Positions 1 through 64,000 of a stretch of DNA of 64,000 bases are shown piece by piece (position 1 is the stretch's first letter; every line of letters begins with the position of its first letter). Made by a program: the position numbers and the translations under genes. The notes beneath the pieces are model-generated. The model had not been told where the DNA came from. It ran no database searches and worked only from the letters and a program-made list of their open reading frames with translations. The stretch lies in contig OX344753.2 of the NCBI GenBank assembly GCA_947034885.2, positions 29,590,347 through 29,654,346 of the forward strand, given 5' to 3'. Source of the stretch: Thuidium tamariscinum (lineage: Eukaryota; Streptophyta; Bryopsida; Hypnales; Thuidiaceae).

Positions 1-1960
1 TGTTGAATATTGAATACATACTCAATATTTAATACATATTGAATGTATATCTAATACTAGATATATCTCATATTGATTGGTAGAGAAATTGTTCATCAAA
101 TTTACAAATATGTATATGTACACAATAGATGGGCGGGTAATAAAATAAAAAAATCTAGGTGAATGGATTAATAAAATAAAAAAATTGTCTCACTATCTTT
201 TGGGTGGATGCCTATGCCTCACTATCCACCCAACAACACTATGAACATCATTTGTTCACTTCTAAAGTGCCATTGTCACATCTCAAAAATATCCATGATT
301 TCTTCATTTCTTCAAGAAAGGTTTGTTTAGACTTCTATCATAGTTGTCATTCTTTCTAAAGGCCTGTAATTATTGCGAAGTTAGTATCTTTGTTATGCAA
401 GCCAACCCAATCCTAATCACCTTCCGTTTTGGTAGATTAGGTTGTTCTCTTTCAATTCAAAGAGAAATGAATATATGATCTATCATGGCATATATATGGT
501 GCATTATGATCAACGATACGACTCTCAATTTTGCATCTAGTCCTTAGTTAAAAATAGGACAACCTATACAACTAGTATGGAACAAACATAACATAACATT
601 TAGAGGCATTCTGAATGCTTGAATTGTCAACCATAAATAACATCTACAAAAGGTAACTTCAACTTTACCGCCCAATTCCAACTAAATGTTATCGAAAGGG
701 CATGACACTTGATGAAAATCCAATACCTTTCAAATCAACTTATAAAATACAATAACTTGACTACTTCTTCAACTCACTAGTTTGACACTGTCATCTCCCA
801 TGCAAAATCTTAGCAACCATACTCCAATTTGAAGCAAATAGACTGTATCTCCAACATATATACTGTGACTATTGGATGAGTGCAATGACTACTTTGTGAG
901 AAATTAAATGTACAATTAAGTTAATAGTAATTTCATTGCAAAGTTGTAACATTTTGCTTCATTACTAGTCACTAACATTTTCTAATGAGTGTTTGTAACT
1001 ACTAATGGGTGTGAAATATTCCACATCATTTTATTGGAGAAAAGGCAACCAAAGTGACTACTAAATAATGTTATGAATCTTAACCTAGAGAATCCATGGT
1101 AATTTTGATTTGGGAAAATAAAATGTAAAAGAAAAACAGGTTCCAAACAAAATCTATTGTAGTACAAAGGAAGTTTTTTCCACTCAACACATCCACAGTC
1201 TAGATATGTTCAACTGCTTAAGTGGATGGAAGTGGGTTGCTCTGGATAGTTTATTGTATTTTCAATGGCAGAATGTTCTACTTGGTATTGACTGGAGAAT
1301 GGCATGCATCCCACATGTTGCTTGTAAAGCTTGTTTGTTTCGGCCGGGTTGCCTTGGTTGTTGTGTCGTGTCAGTCCGACTGCGACCCTCGAAGGTCGTA
1401 TGTTTAAAAAAAAAAAAAAAAAATTGTTTGTAAGAAAATCAAGCATTTTCAGATAATCTGCATGTGATCTCCCAATTGACCGAAAGATTTTCAAAGTCAA
1501 GCCTCGTTCTAGTAACAAATCTCAGAGCCTCACAAAACTGGATTTGCTGCAGCTGATTGGGTCGTAGCAGATCGGCCATGAGTCAGCTCCTCGAACTAAG
1601 TTACCACAATCTCGTGCTGCGCAGCAGAAGGATCAAGGATCGGGCCCGTGAGAACGTAAGAACGTTGGAAAATTGTTTCCAACTCCCGTCGAGAATTGTT
1701 TCTAACCTCCCTTCGATCCTGATAATGTGAAGTTCTACCATACCATAGTTATCAACTAGGACCACCCTTCATTTACAGATATGTCACGACCGATTTTGGA
1801 TTACATTCCGAAACAGATACACAGAAATGAAAAGAATTCAGTGCAGTAATAAAAGATCTCACTTAATTTCCTTCTCACTAAATCAATAGTGTTCGCTAGA
1901 ATCTGCAATGCTACAAAGCAACAGTGTCTGACTTGAAAATTGAAAACTAACCTACTGAGC
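1..1960. other. AT-rich intergenic DNA, no gene seen
   Basis: This stretch is AT-rich with no exon-like coding signal on either strand. A pure A run of about 18 lies near 1407-1424, just after a short GC-richer patch (1339-1400). That could be the 3' tail of an old LINE or SINE insert, but I cannot identify the family. Confidence 0.5.
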
Positions 1961-1968
1961 GAACAGTA

Positions 1969-2184
1969 TTGATTCTCTTACTTAATGTAGACATGACTGC
2001 CAGGCACGCCGTCAAGATGTCAAAAGATCAAATTCTACGGGAGTTATCTGGGCATGCATGGAATTGGAAAGTATTCACTGACCTGGAGCTAATTGAATAC
2101 GATGAAACCCTCTTGCGTTTTGCCTTTCATAAGGACACTGTAATTCATATTCCAAATAATATCCTCAGAATCCGCCAAGTCTAA
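1969..2184 (+). other. possible LINE ORF1 (DUF4283-like) remnant
   Basis: A 71-residue frame with a hydrophobic/aromatic spacing (for example FAFHKDTV after an ELSGHAWNW patch) that loosely recalls DUF4283 domains of plant LINE ORF1 or gag-like proteins. No zinc knuckle follows and the frame stops at once. It may equally be a chance frame. I give it only because its composition looks more protein-like than the surrounding DNA. Confidence 0.18.
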
Positions 2185-2460
2185 TTGGAGAACTTCCACA
2201 TGTCAATAATACGAGTCCAAGAATCAAAACCACCATGTCAATCTCATTGGCTTATGAGACAAAGGTACAACCCATACTCTTTGGCTCAATCTGAGCCTTT
2301 TGATCAAGCAAAAAGGCACAACTGGAAGTTGAAGATTCAACGAAACAACTTGACTTTACACTTGACAACATTCCTGAGCCTCCCAGATCTCAAATTTTTG
2401 GTGTCGGTCCGTGTGGTGCATTCAATAGCTCATTTGTGCCAAAGGGTCGGTTATACCAAC

Positions 2461-2740
2461 CTATCCCTCGTCCTCGACAACCTTGCTTTCCAAGTTTCTA
2501 TACCCTTCGGCGGGCACCTCAGTGACCGAAACGTACGAGTAGAGCTCCTCCCTGGCATCCTCATCATCCTTCCGCTTCCTGGCAATGCGACCTCGGATTC
2601 TGGTGGGCACATTGCGCACGCCTCGGCTCCAGATGTGCTTGTTCAGCTTCACGTCAAGCCGGACAGCACTGGTTCCCATCGTCTGCTGCGCAAACTTCCT
2701 GATCTCCTTCACCGCCTTGGGCGCCATCTTCTTGAAGGTG
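2461..2740 (-). pseudogene. RPL31: orphan 3' exon of 60S ribosomal protein L31
   Basis: The 92 codons match the body of eukaryotic L31 (eL31) of the large ribosomal subunit: TFKK.APKA.KEIRKFA, then [15 protein letters not shown], the basic [11 protein letters not shown] segment and the acidic C-terminus ending EDEG. The exon opens after a good acceptor (pyrimidine-rich, ...GCGTAG) at the same place where plant L31 genes have an intron, splitting the Cys codon of HGC-TFKK. The first exon (about 28 residues, VTREYTINLHKRLHG) is not found in the 620 bp before POP4, which lies upstream on the same strand. The exon itself is free of stops. Some conserved lysines differ (KKAPKA has become KMAPKA). 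I infer a partial duplicate of a functional gene elsewhere, not a working gene. A distant or unannotated first exon cannot be excluded. Confidence 0.8.
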
Positions 2741-2789
2741 CTACGCAAAGGCAATTGAGGAAATCGTTAAAGACACGCTCAAGGTAGGA

Positions 2790-3365
2790 AATACATTTGT
2801 GCACAGTCCCTGTAAAGATCACTCATTTGCATGGAAAGTGTCAAACAAGGACGCGATTTGTAAGAATAAGATCAACTTCTATCACATGAGATTACATACT
2901 TCACCTCATTATGGGGTAACGAGACCAGCTTGCTAAGGAATTGCATGTATCACTTGGCAGCTTGACTACCTTAACTCCCAAAGTTTTCCAATCGTAGTGA
3001 ATGCAGGGACAATAGCATCCATGATTGAGACCTTCAAACTTCAATAACTCATAACTAATTCTCAAGGTATTCAAGTGATCCGTACTGTAACGCATGGGAA
3101 TCCTCGCAAAAAGGGAAACAAGGGAAACAAGCAACGCAAGAGGAAATTCCAATCTGATAAAGGAAACGACGGGAATGGGTTCCCTACCTTACCTCATTAC
3201 AAAGTAATAAAGAGCAGTCAACACCACAACGGGGAATTAAGTGGTCACTAAAAGCCAAGACCTATTTTAATGGGCTTAAGCCGTTAATAATGGGTTAAAG
3301 AGTACTCCAGTATCTAGGTGGTAGGGAGATAGCTGAAATGAGAATCAACAGTTTGAGTAACATAT
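2790..3365. other. intergenic DNA between RPL31 exon and POP4
   Basis: I searched this for the missing L31 first exon on the minus strand and found none. It would serve as the 3' region of POP4. No other feature is evident. Confidence 0.5.
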
Positions 3366-4329
3366 TCACAGTTCAATAGTCGGCTTCAGCTGCCGTTGCT
3401 TTCTGGGATGCAATTGCCGAGAAAAGAGGTTATTCCCAAACAAAGTGATTCGCAAGGAATCCAGCTGGAACATGAACACAGCTCCTGTCTTCGGGACTAC
3501 TCTAAACTTGTCTTGCACAGTTATTATACCGAACGTCTGATCGGTTTCCCTAACCATGATGCCCTGTATCCCAACATAGCTGGAACTCTTCGACTCCACC
3601 ACGGCCAAGATGGCCCCATGCAAGTCGGCAGTAAGAAGGCGCGGTCGCAGCATGGACTCACTGCAGTCCTTCACTAGGCTCCGAGTGTAGGTCTCCCACA
3701 TCTCATGCATGGGAAGGAACAAAGCATATTTGTGATACTCAGCAGGGAGGTCATAGGAGCCTGCGTGACGGTGCTGGCGCATGGAAAAGTGTTTGGCAGA
3801 CCGCTTGCTCCGAGCTCGGTGTGCTCTGTCCTTCGCCCTCTCGGTCGCCCCGCCATGGGTCGCCGGGTTGTCCAACAGGTAAGGTCGGTCCAGCAGCCGA
3901 TCCTCTATCGTGCCAGCAATATTCCCTGCTGTTTTGGCGTTGCTCACCAGAAGCTCCTGCACCACGGCGTCGACTCCCACATTCGAGCTTTCTCTGCGTA
4001 CCTTGAGACCAACATCGAAACCAACGTCATACAGCAAATCAACATATGTTCTGGTCTGTGAGAAAATGGAAATATGCATCAAAAACGGTAAACCGTTCTT
4101 TTGTCGCATTTCAGCAGTTTCATTCGCAGTTGTTCTCTTCCGGTCATTCCATGTGCTAGGTACCCAGTTTTGCTTTCAAATTCCGAGACTTGGCCATAAA
4201 AATCTCAGTTTATTGAATTGGAAGAGCGGGAATACTACTCACAGATTTAGCAGGAGCGACCGCAGCAGCTGGGGTGGAAATCTTGTGCTGCCTGAGATAC
4301 CAACTCGGCATATCGTTGTGCCCAGCCAT
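3366..4329 (-). CDS. POP4: RNase P/MRP protein subunit p29 (POP4/Rpp29), two exons
   Basis: Exon 1 is 4243-4329 (29 codons, starts MAGHNDMPSWYL) and exon 2 is 3366-4055. The 187-bp intron has a GTGAGT donor and a CACAG acceptor and joins in phase 0, giving 258 residues, close to the usual size for the family. The diagnostic part is the C-terminal Rpp29 fold at about residues 165-245: LTADLHGAILAVVESKS, VGIQGIMVRET, FGIITVQDKFRVVPK and VFMFQLDS. Before it comes a basic region (RAHRARSKRSAKHF) and the LPMHEMWETY block, typical of the eukaryotic protein. The family binds RNase P and MRP RNA in the nucleus and nucleolus and supports tRNA 5' processing and rRNA processing. The start is the first ATG ahead of the donor. 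No break is seen and the gene looks functional. Confidence 0.92.
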
Positions 4330-5449
4330 CGTTCCTCTCCAACCCTAAACCGCGGAATCTAATTGACGTAAGGCCGGTGCGAAGCTTAGCCCTGTCCAAT
4401 TTCCTCATACATCCCGAAATCAGCTTTGTTATTGCTCTCCGCTGTGAAGCAAATCGCACAATATCATGGGTCAAATTGAAAAACACTTGAGTCAAGACAT
4501 AAATAAAAAATTCAAATAAATTGTGAGTGAAAACATTTGACATCAGAGCCGCGTCCAAAGTCTAGGCTCATAATGTTCATCTACGGCTCGCTCTAATTCA
4601 ACGCGATAAGCATCGTCATAGCACCAAACCCTAGAAGAACTGCTCAACGAGCTCGACCACTGATAAAACCCTAAACATAAATCCATTGACTTGCGACGAC
4701 GCACTGCTTTTGAACAGAAACATTTATATCAATTTATTTCAGACTATTATTTTTAACCTCTTTCTTTGCTCATTGATGTCAGAAGTCACTCTAAAAATAC
4801 CCTAAAAATAATGTAGTAATACTCTAAATGCACTCTACACAATATTGTAAATATACTCTAAAAATATTTTAAAATGCTCTAAAAATACTCGAGGAATACT
4901 TGAAAAATACGCAGAAAAATTGGAATACTCTAAAAGATTTGTATTGTACTCTGTCCACAGTTCACCCTGCTCTGTAATTTGCCGTGTGCTAAGCACTTAA
5001 CGTGTACTGGCCACTCCCCCGATTGAGAGGTTGCCACAAGGTCGAATTCTAAGGGAATTGCATGAATTGCTTTGCAGATCGACTAAATAAACTCCCAAGG
5101 TTTTCAAAATGTCAGGGATAAAGCCGCCTACCTAAGAGGGCACCATAGAGAAATCATAAACTCTCGGGTGGCATTCCCCCTCAAGATACGGAAACCCAAA
5201 TTGTCCCCTTAATCTTAGACAACCAGTGCATATTGCTTAAGAGGATGCAAATTACTCAAATATTTGCTCATAGAAGTGTCAGTTTTAGTTCATCTACCCA
5301 AAAAACACTTCAAAACTCCTAAATTTTCACATATGGTATCCAAATAATGCATTCTCTTGTGCGTTGGAACCCTCTTTCGATTGCTAACAAGAACAAGGAA
5401 AAAAATAGAGCAGTCCAAAGCTCGGATCTATTCTCAGCAGCGATTTCAA
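4330..5449. promoter_or_regulatory. upstream region of POP4 and AT-rich intergenic DNA
   Basis: The first few hundred bases above the POP4 start should hold its promoter. They include the telobox-like word AAACCCTA (4676 and nearby CCTAAAC words), common in plant promoters of ribosomal and RNA-processing genes. From about 4770 to 4930 there is a loose tandem series of 'CTCTAAAAATA' words. No gene is seen. Confidence 0.4.
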
Positions 5450-5960
5450 GTGCCCCTGGATGGCAGCTCGAAGCCTAAACCCGAAATGCATGGTCTCACC
5501 AACAAGAATTGCGTAACAAAATTCACCGACTAATGCTCAAGTAGCCCCAAGTTGGTGTTTCACCTCAAAATCAAAAGAGTGATCATCATCCTAGAGCAAA
5601 TCGAGCCGCGCGCCGCTCAACAAGTCATGAACGCTTGCAACGCTAATAACAGTGTCAAATTGTCATTGCCGAATCCCAGTCTCACCTACGCTCAATGGCG
5701 ATTTTGAGAGTCCCCAGCTCCCGATTCAAAACCTATAGCCGAAATGCATCGTCTCAACAACTAGAATTGCACATCAAAAGTCACCAACTAGGCGACTACT
5801 GCTCAAGTAGCTCTAAGCTGCAGTTTCTCCTCAAAACGAAAAGTGTGATCACCATCCTAGATTTATTAGAAACGCGCACCGCTCAACAATCCATGGATGC
5901 TTGCAACGATAGTTTCCGCGAACAATTCTCATTGCCGAATTGGAAAAGCAGTGAGGTCAA
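5450..5960 (+). repeat. diverged tandem duplication, about 250-bp unit, two copies
   Basis: The blocks starting near 5455 and 5695 share a series of words in the same order: CGAAATGCAT.GTCTCA, AGAATTGC, ACTGCTCAAGTAGC or its variant, TGTGATCA.CATCCTAGA, CGC.CCGCTCAACAA, GCTTGCAACG and CATTGCCGAAT. They differ by many substitutions and small indels, so the duplication is old. A 110-codon frame crosses the second copy but is not kept in the first, so I do not call it a gene. Confidence 0.65.
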
Positions 5961-6027
5961 TGGAGGAGAAAGGTTGGTGAGATTCGAAGTACCAGTCATG
6001 GAAATTCCTGTGAGGTTGATGGTGTGA

Positions 6028-8239
6028 CAACCCCGTTCTTACGGGGTTTCGTCTTTCCCACCATCTTGGCTTGCTCGCGGCTTCGGGAATGGAAGTGGCG
6101 ATGGAGGACGCGGAGGAGTCTCCGATGATCTCTCTCCAGGCGGAAATCCTAACCCTAATTTATTGTATAGGACGAATGTTTCGATCGTTATCATTTTTTC
6201 ATCCATTTCACATCGTATTTGTGGGATGAACTTTTAACAACTTTGAGCCGGAGAAATGACCACATGCTTTCCACTTTGGGAGATTGCTTCACTATGATTG
6301 TTAGCCCGTTGATAATTTCTTCTATCCTTTCTGGAATGGTGTTGCTGTGATTTTTATACACAAGTTTGTGAATCTCGATCTCGAAACAAAGATGTTGAAA
6401 CTAGTGGATGATTGTGCAGGAATGTATTTAGTGGCAGTGTTATTTTATTCTTCCGTTTTTAGCCTTGAACTTCCTATTCAAGATTAAATGTCCCTTGGCT
6501 AGAGAGTTTCTGTGTAAAGTCAATGCGAACAAGGACTTTTCATGTTGATTCTCATTTGTGCCACTTTTCTCATCATTTTAAACAATCCTCTGAAGTTGCA
6601 TATTCCAACTTCAAAACATCTACAGTGCAATTCATAAGCTAAGTTTCAAATCAATAGTGATGCTGCCTTGGAAAATTTAAGGTTGTCCGTGTCAATCGGA
6701 GATCTTCCTATGAACTTCCTCGCGCTGTCGCTCTTAGTTCTGTCACTTGTATCGGGGGATTTACCAATGAATGGACCAAACTTGTTACCCAACAACCAAT
6801 ATCCGAAGATCTCCCGATGGCCGTTTTTGCTGCGTTACCCCGATTTTATGATTTCTTTTGTATGTCATTTTCATGTTGATCATCCTTGAACTCCAAACCC
6901 CAAAACCATGAACTCTGCTCAACGCTGAGCCATTTCTCTGTCCATCGGGAGACCTCACGGTGGACTCTGACCTTGAACTCCTCTTCAACGGGAGATCTCA
7001 CAATAATCCAGAATCCGACACATTTTCAATTTTTGCCCAGAGATGTTGCGGTGAGCCTTGTCATTGCGGGTCCTTATTTTCGTGATCTTCCGATAGTAAC
7101 CAGGTGATCTCCCGAAGACGTTCTCCCTACTTCTTCCCATTTTTTATTCTTTCAAAGAGTTCTCAGCAGCAGCCGTAAATACAGTAGCTAGTGTGAATCC
7201 ATTGCTTGCAAGCAGATCCAAATCAGTATTTCGAAACAAATTCAACTCCTCCACCACTAGCTTGCTTTGCAAAAGGGTCCGAACGTGCTCGTGCTCATTA
7301 TCATCCATCTGAAACAGTTCCCAGGGTCAAATTACAAGTGCAAAGAAGAGAAGAAGAGAAGTTTGTGAGCACAAGAGTCGCTCCAAGACAAAGGCTTGGA
7401 GAAGAAAAGAGAGACGATGTAAACCACAATGCAGCGTAGGGAAGTGGGCAAATTAAATGAAACCCTAAGTGCAAAAGAGAGACGACGTTCACCACAGACG
7501 TGCCCAATACCGTGGCGGATTTGGGTACATTCAAGTTCATGGCGGTTGAAAACGCCACCACAGACGGGTATCAACCAAACAGGCCATAGTATTAGGTCGA
7601 GAAAATATGCAGAGAAAGCAAAAGCACGTAATCCTGAGCACCCCAACAACGAGATTGTGTCTCTTCAAACTTAAAGGTTTCCTTGTTGGACTATTACAAT
7701 TTTTTCAACAGTAGGATGTATCCTTTACCCTTGAGTTCTAGGCTTGTCTCTAATAGGTGAGTTCACGTGGATCTCTTGTTAGTTGATAATTTGATTGGAA
7801 TGAGTTCACAAGGGTCTCAATTTTAGTAAACACGCATTGGATGCCTAGGGGTTAATCCCTAAATGACGGGCTGGTTATCATGAAAATCATCGTTTTTTAA
7901 TACTATGCAACATCATTTATTTCAAAAAAACAAAAGCATTTGTGGAAAGTCAAGCTATTTTGGAAGATCTCCCCTTTGTGCACAAAATTCCAAGGATGAA
8001 CAATTGCACTTCTATCCTGCATACAAAGATTTCTATAACAATAAGTAATAGACTAATACTTCACAATGCAAATAGTGATAAAGTTCTATTGTATTATTGT
8101 ATAAGAAGACTCTAAGAGCCTTTTTTTATATATAGTATTACAAAAAGTCACAAGTGACGTAGATGATTACAAGGCAAGCTATACAACCATAGTTAGCACC
8201 CTAAATCCTAAACATTTGGATCCTCTTGTACATTACTTG
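6028..8239. other. intergenic DNA, no gene supported
   Basis: Short frames occur but none has splice or family support. The word GATCTCCCGAT and close variants (GATCTTCCTAT, GATCTCAC, GGGAGACCTCAC) recur 6-7 times between 6700 and 7115. They recur at irregular distance, so this is not a strict tandem repeat. A small perfect hairpin (AACCCCGT...ACGGGGTT) lies at 6029-6048. Confidence 0.4.
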
Positions 8240-10130
8240 ATTCATTTCTCGTCGTTGGATGATTCTCCAACCACAAGTTTGCACTTGGCATGAGTGCGTG
8301 AAGCTGGTCCATTCGCATTTAGAATGGATTCTAAGACATTGGAATCCTTCCAGGCTTGGAGGGTATTTATGGTTTGTGAAGAATGTTGCTCCAATAAATA
8401 GTCAACTATTTGACTCATGTAGTAGGGCCCATATGTAAAGTCAAGCAATGCCATACTAATAAGATCTTCTTCAGAGGCATTTGCAGTCTGGTCGCACACT
8501 CTTTTTCCTTCAAAATTCCAATGGTGACATTCTTGATGACGTCCCTACTTAAAGGTTTGTGATTGTTTATCAAAAAATCCACCAAGGCATTGGAAAAAAA
8601 ATGCCATCCTTCCCTCGTTCTGTGGACCTTTTTCCATGAGCTTGGATGCAACTTGAACGATCTCTACTGGGTCAGTTTCCCAATTCAATTGAGAACTATC
8701 TGTGCCCTTTTCTTGATCATGTTGGCCTTGTTGCCAACTCCAAATCAAGTCTCGGCCCCATAATCTGGTCTCCGGAGTTGTGTCACCAATGTGTTCCCTG
8801 GAAGAGGGCGGCATATTTGTCATCAAGTTGAACAAGGCGTATAAACGATCATGGAATGGGGCTGAACAAATAACACAACGTCTCCTTATTAAAAGCATTG
8901 TGTAATTAGACATTGAGGATGGTATACGTGGACACATGATCCAAGTGCCCATTTTCCTTCAAGGCCGAGGGATTCTTGACATATAGGACATTTTGTATGG
9001 TCCAAAACAAAAGTTGCTAGCTTTGGCTACAGATGTTGTCGTTGTTTCTCATCTAAGTGGCATGACATTTGGTTTTTGTGGTCCCAACCAAATTGTGTCC
9101 AATTGATTCCTGCATTTTCAACTGTGTTCAACATGGACATATTTTCAAGAAACATATCCTCCATAAATGCCGACAATGTGAGTCCATTCTCATGTTTAGG
9201 GGCATTTGCGACAAAGTTCTTTGAAATTTTTTCCAAATCCTTTACAACTTACTGTGATCTGTCCACGGAGAGAATGCATGCAACCTTCCAATGATAGTAT
9301 GTTGTTGCCAGCTCATTCAATCGTGTACGAAGTATGTTGTTTTCCTCTTGAAGGCCTAGTTTCTTCGAAAATGGTATGGGGAGTGGGAGTATAGGGAATG
9401 AAAGTGAATCTTAAGCCTCTTGAACATCATCTGTCTCCACGATAGCATCTTCCATGACGGTAGGAAAAAGCGTAGTTGGCAATATTGAAGAACGTTTGAC
9501 ACGCTTGCTAGGAGGAGTATACTGAATGAGACCGCTAGTGAGGTCTTTGACAATCCTCTACAAATGATGGGGATCATGTTCAATAAAACCTTAGTCCATA
9601 TCTGATAAAGTAATCGGCTCATGTTGCTTTTGTCGAAGGCCTTGAAGTTCTTTAGCTTGTTCTGAAATGAGAGCATTCTTCTATTCCAAATTAGATTGCA
9701 ATTTTCTTCGCATCAGATTAGAGTGAAGCAATTGTCGTGTCTTTGGTCTTCAAGAGGTCAAGAGCCTTATTGAGAGCCATGGTTGAATCCCTTGAGCTAA
9801 AAGAACAGGAATATTTGCATCCATAGGCATTTCATCATTCGGTTCGAAGTCGAAAATATTGGTTGCATTTTGTAGTGGTAATGATGGATTGGGAACTGTT
9901 GTTGAGGTTGATCCAAGGCCAATTTGATTGGGCAAGCGTGGAACCTTAGGGAGGCATCTAGGTTCCCGTCTTTGTGATGATGAAGCTCCTTTGACTATTG
10001 GATCTTGAATTATTGGTACAGGGGTAATTTGTGGAACAACCCGTGTTGTCCTTGGAGCATGTGTGCCATCGGAATTGCTATCTTCTTCAGATTCTGATGT
10101 GCTAACTTCAATGGCACTCTTATCTTGAGG
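8240..10130 (-). pseudogene. remnant of an unrecognised protein gene
   Basis: Several minus-strand frames follow one another in order and have protein-like composition: a Ser/Asp-rich start (near 10,120, STSESEEDSNSDG), a Pro-rich stretch (VPQITPVPIIQDP), FDFEPNDEMPM near 9840, a short coil-like part, then a block near 8700-8850 (ETRLWGRDLIWSWQQGQ) and a tail near 8250-8500. No domain is recognised. The frame is interrupted at several points and is not transcribed as one protein. It may be the coding part of an old mobile element or of a lost host gene; no terminal repeats were found. Confidence 0.4.
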
Positions 10131-10379
10131 ATCTTTTCAAATTGGTCCAAGTCCACCCTCCAAAAACTTCAAAACTCCTCTTGCGCTAGTAGAAAAATAG
10201 TGACCAAATTAATAAAACATCAACAATTTCTGTTAAATTTTGTTGATTTGGATATTAGTACTAACAACATCAACAACTTTTTGTTCATTCTGTACATATT
10301 AACAAAAATGTGTCATTGTTTTTGTTGATGAATAGTGCAATGACAAAATCAACAAAAAAATGTTATATTTTTGAAGAAT

Positions 10380-10865
10380 CTCTAAGAATCTAATTTGGAA
10401 TCTACTAAAATCTTTTAGGAAATCTTTTGAAAATCTTTTTGAGAATTTTGATTTTTGTTTTTGAGAATCTGATTTGGAATCTTTAGAGAATCTTTTAAGA
10501 ATCTTTTGAGATTTTGATTCAAAATCTTTTGAAAATCTAATTTGGCATCTTTGGGAATCTTTTAAGAATCTTTTGAAATTTTGATTCAAAATCTTTTGAG
10601 AATTTGATTTGGCATCTTTGGAAATCTCTTAGGAATCTTTTGAGGTTTTAATTCAAAATCTTTTGAGAATCTATTTTGGCATCTATAGGAATCTTTTAAG
10701 AATCTTTTGAGGTTTTGATTCAAAATCTTTTGAGAATCTGATTTGGCATCTTCGGAAATCTTTTAAGAATCTTTTGAGATTTTGATTCAAAATCTTTTGA
10801 GAATTTAATTTGAAATCTTTTAGAAATCTTTTTAACATCTTCTAAAAATCTAGTAGAATCTTCAA
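10380..10865. repeat. 67-bp AT-rich tandem array, about 5-6 units
   Basis: Each unit runs ATTTGGCATCTTTGGGAATC, then TTTTAAGAATCTTTTGAGAT, then TTTGATTCAAAATCTTTTGA and a short link. Units begin near 10,470, 10,538, 10,606, 10,673 and 10,740, and decay at both ends. The shorter word GAATCTTTT is repeated inside each unit, so the array probably grew from a simpler repeat. A 96-codon frame across it is a by-product of the periodicity. Confidence 0.85.
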
Positions 10866-11339
10866 TCTAAACATCTGTTAGAATCTATTTGAATTTGGTA
10901 GAATGCTTTAAAATTAGAAGTTCATGAAGTCCATTATAACTAATTTTTACAAGCTAAGAAATACAACATCATATCCCACATATAAAATATAATACTATTT
11001 TGAGAAAATTTTGAATTTCATTAGAATTCTAATGGAATTCAAAATCTACATCAAATTTTATGTAAATAACTTGATCATGTTTGAATTTATATTGTATAGC
11101 ACTAAAATTTGAATAGTTTCAAGTCAAATTGAACTAATGAATATTATTATTCAAATTTATAAAACTAAAATTTTAAAATTCTATTACATATTGACAATCA
11201 TGTCATAGCCATTTCTAAATATTAAACTATGTATTCAAAATATACTAAAATCAAATTATATTCATCTATAGCTAATTATTTATGTATATTTTCTTATATC
11301 TTTATATCATGGTTGTCATAACGGGCAAGTTAGGGTCAC
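10866..11339. other. AT-rich spacer
   Basis: AT-rich sequence without coding or repeat structure that I can support. Confidence 0.5.
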
Positions 11340-12322
11340 CGGACGTCCCGGACGGACGGTCCGAATGGACCGGACGGCTTTATTTTAGTAAGTAGTGGAA
11401 TTTTTTAGGGTTGACACGTCACCTCATAACTCGAAATCCAGAGCGCGGACGTCTCCGTCAAGGCGCGGACGCGTACAGGTAGGACGCGGACTTCACTGTG
11501 TCACCGTCAAGGCACAAACGCGTACATGTAGGGCGCAGACTCCGCAGTCAACGTCAAGGCGCGGACGTGAGACAAGACGAGGACGCGAAAAATGACAAGG
11601 CGCGGACGTCAACTTCTTTCTGCTTTTGCAATTAGAGTTTTGAGAATTTGGAGGCATGCAATATACCATTGAAAAGGTATTCAAAATACCTTTCCAATGG
11701 TATATTACACGCTTCTAAACTCTCAAAACTCCAATCACAAATTGGAAAACAAATCTACTGCCAAAATCCACAATGCAGTGAATCCGAGGCAGGGCGCGGA
11801 CGCCAAGCAGGGCGAGGACGTCAACTTCTTTCTGCTTTTGCAATTGAAGTTTTGAGAATTCGGAGGCATGCAATATACCATTGGAAAGGTACTCAAAATA
11901 CCTTTCCAATGGTATATTACACACCTCTAAACTCTCAAAACTCCAATCGCAAATTGGAAAACAAATCTACTACCAAAATTCACTATGTAGAGAGTCCACG
12001 AGCAAGAGCGGACGCAAGGTCGGGCGGGGACGCTAGGGCGGGGACGCAATGACAGGTGCGGACGCTAAGGTGCGGACGTCAACTTCTTTCTGCTTTTGTG
12101 ATTGGAGTTTTGAGAATCTGGGAGCATGTAATATACCATTGGTATATTACACGCCCCCAGATTCTCAAAACTCCAATCACAAATCGAAAAACAAATCTGC
12201 TACCAACATCCACAACGCAGTAAATTTGACACAGGGCGCGGACGCGAGGTAAGGCACGAACATCAGGGCGCGGATGCCAAATAGGGCAAGGACGTCAGGG
12301 CGTGGACGCGAGGGTGTTGGCA
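11340..12322. repeat. GC-rich 'gcgcggac' array mixed with three long hairpin units
   Basis: Words such as GGCGCGGACG and variants recur more than 15 times, separated by short spacers (GTCAAG, GTCAG, GCAGG). Three larger units begin with GTCAACTTCTTTCTGCTTTT at about 11,608, 11,819 and 12,078. Each unit then has an inverted repeat. Its left arm ends ...GGCATGCAATATACCATTG, and its right arm begins CAATGGTATATTACACGC and ends ...CTCAAAACTCCAATC. Arms are up to about 55 nt in the first two units and shorter-looped in the third. The region is non-coding. Its GC-rich and AT-rich parts alternate sharply. Confidence 0.8.
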
Positions 12323-12786
12323 GGACAACAAAGTGCGTACGTGTTTCAAATGGCCTTGGTCTTGGGATTCCTCCTCTTCATTAAACTCGCCCCCTCAATA
12401 GGCCACATTTATTACTAGCAACTCATTTGTGCACGGTTGATTAGATCTCCAAGTACATGGCGGTCAAATAGGCACATTAAGAACTCCACCTACCAACTAC
12501 AACTTACACAAGGGTGGAGGCCTTTGAGAGCTAAGTGCATTTCTCTCTCTTGTGGCCTAACTCCTCAAATCTTCTTTCTCACAAGACCTTGGATTCTTCA
12601 TTCTTGAATTGAATCTTTGGGAGCTTGGAGGATAAAATAGTTCTTTTGTTTGTATTTTTCTTCCTCAATTTGATTGTTGAAGGCTTTGGATGGGGTTATT
12701 AGAGGGTGATTTAGCCCTTTCTATTTATTTATACCAAAGCTTGGATATGTAGGTTATTTTTTTTACTTTCTCTTATAGTAGTTTTC
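12323..12786 (+). repeat. 464-bp segment repeated in inverted orientation at 29,903-30,364
   Basis: This segment and the reverse complement of 29,903-30,364 align almost end to end, from GGACAACAAAGTGCG to TCTTATAGTAGTTTT. They share long identical stretches, such as the one around GTGCACGGTTGATTAGATCT. Homology stops abruptly on both sides. No coding potential is seen. It is probably a fragment of a dispersed repeat; both copies neighbour 'gcgcggac' arrays. Confidence 0.85.
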
Positions 12787-12889
12787 CCTCACAACGTAAA
12801 AGTAATTTCTTAATTTTAGGGAGAAGAAGAATCTCATTGGTGGTGAAGGTTATACTTAGCTTCTCTTAATTCAAGTTATTGGTGGATTA

Positions 12890-12910
12890 CACTACAAGGA
12901 GAACGGGTGT
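12890..12910 (+). repeat. left terminal inverted repeat of CACTA 1
   Basis: CACTACAAGGAGAACGGGTG preceded by TTA. It pairs imperfectly with the right end. Confidence 0.9.
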
Positions 12911-13665
12911 ATTAAGTGAGACTTCCAGTAAGAAAAACCATACTGGAAGGTCCAGTCCAAACAGCTCATTGTGCTGAATACTTTGTGCTTAGGACATGCT
13001 TTAATGGACGTCCTGACTGGTTGAAAGACGTCCTTGAAAGACGAAGAAAAGTGCATATTAAGGAAATGAATATGGTCTTCCTCTTTACTGAATTTTTTGC
13101 CGATACTGTTCTGCTTTTTTTGGTAGTTCGCATCTTATCACAACTTGTGACACTTGTCACCTGCTCATAATTGCAATTTTTTTTTGGATAGAATCTAATT
13201 AAGAATAGGCATTACTGATGCCCCATAAGCTTCACAGAATGATGACCAGATGGAAGTAAAAGGTATTCTGGGAAAATACATTTTGTAACTTTTATTTTTC
13301 AACTACTAATATATATAGAACCGCTTTGCATGCCACAGTTTTCAGAAACGATTGCTTAACTTTTTTCAGAGACGACCTCCCCTAAGAAATACAGGTACAC
13401 AAATTCACAACACTGTTGTTAACATCGAACTATTATGCACTCAGACACTCCAAGACGATTATATTTTCTTAGGATCTGTACATACTTGTCTATCCTGTGA
13501 TCGACTGACATTGCTACTTAGAAACTCCATGAAGATTTCGTATCCGCCTCCTTCATGAGCTGCAGCCATCTACCCGATTCCCCATCACAACTGCATATGG
13601 CTATCAGGCCACAAGACAATTTTGCCGTTTGCCTCCTGAAGGTTCTCATGTTTCACTTGTTCCTT

Positions 13666-13860
13666 CTACCCCGTTGGAAATGGACACACCTCTGGAGCTC
13701 CGTTCAAAGTGTAAGACATGATTTTGATGCTGCGCCAGCCATGTGGGATGACTCTCTTACCATACTTTGAACCTACTAACCCCATCACAATACCCTTCCC
13801 TATTTCTTCTCGCTTCACTGCATTGCATCCGAAAATGCGTACCACTTCTCCACAGTCCAC
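13666..13860 (-). pseudogene. C-terminal (DUF8039-like) exon of CACTA 1 ORF1
   Basis: This exon follows a clean acceptor (TTGATTTTTGCAG) and encodes VDCGEVVRIFGC, an IGKGIVMGLVGS strand pair and VIPHGWRSIKIM. That spacing fits the DUF8039-like C-terminal domain of plant CACTA ORF1 proteins. The usual IxWP-like ending appears a few codons after a stop, as VLWPDS. The ORF1 body lies 5.5 kb upstream on the same strand; the family B insertion and degenerate DNA separate them. The assignment rests on pattern, not an alignment. Confidence 0.5.
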
Positions 13861-13899
13861 CTGCAAAAATCAAATGACATGCAAAACGTGAGCTCGAGT

Positions 13900-14280
13900 C
13901 AGTTACGGGTCAACTTCTTCATACACAAAGCCTCAACGTTATTTCCTTGGTTTTATGCGCCCTCAGGGAATATCCTGCATGCTAATTTGCGTCTGCATTT
14001 CCTTCACTGCAAACAACGTTGGTCGACCAGTGACCTCCCCTTCTTCAAAAACAATGCCACAGTAACACATGCGGATGACTTTGTCATTGAGCTCTTGTAG
14101 CTATGCTCTTTGAGGGAGTCCTACAAAATGAATGCCCTCAACAATCTAGAACCTCACTCCTCGTCCGAAAATCCAGTTATTCACAGTTTGCTTCTTGAAT
14201 GCGAAGTACCTGAAACGTGGTCAACGCACTGGTCAACTGGACCAACCTGCATGAAATTTAAGGTCCTCCTTGCTAAAAAA
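13900..14280 (-). pseudogene. further ORF1 coding remnant in CACTA 1
   Basis: Minus-strand codons give GIHFVGLPQRA, a stop, then LQELNDKVIRMCYCGIVFEE and EVTGRPTLFAVKEMQ, followed by a possible donor. The composition is clearly protein-like. It sits between the ORF1 body and the DUF8039-like exon and in the same direction, so I assign it to ORF1. No named domain is seen. Confidence 0.4.
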
Positions 14281-16603
14281 ACTCGCACCTGCCATGGCCT
14301 ACAGTTAAATATTTACCAATACAGCCTACGCCTCACCTCGGAGCTAGTAATGTCGCTCTGTGTTCGCACCGAATTCTCATCTCCGGCTCTGTCATGTGTT
14401 GCCGCGTCTTCTTTCCCGTTCATCACCACCAAAGCCTTGCCTTGAGAAATTTCTTTCCTTCTCCTCTGCTTCGTCGTAGTGGAGCCTTCCTTTCTAACGT
14501 CTCTCATTACATTACTTGGAATGACGTTCTCCTTCATTTCATGCCAAGCTCCTGACATTGAATACATGCAACATGCACTTCTCATTACAACTGCCATGCT
14601 CTTATCACAAAGTCCGCACTGTATTCCGAAATCAATTCAACAACTCTCTTCTGGTTCTTTTTTAAAAAAAAATCCAAGACTTTCTACTTTTTCCTTACCG
14701 ACCATCTTCGGCCGTTCACAGTTTCTGAACTTCATAGCGATGCATCGAAATATCGAAATCCTATGCTCACACAATTGTAAGGAAGCTTACCTCTGTCCAA
14801 GTTCCTCCTAAATTTTTGTGGTCCATCAGTCTTCACTTCTCCACGGCCACCATCGTCTTGTAGCGGACAAATACTCAGCAATATCAATTTCATGACTTCA
14901 GCATCAGGACATGCCTAGCATGTCACGAAAGCACACACTTGATAAATACAGAAATCACTGACGGTACATGTCCGTTACTTTACTTTCAAAGTACCCTAAG
15001 GGATCTTGCAAGTCCAATTAGTCCGTCAAAGTGTAAGCCCTCGAGATGGCACTCAGGACTCTGGGTCTATTTTTCGCGATTAAATGGCGAAAATTAGTCA
15101 AAATATTCAAGAAAAAGACATAAAAAGAGTGTTGAGGGAGTTTTGGTGTCAGTCTATGCCAAAATGGTGGAAAACCAACTTAGAAGGTGGAAAATTCCTA
15201 AAGACTGAAAATTTGAATCATTCTAAGTCTCCAAAGCAAGTATATGTGAAGAATTAGTAATTCCGAGAGAAATAAGGAATAGAGAGTTAGTCAGTCCTAG
15301 CAATTGTCTGTGCAAAGCCAACCTTTTAAGGATGCACACGACATACTGACTAAGCTAAAAGAGTCTACTATGAGCCTAGAAGAGTTACCAGGGATTAAGT
15401 TCAATTTTGGAATAAATTGAATTTGAAAGAAAAACCACTACAATGGATTTGGAGAATTCGAGTGTCACGAGGCAAAAGATGGAGGATTGGAGATTGAAGA
15501 CTACAGAGAGGTGTTCCAAGGGTAGGAACATGCCAGGAGCGAACAAGAATCAAACAATTGTCCAAGATTTCCGGGCATCGGGAATTAAATTGTCCAATTG
15601 GGCAAAGTAATTCCAAATTGCTAAAATTAGAAAGGTGAAAGGTTGCGTGGGACTTACACCAAGAATCTAGGAGTACCCTAGATGTTACCCAATTTATTTC
15701 GGATTTTTTCGAAATTCCACGTTGACTCCATGGGAAGTCAACCGCACATAGAAAGGTTCGTAAAATCATAGAAATTACGTATGATGCGGTAAAATCTTAC
15801 TAAAAATTAGGATAGGTTTTTGTGTGCTTAATAAGCGCCCGGTCAAGTTTGAAGACATTCCGACATTCCGACATTCCCAACTACCAAAACCGGCATTGAC
15901 ATCGAAATTCACTGGAAATTACAAGTTGGCGGCGGGTTGACCGGCGTATCAGGAGCGAATGATGTCCGATTGTCGTAAATAAGGAGTCATTCCTTACTCT
16001 CACGGACATTCCTAACAACCTTGGCCTGACAGATTCATCAAAATGCGCAAATCCTAAAAGTTAGATTTTTGACTTTTAATTGGAGTTACCGTAATTCCAA
16101 TTTGGGTGCGCAAATGGCCTAGGAGTGAGGGGTGAGGGGTCCCTTAGGCTAATTGGGGTCTTCTGAAGACAAAGGCACATACGGTTTTCCGTTTCGAGTT
16201 GTTCCCTAAAAGATAGAGAGGGTCAGCTCTTAGTTTGACTTTTTAATCGTTAATTGCGGTTAATTAGAAGTGATTTTGGAAATATCTCTTGGAAAATCAA
16301 AGATTGGATTTGGTCAAGATCTCTTTCTTGCGTAAAAAGCCATCTTTGGGCTAAAGAAAGACAATTTTCGAAATGACTTTGGATTAATTTGCAAAATATC
16401 TACGTAAATTAGGGTTAATTCCAAAATATTTTGGGTTAAGATCTTGGATTTGATTTGGCCAAGATTTTTTTGACAAAATAGGGATGTTTTTAGAAATTTT
16501 CACCATTAAACAACTAATATTTTGGAATTACATTAGGGTAGTTTAGGATAGAAAGTAACAAAGTGTTTTCACCGGCAATTACCGAGAGGGGCCCGACCAC
16601 GGG

Positions 16604-16610
16604 TATATAA
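16604..16610 (+). promoter_or_regulatory. TATA-like box in family B copy 1
   Basis: TATATAA, in the context GGGTATATAAGGG. The same box is kept at 47,835-47,841 in copy 2, which supports a promoter role in the LTR. It would mark the U3/R border if the element is an LTR. Confidence 0.6.
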
Positions 16611-17244
16611 GGGCCCCCCTCGAGGTTGCCAGTACCCTTATTTCTAGCACCGACACTTTGTTCTTCTGCTACTCGTGCCACCAACACGGTTGGGGCACTA
16701 CTTGGACCAAGATTTTGGCCAAGTCTTGTTTGTGTTTAGTTTTTCTTCTTCAAATTTGAAGGCTTAAGGCCCCTTCAACTTTTATTTATTTTTCACATCA
16801 CCCAAGTTAGAGGCAAGGCCTCAATACTTTCTCTGCTACTAGTTCACTGAAATTTTGAGTATTGAGCGCCAAAGTTCGGTTTAAACATGGTCATGTGTAC
16901 CTCCTTTGGTTGCAAAATTCCAAAATACTAGGAAATTTTAAGAGTTTAAAGTGAAAGTCCGGTTTAAACACTATCATGTGTACCTCCTTTTGCGAATAAA
17001 ACTCTCAAAATACTACAATTATCAAGACATGGTGGAGCTTTGCACCCGTGAGACTTACTAAAACATTGGGAGAATTCTACTCTCAACTGTTAAAAACCAC
17101 GTAAGCCCTTGGAAGGAAATTAATTAGAACCAAAATTCTCGGGTTCCATTATTAAACCATTCCAAAGTGCACCCCCAAATTATTAGTTTTCAATTGGAGA
17201 GCATTCCCAAAATCCACATATTGGAGAATCCCCAAATTCCAAAT

Positions 17245-17480
17245 TTCATAATAAGAGGCGGACCAACACCCCGAGCGGACCAGCCCCCGGGCGGACAGCA
17301 CACCCAGGAGGACCAGCCACCCAGGTGGACAGCCCCGGGCGGGCCGGGTACCAAGGGGGCGGGCCGGGTATCGGAGGGTGGGTCGGTGGAGAGTCGGGCA
17401 CTGGAGAGGGAGTCGGGTTCTGGAGGGGAGTCGGGTCGCTGGAGAGGGGAGTCGGGATCAGTCCAGGGACTCAAGTAAGT
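17245..17480. repeat. GC-rich variable block inside family B copy 1
   Basis: A block of G/C-rich words (GCGGACCAGCC, CCGGGCGGACAG, GGAGTCGGG repeated about five times) within an otherwise AT-rich element. The matching place in copy 2 (about 48,400-48,760) has a different GC-rich minisatellite. Open frames on both strands here come only from lack of AT-rich stops. Confidence 0.7.
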
Positions 17481-19239
17481 TTGGAACTCTCAAAAGTTGG
17501 ATATAAATTCACACTTATGGTTGGCAGTTGGCGCCACACCCTTGCTTTTTGAACAAAAATCCAACATTTGGTTTTTGAACAAAAATCCAACAAATGTTGT
17601 CCCCCCGGGCGGACATCTTATTCTTGATGGTTGACCCTTGGGAATAAAAAACTAGTTTCCATCGGAATATCACTATTACTAATATTCTCGTTCTTTAGGA
17701 ATGTTCTACATTCTTTAGTAGTTAGTCATTAATTAGATTCTTAGAAGTTTGGATTTTGTTGGTTTTGTTTTATTAGGCCTAATAAGCCAAAAAGGAAAAG
17801 AACAAATTGACAACTAATTTCTTTGCAAACTAACGCAAATTTAAAAATCAATTAGATTTTAAAAGATTTAATGATAGATTTGATTAAAATATTCTAATAA
17901 GCCAAAAGGGAAACAAACAAATTGACAACCAATTTCTTTAGAATTTCAATCAATTCAAAAATAAATTGGATTTGAAAAGATTTGGAGGAAATTTCCCATC
18001 CAAATTAATTTAATTCAATTAGAATTCGTTAGAATTTTATAATATCAACTTAGAATTAAAATAAAACTAACAAACAACAAATGGTTAACTAATAGATTTT
18101 CGTTAATTCCTTTAGGATAAAATACTAACCAACTAGGTAGATTGATTCAATTGCAGTATTTCTTAATTACCGGGGAATTAGGAATTAAAAGAATTACGCA
18201 TTTAATCAACGCTACATAACCTTTAAATCTCTTTTAGACAGGACAGAATTACTTGACCAACAACGTGATAATTACTATGGACTAGATGGAGAGACGGGAT
18301 GATTTCGATGGCGAGGTCGTAGGAGAATATTTACACATGATGATGTTTGACGACGGGACCATGGAGATTTACGCCGAGGAGGTAAACCGCTCGCATTTGA
18401 TTTTTATCCTTGTTGTTTTATTGTTAAGTTTCTTCTTACCAAATGCTTGGAATTAGGTTTAGGTAATATCATTTGATAGAATAGAATAGAATAGGGCCTC
18501 ATTAGGTTGAATTTTAGAATAGAATAGATAGAATTATAACCACAAAATTAGATTAGAAACATTCAAAAGACGTGACTAAAAGAGTTCATTGCTTGGAAGG
18601 CTTTCTTTTTTATCCAATTAGAAAGAAAACTCAATTAGACACAGGACCCGTATGAAAAACTCTTAGCTCGAGGGTGGAGTTAGGAGCGCTCACACAAAGC
18701 TCTGATACGCCATTCTCCGTTTTCCCTTACAGACGCCTTGCATTTGGCAATTGACAGGTACCTACTCATTAACGTCCGTGCATGCACTTAATTCATGACA
18801 ATTGCATTCACTTTAGAAGGTGAGAAGTGCATACCTCCCTCGACTTCTGCAGCAACACCAATTCCCGATGCAGACTTCTAATTTTCTCTTCAACCATGTC
18901 CTCATTCAACAGTACTGAAGTAGTTGTCAAACTATGGGGCTGCACATTTGGGCTCCCCGGTTGCGGTAAAATGACCTGTCCACAGAAACAGACACATTTT
19001 CAGCGATGTGGCAAAGGCTACTTACTTCGTTTATACTTTAAGGCACGCATTTTTTCGTTATATGAGGTTCCATTTCGACTTGCAAAAGCTCAGATGAGGT
19101 CAGAGATTGTCACCATAGGCCGGGGAGGCATGACATGTAACGACCTAACACCATTCAGAGGTCTAAAACATTCCTGTCGCGATTTGTACATATAGTTTCT
19201 TCTTTATCAACCATTATATCCATCCCCAATTTCGTCATC

Positions 19240-20699
19240 ACAACGACAAGTCTGACATTAGTAAAAACAAAACCAAAAATATGCACACTTCACAAGTCCA
19301 GAAACCCCATAGCCGCACTTGCATTTCTGATGAGAAATCCTCCACCGTCAGCGCCACTTCTTTTTCCTTTCCTTTTCTAGAAAGCTTGATTTGAACTATG
19401 GATGTACCCGGCTTGCATGCTTCCTTCGTCAGATTTGTGATCTTAGTCCAATGCGCACCCCTGATGTCGTCTGGTTTTCTACCGCCAATATTTCTTTGGG
19501 ACTTGTATTTCAGCTGCATTTTTCTATTTCTCATGCATTTCGTTGCAGCTTTTTCAAACATCTCCCGCGCCCTATGAGAGAAACCTTCAAATTCCCATTC
19601 TCTCTCTAGGCCACTCCAAATACTATCAACCACATGTTTTGGATGATTGTTTATGTTGTCCATGCTAGGATCCAGTTGCCCGCACTGTCCACACACAACA
19701 GCACGCCACTTACGCTTGTGAATTCCTTTAGCTTTCCCGATACTATCCACGTAAATAACGTAAGGGAGCTTCTTCGCAACGGTCCTATTCTTTGTCAACT
19801 CGATAGCCTTCCTACTTCGGAACCTGTTCAGCCTCCTAGTCCGCAGAGACTTCTCCTGGGGACTTTCATTCTGAGGTGCTCGAAACTCCACTTGAGAATC
19901 CGATTCTTTTCCCGCTGATGTCCTCAACACTGGCGTTTTCCTCTTTCGTTTGGCGAGAGATTTGTTGTAAATACCTTCATCCCATGTTGTTAGAGGCAGA
20001 TTCACGGGATGCTCTATCTCGTTAGTCAACAACGGACTGCCGACGGGGTCCCCTTCATGGAATGCGAGATGTCCAGAGCAAGGTCCACTGAGCGACGCTG
20101 TAGCTTGCATTAAGGCTTGCATAACTAGCTGTTGAATTTGAGTTCCGAAAGAATTGAAACTGAGACCGTTCACAGAGTTACCAGGTTCAGAAGATGACGG
20201 ACTTCCCGTGTGAACAGGTTCGGCATGCATCCCGAAATTACTCTGTGTCAATCGTCCGCACCTAGGATCGTCTTTTCTCACGTCCTCGTTGTTTTCACTC
20301 TCTGACGATACCTCGGTACTGTAGTCTTCTTCGTTCATTTTGTCAACATCTATTCTCTCCGGCACACTCGGCACCTTCTTCATAAACAGCAGTTGTGAGA
20401 TTCCCATACACTCAACGATTCAGCTTCCCTTTCTATGGTAGACAGCAAAAAACTTGCATGCAATAGGAATACAAGGGAATTAATGGACTAGGCTTTGGAA
20501 TCCAGCTTACCTCTCTGCTGTCCATCTGTAATTCTTCTGTCGACTTGTCTTCTTTGCAGGTCTTTAGTCGATCTTCTCCGCCAGCATTTTTTGTGTTCAC
20601 TATCACTGTCCTGGATGTCTCCTCATTCGACCTTGCAAGACCGAGTCGCGAAACCGCTATCCTCCCGCTTCTTCGACTTTCAGGTACAGCCTTCGACAT
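19240..20699 (-). pseudogene. CACTA 1 ORF1, Transposase_24-like protein
   Basis: Exon 1 (20,511-20,699) starts at an ATG and encodes a basic 63-residue N-terminus (PESRRSGRIAVSRLG) ending at a GTAAGC donor. Exon 2 (about 19,320-20,400) encodes an acidic Ser-rich part, then the conserved block LPYVIYVDSIGKAKG, RKWRAVVCGQCGQLDPS, REWEFEGFSHRAREMFEKA and RGAHWTKITNLT. This is the pattern of plant En/Spm ORF1 proteins (Pfam Transposase_24 group). Such proteins bind subterminal DNA and assist the Tnp2 transposase. The donor near 19,320 and everything downstream is uncertain. The gene is divergent from Tnp2. I call it a pseudogene because its downstream exons contain stops and are split by the family B insertion. 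Confidence 0.7.
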
Positions 20700-22092
20700 C
20701 CTCTTCGCCAGACTTACAGTGTCCACGTCCGGGGCGGCTCTGTCTTTTCTCTCTAATCTATGGTAATAGGGAATCAAGCACACGCCACGTATTTGACACT
20801 GTTTAGGGACAATTAAATAAAGATGACTCTTAAGTTCCTCCCTTACTATGACGTCTCCATTTCAGTAAGAGACAACGCATGCATTCAATGCATTACGGCG
20901 CATGCCTACGCCACAAGTACCTAAGTGACATCTACAAAGCCTACTTTGAATTTGAAGTCATGACTAACCTATCAACAATTCATCATCATGCAACACTAAT
21001 AAGTAATAATCATTACATGGATGAATTCCATCGCAGACTTCAAATTCACCGCACATTTCCAGCAGAAGGTGAACAGCGGTGGCACTTTCGTCAATGACTC
21101 CAAGAAATTCTGAGCGGTGCCGCCGGGAAACACGGTACAACTGCATTCCTCATCCAGAATCTACAACTACATTTTCCGCTTGTATGGTTCACAAACTACC
21201 TCTCTGAAAGCAGACTTCTTCAGCAACACAAACGTTGTGTTTCTATTGACTTCTTTGAGCGAACTCCCGACCTCACAATTGCTTCAAGTAGAGTACGAGC
21301 ACTATGCATTGGTGGTAGCACCAGTGCCCTCCAAAGTCACTTTCGTCATCGAAAAGGAGATTCTTCTAACGAAAATTTCATTATTTTTACAAGTCCTATG
21401 TCTAGCACTCCCTTCCGTCATTGCATATACACATTGCACCGTTTGTTGCAGACACTAACTTCATCGATGCAAGACAAGATGCTTACTCGGGTTCAATCAA
21501 TCCAAGCTTCACCATCATTTGCTTGTTACGTTCCATATTCCTCTTTCGCAACTCCTCGTACTCATTGCACTCCAAAGAACCCATGCTACACGTCAGAGTG
21601 TGAAATCTTCCTGCAAGGTTTTACGACTGCCCTACAATTCCGGATTGGAAAACTTCAGGTACTCAACATGAGGGAAACAAACAAATGGAAGCATCACTCA
21701 TGTCCTGCATGGACTACCGAGAAGCAAGCCAACATGGCAGCAAAAGAAATGATAACATCGATGACCCCGCTCCTCACTTCTTCAGGTACTTCCTTCCTTC
21801 GTAGATCAAGTCCACAGTCGGCGCGTGTAAGCTCCTGAATTATAGAAGTGTAGGACCCACTTACGAAGACCACTGCATTATTCCTCGTCTAAAGACAGAA
21901 ACTGACGTCCGGTAAAGAGTCCACCACTTCCGGCCTTACGAAGAAGAAGTTGTGCTCCCGTACTCTCCAAAGTTATGGGAAAAGAACAGAAACAATGGCA
22001 CTTCGGTAGTAATGCCCTACCTCTCACAGTTTGTGGCTTCGCTCCTTGTCACTGAGCAGGGCAGTCTGATTAGTTTCTAAGTGCGTGTCCAC
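20700..22092. other. divergent intergenic region between ORF1 and Tnp2 of CACTA 1
   Basis: About 1.4 kb between the two divergent gene starts. It should hold both promoters. Short frames are present on plus (21,117-21,838) but they have no recognisable domain and I do not call them. Confidence 0.4.
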
Positions 22093-22308
22093 ATGGAAGA
22101 AAGTGACGGAAATAGTGATAGGAGATTCTCAGTCCTAGCGCTGGCATTGAATGCACTGGAGCGCTCTCGTGCAAACGAACGACAGCTCGTTGCTTACAAA
22201 TGTCCATGCACATAGTGCAAAGGTGGAGGACGATCTATTCTGCGACAGAGCATCAACAGTCACTTGCGAAGATATGGTGGAGATCTTGCACTCAGTCACT
22301 CAATGCTG
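22093..22308 (+). pseudogene. Tnp2 N-terminal exon, transposase-associated zinc-binding part
   Basis: It starts with ATG (MEESDGNSDRRF) and ends at a GTGAGT donor. The pattern KCPCT.CKGG, RSILRQSINSHLRRYGGD matches the N-terminal transposase-associated domain (CPC..C....H...G) of plant CACTA Tnp2 proteins, thought to bind zinc and DNA. There is an in-frame TAG between CPCT and CKGG, in the middle of the motif. This is one sign that the copy is inactive. Confidence 0.7.
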
Positions 22309-22831
22309 GTGAGTTCCAAAATTCCTTTCACTTGAATATCAGCAAGATTTGAACATGACCTGACAGCATCAGTTCATTCCGGAAGTTTGTTAGAAAGGAA
22401 CGTCAATTTCTATCTCTTTTTCTCTATGAAGTATAGGACGGTTTCTCCGCCAAAATTCCTAATGGCTACGCAGTATGCTCTTCTGTCAAGAAGGATGCGA
22501 AACTGAAATAAACGTCACAAAAGAAATTAGGGTTTCATTTCTCGATTGTCAAAGTCCACTGTAGTTATGCCCCGAGTTATGCTTGCTCAGTGCCTTCAAT
22601 ATCCAATGACAGTATGTTTTATCATTGTCTAGAGAACACTTCCCTGAATAGGACGTTGCTTTCCAGTTTGGAGCTTCATGTCCTCCGTGTTTGCTAACAA
22701 TTTGACATGCGTTCCAAAGCACTTTCTGTCAGTCATGTTCCCTAAGCTTACATGCAATACCTTGTTCCGCATGCTCCCATTCGTCACACTGCAAAATTCC
22801 AATATGTTTCTTGGCCAATTTTTTCATGTAG

Positions 22832-24283
22832 CCCGAGGATGCAGACGAGGAAAGCTGTAATGTCCCTGGCGTCGAAGCATCAGGAAGTTCACCGCATGCT
22901 ACCCCTACTGCAGAGGGCACAGAGAATTTTGACGACGGCTTTGATTTCCACAGACTCATTGTGGAATGGTTTAATTACGTTGATGAAAGAAGGGAAGGCT
23001 TCGTCTTCAACAAGGATGTCGACGATGAAGGACTGCATGAAACAACGTGGAAGGAAGTGCAGTCTGTCGACTCCGACATGGAGGAATGGTTGAAAGACAG
23101 TCAAATCCCATTGTATCCAGGTTCCAAGATTTCAACCTTAGCTTGTGTGCTAGTGTTGATGAACTTGGAACATCTACATAACGTTAGCAACTCTTTCGTT
23201 GATGAGTTGTTGTCATTCTTGAGGTTGGATATTCTCCCGCCACAAAACAGATTGCCGGAGACTCGACAAGAGGCGAGACGTTTCATTGACCGACTGGGGT
23301 TGTCTTTTAATGTTATTCATGCATGTCGTAACGGATGCGTCATTTTCTGGAAAGATAGAGCCGGCCTCTCAAAATGCCCTCACTGTAATTCATGGAGGTA
23401 TATTGAGGGCAGTCGAACCATTCCAGCAAAAGTACTGCGGCATTTTTCGTTAATATCGCGACTGCTACGAATGTATCGTTGTCATGATATTGCATCTCTG
23501 ATGAAGTGGCATGAGCAAAATCCCTCGAGTGATGGGAAAATGCATTCGGTACTTGAGAGCCCAGCTTGGGAAGAAGTGAGGAGCATCGACCCTTCGTTTC
23601 ACGGAGAAAGTAGGAATGTCAAGCTCGGTTTAGCGTTGGATGGAATGAACCCCTTCGCAGATAAGTCAACAAGGCATTCAACGTGGCCTGTTTTTTTGTT
23701 GAACTACAATTTGCCGGGATGGTTAGTTATGAAGCGTTTTTTTGTGATGCTCTCTTTATTGATTCCTGGAAAGGAATCAGTGAAATCTTCGAATATAGAT
23801 GTGTACTTGGAACCTTTGGTAGATGAATTGTTTATCCTATGGGATGGGGTACCTGCGGTTGACATGTCCAGTAAACCAAAACCGACGTCATTCACATTGA
23901 GGGGTATTTTACTTTGGACAATCCATGACTGTCCTGCGTATGGATTGATATTTGGTTGTGCTACAAAGGGATATCGAGGTTGCCCCATATGTGGTCCGAA
24001 TGTGGACTCCAGATTCTCAAAAAGTTTGAGGAAAACCATATTCCAAGGGCATCGTCGTTACTTGCCTCAAGGGCATCCATTTCGATTCAAGACTGATGCC
24101 TTCAATGGAAAAGAGGAGCACCGTAGTAAACCTCTTCGAGTATCAGGATGTATGCATCGGAAGAGGGGGGAGGCCACGGAGAGGTGGTTGGCTGCTGGAG
24201 GAAAATCTGGGAGTGAGAACGACCCTGCAAAATGAAATGGCTTCAAACGTCATTCAGTCCTTTTCAAGCTTCCGTATTGGGAT
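22832..24283 (+). pseudogene. tnp2: Tnp2 transposase core exon (Transposase_21)
   Basis: The exon starts after an acceptor (TTTTCATGTAG) with an acidic lead (PEDADEESC) and runs through the Tnp2 core. Landmarks are GLSFNVIHACRNGCVIFW, CPHCNSWRY (zinc-binding pair), VLRHFSLISRLLRMYR, NVKLGLALDGMNPF, STWPVFLLNYNLP, SSNIDVYLEPLVDEL, LRGILLWTIHDCPAYG and CPICGPN. These are the blocks in which the catalytic acidic residues of CACTA transposases lie. One in-frame TGA follows residues SENDPAK, about 16 codons before the exon's LPYWD end and donor. Apart from that the exon reads without interruption for 466 codons. Confidence 0.9.
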
Positions 24284-24484
24284 GTTAGTTATAGCCTTCC
24301 TTCTTATGTTTCTGTGATTTTCATGTGCTCTGATTTGAAATTAAGTAGGACATTTTGTTGATTAGAAGTGGAACTCTGCACATATTCATGTTACTGAAGT
24401 TGAATGGATTTATTCAAGTACGAATGAAGATTTTTTAAATTACCTTAATGAATCCAGAGTCTTCGCTGATTTTTCTGTGTACAG

Positions 24485-25192
24485 AAACTTGTGATCCGTC
24501 ACACTTTAGACGTAATGCACTGTGAGCGGAACTTTGCTGAGAACCTGTTGAGTACGTTGGTGGGCATGAAAGAGAGTGCAGTAGTTCGTGAGGACATGAA
24601 GGAGGTCGGGTGTAAGAAATCGTTGCACATAAGGAAGAATAAACCTCCCTTGACTGGATTCCATGTACCAAGAGCTCCCTATGTTCTGTCGAAGGAGAAT
24701 AAGAAAAAGTTTTTAGAGAGATTGAGGAACTTCAAATGTCTGACAGGGTATGTATCGAATTTGAAATCCAAGATCGACTCCAATGGAACTATTCATGGCT
24801 TAAAAAGCCATGATTACCATTTGCTAATCCAACAATTGATTCCCGTCTGTCTTAGAGGTTTACTGCCTACTCGACTTCTGAAACCCATAATGCAGGTTAG
24901 TTCTATTTTCAGGAGATTATGCCAGAAGATTGTGGACCCAGTGCAGATGAAGTCTTTGAGTGACGACGTGGCAATAGCGTTATGTTTGTTTGAGAAGGAA
25001 TTTCCTCGAGCTTTTTTTGATGGCATGACCCATTTGCTAGTCCACTTAGTAGAAGAGATAGAATTGTGTGGCCCTGTTCATAACAAATGGATGTACCCAT
25101 TGGAAAGGTATATGAAGTACATGAAGTCATATGTTCGTAACAAGGCAAAGCCAGAAGCAGGGTTGTCTTGTCGAACATATTTTTGGGTTTAG
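24485..25192 (+). pseudogene. Tnp2 C-terminal exon with DUF4218
   Basis: It opens after TGTGTACAG with KLVIRHTLDVMHCERN, the standard continuation of LPYWD in Tnp2. Next come PRAPYVLSKENKKKF, GLKSHDYHLLIQQLIPVCLR and the DUF4218 hallmark FFDGMTHLLVHLVEEIELCG, then GPVHNKWMYPLERYMKYMK and YVRNKAKPEAG. The frame then ends early (25,190), where in relatives the protein runs on. The following 330 bp look like inserted DNA before Tnp2-like coding resumes. Confidence 0.88.
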
Positions 25193-25522
25193 GTGTCGTG
25201 TACGACGTCCAACGTCGCGTGTCACGGTGACAACTTGTTACAAAGGGCGTCCCACCTCGTCGCGAAAGTCCATTTTCAACAGCTCAAAAAAATGAAAATC
25301 TTACTATTACTATGAACCTAAATGAAGAATGTAATATGTATTCATAAAATTGAAACACTTAATTGAAACCCAACTTATATATGTCAAAATTTTAAATTTC
25401 TAATGATTTTGTTTTAAGTCAACTTGATTTTTAGTCAATAAGACGTTACGAGGGCTCTACTAGACGTTGCGTGACGTTTGTTTGTCGCGATGTCGCAATG
25501 TCCGGCAGAACAACCCTGGCCA
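25193..25522. other. insert-like spacer inside the Tnp2 gene
   Basis: AT-rich DNA with GC-rich edges (GACGTCCAACGTCGCGTGTC on the left, AGACGTTGCGTGACG on the right). It interrupts the Tnp2 frame between the DUF4218 part and codons 25,525-25,755 (ATGTAMEVALGLSTEYILES). The edges are loosely inverted (AACGTC and GACGTT words). A small MITE-like insert is possible but I cannot fix ends or a target duplication. Confidence 0.35.
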
Positions 25523-25524
25523 GA

Positions 25525-25755
25525 AGGATGTATGGCGACGGGAACAGCAATGGAAGTTGCTCTGGGGCTTTCGACGGAATATATTCTAGAAAGCGAGAGC
25601 ACTACGTAGCGTGTTTGGGATGCGCAAGAAGAACTAGGAGACTCCGGGGAGGTGACATGCAGTGCTTACAGAATTCGGAATCTCTCAATGCAAGAATGTG
25701 ATTGGGCACATTCTTGTATGTTGAGTAACTCGAAATGCCTTGACGACCTGCGAAA
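25525..25755 (+). pseudogene. Tnp2 link segment between DUF4218 and DUF4216
   Basis: Codons give GLSTEYILESES, a stop, then RVWDAQEELGDSG, YRIRNLSMQECDWAHSY and LDDLRK before a GTGAG donor. Position and direction fit the part of Tnp2 proteins between the DUF4218 and DUF4216 domains. One in-frame stop is seen. Confidence 0.5.
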
Positions 25756-25949
25756 GTGAGTTTAAAATTCGATGCATTTTATGTATGCACTTGATTTTTT
25801 TTTCCTTAATTTCCAGATAATAACTAATGAAATGTATTTCTTTGAAAATGAAGGCAGCACTAGTTGTAAAAAAACTGAACAAAATAATTGGACAGGGACG
25901 GTCTTCTGATAATGTACTGTTTGTGCCGCTTCTGTTGATTCTTTGTCAG

Positions 25950-26853
25950 TGTCCACAAGAGACTGTATGTGGAGGTCAAAAGTGCTAGAGCAGCTTACAG
26001 GCGCGGAGTGCATCCAAGGCAAAGAAGGCGCATGGAGTACCCACCACATCTGAATGTTGTTCCAGGGTTCTCGGAGTGGTTAAACAATGTTGTCCAAGCA
26101 GGACATGAAGAATTTGATGACGACATAGTAGATTTGTCAATACGACCTAGTTTAAGGGCTAGATCATTCAAGTCAATGAAAGCTTATGGAATGCATTTGA
26201 GGGTTCAGTCTGCAGAAGTGAATATGGTTACTGCTAACTCCGGTGTCTCAATCACATGCGAAACTATTCAGAGGAGTGGCCTCTCTGATCAAAATACCGT
26301 TTGTGGAGAAGTCACTTATTATGGGGAGGTTCTAGAGATTCTGGAATTGGATTACGGTCGCTTGAAACCCGTAGTCATGTTATGCAACTGGGTCCATCCG
26401 ATTTAGAGAGGCTCGACAGCATGCTTGAAGAAGGATGCATATGGTTACACATTGGTGAAACTGCGGAATAGCATGTGGAGGTCAAGCCATTCATTTGTTT
26501 TCCCACTTCAAGTTTCTTAGATTTTTTTCTTCAAATGTACCGAGGAGCAGGAGTGGTCAAATGTCTTGCATGCTAATCCTCAATGCAGTCGAATTTCACC
26601 TGAGGTAGACATGGACTACACAGATGCAGTAATGGACGTAGACAGCAGTGTCCTCGAGCATGACAACTATGAAGTGGACCATTCTGACGACGAAGTTGAA
26701 GATGAAAATGGTGATCCTAGGGGGGAGAATTTGACAGAGGAGGCTTTCATAGCAGTTCAATTCGCTGTAGCTACTGGAAGGCGTGAAGAGGAGGACGAAA
26801 TTTCTGACGATGACAGTGTATTGCAGTTCGGAGAAGACGAGGATGAACCTTAG
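25950..26853 (+). pseudogene. Tnp2 C-terminal part with DUF4216 and acidic tail
   Basis: After a TTTGTCAG acceptor the frame reads VHKRLYVEVKSARAAYR and PHLNVVPGFSEWL. The DUF4216 pattern follows: LSIRPSLRARSFKSMKAYGM, NSGVSITCET, VTYYGEVLEILELDYG and LKPVVMLCNWV. A stop comes after CNWVHPI. Further codons (DAYGYTLVKLRNSMW and QEWSNVLHANPQ) match the usual next part of the protein, and the end is a strongly acidic tail (EEEDEISDDDS, EDEDEP). DUF4216 and the acidic end are standard for plant Tnp2 proteins. At least two stops interrupt it. Confidence 0.8.
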
Positions 26854-28867
26854 CAACCATGACATTGCACATGCCTTGCTGTCCTCGAGTTCAAGTGAAT
26901 GCGCTTGTCAAAGGGGGGTGGATAGGAGATGTCGAAGGGTGGTGCAGATTCGAAAGTGGAATCGATTCTCAGATGTTGTCATGGGCAACCGTTTCTTGAG
27001 AGTGTGACTTCAACTGGAAATGCCGAGAAGTGAATGTGGCAGTTTAGAATTGAATGAAGTGCCCTTTTGCGATGTTATGTTTTAAGGTGTACATGATTTT
27101 CAAGAATCGTGTATTAGTGAAGGCATAGAAGCTCATGTCATCGGACAGTAAGGCAGGTGTTTACTGCAGTTGTTCTTGTCGAAGAATTGCAGGACTATTG
27201 AGTGTGGCTACCGATGTGGCAGCATATGAAGAGTTGTGGAATACGCAGCACTGTTAGCCGTTATTCAGTTCCAATGAAAGGTACATGTCCTCATATTTTT
27301 ATAGAAACCGTTTGTCATGATAAGAGGAATTCGAGAAATGAATAGTTGGGTCAGAACCATGGGAACGCGGTTTGCAACTGCCGAAAAGTTTCGTGGAGAA
27401 TGTTTTCCACTTCCAAGGTCTGCCAAGATGTGAAAGGGAAGTCATACTTCAGAAGGGACATGCGTCTTGTTCTGTGGTGTTCAAATTTCTAGAGGTACTG
27501 AAGTTGATTTTAGAATTGTCATCAGTGCTATGCATGTGTGGCGACCGAGATTGTACTGATGCCATGGAAACGTGAGGTCAGCCCCAAAGTTGACGGCTTC
27601 TAAGCTGAAGAGGGGACTGCGAATACGAAGTGAGTGCGTCTTGTGTCTATGTGTCCGGTTTGTGAAGTAGGTAGTGCTCTTTTCTTCCTAGTCCACTAGT
27701 GGCTAGGCCTTGTACTCTTACTTTGTGCAATGAAATTCCATGTCATTTGTGTTCAAAATATATATATAAAGATATGTGAAGTGAATTCATGAAATACATG
27801 TACAGTAGAAAAGAATTACCAAGGAGAACGGAGAAGTGAGGAGCTGAAGAAGAACCTGAATGTTTTCAATGTGTTGTTATGAAATCACAAGTTGTAATGT
27901 ATAACTCTGTCTCATGGTCATGAAGTTATTTGTCATTTGTGAGGAGAATAATCCCGGTATAGTGTTCCACACATTTCAGCATGAACTTAAATTTTTTTTT
28001 AATTCAGCAAGTGAAAACGGGGAACTTTGAATTCGATGAGTTCAACGTAGGTGGTGGGATTGGACTGAGAAGTTGAAGTCGCTAAATCTGGGATCATAGA
28101 AGCAAAAGATTCCACTCCCTGCCGGAGAGACTGGATTTGTACCTCGAAGGTAGCCAAGGAGAACTCACCCCCGTTTTGCCCCAGTGAAGAATAGGTTCAC
28201 TGACTGTCCCCCGATTGTGCGCCATATTTTTCAGATTGTATTCACTCCTCCCAAGTAAGTGAGGGCCTCCAATTCTATATATGAATTAAGAGTTTGCAAA
28301 AAATAACATTTGTGAGAAATAAAAAATTCCAGGGTTTGCTCTGGCGGGGCAGTGAGGGGGTGAAATCATCGTGCCCCAGCTGCAGTGAAAGTTCAATCAG
28401 CATTTTCTCTGGTTTTTAAATTATTAATTGGCCCTTTATCCATCGGAGTTCGAGTAAACCGAGGCCGTCACTGTTCTAAAAGTACCGCTGGATGTGGAAG
28501 ACCATGCCATTCATTTAAATTCAAAAGCAATATAGCTCGTTCGTTTGTTGTGTCAGCTAGGAAGAAGACAATACTGTTATACGTCAACATCTGACAAACA
28601 CAAACAAGTGGCACTCTTAGTACATATGCGGAGTTCAAAATTCCCGTTAAATAAATATTTGGAAATTCAGAGCTGGAGAAATTTTCAGTCCGATCATGCA
28701 AAAAGCGTTTACAGTAACAGCCCATGTATAACCCTATCGCTAAATATGTGCGGTGGGCAGAGGCCTTGACCGAAAATCTCCAGTTGACTAATCATTCTCA
28801 TTGAACGAGACCTTCTAGTACTTGGTCACGTAATTCAGCACTTCTTTACTGAACAGACCTCCTGAAA
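26854..28867. other. 3' region of CACTA 1, non-coding
   Basis: About 2 kb between the Tnp2 end and the right terminus. It contains no further gene that I can support. It should include the Tnp2 3' untranslated part and the subterminal transposase-binding sites. A short run of TATATATA lies near 27,765. Confidence 0.5.
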
Positions 28868-28888
28868 ACACCCCTTCCTGTGGTAGTG
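28868..28888 (-). repeat. right terminal inverted repeat of CACTA 1
   Basis: Reads ACACCCCTTCCTGTGGTAGTG up to the last base and is followed by TTA. Reverse complemented it starts CACTAC and shares the GGGTGT block with the left end. Confidence 0.9.
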
Positions 28889-28891
28889 TTA

Positions 28892-29902
28892 GGAAAGAAG
28901 GAACAAGACGAGAGGTACTTGAATTATTTTATTTTATTTATCTACAATAGAAGTCAAGGTTGTTCTTGCTAAAGTTTGGTTTAACAATTAAAAGTAGGAA
29001 TGGAAACAAAAGTGGACGGATTGAATTCATTTAAATTTTTTTTGAATGGAAAGAAAGATTATATGTTGCCTAAACTTGGTTCAACATCTAATTGTGAGTA
29101 TAAAAAGAATGGAACTAAAGTAGAGGCATTTTATTCATTCAAATTTATTTCTGTGTATAATAGAAATCAATGTTATTTCATGTTCTAGATATTTATACAA
29201 TTAGTTGTGTAAATAGGTTAAATGGAAAATATTAGATTCATTTAAGTTTTGTCTTCTTTATTGCAATTATGAGAAAGGTTGTGTTTTGTTCAAGATAGGT
29301 TCAACTTTTAATTGAATTCTATTGAGAAGAAAGAACTGAAGTATTGAATTTTATTTTAGAGTGTCTAAGACTTTCCTTTGAAAATTTGAAAAAGAAATAA
29401 TATCCACTTTGACCCACAAGGATTGAGATAATAAAACTATTTGATTAATCCTTTATTCAATCATTAAAAAATTAAATTCTAAATTCCCTTCAACAATATA
29501 AATGCTACATGGAAAGAAAAATGGGGAGAGAGTGCCCTTGGTCCCCATTGTATCATTTTTTAAGACATTCATCCAAAAAAAAAATTCCTCAAGAAGTAAA
29601 AACTCTATTTCAAGATTTTAAGAAATACAACAAAGTCACCTCTTCCTCTCTTCCAAATCCCTCCTTCATGCATTCAATAACTAAATGAACAATCCCTAGG
29701 GAAATAGAATTGTATACCACCCTAAAATAAATGAAGAACAAGGGCCTCCACTATTATTAATTCATTCTTCACACTTTCTAAAGTAAAATAAAGAAATGGT
29801 AAGGGGAAAAAAACCATTCATCCAAATTACTTAAAAAAGCAATGGAAAAAGACGCGCCCTTCACTAAATCCCTTCTAGATTTTACACAATAAATAATTAA
29901 GT
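28892..29902. other. AT-rich intergenic DNA
   Basis: No gene seen. Near 28,975 and 29,070 a loosely repeated pair of phrases occurs (TTGGTTTAACAATT / TTGGTTCAACATCTAATT with AAAGTGGA / AAAGTAGA nearby), suggesting an old tandem duplication of about 95 bp. Confidence 0.45.
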
Positions 29903-30364
29903 AAAACTACTATAAGAGAAAGTAAAAAAAATAACCTACATATCCAAGCTTTGGTATAAATAAATAGAAAGGGCTAAATCACCCTCTAATAACCCCATCC
30001 AAAGCCTTCAACAATCAAATTGAGGAAGAAAAATACAAACAAAAGAACTCTTTTATCCTCCAAGCTCCCAAAGATTCAATTCAAGAATGAAGAATCCAAG
30101 GTCTTGTGAGAAAGAAGATTTGAGGAGTTAGGCCACAAGAGAGAGAAATGCACTTAGCTCTCAAAGGCCTCCACCCTTGTGCAAGTTGTAGTTGGTAGGT
30201 GGAGTTCTTAATGTGCCCATTTGACCGCCATGTACTTGGAGATCTAATCAACCGTGCACAAATGAGCTGCTAGTAATAAATGTGGCCTTTTGGGGGGGCG
30301 GGTTTAGTGAAGAGGAGGAATCCTAAAGCCAAGGCTATTTGAAACACCCACGCACTTTGTTGTC
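29903..30364 (-). repeat. inverted partner of the 12,323-12,786 segment
   Basis: The reverse complement aligns along its full length with the left copy (see there), with scattered substitutions. The two copies flank CACTA 1 but at unequal distances (105 bp on the left, about 1 kb on the right), so they are not the element's ends. Confidence 0.85.
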
Positions 30365-30659
30365 CCATTCTCCGTGAAGTTTAGCCATGGTTCCCATTCC
30401 TTGGTTTGTTTCCTTTGACTTGCCATTGTATTCACAAATAATTTGAAATGCTTTCCCCTTCTCTGTGCTGAATTTAAGAAGATAGAAGATCTAACGGACA
30501 AAGTATTAGTAACATCAGTTAGCACTAATCCATTGATTGAACTGATTTTGACATCACCTCAACAACAAACCAGGGCAATCTGCCACCTAAGTAGACTCAC
30601 AAGGAGCTCAAAATGAATTGAAGTCCAAGAGATAGAGGCCAAGGTGACAAATGTAGGGA

Positions 30660-31420
30660 ATGTAGGGTTCAGGGTTTTCTTTATATACTTGGGGAAGGTA
30701 GGGGCGCGGACTTCACCGTTGTCCTTGTCAACAAGGCGCGGACGTCTTCAGTCCCAAAGTCTATGGCGCGGGTCTGAGAATTTGTGAGTTTTGACGACCA
30801 AAATGCACACCTGAATCCCTGGCATCAGGGCAGGGACGGGAAGTCGGGGCGCGGACTTGAGGGCGGAGAATTTGTGAACTTTGACAACATTCAAAATGCA
30901 CACCTGAATCCCTGGCGTCAGGGCGGGGACGGGAGGTCAGGGCGGGGACGGGAAGTTAGGGCGCGGACTCCACAGAGTGGACCAAAGGGCCAAGAAGTGG
31001 TTGAAACGCATGGCCTTCTTAATTTTCTTAAACATGGTATCCCACTTTTTTCCTCTTTTCCGCTCTTGGAAGATGGTATCCCTTCTTTTCATGGGAAGAG
31101 GGAACCATTAATTGCAGCGACGACCTTCTTTTACATTCCTCATATGTCTCGAAAGACACGACCGCTTTCTTCCATTAATGCTTGTGCTGAATGGGGGGAG
31201 AGGGCACGGATGTAGGAGGCGGTCGTATGGTTTGGCAATTGCCAAAGGTTGAGGAAATTCACAATGAAGGACTAAAGGGCGCGGGCTTCATGTCAGGGCA
31301 TGGACTTGTAGGCGGGGACTGAGATGAGGGCGCGGATGCGACTTCAGGGCGGGGACGCCAGGGCACAGACTTCAAGTCAGGGCGCGGACGTCCTCGTCCA
31401 GCACTTGAGGAGGGTATTTG
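30660..31420. repeat. second GC-rich 'gcgcggac' array
   Basis: GGGCGCGGAC, GGGCGGGGACG and similar words recur more than 15 times. A unit of about 89 bp is duplicated at 30,779 and 30,868: AATTTGTGA, a TTTTGAC or TTTGAC phrase, AAAATGCACACCTGAATCCC, then TGGC.TCAGGGC. On the minus strand a TATA-like box (TATATAAAG, about 30,677-30,686) precedes ACCCTGAACCCTACATTCC, so part of it could be a promoter of an old element. Open frames here reflect GC content. Confidence 0.7.
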
Positions 31421-32400
31421 CAGTGCACTTGGGCATGAGATCTTTGAATTCATCTTTTTCTTGGAGCGGGAGAACCATTAATGTACCCAATTACAACTTG
31501 TTCTAAATTCAGAGAAGACCATGAAAGCAAGATGCCACCATAAAGAGCTCAACAGACTAAGATTTGGAAGATATTTATGGAAGTGCATGTCCCGTTTCTT
31601 GTGTTGCAAGATGTCATTCTTTAGTTCTCCTAACCATTCTACCACTTTGAAGCAAGAAATATTTTATTTCCAAAAAAAAAATACAAATTCTTTGATTTAG
31701 GAAGGTTTAGGAAATACTTAATAAATGTATAGGACATACTTAAACCATATCATTTATACAAAACCTTTGGCCTTGTTGTTTAATAAATGCAATGGTTTTT
31801 TCATGTTGTTTTTAAGAAAAAAAAAAAGATGCCAAAATAAAGAGATCAACAAAAAAAGATTGCAAAGGAACTTCTTGGAAGACTATGTCCCCTTATTTGA
31901 TTTGGAAGATGTCATTGTTTACTTTGTGTATCACTTGAGAACAACTTTGAAGGAAAATATATAAACAAACAAGTCAAAATATTTTGTTGTTCATTTTCAA
32001 CATTACCTCAAGCAAATTCTTATTTTGCGTAAAGGCTACGTTTCATAAATTATACTCAATTTTGCTAAATGTTTAAAGTATTATTGTTTGGCTGAAAGGG
32101 ATTATTTATGAAATGAAAGTTGTTGTTCAATTCTTGTAGACTGATGTTCATCACATTCAATTCTTTAAACAATTGCTATAATTAGGGGATCAATTTTGGT
32201 TTAGAATTTACTAAATCTTACATTCTTTTGGATTTACGTGAACAAATTCATTTTTGGTTTATATTTCGTACAAGGGATTTTTTTTAATGAATTACTATTG
32301 TTTTGTTTGTTTTTTGTTTTTATAAGAAATGGCAAACCATTGCATTAAATGAATACTATTTTGTTTTATTTCAATCACGTAGAAGGGATCCATTTCTACA
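31421..32400. other. AT-rich intergenic DNA
   Basis: No gene is supported. Homopolymer A and T runs are frequent. The DNA becomes similar in wording to the following tandem repeat towards 32,390. Confidence 0.45.
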
Positions 32401-32855
32401 AAATAACTACAAGGGATTCTTTTTGAACAAGAACTTAGATCTTCTATTCTTTTGGATTCACGTGAGGGGAATTCTTTTTGTGGATGCTTGTTACAAATAA
32501 TTTGTGTAGCCTAAGCTATGAGTATCATATTCTTGAATTCACTATTCCTATACAGGGATTCATTTTTGACCATTCTAACTACAAGGGATTCTTTTTGAAC
32601 AAGAACTTAGATCTTCTATTCTTTTGGATTCACGTGAAGGGAATTGTTTTTGTGGATGCTTGTTACAAATAATTTGTGTAGCCTAAGCTATGAGCATCAT
32701 ATTCTTGAATTCACTATTCCTATAAAGGGATTCATTTTTGACCATTCTAACTACAAGGGATTCTTTTTGAACGAGAAGTTAGATCTTCCATTCTTTTGGA
32801 TTCACGTGAAGGGAATTGTTTTTGTGGATGCTTGTTACAAATAATTTTTTAAAAA
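32390..32855 (+). repeat. 173-bp tandem repeat, about 2.7 units
   Basis: Units beginning CTACAAGGGATTCTTTTTGA start near 32,407, 32,579 and 32,751. Inside each are GGATTCACGTGAAGGGAATT, TGTGGATGCTTGTTACAAAT and GCCTAAGCTATGAG. Units are very similar, so the array is fairly young. Frames of about 64 codons repeat with it (LLFFWIHVKGI...DACYK) but have no start context or family match, so I treat it as a satellite. Single decayed words (GGATTCACGT, ACAAGGGAT) spread to both sides, from 32,230 to 33,150. Confidence 0.88.
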
Positions 32856-33900
32856 CTTCCAAGTTCTGTTCCTTAGATTCACGTAGAAGGGAGTCATTTC
32901 TAAATAAAAGGTACAAGAGATCATTCTTTTGAATGAGAACTTTATATTATTTTGGATTCACATGAAAAGATTCACTTTCTTGAATGAATGATAGAATGCA
33001 TTTTTTAAATGAACAAATGAGTTTCATTTCTTCAAATCCATTATTCATAAGCAAGGATTCTTTTTTTTGCATAATAACTACAAGGAATTTTTTGGGAAAA
33101 TGAAAAATTACAAGTTATATTTTGTTCTTAATGTGAAAGGATCCATTTTTATAAATACTTGTTACAATGGATTCTTCCTTAATGAAATGTACAACTTAAA
33201 TTAAAGTAGAAAGGTTGTGAATGGAATCCACAATTAGAAATAATTGCTACAACAAGGTCCACTTAAGGTAACATGAGCCACTATTCTCGTAACCGGTCCT
33301 TTTTTAGGTCTTCTTTTCTAAATATCTCAAATTGTTTATTCAAACTACATCAAAAGCTTGGAGAAGTCTATAGAGGATTATAAGTTGTCTCTAATACTTC
33401 AAACCATTTTTCAAGAAAATAGTCCTAAATACATAAAAAGCAACATAATAGGATGTAACTAGCCCTTTTCTTGTCCTTTTGAGTGCTTTTTTGGATGAAT
33501 ACTGTGAAGTTTTGGATGATTTTCGCACTTCGTCGGTTGTGATGAAGACAGACTGGTTCGACGGATAGCGCGTAACCAGTACACATTAGGGTTGTTTTTG
33601 AAACCGTTGCTGCTCATGGAGGATGCAATGCGTGAGTTTTGTGAACACCAAACTGTAGCTGCAAGACCATTTCCTTCACATTCTGAGTGACTTTGCATGC
33701 GGTTTCGACAGCAGCGGTTGATCTGTGCCGGCAAGCAGCTCAAGGATATCAACTGCAGAAAGAATAAGTGTAAACAAAGCAAGCAGCTCCGCCCCCAAGA
33801 GGTGGTTCAAGTAGAGAGGTGGTGGCCTCGATTAGGCTAGATGATGGAATGCTGTGCATTTGAAAAGGAGCTACTGAGTGCTTGTGAGTGAGCATTTTGA
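32856..33900. other. intergenic DNA upstream of the 33.9-kb transcript start region
   Basis: The first part still holds decayed words of the 173-bp repeat. From about 33,460 the composition becomes balanced and should include the promoter of the following plus-strand gene. A minus-strand 107-codon frame (33,459-33,782) has no family support. Confidence 0.4.
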
Positions 33901-34178
33901 CGGGAGTGCTTGTTTAATTTAGGGTTCAGGCTATTGTAGAGAGAGACAAGAAGCCTGTTTTTGCCTTTCGACGAGAGAGTGACATCGTGTCGTCATTCCT
34001 TGCGATCTCAAACTCTGATTGAGCATTTAGGGTTTTGAAGTTGTATCTTTCAATCACTTCACTGCTGTTTACGCGACGATCTTCCCGTTGCAGTGTCTGT
34101 GCAAAACCTTAACTTGTGTACAGGTGAGTATTGGGATTTCCTAGAGTACTGGTTTAGGGTTTAGAGTTTTGACCATAT
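33900..34178 (+). promoter_or_regulatory. probable 5' leader exon and donor of the host-type gene at 38.5 kb
   Basis: The DNA has leader-like features (TTTAGGGTTCAGG, then pyrimidine-rich stretches) and a strong splice donor, TGTACAG followed by GTGAGTATTGG, at 34,124. The next convincing acceptor on plus outside the inserted element is 38,476, directly before an ATG. I infer that the leader intron received the family A element. Confidence 0.4.
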
Positions 34179-34492
34179 TGTGGCAACCTAGAACTCACCT
34201 AAACAAGTTCTTAAGCAAAATACGGGAAGAGGGATCTATTCAATCCCCATTTTTTTTGTTGTTTCCTTAGTTTTTACGCACAATTAGGACCAAGACCGGA
34301 AACCGGAAAACCCAAGACCGAAAACCCGAAACTACGCTAAGGAACAGCGTAAGAAAACCCGGATTCCGCCCACCTAGCGACCGAGACCGGATAGGCAATG
34401 AGTGGCTACTGAGTCTAGAGATCGTCGGGAACTCTCCCACGTGACCAGACTGGTTTAAACCTAACGGTCAGTAATTAATGCTGGGAGGAAAG

Positions 34493-34499
34493 TATAAAA
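34493..34499 (+). promoter_or_regulatory. TATA-like box of family A copy A
   Basis: TATAAAA in the context GGAAAGTATAAAACCAGG, about 240 bp ahead of the coding region. The same box is kept in copy B (52,574-52,580, minus). Confidence 0.6.
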
Positions 34500-34729
34500 C
34501 CAGGAGAGTAGGGCCAGGTCTTGCCACTTCTTTGCACGTAGTTCGAGAAAGGGTCTTCCGGCTAGAGAGGGAGTATTCGGTCTATAGACAGAGAGAAGGG
34601 ATAGAAAAACTGTCAATCTGGTCTGGTGTAGAGTTGAGCGATTATCACAAAGCCATCTGAGAGATTCTTGAGTGTTGAGGGTTTAGTCAAGTTGGACCGC
34701 GCCTAGATAGTATAGGCGTAAGGCGAGCG

Positions 34730-36826
34730 ATGGCAAGTGAGGTGCAGGAGGGGATGATTCTAGCCTTCCGGAATGTGAATTCGGTCATGCCAATTGATGT
34801 GCAACAGAAGCTGGAGTTGGAGGAAGACCTTAGGCAGATGGGCTGCGAGGGTTTCATGGCGCGTCCCTAGAACCTGAAAGACGAGGCGATGGTGGAGGAG
34901 TTGCTGGACGGCCAGACCAACGAATGGAAGGGCACGGTCCGGGCGCTGCCAGGGGAGTGGAATGCGGCTATGTGGCGCAAGGTGTACGCCTTCGAGCAGG
35001 GCAGAGATGCGACGGGCACCCGGACGAATAAATTCCACCAGGGTAAGTTCCGAAGGCCCACCAATCCAAAGGATGGATTCACGGTAGCAGAGTGTATATC
35101 AGCTAGGCACAAAAGGCTCCTACGGTTCATGATGGCTATCCTGAACCCGGATAGGCCAAGTAGAATCACAGTCACCGTAGCCAACACCATTTTTGGTGCA
35201 CTATCGGGAGACCGGAAGATAGACTGGGGATTAGTCATGCGGGAATAGATGATTAAAATGGTGAATGGAATTGGGAAGTCAAAACCCTCTCCCATTTCAC
35301 CATTCTTATTTCACTTGTACCACTCGTTAGACCTCCTAAGGGAGGGAGAGAGAGAGACTTATGAGGTGAGAGCCGCAATGATAGAATACCAGATAGAGGA
35401 TCCGGAGGCCGACAAGGATCAGGACGATGAGGTCTCGGAGGAAGAGGGACAGGATGATCAACAAGAGGAACGACAGGAGAGGAAGGAAGAACTAGAGGTA
35501 GGAGAAGGAAGTTTGCCGCTAGAAGCCTCTGTGTTGGCAAGAGAGACCCAAGGAGTGGATCCGGTCTGGAAACAGGATCCCTTGCTAAGGATCCTGCGAG
35601 ACTTGGATGACTTTAGAAAATACCACCTGGAGGAGAGAGGGTTATTGCGGGGCATAAGCCAAGCCCTAGGCTCTATCCCTCCCTCCAAGATCATGGAGGT
35701 GTTGGGAGAATTAATTCAGGAGGCACATGATAGCCGGGACAGAGAAGAGGTACTCCGGCTGACGAACCAGGTCTCAGCCCTGAAGAGGGAGCTCCATCAC
35801 ACCCAGGAGGAGTTGGATGAAGAAAGACGCCTCACCACGCAGGCTCGGAACACACTCGGGGAGATCCGAGAGTTCATCACACATCCGGGCGAGGTCGTCA
35901 ACAAGGCCATGCTATTCGACAAAAAGGTGTTGGAGGCAGGCAAGATGGTAGGTCCACAGATGCTCATCGCTCTGGTGGCCTACAATAAGAAGATGGAGGT
36001 AGTTCTGGAGAAGTGGCGAACGGTCGTCACGGAGGTCCAAACTAGCGCTACTCCGGTCTTAAGACCGGAGGTGCAGAAGACGGAGGTGGAACACCCGAAG
36101 GAGCAACCCCCACCAGCTACTGATGAGGGAGAAGCCGGCGCGTCCGAGCTAGCGAAAGAAGAGGTGATCCGGTCTGAAGTAGTGGTGAAGGTACCTACCC
36201 CACAGACCCAGATCGAAGAGCCCCAGGTTTCTCAACCCGAGAAGACCAAAGAGCCGGAACCCGAGCCAATTGTGTTGAGGGAGATAATCCGGGGGACGAC
36301 ACCGCCAAGGGAGAAGACCAAGTTCATCACCTTGCTGGATGATTCTCCAAGCAAGTCATCACCCACGGTCGTCACACAACCGAAGACCGGAGGGGAAACA
36401 AAGGCGACGGTGCAGGTCCGCTCCATACTGAAGACCAGATCTGGATCCGGGTCACCAAGTAAGGGACCAGCCCGGACTGCCGAGAAAGTGGGAGAGTAGA
36501 CCCCACAAAGCAAGATAGTGTACCACCCGCCCATCACCGGATTCAAGAAGAAGACCACGGAGACATCCAAGGTGAAGCGAAAGGCCCGGGATGAAGAGGA
36601 CGAGGAGTCAGAAGAGGAAGATGAGGACTCGGAGGAAGAGACCGACTCTGGTGATGAGTCGGAACAGTACTCAGATGCAGACCAGGCATTGGCAGAGACC
36701 AAGGAGACCAGGGCCAAGGCGCGGGGTAAGACCAAACCTAAACCCAAGCCCATCAAGATGTATCAGTCTCCGAAGAAGCAGCCATCCCGGAAAGGTGCTT
36801 CGCCTATCAAGAGGGCGAGGAAGTAG
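34730..36826 (+). pseudogene. family A coding region, copy A (fossil)
   Basis: It is the counterpart of the 645-codon frame at 50,247-52,184 and clearly homologous along its whole length; see that entry for the protein's layout. This copy is broken at a few places. It lies downstream of the TATA box and ends shortly before the pyrimidine-rich second half of the element, which has no gene. Confidence 0.75.
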
Positions 36827-38477
36827 GGAAGCATTAATTTCAGGTAGATAGGAAGGCGGCTAAACCAGGATATATTTAGGTTAGGAACTTTTGAACTTAG
36901 ACTGGATCCAGATATGTAGGATTTGTGATCCTATTTTGTTGGTATTTTTGGAGTTTTGTGGAAGTCAACCCGCCCAAGTTGTAGAGGAATGTTACGTGGC
37001 ATTCTTGGCGGATGATGATTGATTCCATTTGCACTTTTAGGTTTTCTGGTAGTTTAGTATTTAAACTTGGTTCGTAATTGAATCCGGGCGCGCATTATGT
37101 TATCTTACTTTCGCAAGTTTTTGTGTTGCAAATACAAGTCAGAACCTTTCTGATTCATTCTGGAGTGGACTGTGTGCCTGGGACCTTGTCAAAGTTTCAT
37201 GGTGATGGTTAGGATTGCAGCCTTGTGTGGATAAGTGTGTGCCCAGATGTTCAGTTTATCCGGTCCCTGGACTTAAAGTGAATTCGGTTTTGATAGGGAA
37301 TTTGTGCAGGATCTCACAGTGTTTCTGGAACAGATCTAGGAAGTATTCGATAGGGATAGACACTTGTAGAGTCTGGGTTTGAGATCGGGAAGTACCCGGC
37401 CAAATGCCAACTGAATGGTGATCCGGTCTTTGTAGAAGAAAGAAGGACTGGTGAGGAGATGCAGCTCTCTTGCATAAGCTACCGCCCTTATTCTACTAGG
37501 GATTAGACTAACTGGGTAATCCGTCGTTGTAGTCTTTGTTAGGATTAGGCAGGAGTGCTTGTGTAACCTGTTGGGTCGGATTAGTCCCGGTCCAGTTGTG
37601 AGGTATTCCGGTCTGTTTGTAGTAGTAGTTTCTTTTTACTTATAAGTGGAACTTCTGACACTTTAAAACTTGAAGGGTAGGAGTAAGCTTCCTTCCTAAA
37701 CGCCCAAACAAGCAGATCCCTCTTGTTATCGAGGTAAAACTTACATTCGATTACTAAATCTAAGGACTGGACCAACTCTTAGTATCCGGTCTCTAGCCCC
37801 ATATCTAGTAAGGATAAGTATAAAGGCGAATGAAATATACTGGTATAATAGCTATTTAAGATTGGAAAGGATTGATCTGGTAATCAGGTCTAAGGAAGTC
37901 TTAGGAACCTTTGAGACCCGGACCGGATTAGTCGTTTGCTTGGGTTTTTGTTGTGGTAACCACTAACGTGTTCCGGTCTTTCGTCAACTTTCGACCAAAT
38001 CCTTTGGGAACGATACACGAGTCACTTTAAGGCTAATTTAGTACATTCTAACGCCTTGAAGAAGGAATCGTGCTTTCCTGTGCTACGACACATATTCTAT
38101 CGATTCCTTATTTTGTGCATTGTATAGAGTTGTTGCAAAAATGATGGATTATTGTGGTTTAGCAACGTCATTTGCTTGCAAGAGAAATGCTTCAATTGTT
38201 CACTTCTGAATCGGTCTTGTTCTCCGTGCTGTAAAAAGTCGATGGGGAAGCCCAATAGTAGTTGGAGTTATTTCTCTCTCGCTTCTTGCAAGTGAGGTTT
38301 TAGGGTTTAGGCCATGGCCGGGCGATTGTGCACTTTCATTTCACCTCTATATCTCGACCTCCATCGCGAGGACTGCTTCGATCCGCGTTTCTTTAGGATT
38401 TCGGAAGTTTAATTTGTCCTTTGTTTAGTGAACATAATACTATTGACCAACAGAGACTGTTTTTTTGCAACTGTAGG

Positions 38478-39181
38478 ATGGCAGACAACGTCAGTGAAAC
38501 TCTGCCAGTAGGTCATGAAGGAGAAGCATACCGAATTTGGTATGCAGAGAAGCGAAAGTTGGATGGACGGGAGCGTACCCGTAGATGCAGAGCTAGGAAA
38601 TTGGCATCTACTGCGAGCGACCAAGATCCAACGCTTCCTCCAAAGAATCAGAGAGTTCCTCTTACCCAACAACAGTGTGAAGCCAAGGTTGTAAGGATTA
38701 GTGCCCGCCTTGCTAAAGAGTTAGTTGACTTTGCATCTTCACGTTTGGAAAATTTTGACTCAAACATCCAGCACCTTACGATTCAGAAATTTCTAGGACA
38801 CACTGCCATGAAAGCAATAATTCCTCCCTTTTTAAGTAACTTAAAAACTGTGGAGTTGCAGCACTCCGTTGTGGAAAGTGTGAGGACTGGTATGAGAGAT
38901 CATTTCGTTGGGTCAAAAACATCCAAAATTGTCATGGCCAAGGACATCTTATGCACATTTGCTTTGTCATCTGATGTTGGGAGTGGAAGGGGGCTCGCTG
39001 GGCTTTTGGGGGTAGACAGAAGAAACTTCCAGAAGGCTCGGGGCTGACGATTGGATATTGATTCCGGGCAGGACGATTTTTGGCTCCACAATCGAAGGTT
39101 AATTAGAAGCGATTCACTTTCTGATCATGTGAAAGCTGTGGTGACCCAGTGGTGGACAAACGAGACAACGGTATCCCCGAA
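38478..39181 (+). pseudogene. host-type gene of unknown function, cut by CACTA 2
   Basis: The ATG at 38,478 follows an acceptor (TTTTTTTGCAACTGTAG). The protein starts MADNVSETLPVG, then a basic stretch (EKRKLDGRERTRRCRARKLAS), then a mainly helical region (ISARLAKELVDFASSRLENF), MAKDILCTFALSSDVG and LLGVDRRNFQKARG. One TGA (39,045-39,047) follows; the same frame continues DIDSGQDDFWLHNRR and LSDHVKAVVTQWWTNET..VSPN up to the CACTA end. The last part resembles the region ending SPNKKDVV in a family of large uncharacterised proteins I associate with non-seed plants and algae; that is memory, not an alignment. The transposon and the stop make it a broken copy. The rest of the gene was not found in the window. 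Confidence 0.5.
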
Positions 39182-39201
39182 CACTACAAAAAAACAGTGG
39201 C
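39182..39201 (+). repeat. terminal sequence of CACTA 2
   Basis: CACTACAAAAAAACAGTGGC, a typical CACTA terminus, directly after the coding sequence for VSPN. Confidence 0.85.
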
Positions 39202-39204
39202 ATA

Positions 39205-39900
39205 AATGACTGTGAAAAATGACTCAAAAACAGTCATTCCGGACCGAAATGACTAAAAAACAACTTCGGGCCCTGCAGTCATTGTGGACAAGTCATTTTG
39301 GAAATGACTCTGGGTGTATTATCACCATCCATTTGGTGAGTGGATGAGTAACACATGGGTCTGTCCAAGGGACATTTCGGTTTGGGAACCAAAATTTTTG
39401 AAGGGAAGGGCGGGCAGCTGACCATTTCTATGGGAATTTAACCTAGGTGGCTGCCCACGTCAGCGATTTCTGCAGTCATTTCGAAGTTGCGATATAGTCA
39501 TTATTCTGTTGACGTGGTAGTCCACGTCGGACTATTTTGTAGTCATTCTTCAGTTGTTAGATAGGCAGACTTCTACTGACGTGGACAAGAATATTGGGGA
39601 AATAGTGAGTCATTCTCAAGTTGCAATATAGTTGTGTTGCAGTAAAAATTGGTGACTTCTGCTACCTCATTGTGAAGGGTTCAACAGTTGTATCTCAGTC
39701 ATTTTTTAGACATTTTCAAGGTTTACGGTTGGTCATTTCCTAGTTAATTCTGTGTTCCAATGTGGTTCTCCTTGACCCATTCGTCAATCCCATTTGGGCC
39801 ATCCCAGTCATTTTGAAGTCATACGTAAGTTCAGCTGCAGTAGTGGAATGGGTGCATAGTTCAGACTTCAAGTTCATTTCTTGAGATGGTGGAAAGTCAT
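39205..39900. repeat. subterminal ATGACT/AGTCAT words of CACTA 2
   Basis: AATGACT or AGTCATT occurs about eight times in the first 130 bp after the terminus and at least eight more times by 39,900, in both directions. Subterminal motif clusters of this kind are the known binding sites of CACTA ORF1 (TnpA-type) proteins. More copies lie in ORF1 introns (about 43,265-43,460) and near 53,540-53,800. Confidence 0.75.
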
Positions 39901-40366
39901 CACATAGATGAGGACGTTAGGCATGACAGTTGAGACTCAGTCACCAACATTTCATCAGTTCTACTCCATGACTGCAATGTACTTGGTCACTATGACATTC
40001 AATATACCTATACCAACAAAGTGAAGGACAAAATCCTATATCAAACAAGTAGAAGGCATTCACATGGGATGATAAAGCAATATGCATTCCATACTGACAA
40101 TATACCAATGCACTCAAACAAGAACGTAAGAGAGTCGTGAAGCTGATATTACCTTAATTCTCACAACACATGGGAAAATGCAAACACACTGTACAACTTC
40201 AATTGTACTAAACAATAGTACAGTACTGAATCTGACCCCTAGGATGGAATCAGCCGTCGGTGCAGGGTTTTGCTATAATATTTACAATACCATTGTCATT
40301 ATAAAACCATACTCCAATCGGCAGAAGTCACTGGCCCATCCAAGTACCGAAGTCTATGTTGCAACC
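39901..40366. other. CACTA 2 DNA between subterminal region and ORF1 end
   Basis: No gene seen. It probably contains the ORF1 3' untranslated region. Confidence 0.4.
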
Positions 40367-43300
40367 TCACATTGTAATCTTCAGGTACTTCTGATCCCAC
40401 ATTGTACAAGTGCCCTTACAATCTTCAATCTTCGATTGATTATCGTCTGAATTTGGAAACATCAACGCCACGCCAGGGTGCAGAACCTCCTTAACATCAA
40501 CCTTGAACCACGTCTCCGGAATTTCAGAGAAATGGAACTTGTGTTTGCTTGGGATACCGCTAATCTTGCCCACAGCCACTTTTTGCCTAGTTGCCCGTGG
40601 GTTGATGAGATAAACTTCGTCTCCGATCCGATACTACAAAGATGCCAATAACTCATTAGCGGGGAACAAAGCAAAATTCAGTCAAACATTCTATTGAATG
40701 GTAACTTCACAACTACTTCCCTATGACTGCCATGTAACTTTCACGTAACTCTCATCTGACTTGTGAATGACTGAAACACATTTAGCAACTGAGATTTCAC
40801 TTCATTGGGAGGCAAGCATTTTACTATTGAACATACTATACACAAAATACCAAGTACGACCTTCCACTCAATCTGCATTGGCCATTGGGAAAAACAAGGC
40901 CCCGTGCAACTTCTGAAGCCTCGAAATAAGTATAACGTCGTGAATTCATTAGTAACCCACCCTTATAAGCACGGGAGTTGAATTACACCAAATTGTAGGA
41001 AAACGAAGAGGGCCACCCAACTGTAACTTTTGGACGACTACGCCATGACTTCTACGTCACTCACTGATGGTGTGACAAACCCCTAATTGACTGTCGAGTG
41101 ACTAAAAGTACACTACACAATGACTTCGTGAAATAGAAAAAGCATTCTGGGCTTTAGGGAATAATAAGCGCACCTGCTTCGTGGATGCTGCGGTCCCTTT
41201 TTTTTCTGTCCCTCCAACTGCCCTGGGCTTGGCCTCCCGTTTCTGCCCCTTGCCCTACACAAAATGTACATCAATAGAATATCAGATACGAAGATCAATG
41301 GAAGGTGAGGGGACGCATGCATGCGTGCAACCCAATGGAGGGTGTGTCCCCTCACCTTCCACAATGTCCAAGAACTCATATGCATGTCCTCTTCGTCGTC
41401 TTTCCAGCATTTGGGACATGGATTCGTTGACAATTTGTGGATATTTGGAGCGAAAAGCAGCAACATCTCCGCATTGGTCAAAAGCCTCCAGTAACGGCCA
41501 CAAGTACCATTTCAAATATTCTTTATCATCTGCCAAGTTGCACATCCACTTCACGTAGAAAGGGGTACTGATGATGACATTAGCATCTGGATTGCACTCC
41601 ACCCTACTTGCCTTACTATCTACAATTATTGTATTGGCTGCATTGAAATTGGGCCAAGTTGCATACACTACCTCTAATTATTTTCCCCACTCACTTGAGG
41701 TACCCTTTTCAGCATGGCTACTTTCACCATGTTCACCTGACCACGAAAATAGAGGGGCTGCTATGACACCCTTTAACCCCCTCAACATTGTAGGCAGCAC
41801 GTCATCCATGTGTTCCCTACTGCCACTACCCTAGAATGCGACAATAAAACTTTGAAAGCAGCGAGTAAGGAACGATTTCAGCCAAGGACGGAAAACTACT
41901 CTCCTGGAGGTAGTTCCTGTACTACTACGGATTCGTGGGTTTGGATTTCCCTCACAAAGCATACTGCAATCTAGCAAGGTTCCATGTACATTGAAAATCA
42001 CTAATTTGGTAGGACCCCATTCACGCAATCCAGTTAAGTGGTCGGGAACACCAGAAGGTCTCACCTCACTCGACGTCTGTTGGCAAACGCTGTGTAGGGA
42101 AAGTACCTTCTGTGGTGACTTTGGAGGTTTCTTGGTCTTCTTCGTTGAGGGCTTCGATGCAACTGCTGTCGTCTCCTTTGACTTACACGCTTCAGGCACT
42201 AGATCAGGTGCCGACTCTTCCAATGTGGGCTCCGGAAGTCTCACGGCCTGCCCCTCTTCAGGCTCCCCAAGGCTACCTTCAGTGTCACTGTTTCCCGCTG
42301 AAGGACCCCCACTGCTGGGCGTGAAGTGGCCGTCATCAGAATCCACTCCGTCTTCATCTCGCGCGTCCTCGTGTACAGAAACCACGTCTTCTTCACCTGC
42401 AGTGGTCCGCTCTTCGACAAAGAGCTGCTCGGGCGTCTTCGGTGTCTTCGTTTCTTCTGTAGCCGGTACAATACCGCCTACGGTTGGCACCGCCTTATTC
42501 ACTGCCACCTCCGCAGTGGACTCTTTCGGAACCATTGGAACGGATTCCTTGGCACCGCACGGGTTGGATTCCCTCGACGTCTCCCTCGACACCCTTGGGA
42601 GCGGATCTCTTGCAATGTCAACGTCGGCTTTCGAGAGAATGAGCGCAGGCACTTCTACGTCACTCACAATGGGCGCTATAGTGGGGCCGACAAGCGTGAG
42701 AGGGGTCAATTCTGAATCGGATTCAGATAACGTGATGGACCGGGACTTCACTAAGAACTGGGCATCACGCTTCTTCACTACCCCAACACCCACATTCTTC
42801 TTTGCTTTCGCATTTGGGGCAACGGTCCCTTCCTTGGCCTTCAGTTTAGTCTTTGGCTTCGGCATGATCCCGATTGCGTCAACTTTGGGCAAGTCCCCTG
42901 ACTACCGATTCTCCAGCGCTGACTGGCCTATAGAAGGGCTGCCTTCCTCGCGCTGCTTTGACGTGCCCACGTAAGAAGTAAACATTGAGCGCAAATCCTC
43001 TATTGCTGCCGCGGTGACTTTGGAATTTGCTACAAACTCGCCAAGGTGCACATCTACGTCCTGCTTCCATGATTCCATAACTGCCCACTGGGAAGCGTCA
43101 ACCGCCTCCACCATCTATTCACATATACACATAGAAAACAAAGACCACAGTCATGGGGTTCGGTATTACAGGCGCCATAAATTTTGAAATACAAAATCAT
43201 AGATAAATTGGGCTTCTTCCCACCTTGCCACGGTGAAACTGCCATGTCCAGTAGAAAACACTTGGTGGACACAATGTGACAGAAAAATGACTTAAATTAC

Positions 43301-44940
43301 ACTACATCATGACTTCATCTCCACTTAATTATGACTTTATTTTCACTAAAGAATGACTTCAATGTGACCAAAATATGACTGATCTTTAACTTTATCGTGA
43401 CTACAATCTCTTAAAACAATACTAAAACTGGACTCTACGATGACTACAAAGTGACTTCATGGAACTGAAGTTCCACTACGTAGGATTCTTCGCCAAGCCT
43501 CACCTCGTATACATTACCACTGCTATAATTTCTAAAAGCACTACCATTGTGCCAACAGCCCTTCATGTGGCCCACGGAAGTCATGTTGTAAGCTCCCCCT
43601 CAAGAACAAGAACAGACTTCCTCACCCTATAGAGTGCAGAGAGCCAGAGACTACCAACCATACTGCCATACTGGTAAGCAGAAGTAAAAACACTCACAAC
43701 ATGTCCTCACTGACAGACAAACACTGAAGGCACTGAAACATTTCTCATTCACCACAAAACTAAGAAGGTTTAGCAAGTGGAAATTCACTAAGGCAAACGG
43801 AAAAAAAATTGGCTTCACATTTACATTGCCTGTGAATTCCGAGCCTTCGCTTCCACGCCTAGCCTTCGCGAGTTCTGTAATTCCAGCACTTGTTTCCCCT
43901 CCCTAGACATGTCAGAAAAGAAATTGAAAACAATAGTTCATATGCGTGATATGACCCCACTACAAAACATTTGGCATGTTGTTGGATAACGGAATGTAAA
44001 ACAGGCTCTAGGGGAAACAGCTCATTGTACATCAGTTGTGGAAAACAAAGACTTACCGCCACAGATTCCCTTCCGGCCTTCCCTTTCCTCCCTACTAGCG
44101 TGTAATTCTTCACGCTCTTCCGTGCCTTAGCCATTTTCTGCGCCTTCAACTTCTGAGCATCAGTATTCCAGTAGTCTTTGAGGCGATCCCACTCTACTCC
44201 GTCAATGTGAATGGGAGCTTTGTCAATGCCTTTCTGAAGGCATTTTAAGTAATGGGATTTCAAACGAGATCTCTCAGCCTTCATATACCTCATCACAGAG
44301 GTTCGAAAACCTAACATGCTCAACGGATTCCCAAGGTACTCAAACTCATTATCCAGGGCTGCTCTAAGTTTCTTCAATGTGTGTGGCTGGTGCTTCTTCC
44401 AAGACACCACACTCATGTCAAGGCATTTGGGAACCAAATCTCGGAGTGCTCCATCCCAAGCATTTTTTCCTTCGCAGCCACCGTCCACCTCCCCGCCCTC
44501 CATTACAAAGATGCGATTTGGCTTCATTCCAGATGAAGCACGTTGACGACTCCCAAAGTCATACTCGTTTTTCCTCTTTCGCCGGGAGAAGCGATCTTCA
44601 CTGTCTTGCGATCCAATACCTGCACAATGTAAGACTTGCCCTGGAGCTTGACCAGGCCACGCCCCTGCCAAGGGTGCTGGAGGGTTCACGGTCCAAGAAA
44701 CTACTGCCTGCTGAGATTAACTAGAGACATAATACCCCGGGATCCAATGCAATGCGGGTTGCCCATATGTACCATCAGTTTGGGGAGGAGGCGGGAGGGG
44801 AGGCGCTTTCTGTGCAGCCTTCATTGGCGATGCCTCCACAATGACTGTCTTCTTCCGCTTGGTCCTGCGGTCTACAAGAGGCTCTTCCTTCTCTAGCGAC
44901 ACATCCTCGTTTGATGAATCAAACACAACATGCTCAAAGT
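40367..44940 (-). pseudogene. CACTA 2 ORF1: Transposase_24-like, FCP1/NIF-like and DUF8039-like parts
   Basis: Exons on minus, all with GT/AG borders and agreeing phases: about 44,736-44,940; 44,057-44,707; 43,825-43,902; 41,356-43,114; 41,174-41,254; 40,367-40,633. The 44-kb exon has the Transposase_24 pattern: WDGALRDLVPKCLDMSVVSW, NEFEYLGNPLSMLGFRTSVM, RSRLKSHYLKCLQKGI, WDRLKDYWNTDAQKLKAQKM, then GRKGKAGRES. The 43,825 exon (GITELAKARRGSEGSEF) continues it. The 1.76-kb exon has an acidic linker, then an FCP1/NIF-like HAD domain (from about 42,010 down). The last exon has a DUF8039-like part (YRIGDEVYLINP, KFHFSEIPETWFKVDV). Three stops interrupt the 1.76-kb exon (42,902-42,904, 41,831-41,833, 41,678-41,680). 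Upstream N-terminal exons lie beyond the nested insertion. Confidence 0.78.
41380..42010 (-). other. FCP1/NIF-like HAD phosphatase domain inside CACTA 2 ORF1
   Basis: Residues read TKLVIFNVHGTLLDC, then RRVVFRPWLKSFLTRCFQSF and IVAF, followed after a TAG by GSGSREHMDDVLPTML and APLFSWSG. After another stop come VYATWPNFNAANTIIVDSK, SRVECNPDANVII and PFYVKWMCNLADDKEYLKWY. This is the order of FCP1/NIF (TFIIF-interacting CTD phosphatase and TIM50) domains: motif I, FRPW..F....F....A.W, then the ..IIVD.K..R...NP.N... block. Motif I should be DxDxT; here it is NVHGT, so the nucleophile and general acid are missing. The FCP1 reading is by eye, and the domain must be called inactive as it stands. 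Confidence 0.68.
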
Positions 44941-47834
44941 CTGCACATGCAGCATTGCATGTATGCGAACATTTAGCTCATGGGATGCTGCTCTGGTACT
45001 TGTGTATGTTTAATTTGCCAAAGACATTGTATACAAGTTGTTGTAGCACAAGAAAGCACAATTCCTTCTTCAAGGCGTTAGAATATACTAAATTAGCCTT
45101 AAAGTGACTCGTGTATCGTTCCCAAAGGATTTGGTCAAAAGTTGACGAAAGACTGGAACACGTTAGTGGTTACCACAACAAAAACCCAAGCAAACGACTA
45201 ATCCGGTCCGGGTCTCAAAGGTTCCTAAGACTTCCTTAGACCTGATTACCAGATCAATCCTTTCCAATTTTAAATAGCTATTATACCAGTATATTTTATT
45301 CGCTTTTATACTTATCCTTACTAGATATGGGGCTAGAGACCGGATACTAAGAGTTGGTCTAGTCCCTAGATTTAGTAATCGAACGTAAGTTTTACCTCGA
45401 TAACAAGAGGGATCTGCTTGTTTGGGCGTTTAGGAAGGAAGCTTACTCCTACCCTTCAAGTTTTAAAGTGTCAGAAGTTCCACTTGTGAGAAAAGGAAAC
45501 TATTACTATAATCAGATCGGAATACCTCACAACTGGACCGGGATTAATCCAGCCCAGCAGGTCACGTAAGCACTCCTGCCTAATCCTAACAAAGACTACA
45601 ACGACAGATTACTCAGTTAGTCTAAGTCCTGGTAGAATAAGGGCGGTAGCTTATGCAAGAGAGCTGCATCTCCTCACCAGTCCTTCTTTCTTCTACAGAG
45701 ACCGGATCACCATTCAGTTGGCATTTGGCCGGGTACTTCCCGATCTCAAACTCAGACTCTACAAGTGTCTATCCCTATCGAATACTCCCTAGACCTGTTC
45801 CAGAAACACTGTGAGATCCTGCACAAATTCCCTATCAAAACCGAATTCACTTTAAATCCAGGGACCGGATAAACTGAACATCCGGGCACACACTTATCCA
45901 TACAAGGCTGCAATCCTAACCATCACCATGAAACTTTGACAAGGTCCCAAGCACATAGTCCACTCCAGAGTGAATCAGAAAGGTTCTGACTTGTATTTGC
46001 AACACAAAAACTTGCGAAAGTAAGATAACATAATGCGCGCCCGGATTCAATTACGAACCGGGTTTAAATACTAAACTACCGGAAAACCTAAAAGTGCAAA
46101 TGGAATCAACATTAGCCGCCAAGAATGCCACGTAACATTCCTCTACAACTTGGGCGGGTTGACTTCCACAAAACTCCAAAAATACCAACAAAATAGGATC
46201 TCAGATCCTATTAATCTGGATCCGGTCTAGGTTCAAAACTACCTATCCTAAATATATCCTGATTTAGCCGCCTGTGAGCCCTCGAGATGGCACTCAGGAT
46301 TCTGGGTCCATTTTTCGCGATTAAATGGCGAAAATTAGTCAAAATATTCAAGAAAAAGACATAAAAAGAGTGTTGAGGGAGTTTTGGTGTCAGTCTATGC
46401 CAAAATGGTGGAAAACCAACTTAGATGGTGAAAAATTCCTAATGCTAGAAGTTTGAATCATTCTAAGTCTCCAAAGCAAGTATATATGAAGAATTAGCAA
46501 TTCCGGGAGAAATAAGGAATAGAGAGTTAGTCAGTCCTAGCGAATGTCTGTGCAAAGTCAACCTTTTAAAGATGCATAAGACATACTGACTAAGCTAAAA
46601 GAGTCTACTACAAGCATGGGAGAGTTACCAGGGCTTAAGTTCAATTTTGGAATAAATTGGATTTAAAGGAAAACCACTACAATGGATTTGGAGAATTCAA
46701 ATTTCACGAGACAAAAGATGGAGGATTGGAGATTGAAGACTACAGAGAGGTGTTCCAAGGGTAGGAGCAGGCCAGGAGCGAACGAGAATCAAACAATTGT
46801 CCAAGATTCCTGGGCATCGGGAATTAAATTGTTCAATTGGGCAAAGTAATTCCAAATTACTAAAATTAGAAAGGTGCAAGGTTGCGTGGGACTTACACCA
46901 AGAATCTAGGAGTACCCTAGATGTTACCCAGTTTATTTCGGATTTTTCCAAAATTCCACGTTGACTCCATGGGAAGTCAACCGCACATAGAAATGTTCGT
47001 AAAATCATAGAAATTACATATGATGCGGTAAAATCTCACTAAAAATTAGGATAGGTTTTTGTGTGCTTAATAAGTGCCCGGTCAAGTTTGAAGACATTCC
47101 GACATTCCCAACTACCAAAACTGGCATCGACATCGAAATTCACTGGAAGTTACAAGTTGGCAGCAGGTTGACCGGCGTACCACGAGCGAATGATGTCCGA
47201 TTGTCGCAAATAAGGAGTCATTCCTTACTCTCACGGACATTCCTAACAACCCTAGCTTGACAGATTCATCAAAATGCGCAAATCTTAAAAGTTAGATTTT
47301 TGACTTTTAATTGGAGTTATCGTAATTCCAATTTGGGTGCGCAAATGGCCTAGGAGTGAGGGGTGAGGGGTCCCTTAGGCTAATTGGGGTCTTCTGAAGA
47401 CAATGGCGCAGACGGTTTTCCATTTCGAGTTGTTCCCTAAAAGATAGAGAGGGTCAGCTCTTAGTTTGACTTTTTAATCGTTAATTGCGGTTAATTAGAA
47501 GTGATTTTGGAAATATCTCTTGGAAAATCAAAGATTGGATGTGGTCAAGATCTCTTTCTTGCGTAAAAAGCCATCTTTGGGCTAAAGAAAGACAATTTTT
47601 GAAATGACTTTGGATTAATTTGCAAAATATCTACGTAGATTAGGGTTAATTCCAAAATATTTTGGGTTAAGATCTTGGATTTGATTTGGCCAAGATGTCT
47701 TTGACAAAATGGGGATGTTTTTAGAAATTTCCACCATTAAACAACTAATATTTTGGAATTACATTAGGGTAGTTTAGGATAGAAAGTAACAAAGTGTTTT
47801 CACCGGCAATTACCGAAAGGGGCTCGGCCACGGG

Positions 47835-47841
47835 TATATAA
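47835..47841 (+). promoter_or_regulatory. TATA-like box in family B copy 2
   Basis: TATATAA in the context CGGGTATATAAGGGCC, at the position equivalent to 16,604. Confidence 0.6.
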
Positions 47842-48589
47842 GGGCCTCCCTCGAGGTTGCCAGTACCCTTATTTCTCGCACCGACAGTTTGTTCTGCTTC
47901 AGTGCTACCAATGTGGTTGGAGCACCACTTGGACCAAAATTTCTTGGCCAAGTTTTTGTTTAATTTCTGTTGTTACAACCTTGAAGGTTAGGGCCCTTCA
48001 ATTGATTCCTGTGTTCTCTATTGTGAAAGGGTAAGCCTTAATCTTTGCTACATCCATTCCGTGGAAATTTCAAGTATTAAGTACCAAAGTTCGGTTCAAA
48101 CACTGTCATGTGTACCTCCTTTTGCAAATAAAATCCTTAAAATACTATTGACAAAACTCAAGACGGCGAAGCTTTGAACTTCCTTCAAACAAGTTTATCA
48201 AAGGCAAAAGCCAAGGCCACCTAATTCTTTAGCATCGTGTTAAAATACAAGAGTGCGTTGAAATTAAACCCTCTCACATTGGTTGAGATAACCAAATTCA
48301 ACGAATCCTTCCATTAGCACTACACCAATATTGGGACATGACCAATGTGCGGTAGAATTCGTGGTACCAAGTGCTAAAAATTGTTCCATTTAATCCAAAA
48401 ATCAAGGCCAGAAGGACCAGCCCAAGGCCGAAGGACCAGCCAAGGAGCAGTCGGAGGGCCAGTAAGGAGCATTCGGAGCCCCCCCGCCCATCCAATCGCG
48501 CCCCGCCACGTGGCGGGCGCTGACGGGGCCCGACCGGGGGTCTGACCACCCCGGGACTGCCACGTGGCACCGGGGGCAGGGTACTGGCT

Positions 48590-48725
48590 CAACCAGAGCG
48601 GCACTGAGGGCGGGGAGATTGGCTGAACCAGAGCGGCACTGAGGGTGGGGAGACTGGCTGAACTAGAGCGGCACTGAAGGCGGGGAGATTGGCTGAACCA
48701 AAGCGGCGCTGGGGCAGGGAGACAG
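48590..48725. repeat. 41-bp GC-rich minisatellite in family B copy 2
   Basis: Units of the form AACCAGAGCGGCACTGAGGG + CGGGGAGATTGGCTG repeat about 3.5 times with few changes. Copy 1 has unrelated GC-rich repeats at the same place. Confidence 0.85.
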
Positions 48726-50246
48726 AACCGGGGGAGTCCAGGGGCTGGGAGCTCTCATGAACTAAACACACATACAAACGACACTCACAAACCACCTAAT
48801 CAACTTTTTTCAAGTAAGTGTATCCTCACAAAAATTTGCCATTGCAATCATTTAGTTTTGGGTTAAAATAAATAAGAGTTGCTAAAGAAACTTACAACTC
48901 CCAAATTTAAATCTTCACCAAAAACTTAACAATTGCAACAACAAGGAATATTGCTTCGGTTCCTATCATCTCAAAACTCCATAGCCATCATCTTCTTCAC
49001 TAAAATTGCAAAACATCTTGAAACTAAATGAAGAAGGAAGGAAGGAATTAGGAGAGTTAATACCACGGAATATACACACATGAAGGAATTTAGATTAAAA
49101 AACCAATATTCAAAGAATCTCACTATTGAATAAGGTTCTTTATTCTCTAAGCTATGACCTTTGGCAATTAAAAACTATTTTCTATAGAATCTTACTATTG
49201 AATTGGTTCTTGGTCTTTAGAATCTTCTACATTCTTTGGTCGTTAGTCATTAATTATATTCTTAGAAGATTTGGATTTTGTTGGGTTTTGTTTTATTAGG
49301 CCTAATAAGCCAAAACAAAACAAACAAATTGACAACTAATTTCTTTTCAAATTAATGCAAATTTAAAATCAATTAGATTTGAAAAGATTTGATGATAGTT
49401 TCTTGATTAAAATATTCTAATAAGCCAAAACAAAACAAACAAATTGACAACCAATTTCGTTGGAATTGAAGCAATTTCAAAATTAATTGGATTTGAAAAG
49501 ATTTGGAAGGAAATTTCCCATCCAAATTAATTTAATTCAATTAGAATTCGTTGGAATATTATAATATCAATTTAGGATTAAATTCAAAATTAAAACCAAC
49601 AAACTTTGAACCATTAGATTTTCGTTAAGAACCTTATCAACTAGGTAGACTAATTTAATTGTAGTAGTTCCTAATTACCGGGAATGTAGGAATTAAAAGG
49701 ATTACGCAATTAAATTAACCCTACATAACATTTAGTTTCTCTTAAAACAGGATAGAATTAATTAACCAACAACGTGAGAATTATTAATGGATTAGATGGA
49801 GAGTCGGGGTGATTTCGATGGCGAGGTTACAGGGGAATATTTACACATGATGATGTTTGACGACGGGACCATGGAGATTTACGCAGAGGAGGTAAACCGC
49901 TCACATTTGATTTTCATTCTCATTGTTTTACGCCTAAGTTTCTTTTTACCAAATGCCTGGAATTAGGTTTAGGTAACATCATTTGATAGAATAGAATAGA
50001 ATAGGGCCTCATGCCCTCATTGGGGTGAATTTTAGAATAGAATAGAAAGAATTACAACCACGAAATTAGATTAGAAATACTCAAAAGACGTGACTAAAAG
50101 AGTTCATTGTTTGGAAGGCTTTCTTTTTCACCCAATTAGAAAGAAAACTCAATTAGACACAAGACCCATGTGAAAAAACTCTTAGCTCAAGGGTGGAGTT
50201 AGGGGCACTCACACCGCCTTCCTATCTACCTGGTGTTAATGCTTCC

Positions 50247-52184
50247 CTACTTCCTCGCCCTCTTGACAGGCGATTCACCTTTCCGGGATGGCTTCTTCTT
50301 CGGAGACCGATACATCTTGATGGGCTTGGGTTTAGGTTTGGTCTTATCCCGCGCCTTGGCCCTGGTCTGCTTGGTCTCTGCCAGTGCCTGATCTGCGTCT
50401 GAGTACTGTTCCGACTCATCACCGGAGTCGGTCTCTTCCTCCGAGTCCTCATCTTCCTCTTCTGACTCCTCGTCCTCTTCATCCCGGGCCTTCCGCTTCA
50501 CCTTGGATGTCTCCGTGGTCTTCTTCTTGAATCCGGTGATGGGCGGGTGGTGCACTATCTTGCTTTGTGGGGTCTGCTCTCCCACTTTCTCGGCAGTCTG
50601 GGCTGGTCCCTTACTTGGTGACCCGGATCCAGATCCGGTCTTCAATATGGAGCGGACCTGCACCGTCGCCTTTGTTTCCCCTCCGGTCTTCGGTTGTGTG
50701 ACGACCGTGGGTGATGACTTGCTTGGAGAATCATCCAGCAAGGTGATGAACTTGGTCTTCTCCCTTGGCGGTGTCGTCCCCCGGATTATCTCCCTCAACA
50801 CAATCGGCTCGGGTTCCGGCTTCTTGGTCTTCTCGGGTTGAGAAACCCGGGGCTCTTCGATCTGGGTTTGTGGGGAAGGTACTTTCACCACTACTTCAGA
50901 CCGGATCACCTCTTCTTTCGCTAGCTCGGATGCGCCGGCTTCTCCCTCATCAGTAGCTGGTGGGGGTTGTTCCTTCGGGTGTTCCACCTCCGTCTTCTGC
51001 ACCTCCGGTCTTAAGACCGGAGTAGCGCTAGTTTGGACCTCCGTGACGACCGTTCGCCACTTCTCCAGAACTACCTCCATCTTCTTATTGTAGGCCACCA
51101 GAGCGATGAGCATCTGTGGACCTACCATCTTGCCTGCCTCCAACACCTTTTTGTCGAATAGCATGGCCTTGTTGACAACCTCGCCCGGATGTGTGATGAA
51201 CTCTCGGATCTCCCCGAGTGTGTTCCGGGCCTGCGTGGTGAGGCGTCTTTCTTCATCCAGCTCCTCCTGGGTGTGATGGAGCTCCTTCTTCAGGGCTGAG
51301 ACCTGGTTCGTCAGCCGGAGTACCTCCTCTCTATCCCGGCTATCATGTGCCTCCTGAATTAATTCTCCCAACACCTCCATGATCTTGGAGGGAGGGATAG
51401 AGCCTAGGGCTTGGCTTATGCCCCGCAATAACCCTCTCTCCTCTAGGTGGTGTTTTCTAAAGTCATCCAGGTCTCGCAGGATCCTTAGCAAGGAATCCTG
51501 TTCCCAGACCGGATCCACTCTTTGGGTCTCTCTTGCCAACACAGAGGCTTCTAGCGGCAAACTTCCTTCTCCTACTTCTAGTTCTTCCTTCCTCTCCTGT
51601 CGTTCCTCTTGCTGATCATCCTGTCCCTCTTCCTCCAAGACCTCATCGTCCTGATCCTTGTCGGCCTCCAGATCCTCTATCTGGTATTCTATCATTGCGG
51701 CTCTCACCTCATAAGTCTCTCTCTCTCCCTCCCTTAGGAGGTCTAACGAGTGGTACAAGTGAAATAAGAATGGTGAAATGGGAGAGGGTTTTGACTTCCC
51801 AATTCCATTCACCATTTTAATCATCTGTTCCCGCATGACTAATCCCCAGTCTATCTTCCGGTCTCCCGATAGTGCACCAAAAATGGTGTTGGCTACGGTG
51901 ACTGTGATTCTACTTGGCCTATCCGGGTTCAGGATAGCCATCATGAACCGTAGGAGCCTTTTGTGCCTAGCTGATATACACTTTGCTACCGTGAATCCAT
52001 CTTTTGGGTTGGCGGGCCTTCGGAACTTACCCTGGTGGAATTTATCCATCCGGGTGCCCGTCGCATCTCCGCCCTGCTCGAAGGCGTACACCTTGCGCCA
52101 CATAGCCGCATTCCACTCCCCTAGCAGCGCCCGGACCGTGCCCTTCCATTCGTTGGTCTGGCCGTCCAGCAACTCCTCCACCAT
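50247..52184 (-). CDS. family A coding region, copy B (645-codon frame)
   Basis: The frame reads whole for 645 codons. Residues 1-170 form a conserved globular part: WKGTVRALLGEWNAAMWRKV, TVAKCISARHKRLLRFMMAI, LNPDRPSRITVTVANTIFGA, LSGDRKIDWGLVMREQMIKM and PISPFLFHLYHSLDLL. This pattern recalls the 'putative plant transposon protein' domain linked to plant Ty3-type elements; I hold that loosely. Residues 175-240 are very acidic. About 280-400 look like a coiled coil (ELHHTQEELDEERRLTTQAR). A Pro/Glu/Thr-rich linker follows. The C-terminus has an acidic run (EEDEESEEEDEDSEEE) and a basic tail (KPKPKPIK, ending KRARK), suggesting a nucleic-acid or nuclear role. Copy A keeps the same layout. No enzyme domain is seen. 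It has a TATA box upstream but expression is unknown. Confidence 0.65.
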   Translation of the reverse strand: MVEELLDGQTNEWKGTVRALLGEWNAAMWRKVYAFEQGGDATGTRMDKFHQGKFRRPANPKDGFTVAKCISARHKRLLRFMMAILNPDRPSRITVTVANTIFGALSGDRKIDWGLVMREQMIKMVNGIGKSKPSPISPFLFHLYHSLDLLREGERETYEVRAAMIEYQIEDLEADKDQDDEVLEEEGQDDQQEERQERKEELEVGEGSLPLEASVLARETQRVDPVWEQDSLLRILRDLDDFRKHHLEERGLLRGISQALGSIPPSKIMEVLGELIQEAHDSRDREEVLRLTNQVSALKKELHHTQEELDEERRLTTQARNTLGEIREFITHPGEVVNKAMLFDKKVLEAGKMVGPQMLIALVAYNKKMEVVLEKWRTVVTEVQTSATPVLRPEVQKTEVEHPKEQPPPATDEGEAGASELAKEEVIRSEVVVKVPSPQTQIEEPRVSQPEKTKKPEPEPIVLREIIRGTTPPREKTKFITLLDDSPSKSSPTVVTQPKTGGETKATVQVRSILKTGSGSGSPSKGPAQTAEKVGEQTPQSKIVHHPPITGFKKKTTETSKVKRKARDEEDEESEEEDEDSEEETDSGDESEQYSDADQALAETKQTRAKARDKTKPKPKPIKMYRSPKKKPSRKGESPVKRARK

Positions 52185-52573
52185 CGCCTCGTCTTTCAGG
52201 TTCTAGGGACGTGCCATGAAACCCTCGCAGCCCATCTGCCTAAGGTCTTCCTCCAACTCCAGCTTCTGTTGCACATCAATTGGCATGACCGGATTCATAT
52301 TCCGGAAGGCTAGAATCATCCCCTCCTGCACCTCACTTGCCATCGCTCGCCTTACGCCTATACTATCTAGGCGCGGTCCAACTTGACTAAACCCTCAGCG
52401 CTCAAGAATCTCTCAGATGGTTTTGTGATAATCGCTCAACTCTACACCAGACCGGATTGACAGTTTCTCTATCCCTTCTCTCTGTCTATAGACCGAATAC
52501 TCCCTCTCTAGCCGGAAGCCCCTTTCTCGAACTGCGTGCAAGGAAGTGGCAAGACCTGGCCCTACTCTCCTGG

Positions 52574-52580
52574 TTTTATA
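52574..52580 (-). promoter_or_regulatory. TATA-like box of family A copy B
   Basis: TTTTATA on plus, that is TATAAAA on minus, conserved with 34,493-34,499. Confidence 0.6.
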
Positions 52581-52939
52581 CTTTCCTCCTAGCATTAATT
52601 ACTGACCGTTAGGTTTAAACCAGTCTGGTCACGTGGGAGAGTTCCCGACGATCTCTAGACTCGGTAGCCACTCATTGCCTATCCGGTCTCGGTCGCTAGG
52701 TGGGCGGAATCCGGGTTTTCTTACGCTGTTCCTTAGCGTAGTTTCGGGTTTTCGGTCTTGGGTTTTCCGGTTTCCGGTCTTGGTCCTAATTGTGCGTAAA
52801 AACTAAGGAAACAACAAAAAAAATGGGGATTGAATAGATCCCTCTTCCCGTATTTTGCTTAAGAACTTGTTTAGGTGAGTTCTAGGTTGCCACACAAGTG
52901 AAAAACAAAGGCAGTGGAACAACAAATTACTCTAAACCC

Positions 52940-53320
52940 TAATCCCAATACAGAAAGCGTGGTGCCAAGTACCTGCGGCAGGTGGCTCCGAGCTGCATTG
53001 CCGCGCAAGATGGTTACAAGCAATTAGCAGATTCATCATACCTGTGGCGATGGCCTCGTCATCGGACTTTGTTGCCTTCGACGAAGAATCATGCGCGCTG
53101 CTCATGGTGTGGTCCTCTCCTCGTTTGTCTCCGACCTGCTCTCCTTCGCGCGCCTGCCTCGCGATCTGTCCTCGAAGGCCTCGCCGCCTGGAGCTCCTCC
53201 GCACAGGTCCCGAGTCCTTCTTCGCACGATCAGAAGTCCGAGGGGGGTTTTCTTCCGCTAGTTTCTTGTCCCTGCGCCGCCACACTCCCACTAAACAACG
53301 GATCTGCACCTCTCACGCTA
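52940..53320 (-). pseudogene. N-terminal exon(s) of CACTA 2 ORF1
   Basis: The minus frame gives KLAEENPPRTSDRAKKDS, RRSSRRRGLRGQIARQ, EDHTMSSAHDSSSKATKSDD and EAIATG, then a GTATGATG donor and a short second exon ending at a GTACTTGG donor (about 52,970). The basic, Ser/Asp-rich make-up mirrors the first exon of CACTA 1 ORF1 (PESRRSGRIAVSRLG). It lies upstream of the nested family A element and in the same direction as the main ORF1 exons. There is no recognised domain. Confidence 0.45.
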
Positions 53321-53929
53321 AGAACATGAAGATGCACTGATCTCAAATGACAAGCACAATAGTCATGGCGCATCAAGGTGTACGGAAGGCGCGACAATCG
53401 AGACGAAGTGAAAAGAGAACAATGCCTAGGGTTTCCCACTTTAGTAAGTTGAAGGAGCCGCTTACGCACACGCATCCTACATGGCTGGTAGTAATTATAG
53501 TCCATTTCTGACCCACCACTTCTACGCGACTTGTAGCAGACTCCTATGCGACTTCAAAATGACTCAAACTCAGTTGCGACCCAGATTGGAGATATTCCAT
53601 ATGACTTAAATGTAACTACAAAAAGACTATGGAAATGTGCCTTGTACTGAAGGGCCCAATGCACTACGTTCCACAAGAAAAACCCTAGGCTGGCGCCGCC
53701 TTTGCATCTCGGGATTCGTGCCTCCTTCATCTAAGTTAGGCAACGGCTAAGCATGCAAGTGCTCCACAGTCACAACAGTCTTTCATGACTTTTGAGACTT
53801 TCTCGACCTCAGGAGCACTTGAGCGAGTGTACACGCACCTCTCCCATTGGAAGCATCAATCAATTGGCCATTGAGGCTCAATGGCTAAGCAGAGGACAAC
53901 TAACTACACTTGAAGGCGATCGAGTGTAT

Positions 53930-54105
53930 CACTTACAAGACCGCACGCGCCGCCAAAGAGGGCTCCAACGCCTTCTGCACTTCAGCGACATTCTGGTCCC
54001 TCCAGAGCTCGTACGCACATTTTTCTGGAGGCGGACTCTCCATTGCCTCATCTATCAAAGTCGGTAAGTGCACTCTCCATCGGAGACCTCTGCCTTGCTT
54101 GATAA
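53930..54105 (-). other. possible exon of unknown gene
   Basis: The minus frame reads LPTLIDEAMESPPPEKCAYE, LWRDQNVAEVQKALEPS and LAARAVL before a good GTAAGTGA donor. Composition is protein-like. It may be an upstream exon of the CACTA 2 gene or part of a broken host gene. No family is recognised. Confidence 0.3.
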
Positions 54106-54347
54106 TCGTGACACAAGTTCGTCCAATTACAACGTGTACACAATGCCAATCCACACTCAATTCCGCAGCGCCTTGCGTACAAGCGTCGTCAAGCTGGGCA
54201 GGGAGTTGTGTCTGGCACTCTCTTCAGTTCGACGCGCACATTGAGATGGAAATGAGAAAGTTCCAGGGGTTGAAGATGTTCTAGTTAGGTGCACGCAGCT
54301 AGTCTAAGGCGTGATGATGGGCAGCGGATTTGGCGGCTAGCAATAAA

Positions 54348-55078
54348 GGGTCATTGCAAGAAACACCTGTCCTATTTCATGTCACAATTTGAACCACTTT
54401 TTTGTTGTCTACAATAGCTTTTGGAGATTAAGTTCAATGAAAATGAAATTTTTATTGAACATACCTAACTTGAAGTTTATTAGATCCCTTATTTTTCAAA
54501 AATTAAAAAAAATCATTTTATATTTAAAAAACATTTTCGTTGAGCGTCACAAAATTACGTTTATGGTTATCATTACGTTCGCAGTGTCTAAATTTAATGA
54601 TTTGATGACGAAACTTTCATGGTCTATTTGCATAGGTGTAAAACCTACAAATTCCAAAAAAAATTTAAAAATATGTTTTTTTATGTCCTCCACATGAGTA
54701 CAAATTTATTTTTTTGGCACACAATTTTTGAACAATGGTAATGGTTCTAAGATCGAACTTTTGGTCAAATCTCATCAAAATCAACTTTCCTCAAATGGCC
54801 AATTTTTAGTTTTTCTTAAAATTGATTTTCCTATTTTTTACAAATTAAAATGTCGAAATACTAATTTTCATGAGATTTTGCACTTTTCTGGATTTCCTAC
54901 TTAGAGATTTTTCCTATACTTTTCCTTTCTAGGGTATATTCTTCTTAAAGGTTTATACATGAAACATATTTTTCACTTTTTTTAAAACTTGTTTTTCTAA
55001 TTTTAAAGTACTCCCGAAAAAAAAAAGACTACGTTGCAAAACGCTACACTTTTTGGTAGGTGTTTCTTGCAATGACCC
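54348..55078. mobile_element. 731-bp inverted-repeat element (MITE-like)
   Basis: It has perfect 21-bp terminal inverted repeats starting GGGTCATTGCAAGAAACACC. TAAA flanks both ends (54,344-54,347 and 55,079-55,082), reading as a 4-bp duplication or as TAA plus a chance match. The interior is AT-rich and non-coding apart from a chance 102-codon frame. A PIF/Harbinger (TAA-type) or other TIR superfamily origin is possible; I cannot decide. The perfect ends suggest a fairly recent insertion. Confidence 0.85.
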
Positions 55079-55082
55079 TAAA

Positions 55083-55506
55083 TTCGAGGATTGTGCAATT
55101 ACTGTGAGACATGTCATGGACTAGACAATGCAGGGTTGCTAGCGTGTGAGCCTAGGAGCGTGAGCCTGTGAGCCTGTGAGCTTGTGAGTAGGAACTTTTT
55201 TTGGCCAAAAAAGTGGATGAGGATCTGTAACCGTGGATTTACCTATGACCGTGGTTTTGAATAGTGTATACTGCTTTTGGAGGGTTATTTGGAATTTTGG
55301 ATATTTCCTCCCGCAGAAACCTTAAGTTCGTCAAAAGAGCTTGTAATAATGAATTTGTGTTGGATTTAAAGTTCTTTATTCAACACCAAATTTATTATGT
55401 CTTTGGTTCGAGTTGGTTTAGGGTTCTTCAATTTATATTTAGTGAAAATATATTGTATTTCAAGGAAGATAAAGTGTATATTTTACTTGCCATTTTTATT
55501 CATACA
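55083..55506. other. AT-rich intergenic DNA
   Basis: A short run of GTGAGCCT words lies at 55,145-55,187. An 81-codon frame at 55,264-55,509 has no support as a gene. Confidence 0.4.
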
Positions 55507-55800
55507 TAACCATTTGGAAGGGACTATATGTTCAGCTTCCCATTTTTTTCATTGAGATCCATTTGGAGGGGAGTATATGTTAACTTCCCATTTTTTTCAT
55601 TGAGACCCATTTGTAGGTGACGATCTATTTCCTTGATATTCAATTGAATAGAAAATTCCAAATAACAAGATTGAAGAGAAAAATAAAAAACAATTTATAG
55701 CCATAAAAAAAACTGTATATAGCAATAGAAGCAAATACTATATAGCCATGAGAGCAAACAATATATAGCCATAAAGCACACAAATCCAATCATAATAAAA
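55507..55800. repeat. short tandem repeats downstream of the methyltransferase-like gene
   Basis: A unit of about 55 bp (CATTTGGA.GGGA.TATATGT, then CTTCCCATTTTTTTCATTGA) is repeated about 2.5 times at 55,510-55,615. From 55,690 the word ATATAGCCAT with A-rich spacers is repeated about four times. The second array lies within 50-160 bp of the stop codon of the gene on minus, so it may be in its 3' untranslated region. Confidence 0.7.
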
Positions 55801-55847
55801 ATCAAAACATACTGGTTTGACTCATAAAATATGTCAATTCCATGAGT

Positions 55848-58800
55848 CTAATTTGCAGTAGACTCTGTCGCAGAATCCATGTCACTAGAAGACTCTAAAG
55901 TCTCTCTACCCTCAGACGCTGATCCATCTATGAATTGTAAGACATTTAGAGCGTAAGAAGGTTTGCGTTTTTTGGATTTAGAAGTACCAAACTCAGCAAA
56001 CGCTGATGCTAATTGCTCTACATAGATTGGAAGATCGAACGGCTTCTCCGGGCTTGAGATGAGTCTTTGTCTCTTCTTCACTTCGTCCTCCATGATTACT
56101 CCGTCGTTGCTACATATGCACCAAATGCATTGTTAGATAAATGAAACATTCCAACTACAATGAAAATAGAAAATGGATATATAAAAAAACTTACTTACAG
56201 GGTTTAGGGCGCCGAACGAACTTCCGAGGCACAATCACAACAACATCTTGATCTTGTGATAAAACCACAGGTGCTGCCTTTGAACTTGGAGCCATGATCA
56301 CTGGAGCATCTACCTTCTTCATTGGCAAGAGGATGTGTTGAAAAATCCTCTTGTCTTCTTCCAACGCAACAATATGACGCCCCGTTGCACGGCATACAGT
56401 AATAGATGCACCTACCACAAACCAGAAGGTGAATCATTTTTGTAATCATTGACTACATAAAGTAGAGATGGTTTCAAGACATTCAAGAAATCAGAACTCA
56501 CCTGTAGATGCAGTACAATCAAGTACTATGTCTCCTTCATCAGTGGTGCCTTCGATGATGAACTGAATGAAGCGGGCGTCCTTCTCTCGAGCTCCGCGCC
56601 AAGCCATTCGATCCATATCATTCATCAGCATGGTGTCCTCCGTTGTGTAATTCATGAGCAGGTCATCGCGACGGAGGTCTACCTTGGCTTTCAGCATAGT
56701 TTGAGAACGCCTGAACTGAAAATTTGATTTCCCTCGATCTCCTAGATGCTTGACAAACAGTGTAATGCCAAACTTCAAAGTCTGCAAGCACAAGCAAAAC
56801 TGACATGAGAATAAGTAACAAAAAAAGTAACTAATTCATCTTCTAATGAATATTTTCAAACATTAAGAAAGTAATACCGTTTGATCTGGTTGAACTGCTG
56901 ATGTAAGGTGCATGCGGTTCATGCCCATCCACTCTTTCATCTTCCTGATGTTTGGGTACTCTTGAAGAAGTCCTGCAATGGTTTCCAAGAAGTCTTGGCC
57001 CCAAGAATGGAACACAACAATGCAGCCGTCGTCCTGCAAATGCTTGTCTGCAAATGCAAAAGCTTGAAAGATGGTAAAATACTCCTTATCTGCGTTCCAA
57101 TAAGGAATGTGCTTGGAGCCCCCAATGTCTGGTACAGGCAAGTTCTCTTGGTAGTCAAATATCATAAGATCAACTCCTGGATGCCAATTGACAACCCCAC
57201 CATAAACTCTTGCTTTTCCTACCACCATCTGCAAGTTCATTTCTTCAATATATGAGAATTTGATGAATAGAAATACAAAATAATACTCTTTTCTTGATCC
57301 AATTGAACTGCACAATACAGTGACAATGACAAAGATTACCTTCCGCAGAAACTCCATGACCTCGGTGTAACAATTTGATCCCCGTACACCTTCATTGTCT
57401 ACCACTTCTCCAATGGAGACACCCAATAGTAACTCCTCGGAGGTGACATCATCATCATCACCAAGGGCAATGACTTGGGTCCCTTGAGTGATGACTTCTT
57501 TCGTAAAGTCAGGAAGTACCGCCTTCCTCTTCAATCCTCCCTGAGATGCACCTTGCATCTGAGAACCTTCATCCAATGCTGATGAGGCTGGAGCGCCACT
57601 GCCATCTACTACTTTCTTCCCTTTTGCCCGTTCCTTCTCCTTCTCCTTCTCCTCTAACTTTGCAAGACACTCGGCTTCTTTCTTCTCCTTGTTCTCCAAA
57701 GCCAACTGAATGCGAGCAGCTTTTCTTCTATCATTAGTCTTCCTCCTTGCAATGGCCTTTTGCCTCTGCTTCTCAGTGAGGCCAACAAACTCATCAACCT
57801 CCATGGTCACGGTGCCAATTCCCTCCAAAGAATTCCGCAGCTCTACCTTAGACGGATGTGTATAAGAAATAAGGCAATCAAGGTACCACCCCCCACCACT
57901 AAGATGAGCCGTGGTGAATGTGCGAATTTGATTCGCCATGAACATGCAATCCGATGAGTTGCGGTCAAGAAATCCAGATAGAAATGGAGGAAGGTCTGCT
58001 TTCTCAATGGCACCTTTTGCTTCTAGCTCATACTTGAAGTACCTGCCATGAGCAATGATGTGGTAAGTAATAGAAGCTTGGAAGACAAACAATGATAAAG
58101 ATACAATCTACAAGCAAAACAAAAAGAAACCACATTTGAACCCAAAAAAAAATCTCATTTAAAAAGTCGTTATTTCAATTCCAGTGATGGAAATTGGGGG
58201 GTCCCAGAGGTACCTCTTGGACATCCGGCGGATCCGACGGATGTCCAAGAGGTACCGCTGGGACCCCCAAAATATTGAACATCACGGAAAAAAAAAAATA
58301 AGTAGCACAAAAAAGTTGAAATTCAGAGAGTTGTGCAATAAGTAGGAATGAAGACAATTAATTATTAGGAAGAACTCACGGAAAGAGAACCCTACGCACA
58401 GCATGATTGGCCCCCTCAAAAGTGTGGAAGTTGTCACTTTTCTTGAAGTAGTTAGCTCCTCTCAACTGTACCATGAAACCTTGATCCCAAATCTTCCTCC
58501 TCCATCCTTCCAAATAGTCCACTAACGTCTCGGGCTTTGAGGGAAGCTTCATGTTGATAGGAATGTTGTCTTGGCTTACCACCGCCTCAAAGTATTCAAG
58601 TGCAGCATCCTCAATCTGTTGTAATTGATAAACAAATTATAAACCATTCTAAGCAAACAATAGTGGTTCAATTTCAATACTCAAACATTTATAAGAATGC
58701 CTTTCTCAAATCGAATTTCAAGAATGTAGCATGTGGTGATAAGAAGTGCTTACCCCAGCATACCAGACACATCGGTTTAGAAATGGATCAAGTAGTAATT

Positions 58801-61800
58801 CAGATACTGGTTTCGGTGGGAAACGCCTTGACTCCCGTGAAAGGATGGAAGAATTCCACCACTTCAAGAACTTGATTTTATGAGCCGGAGTCGTATTGCA
58901 TATTGCAACCATCTGCAACTTCTCCAAGGTCATCTCAGGAATCTCATTTGAGATCCAATGCTTCTCCACCTACACCAGAGAAAAAAAAATTAGATTTGTA
59001 TGGGATTTTCAAGTGACATTTCTCATTTTATTATGAAATGGAGAAATTACTTACTTCTTCCAAAAATCCAGGCGTATTAGCTAGATTTGCCACCACTAAC
59101 AATTTGGACATCTTCGAGTTCAACTTTCCAGTCTTCTCTTTTGCCCCATCTCTCATTGCTTGTGCAAGACCTTCCGCAGTGTTCTTGCCCTCTGGAGTGA
59201 CCTCATTGTATTTGCGAGCAGCTGCGTCAATGGCTTGAGATATTTCTTGCTGAGAAAATCAAGTTCCTAAATGACTTGAAATTAGTACCTCAAAAATTAA
59301 TAGAAAACATTAGTCAAATGAAAATTAAGAAACATGGGAAAGGAATATCTCACCCGGAAAATAAAGGAAGTGAAGACCTCTTGTGGCATAGAATACCACG
59401 TCTTCTTGGTTTTCGGTAGTCCACACCGCTTCAACTCTGACGGCCTCAACATCTCATTGAATCGTCCAATAGGTAACAACCCATACTTCTGAACCTGGTA
59501 TATGTTGTGAATCATATTCGTCTTCACATGAGAGCCTTCCGTTGATCTGTCATACAAAACAAGTTTCTCAATGTTGTGTTCATCGTGAATCCATATTTTG
59601 AGATTTCTACTAAATTATGAATTGAAAGCATAGAAATTGAGGGTTTAGGGTATTCCATACTTGTTAATGTCATGCATGACATGCATGGTAAGCTCGATTC
59701 TGCCCTTTGTCTCCAAGACAATTGAATCCACACAATAATGCCATTTCCTGTCATTGGAGTGTCTCCTGGAAATGTAGTTCATCCATGAGATGAGACGGTG
59801 GTTACCGTCACAAACATAGAACTTCAGGTTCCTTAAGAACCTCAACTCCGGCTTCGACTCCAAATGGGCAATGAATGTACTGTTTTTTTCTTTCCAAAAT
59901 GGATCCCACTTGTCCATCTCTTCTTCGGTGAACTCGGAGCTCTCCCCAGCTTCGTTTGTTGTAGTCACATAAAAAACTGTTGCACCCTCATGGTAACCAA
60001 CTGCAAACTCGTACTCGAGCAATTCCAAATCAGAAGAAAGGGTAGGTCTCACCATCGGCATAGACACCATTCGACACAAAGGAATTTGAAGCCGGAATAA
60101 GTGATCCGGCTTCATTCTTAGGCTTGCTATTGTGTTCACGGAATCCCCTTTTTGGAACTGTCGCAAATCATCCTCCAACAAGTCCTTGTCCTCTTCTGCT
60201 ATGAAGTCATACAACACATCTTGCTCCAACACATCTTGTCCCTCCTTAGAATCCTTGGGTACACTTGAAATCTCTTGTTGAATTGTCTCTTCCGTGTTTG
60301 GAGTCTCAAGAATAGTGTCTTCTTGAGAAAGGTTGACTGGTGACACATCCATCTGCAAAATCAAAAAAGAAATCAATGTCTACAAATCTAAATGTGAGGA
60401 GTCAAAATCTAAGTCAATTCAAGATCCAATGGAAACCTATATTCTTTGAAAGTATACATAAAGAAAACTTTAGTAATTTATAAAATTTCAATAGGGTTTT
60501 ATATAAAATATGTATAGTTTAAAATAAAGCTAAATCCACTTAGTCTATCTCTATATCCCCTTCTGAGTCTGAGCTCAAGTAGATGAACATTGGCTCCTGT
60601 GGACCTGTAGGACCACTATGAGTACACATACAAAACTCTTGTTGTGGTGGACCATCTACTGTGATAGAGGTTTGTGACTCTGAGCTATACTCAGTGTCAA
60701 AGCTCTCTAGAGACGTGAATCTTCCTCTCTTATACAGAATCTCTAATTGCCTTGCAAAATGTCATTTACTGCGAGCCCTGATGTCACTCACTCGACTCGT
60801 CACTGAACTCTCAAAGGCATCTGCTGCTTGCGATGCTGCATCCATGATGTCATCAAAACTTACCAAGTCTTCACATGGAGCTTGTGTGTCCTCTTCGGAG
60901 TCACTTGAAACATCAACATTTCGATTCACTCGTGCAGGGAACTGGGATGGACCCGCTCCATGAGTCACCAAGGCACTGTCAACTGGTGCTAAAGGTGAAG
61001 AGGCCCCTTCTTCACGTCCTTCCTGTTTTCAAAATCACAGTCCCAAAAAAATTAATTTACTTAGAAAATACATAAAGATAGAACAAATTGGAAGTCATTC
61101 ATGGACACACTTGAAAGTATAGAAGCCCATTACTAAGAGATAGATGATCTCAGGGTTTTATAGCACTAAAGACAAGACTCCCATCATTCCAAAGACAAGA
61201 CTCCCATCATCTTGGACTTTGATTCATTCTACATTCTTTATTGGCACCATGAAATTTAGTCTAGTTAGCCATATACTTTGGAACAATAACAATAAAAATA
61301 TATGAAAGACTTCAAGCGAAGGCATTTCTAATCAAGAACATTCAAAATTCATTAACATACTACAATTCCAAAATCTATAAAATCGAAAATTTTTAGTAAA
61401 TGAAGAATCTTTGAATTCCGCTAATTCGTTGAAATCATTGTAAAATTAACCAAAATTTCATTTTTTCCAAAAAAAAAAAATATTTTATTAAATTTTGGAG
61501 TCTGGTACTTGAGACCGTGAGGTCTCCAAGATCGGGGCCCGGTGACCGTCGGATCCGACGGTCACCAGGCCACGATCTTGAAGACCTCACGGTCTCAAGT
61601 ATCAGACGCCTGTAAAGGCTTAACTAATTAAAAAAAATTATTTTCATTTTTTTTTTCTTAAAAAATATCTAAAAAATACAGCATATATATATATAAATCA
61701 AAATATTAATTTCGATTTAAAATTAATGAAAAAAAAATTAATGAAAAAATTAATGAAAAAATTTTTAAAAAAATTAATGAAATTTTTTTTTTAAATTTAA

Positions 61801-62697
61801 AAAAAAATTATAGCCGTTAGATGATGGAGATCCTGGGGTCCCCATGATCGTGGCCGGGTGACCGACGGATCCGACGGTCACCAGGCTACGATCATGGAGA
61901 CCCCAGGATCACCATCATTTGACGGCTGGAGATCCTTCTCCCACATGCAATACATGAAAACTAGAGTTCAATACTCTTAACGTATCTTCATTTTTAGATC
62001 TATAGATCATAACCGAACTTCCAAAATCCCACTTTCAAACTTAAAAATGATCGTGATAAGAGGTCTGCAACTCGCATTTGACGTCCAAAACTTCTGTAAA
62101 TAGGAGCTAGTTATCAAAATGAGATTGTGCATCGACAAAACTCCTGCCTGCCTGAGATCATCATTGAAATCCTAGCATGACCTGGTTTCATGAATGAAAT
62201 TTTGAAAAAAGAAACAAAAAATCCCCGTAGGGTTGCATTCTTCGGGGGTCCAGACTTTGGCAGTCCGAGGTAGCTTGGATCCGAGCTACCTTGGACTGCC
62301 AAAGTTTGGACCCCCAAAGTAAGCAACCCTGCGGGGATTTTTTTTAAATTCTTGATGACAGAACAACGACACCAACCGTCGGAACCTGGTTCGGAGTGAT
62401 CCCGTGTACATCGACGCAACTACTGGATTCTCTTGTCCAACCTGTTGTGGAAGTCTGGGACTTTGCAACCAAGAACTAAAGAACTCCAAACACAAAACTA
62501 AAGACGCCGACCTTGTATCCTATCGTAGGAAGACCAGGAAATCAGAGGATTCCTTCGACATGACCGAGCACTTGCGTAGGTGAGAAACAAAATGAGTTGA
62601 GTTTAACCTTGGAGCTCTTCTGCAGTTTCCTTCTTGCAGCTGGAGTTGGTGGCGTCGATGAGCCCTCCCGCGCCCGGCTTCGAGTAGTTCGTGTCAT
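55848..62697 (-). CDS. ParB-like / beta-class DNA methyltransferase-like protein, 12 exons, 1221 aa
   Basis: Exons on minus: 62,608-62,697; 60,792-61,022; 59,661-60,352; 59,354-59,546; 59,055-59,249; 58,754-58,969; 58,380-58,615; 57,340-58,042; 56,878-57,228; 56,502-56,781; 56,195-56,411; 55,848-56,109. All borders are GT/AG and all phases agree with no stop. Residues 1-107 are basic then acidic. About 287-293 read VCDGNHR inside FYVCDGNHRLISWM, the heart of a ParB/Srx-like fold. About 705-760 are a charged coiled coil. Residues 853-970 hold a motif-IV-like strand (VDLMIFDYQENLP) and DDGCIVVFHSWGQDF. About 1050-1085 hold the SAM-binding motif I (GDIVLDCTASTGASITVCRA, then GRHIVALEED). This order, catalytic motif before motif I, is the beta class of N4/N6 DNA methyltransferases. 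DPPY is replaced by DYQE, so activity is doubtful. The upstream two exons are less certain. Confidence 0.8.
58194..58270. repeat. intronic hairpin 1, GGATCC-centred
   Basis: A near-perfect palindrome in the intron 58,043-58,379. The arms read TTGGGGG.TCCCAG, GGTACCTCTTGGACATCCG and meet at GGATCC (58,230-58,235). Only about three mismatches and one extra base were seen. Confidence 0.92.
61500..61607. repeat. intronic hairpin 2, GGATCC-centred
   Basis: Arms of about 51 nt: GTCTG.TACTTGAGACCGTG, then AGGTCT.CAAGATCG and GGTGACCGTC, meeting at GGATCC (61,551-61,556). About five mismatches. Poly-A/T rich DNA lies on both sides. Confidence 0.93.
61813..61925. repeat. intronic hairpin 3, GGATCC-centred
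   Basis: Arms of about 54 nt: GCCGT.A.ATGATGG, then GATCCTGGGGTC and CCATGATCGT, then GGTGACCG.C, meeting at GGATCC (61,867-61,872). The inner 10-12 bases of each arm are shared with hairpin 2; the outer parts differ. Confidence 0.93.
62215..62345. repeat. intronic hairpin 4, GGATCC-centred
   Basis: Arms of about 62 nt: AAAAATCCCCG.AGGGTTGC, then GGGGGTCCA.ACTTTGGCAG, then TCC.AGGTAGCT, meeting at GGATCC (62,277-62,282). About seven mismatches. Confidence 0.93.
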
Positions 62698-63869
62698 CCT
62701 TGTGTCCTGAGTAGAAGCAGAAGAATCTCAAACATGCGCATGGAAGTGAAAATGAGAGCACAGGTCCTCCGACGCTCAGAATCCAGCTCCGAAGTGGATC
62801 AGTTTCTCGAGGTCAGGAGCCTTGTAAGCGAAAGCCTTGCATGCCAGGCAGGCACCAGAATGGCAACATTCCCTGTCAGGATAAGAAATCCGAAACATTC
62901 TCTCCGAATGCGAGGTGGATACGCGCCGCGGGTGATCCGCGAAGGCGAGGATCCCATGTCGATCTGTATTCTTTGCTCCTGGTCTCTCCGCGCGCCGCAA
63001 GCCTCCCGAGATTTTAGTTTTCTAAATCTGCAGATTCTCAACGGACCTCCCGAGGCACTTTTTGACAGACTGAAGCAGCCGCATGATAATGTGATATTAC
63101 GAGGTGATAATACGGAGGTGCCGTGACGTGGCCTGTCACTGCTGACGTGGCACGCAGTAACAGGGCAGGACCCATATGAGTCCAATTTTTGTCCTCCTTG
63201 TGCCACGTCAGAACGAATGCGTGTCAATTTCTTATTCGTCATGAGGTAATCCAGTTTTCAAATTTAATTTTTTAATGGCATTGTCAATACAGATGATGGA
63301 ATATCAAAATCAACTTTTAAGTAGAATTTAATTAATGCATAATCATTCTTCATTTTTTGGTCAAGAAAAGATTTCCTATTGATGTTAATGATTTTTTTTG
63401 TGCCTCTAACAGCTATATATTTAGTGGTGAATGATTAAATTTTGGTTATTCTTTAATCTAGTTGTTCCTTTGTCGGTTATTTGTCCTCTTTGTCTTGAAT
63501 TAAGGTTGGTATAGGTTTGGATACTTTTGAATACGTCAATACTATAGCCAAGCTCAAAATGAAAAGAAAATCGTATATGGTAGTCTATTAAGAGCATCTT
63601 GAAATATTGAATCTTACAGATCCTCAACGAAAAGGCTAAGCTTTGTACACTGAATTCTTAGCTCTCGACATAAGATATCTCTCTCATAAGTAGTGAAAGT
63701 GTATACATTACACCCTTCAAATTCCTATTCCGCCTTCAATAATCTAATTGAGATGCGTACATCAAAATTCTGGAAGATATAAAATACCGTGACACTCTTC
63801 CAAAAGTTGCGGAGATAACAAAATTGAAGAGGCAACACTAAAGTAAAGAAATTTTCTAGCGGATCTTAC
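62698..63869. promoter_or_regulatory. upstream region of the methyltransferase-like gene
   Basis: The first 500 bp are clearly more GC-rich and CpG-rich than the flanks (CGCGCCGCGGGTGATCCGCG near 62,920), as expected for a promoter or a CpG-rich 5' region. Long frames on both strands here (62,734-63,242) follow from this composition and have no family match. The rest is AT-rich and without a gene. Confidence 0.45.
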
Positions 63870-64000
63870 AGTTCTGTAACTCTGTGCTGTTCCACCTGCC
63901 TCAATATTGGTATTGGCTTCGTACATCTCCTGGACTGCTTCACCGTCGTGGATCTGGTCCTCCTCCTCCCCACCAGTGCTCTCTCCTTCGAAGCGAAGGG
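63870..64000 (-). CDS. exon of an unrecognised gene cut by the window edge
   Basis: The minus frame is open from the edge and reads RFEGESTGGEEEDQIHDGEA, VQEMYEANTNIEAGG and TAQSYRT, then meets a good GTAAGATC donor at 63,869. The acidic composition and the donor make an exon plausible. No family is recognised, and no matching downstream exon could be fixed within 63-63.8 kb. Confidence 0.4.

Follow-up and report, generated by a model that had tools for sequence, protein, structure and literature searches.

A ten-exon moss gene with a candidate ParB-like region and a beta-class methyltransferase-like domain altered in both signature motifs

Proteins that unite a ParB-like region with an N4/N6 methyltransferase have been reported in transposons of brown, green and red algae (PMC12477816, in the part of the text available). 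This was the only eukaryotic description of the architecture in the literature surveyed, itself covered in part, and no published land-plant case was found in the ranked literature listings, outside of which most subscription journals lie. One such protein is the accessory protein of Sola1-1_Ec32 from Ectocarpus, which is transposon-borne and, in the available part of PMC12477816, is predicted to produce 4mC or 6mA. Two other eukaryotic enzymes, DN4MT1 of Marchantia and N4CMT of rotifers, are likewise of bacterial amino-methyltransferase origin; both are described as active 4mC enzymes in the accessible portions of PMC8885841, PMC12344493 and PMC8566409, where the Marchantia enzyme is described without extra N- or C-terminal domains and N4CMT has an SPPY motif. 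Changing SPPY to APPA abolished methylation by N4CMT (PMC8885841, partial text). A bacterial fusion protein also joins a ParB-type region to an amino-methyltransferase, in this case an adenine methylase, and its ParB domain is described with nicking activity.

We analysed a stretch of 64,000 nucleotides from the moss Thuidium tamariscinum (hereafter the window), in which a preliminary description had placed a minus-strand gene (62697..55848) of 12 exons. Rebuilding the gene from open segments and splice-site scores reproduced this model exactly: all phases join in frame, the introns are GT-AG in 11 of 11 cases, and the spliced 1221 codons hold no internal stop. The openness had been called hard to get by chance. 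We counted 0 stops in the spliced frame; when the spliced nucleotides were shuffled 500 times, the mean was 72 and the minimum 49. The comparison is generous to the model, because splice sites were chosen for keeping the frame open. The other five frames of the spliced sequence have 44–70 stops. No second copy of the gene was found within the window. The exons are:

62608..62697, minus strand: proposed 5' exon 1 (weak), ATG at 62697; in-frame join, weak donor AAG/GTTAAA
60792..61022, minus strand: proposed 5' exon 2 (weak); in-frame join, codon-position composition not coding-like
59661..60352, minus strand: core exon with the ATG at 60352 and the ParB-like DGNHR; open frame, acceptor TTTTGCAG directly before the ATG, sub-threshold DUF1015 match
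59354..59546, minus strand: core exon; GT-AG, frame-consistent
59055..59249, minus strand: core exon; GT-AG, frame-consistent
58754..58969, minus strand: core exon; GT-AG, frame-consistent
58380..58615, minus strand: core exon; GT-AG, frame-consistent
57340..58042, minus strand: core exon, linker with a charged stretch; 703-nt open exon
56878..57228, minus strand: core exon encoding the N-terminal methyltransferase-like half, with DYQE, then HIPY; open, GT-AG, alignments
56502..56781, minus strand: core exon, motif X region and start of motif I (LDCTAST); Pfam match continues into the next exon
56195..56411, minus strand: core exon in which motif I ends and motif II (GRHIVALEED) follows; model and Pfam match
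55848..56109, minus strand: last exon, with the stop; spliced model

The core consists of ten exons and 1114 codons from the ATG at 60352, which abuts a good acceptor. G+C is 43–48% in the ten core exons and 26–38% in their nine introns (between 60352 and 55848; 85–337 bases, all GT-AG), and by codon position the core has a coding-like G+C of 0.51/0.37/0.49. The ten-exon core gene is real and, in our view, secure, as its composition agrees with its splice sites and with the homology that crosses a junction. The two proposed 5' exons are weak: their G+C by codon position (0.61/0.59/0.38) is not coding-like and the first donor of the model is poor, which makes the 107 N-terminal codons doubtful. 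Another open stretch runs past the right edge of the window, and the true 5' end may therefore lie outside it. The core protein is close in length to the Sola1-1_Ec32 protein (1114 versus 1104 residues) and, like it, would carry both domain types in one eukaryotic protein, a likeness drawn from the description of the algal protein in the available part of PMC12477816. Its likeness to the bacterial fusion, a ParB-type region joined to an amino-methyltransferase, is likewise one of description only.

Several searches bear on the C-terminal domain. The Pfam model N6_N4_Mtase (PF01555) matched an 88-residue C-terminal piece with 26.7 bits (E 6.6e-6; curated cut-off 26.7); scores for the 252-residue region from 57228 to just beyond GRHIVALEED (26.3 bits, E 8.7e-6) and for the whole 1114 residues (22.3 bits, E 1.5e-4) were below this cut-off. 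The match covers residues 183–236 of the 252 and crosses the exon junction 56502/56411, thereby supporting that splice. Five PHROG families annotated as methyltransferases matched at E between 2.9e-6 and 2e-4, and three more families, one of them methyltransferase, at E 0.13–0.26. The NCBIfam CcrM model reached E 1.8e-5 with 23.9 bits, far under its own 830-bit cut-off. Among PDB sequences DpnA was matched weakly (E 0.0023); amino-methyltransferases made up four of the eight entries listed, the other four being unrelated (E 0.13 to 0.94). An HMM of seven phage methyltransferases scored 38.8 bits versus 5.6 for the best of 2000 shuffles, a control that is not independent, as the seven were chosen from matches to the same protein or from the records of such matches. 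The signal of this HMM lies entirely in the C-terminal half (motifs X-I-II), which alone gave 40.4 bits; the N-terminal half, which holds DYQE, alone gave −1.6 bits. tblastn of the domain against phages matched 213 records with E no higher than 1, each below 60% identity, the best 20 of the 213 being listed.

On sequence grounds, the C-terminal half is clearly homologous to beta-class N4/N6 DNA methyltransferases, and full membership in PF01555 appears borderline. The relationship put forward in the preliminary description is thus supported, with Pfam, PHROGs, NCBIfam, PDB sequences (weakly) and the phage HMM in agreement. Of the class's motif order (IV, X, I, II), the profile places X, I and II in sequence, whereas IV is placed by an alignment that depends on the settings. 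Compared with PF01555 enzymes such as DpnA and CcrM, the moss protein shares the C-terminal half with motifs X, I and II, where its score equals the curated cut-off, but lacks DPPY and FxGxG, and its N-terminal half is undetected alone.

The three motifs quoted before (FDYQENLP, FHSWGQDF and LDCTASTG...GRHIVALEED) do sit where they had been put. DYQE, within FDYQENLP, is at about 57156–57145, FHSWGQDF lies further downstream in the same exon, and LDCTASTG...GRHIVALEED spans the 56502/56411 junction. The catalytic position was aligned with hhalign under nine settings. In four of them, local and permissive, DLMIFDYQE was aligned with a phage enzyme's DMVLSDPPY strand; in one, global, HIPY occupied the DPPY column. 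The remaining four, the default included, aligned only later parts and left the catalytic region unreached. MAFFT placed the PY of DPPY on the PY of HIPY. The catalytic position most likely reads DYQE, otherwise HIPY; we favour DYQE, since it follows a hydrophobic strand (VDLMIF), an arrangement shared with the phage enzymes. The replacement of DPPY by DYQE proposed earlier is thus likely, though short of certain: the local alignments give it, but global hhalign and MAFFT give HIPY instead, and the N-terminal half has the negative score noted above.

No [DNSH]PP[YFWH] motif occurs in the 1221 residues, where the sole PP-aromatic string, PPF at residue 636, is far upstream. Motif I in the beta class is DPFxGSGTT. 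Here it reads DCTASTGAS, aligned to D-F-x-M-G-S-G-type strings of the seven phage methyltransferases, and the FxGxG SAM motif is absent from all 1221 residues; this change in motif I went unmentioned in the preliminary description. The HPTQKP (HPTxKP) string reads GAREKD. Motif II keeps its acidic residue (ALEED). With both signature motifs altered, the domain would be inactive or strongly changed, and normal methylation seems doubtful. In this respect the moss protein differs from the Sola1-1_Ec32 protein with its predicted 4mC or 6mA activity (PMC12477816, available part), having no DPPY-type motif, and from N4CMT, which has SPPY (PMC8885841, PMC12344493, PMC8566409, as far as their text was available).

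The ParB-like patch of the preliminary description amounts to a single motif, DGNHR, which lies in the exon 60352–59661 near 59809–59795. The ParB/sulfiredoxin pocket motif, with its conserved Arg, is DGxHR-like. Pfam DUF1015 matched the region at E 0.006–0.056, which is sub-threshold, and the same piece matched phrog_20480 (E 0.076, function not annotated) and DNA_pol3_a_NII (E 0.19). PF02195 (ParB_N) gave no match at E up to 5 or up to 10, under filters that drop most matches above about 0.1. As possible sources of reference sequences, the seven records behind seven of the eight loci under study were screened for PF02195 and PF06245, with 0 of 7 for each. With the ParB region as query, tblastn gave no phage match up to E 10, and one match in plasmids (E 0.4) was judged unconvincing. 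Single-sequence structure prediction of two contiguous exons yielded no usable fold (mean pLDDT 38.9 and 35.0, the latter for the DGNHR exon). We regard the ParB assignment of the N-terminal region as likely, if weakly supported by these sequence comparisons. What survives of the ParB claim is DGNHR and the DUF1015 match (E 0.006, below the cut-off); of the two profiles proposed as a check, N6_N4_Mtase came out at its cut-off of 26.7 bits with the 88-residue piece and below it with the longer queries, and PF02195 was unmatched.

No PHROG family matched the middle region. Its weak matches to a pair of phage head proteins that are related to each other (6iat, E 0.026; 8egt, E 0.62) and to a chaperonin (E 2) were judged to be chance. 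The whole 1114 residues gave one weak methyltransferase match in plasmids by tblastn (E 0.07), and three scans of viral contigs and two of genome contigs revealed no relatives. The sequence collections searched were prokaryotic and viral, and the matches are biased accordingly.

The window is rich in elements: frames for a tnp2 transposase and DUF4218 lie between 22832 and 25189, and there are nested long repeats. In the vicinity of the gene no transposase turned up, and the captured flanks, of which the 5' one measures 1.3 kb in the window, hold no enclosing terminal repeats with a target duplication; Sola1-1_Ec32, by the available description, is transposon-borne, and no transposon ends were found around the moss gene. 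Near-identical 12-base inverted pairs between the flanks numbered 17, versus a mean of 5.9 and a maximum of 17 in 50 shuffles, and 0 of the 17 had a target duplication of at least 2 bases. CACTA-type ends with a duplication were seen in 0 of the 3 pairs listed for the window.

The locus also holds four zero-spacer palindromes of 78–128 bases, G+C-rich and centred on GGATCC, identified by palindrome scan and RNA folding:

58194..58271, no strand: palindrome centred on CGGATCCG, in a core intron
61497..61610, no strand: palindrome centred on CGGATCCG, in intron 1 of the 12-exon model, or else 5' of the core gene
61812..61927, no strand: palindrome centred on CGGATCCG, in intron 1 of the 12-exon model, or else 5' of the core gene
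62216..62343, no strand: palindrome centred on TGGATCCG, in intron 1 of the 12-exon model, or else 5' of the core gene

When the entire window was scanned, allowing spacers of up to 12, seven palindromes reached such strength; the other three are in a tandem repeat at 11.6–12.2 kb and have spacers of 1–7 bases. The string CGGATCCGA had 4 matches versus 0.23 expected, two of the four being both strands of one site. As RNA, each GGATCC-centred palindrome folds far better than shuffles (z −11 to −20). The three in the doubtful intron 1 lie 1.1–2.0 kb upstream of the core ATG. The palindrome at 61812..61927 is 77% alike to that at 61497..61610 over 111 nt; between these two, both arms changed at 4 of 43 positions and one arm at 7, and covariation is not clear. 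The palindromes may be foldback elements. Their position at the gene of a ParB-like protein suggests a test of them as candidate binding sites, no more. A long shot would be a plant-lineage ParB/pseudo-methyltransferase that gave up methylation for sequence-specific DNA or palindrome binding and uses the palindromes at its own gene as cis sites, in a self-regulating partition-like or silencing system derived from a transposon.

Taken together, we give about an even chance to the reading that the gene product is an accessory protein like those reported from giant algal transposons, transposon-borne or transposon-derived, with a degenerate methyltransferase domain. From its N- to its C-terminus the protein would have a ParB-like region that binds nucleic acid, a long middle part and the beta-class N4/N6 methyltransferase domain, and its gene would still reside in a transposon whose ends are outside the window or decayed, or would derive from one. 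Since the proline-proline-aromatic and FxGxG SAM motifs are missing, the most likely role of the domain would be structural or in DNA binding, perhaps with SAM sensing, and not methylation. The intact spliced frame, the methyltransferase match across a junction, the absence of both motifs and the transposon-rich surroundings support this reading; the lack of enclosing ends, of a nearby transposase, of a second copy in the window and of a PF02195 match counts against it, as does the absence of profile support for the half with the catalytic position when it is taken alone.

The preliminary description considered the architecture an otherwise bacterial and phage theme, which is not right, as the brown, green and red algal transposons carry it too (PMC12477816, available part), and for that reason direct domestication from bacteria or phage is not our first choice. 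We consider it unlikely that a bacterial or phage ParB-methyltransferase was acquired long ago and kept as a catalytically dead DNA-binding regulator of the host, without a transposon stage: the intact multi-exon structure and the unfound transposon ends fit such a history, and the matches found are phage and plasmid methyltransferases, but collections that are prokaryotic and viral only bias the matches in this direction, and the architecture already exists in algal transposons. An alternative that we find improbable is an active methyltransferase with a non-canonical active site, working on DNA or on another substrate (RNA, protein). It could draw on the retained X-I-II order and motif II acidic residue (ALEED) and, if the global alignment is right, on the proline-tyrosine pair of HIPY at the catalytic position; the changes of DPPY to DYQE or HIPY, of DPFxGSGTT to DCTASTGAS and of HPTxKP to GAREKD argue against activity, as does the loss of methylation in APPA-bearing N4CMT (PMC8885841, partial text).

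Just as improbable to us is a transposon gene inactivated recently, in which the motif changes are early decay and other family members keep DPPY. The region is transposon-rich and both key motifs are altered, yet the 1114 codons contain no stop or frameshift and decay should disrupt the reading frame no less easily than particular motifs; the fully open gene therefore disfavours simple decay. Last, two adjacent genes, one ParB-like and one methyltransferase-like, may have been wrongly joined, the latter perhaps starting from the ATG at 57228. This exon opens with an ATG directly after its acceptor, and the preceding 111-nt intron, after exon 57340..58042, is also open in frame; against this, the upstream exon stays open as far as a usable donor, the join is in frame, and the published Ectocarpus protein unites both domains (PMC12477816, from the text available), making a false join very improbable.

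In our preferred reading of a transposon accessory protein, the gene probably belongs with the ParB-methyltransferase genes of algal transposons, both signature methyltransferase motifs being altered. If relatives share DYQE and CTASTG, they would define a family in eukaryotes in which an inactivated amino-methyltransferase is fused to a ParB-like region. Such a family would suggest that transposon accessory proteins of this type act by binding DNA, not by modifying it, and the published idea that accessory proteins mark their own element would become testable.

Four GGATCC-centred palindromes lie within the span of the minus-strand gene that joins a ParB-like patch to a methyltransferase-like domain (the fusion gene), and the 64 kb window around this gene holds repeats, mobile-element sequences and other open frames.

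Features of the window (strand where assigned)
3372-4175, minus: open frame with a match to RNase P/MRP subunit p29 (E 3.9e-22)
10407-10851: tandem array of 67-base units, 6.2 copies
11596-12265: tandem array of 212-base units with internal palindromes
15032-18694 and 46273-50213: TG...CA element, two diverged copies, 3.7-3.9 kb
22832-25189: CACTA-type transposase, Transposase_21 (E 1.2e-65), then DUF4218 (E 9.1e-27)
34179-36859 and 50214-52894: 2.7 kb unit, two inverted copies
34179-38090 versus 45039-52894: arms of a long inverted repeat
58194-58271, 61497-61610, 61812-61927 and 62216-62343: near-perfect, zero-spacer palindromes centred on GGATCC
About 63766-64000, minus: open stretch at the window edge, acidic sequence, possible donor

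Within the 64 kb window, the zero-spacer palindromes with this centre are confined to the fusion gene span. Two of the four are 77% alike; the main sequence common to the remaining ones is the centre and a G-GGTC string.

A possible miniature transposon of 743 bases (54342-55084), with inverted ends of 27 bases (93% alike), lies close to where the fusion gene has its 3' end. Both TG...CA copies look like solo LTRs and are flanked by 5-base duplications, CAAAG for the left copy and CCGCC for the right, which interrupts one arm of the long inverted repeat. The inverted copies of the 2.7 kb unit are 97.5% alike: the right one carries a 651-residue open frame (50250-52202), and in the left one the reading frame is broken into shorter frames. 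The frames of this unit that we tested had no Pfam match at E 0.01.

The p29 frame is probably a normal host gene. The open stretch at about 63766-64000 may belong, as an upstream exon, to the fusion gene or to the next gene.
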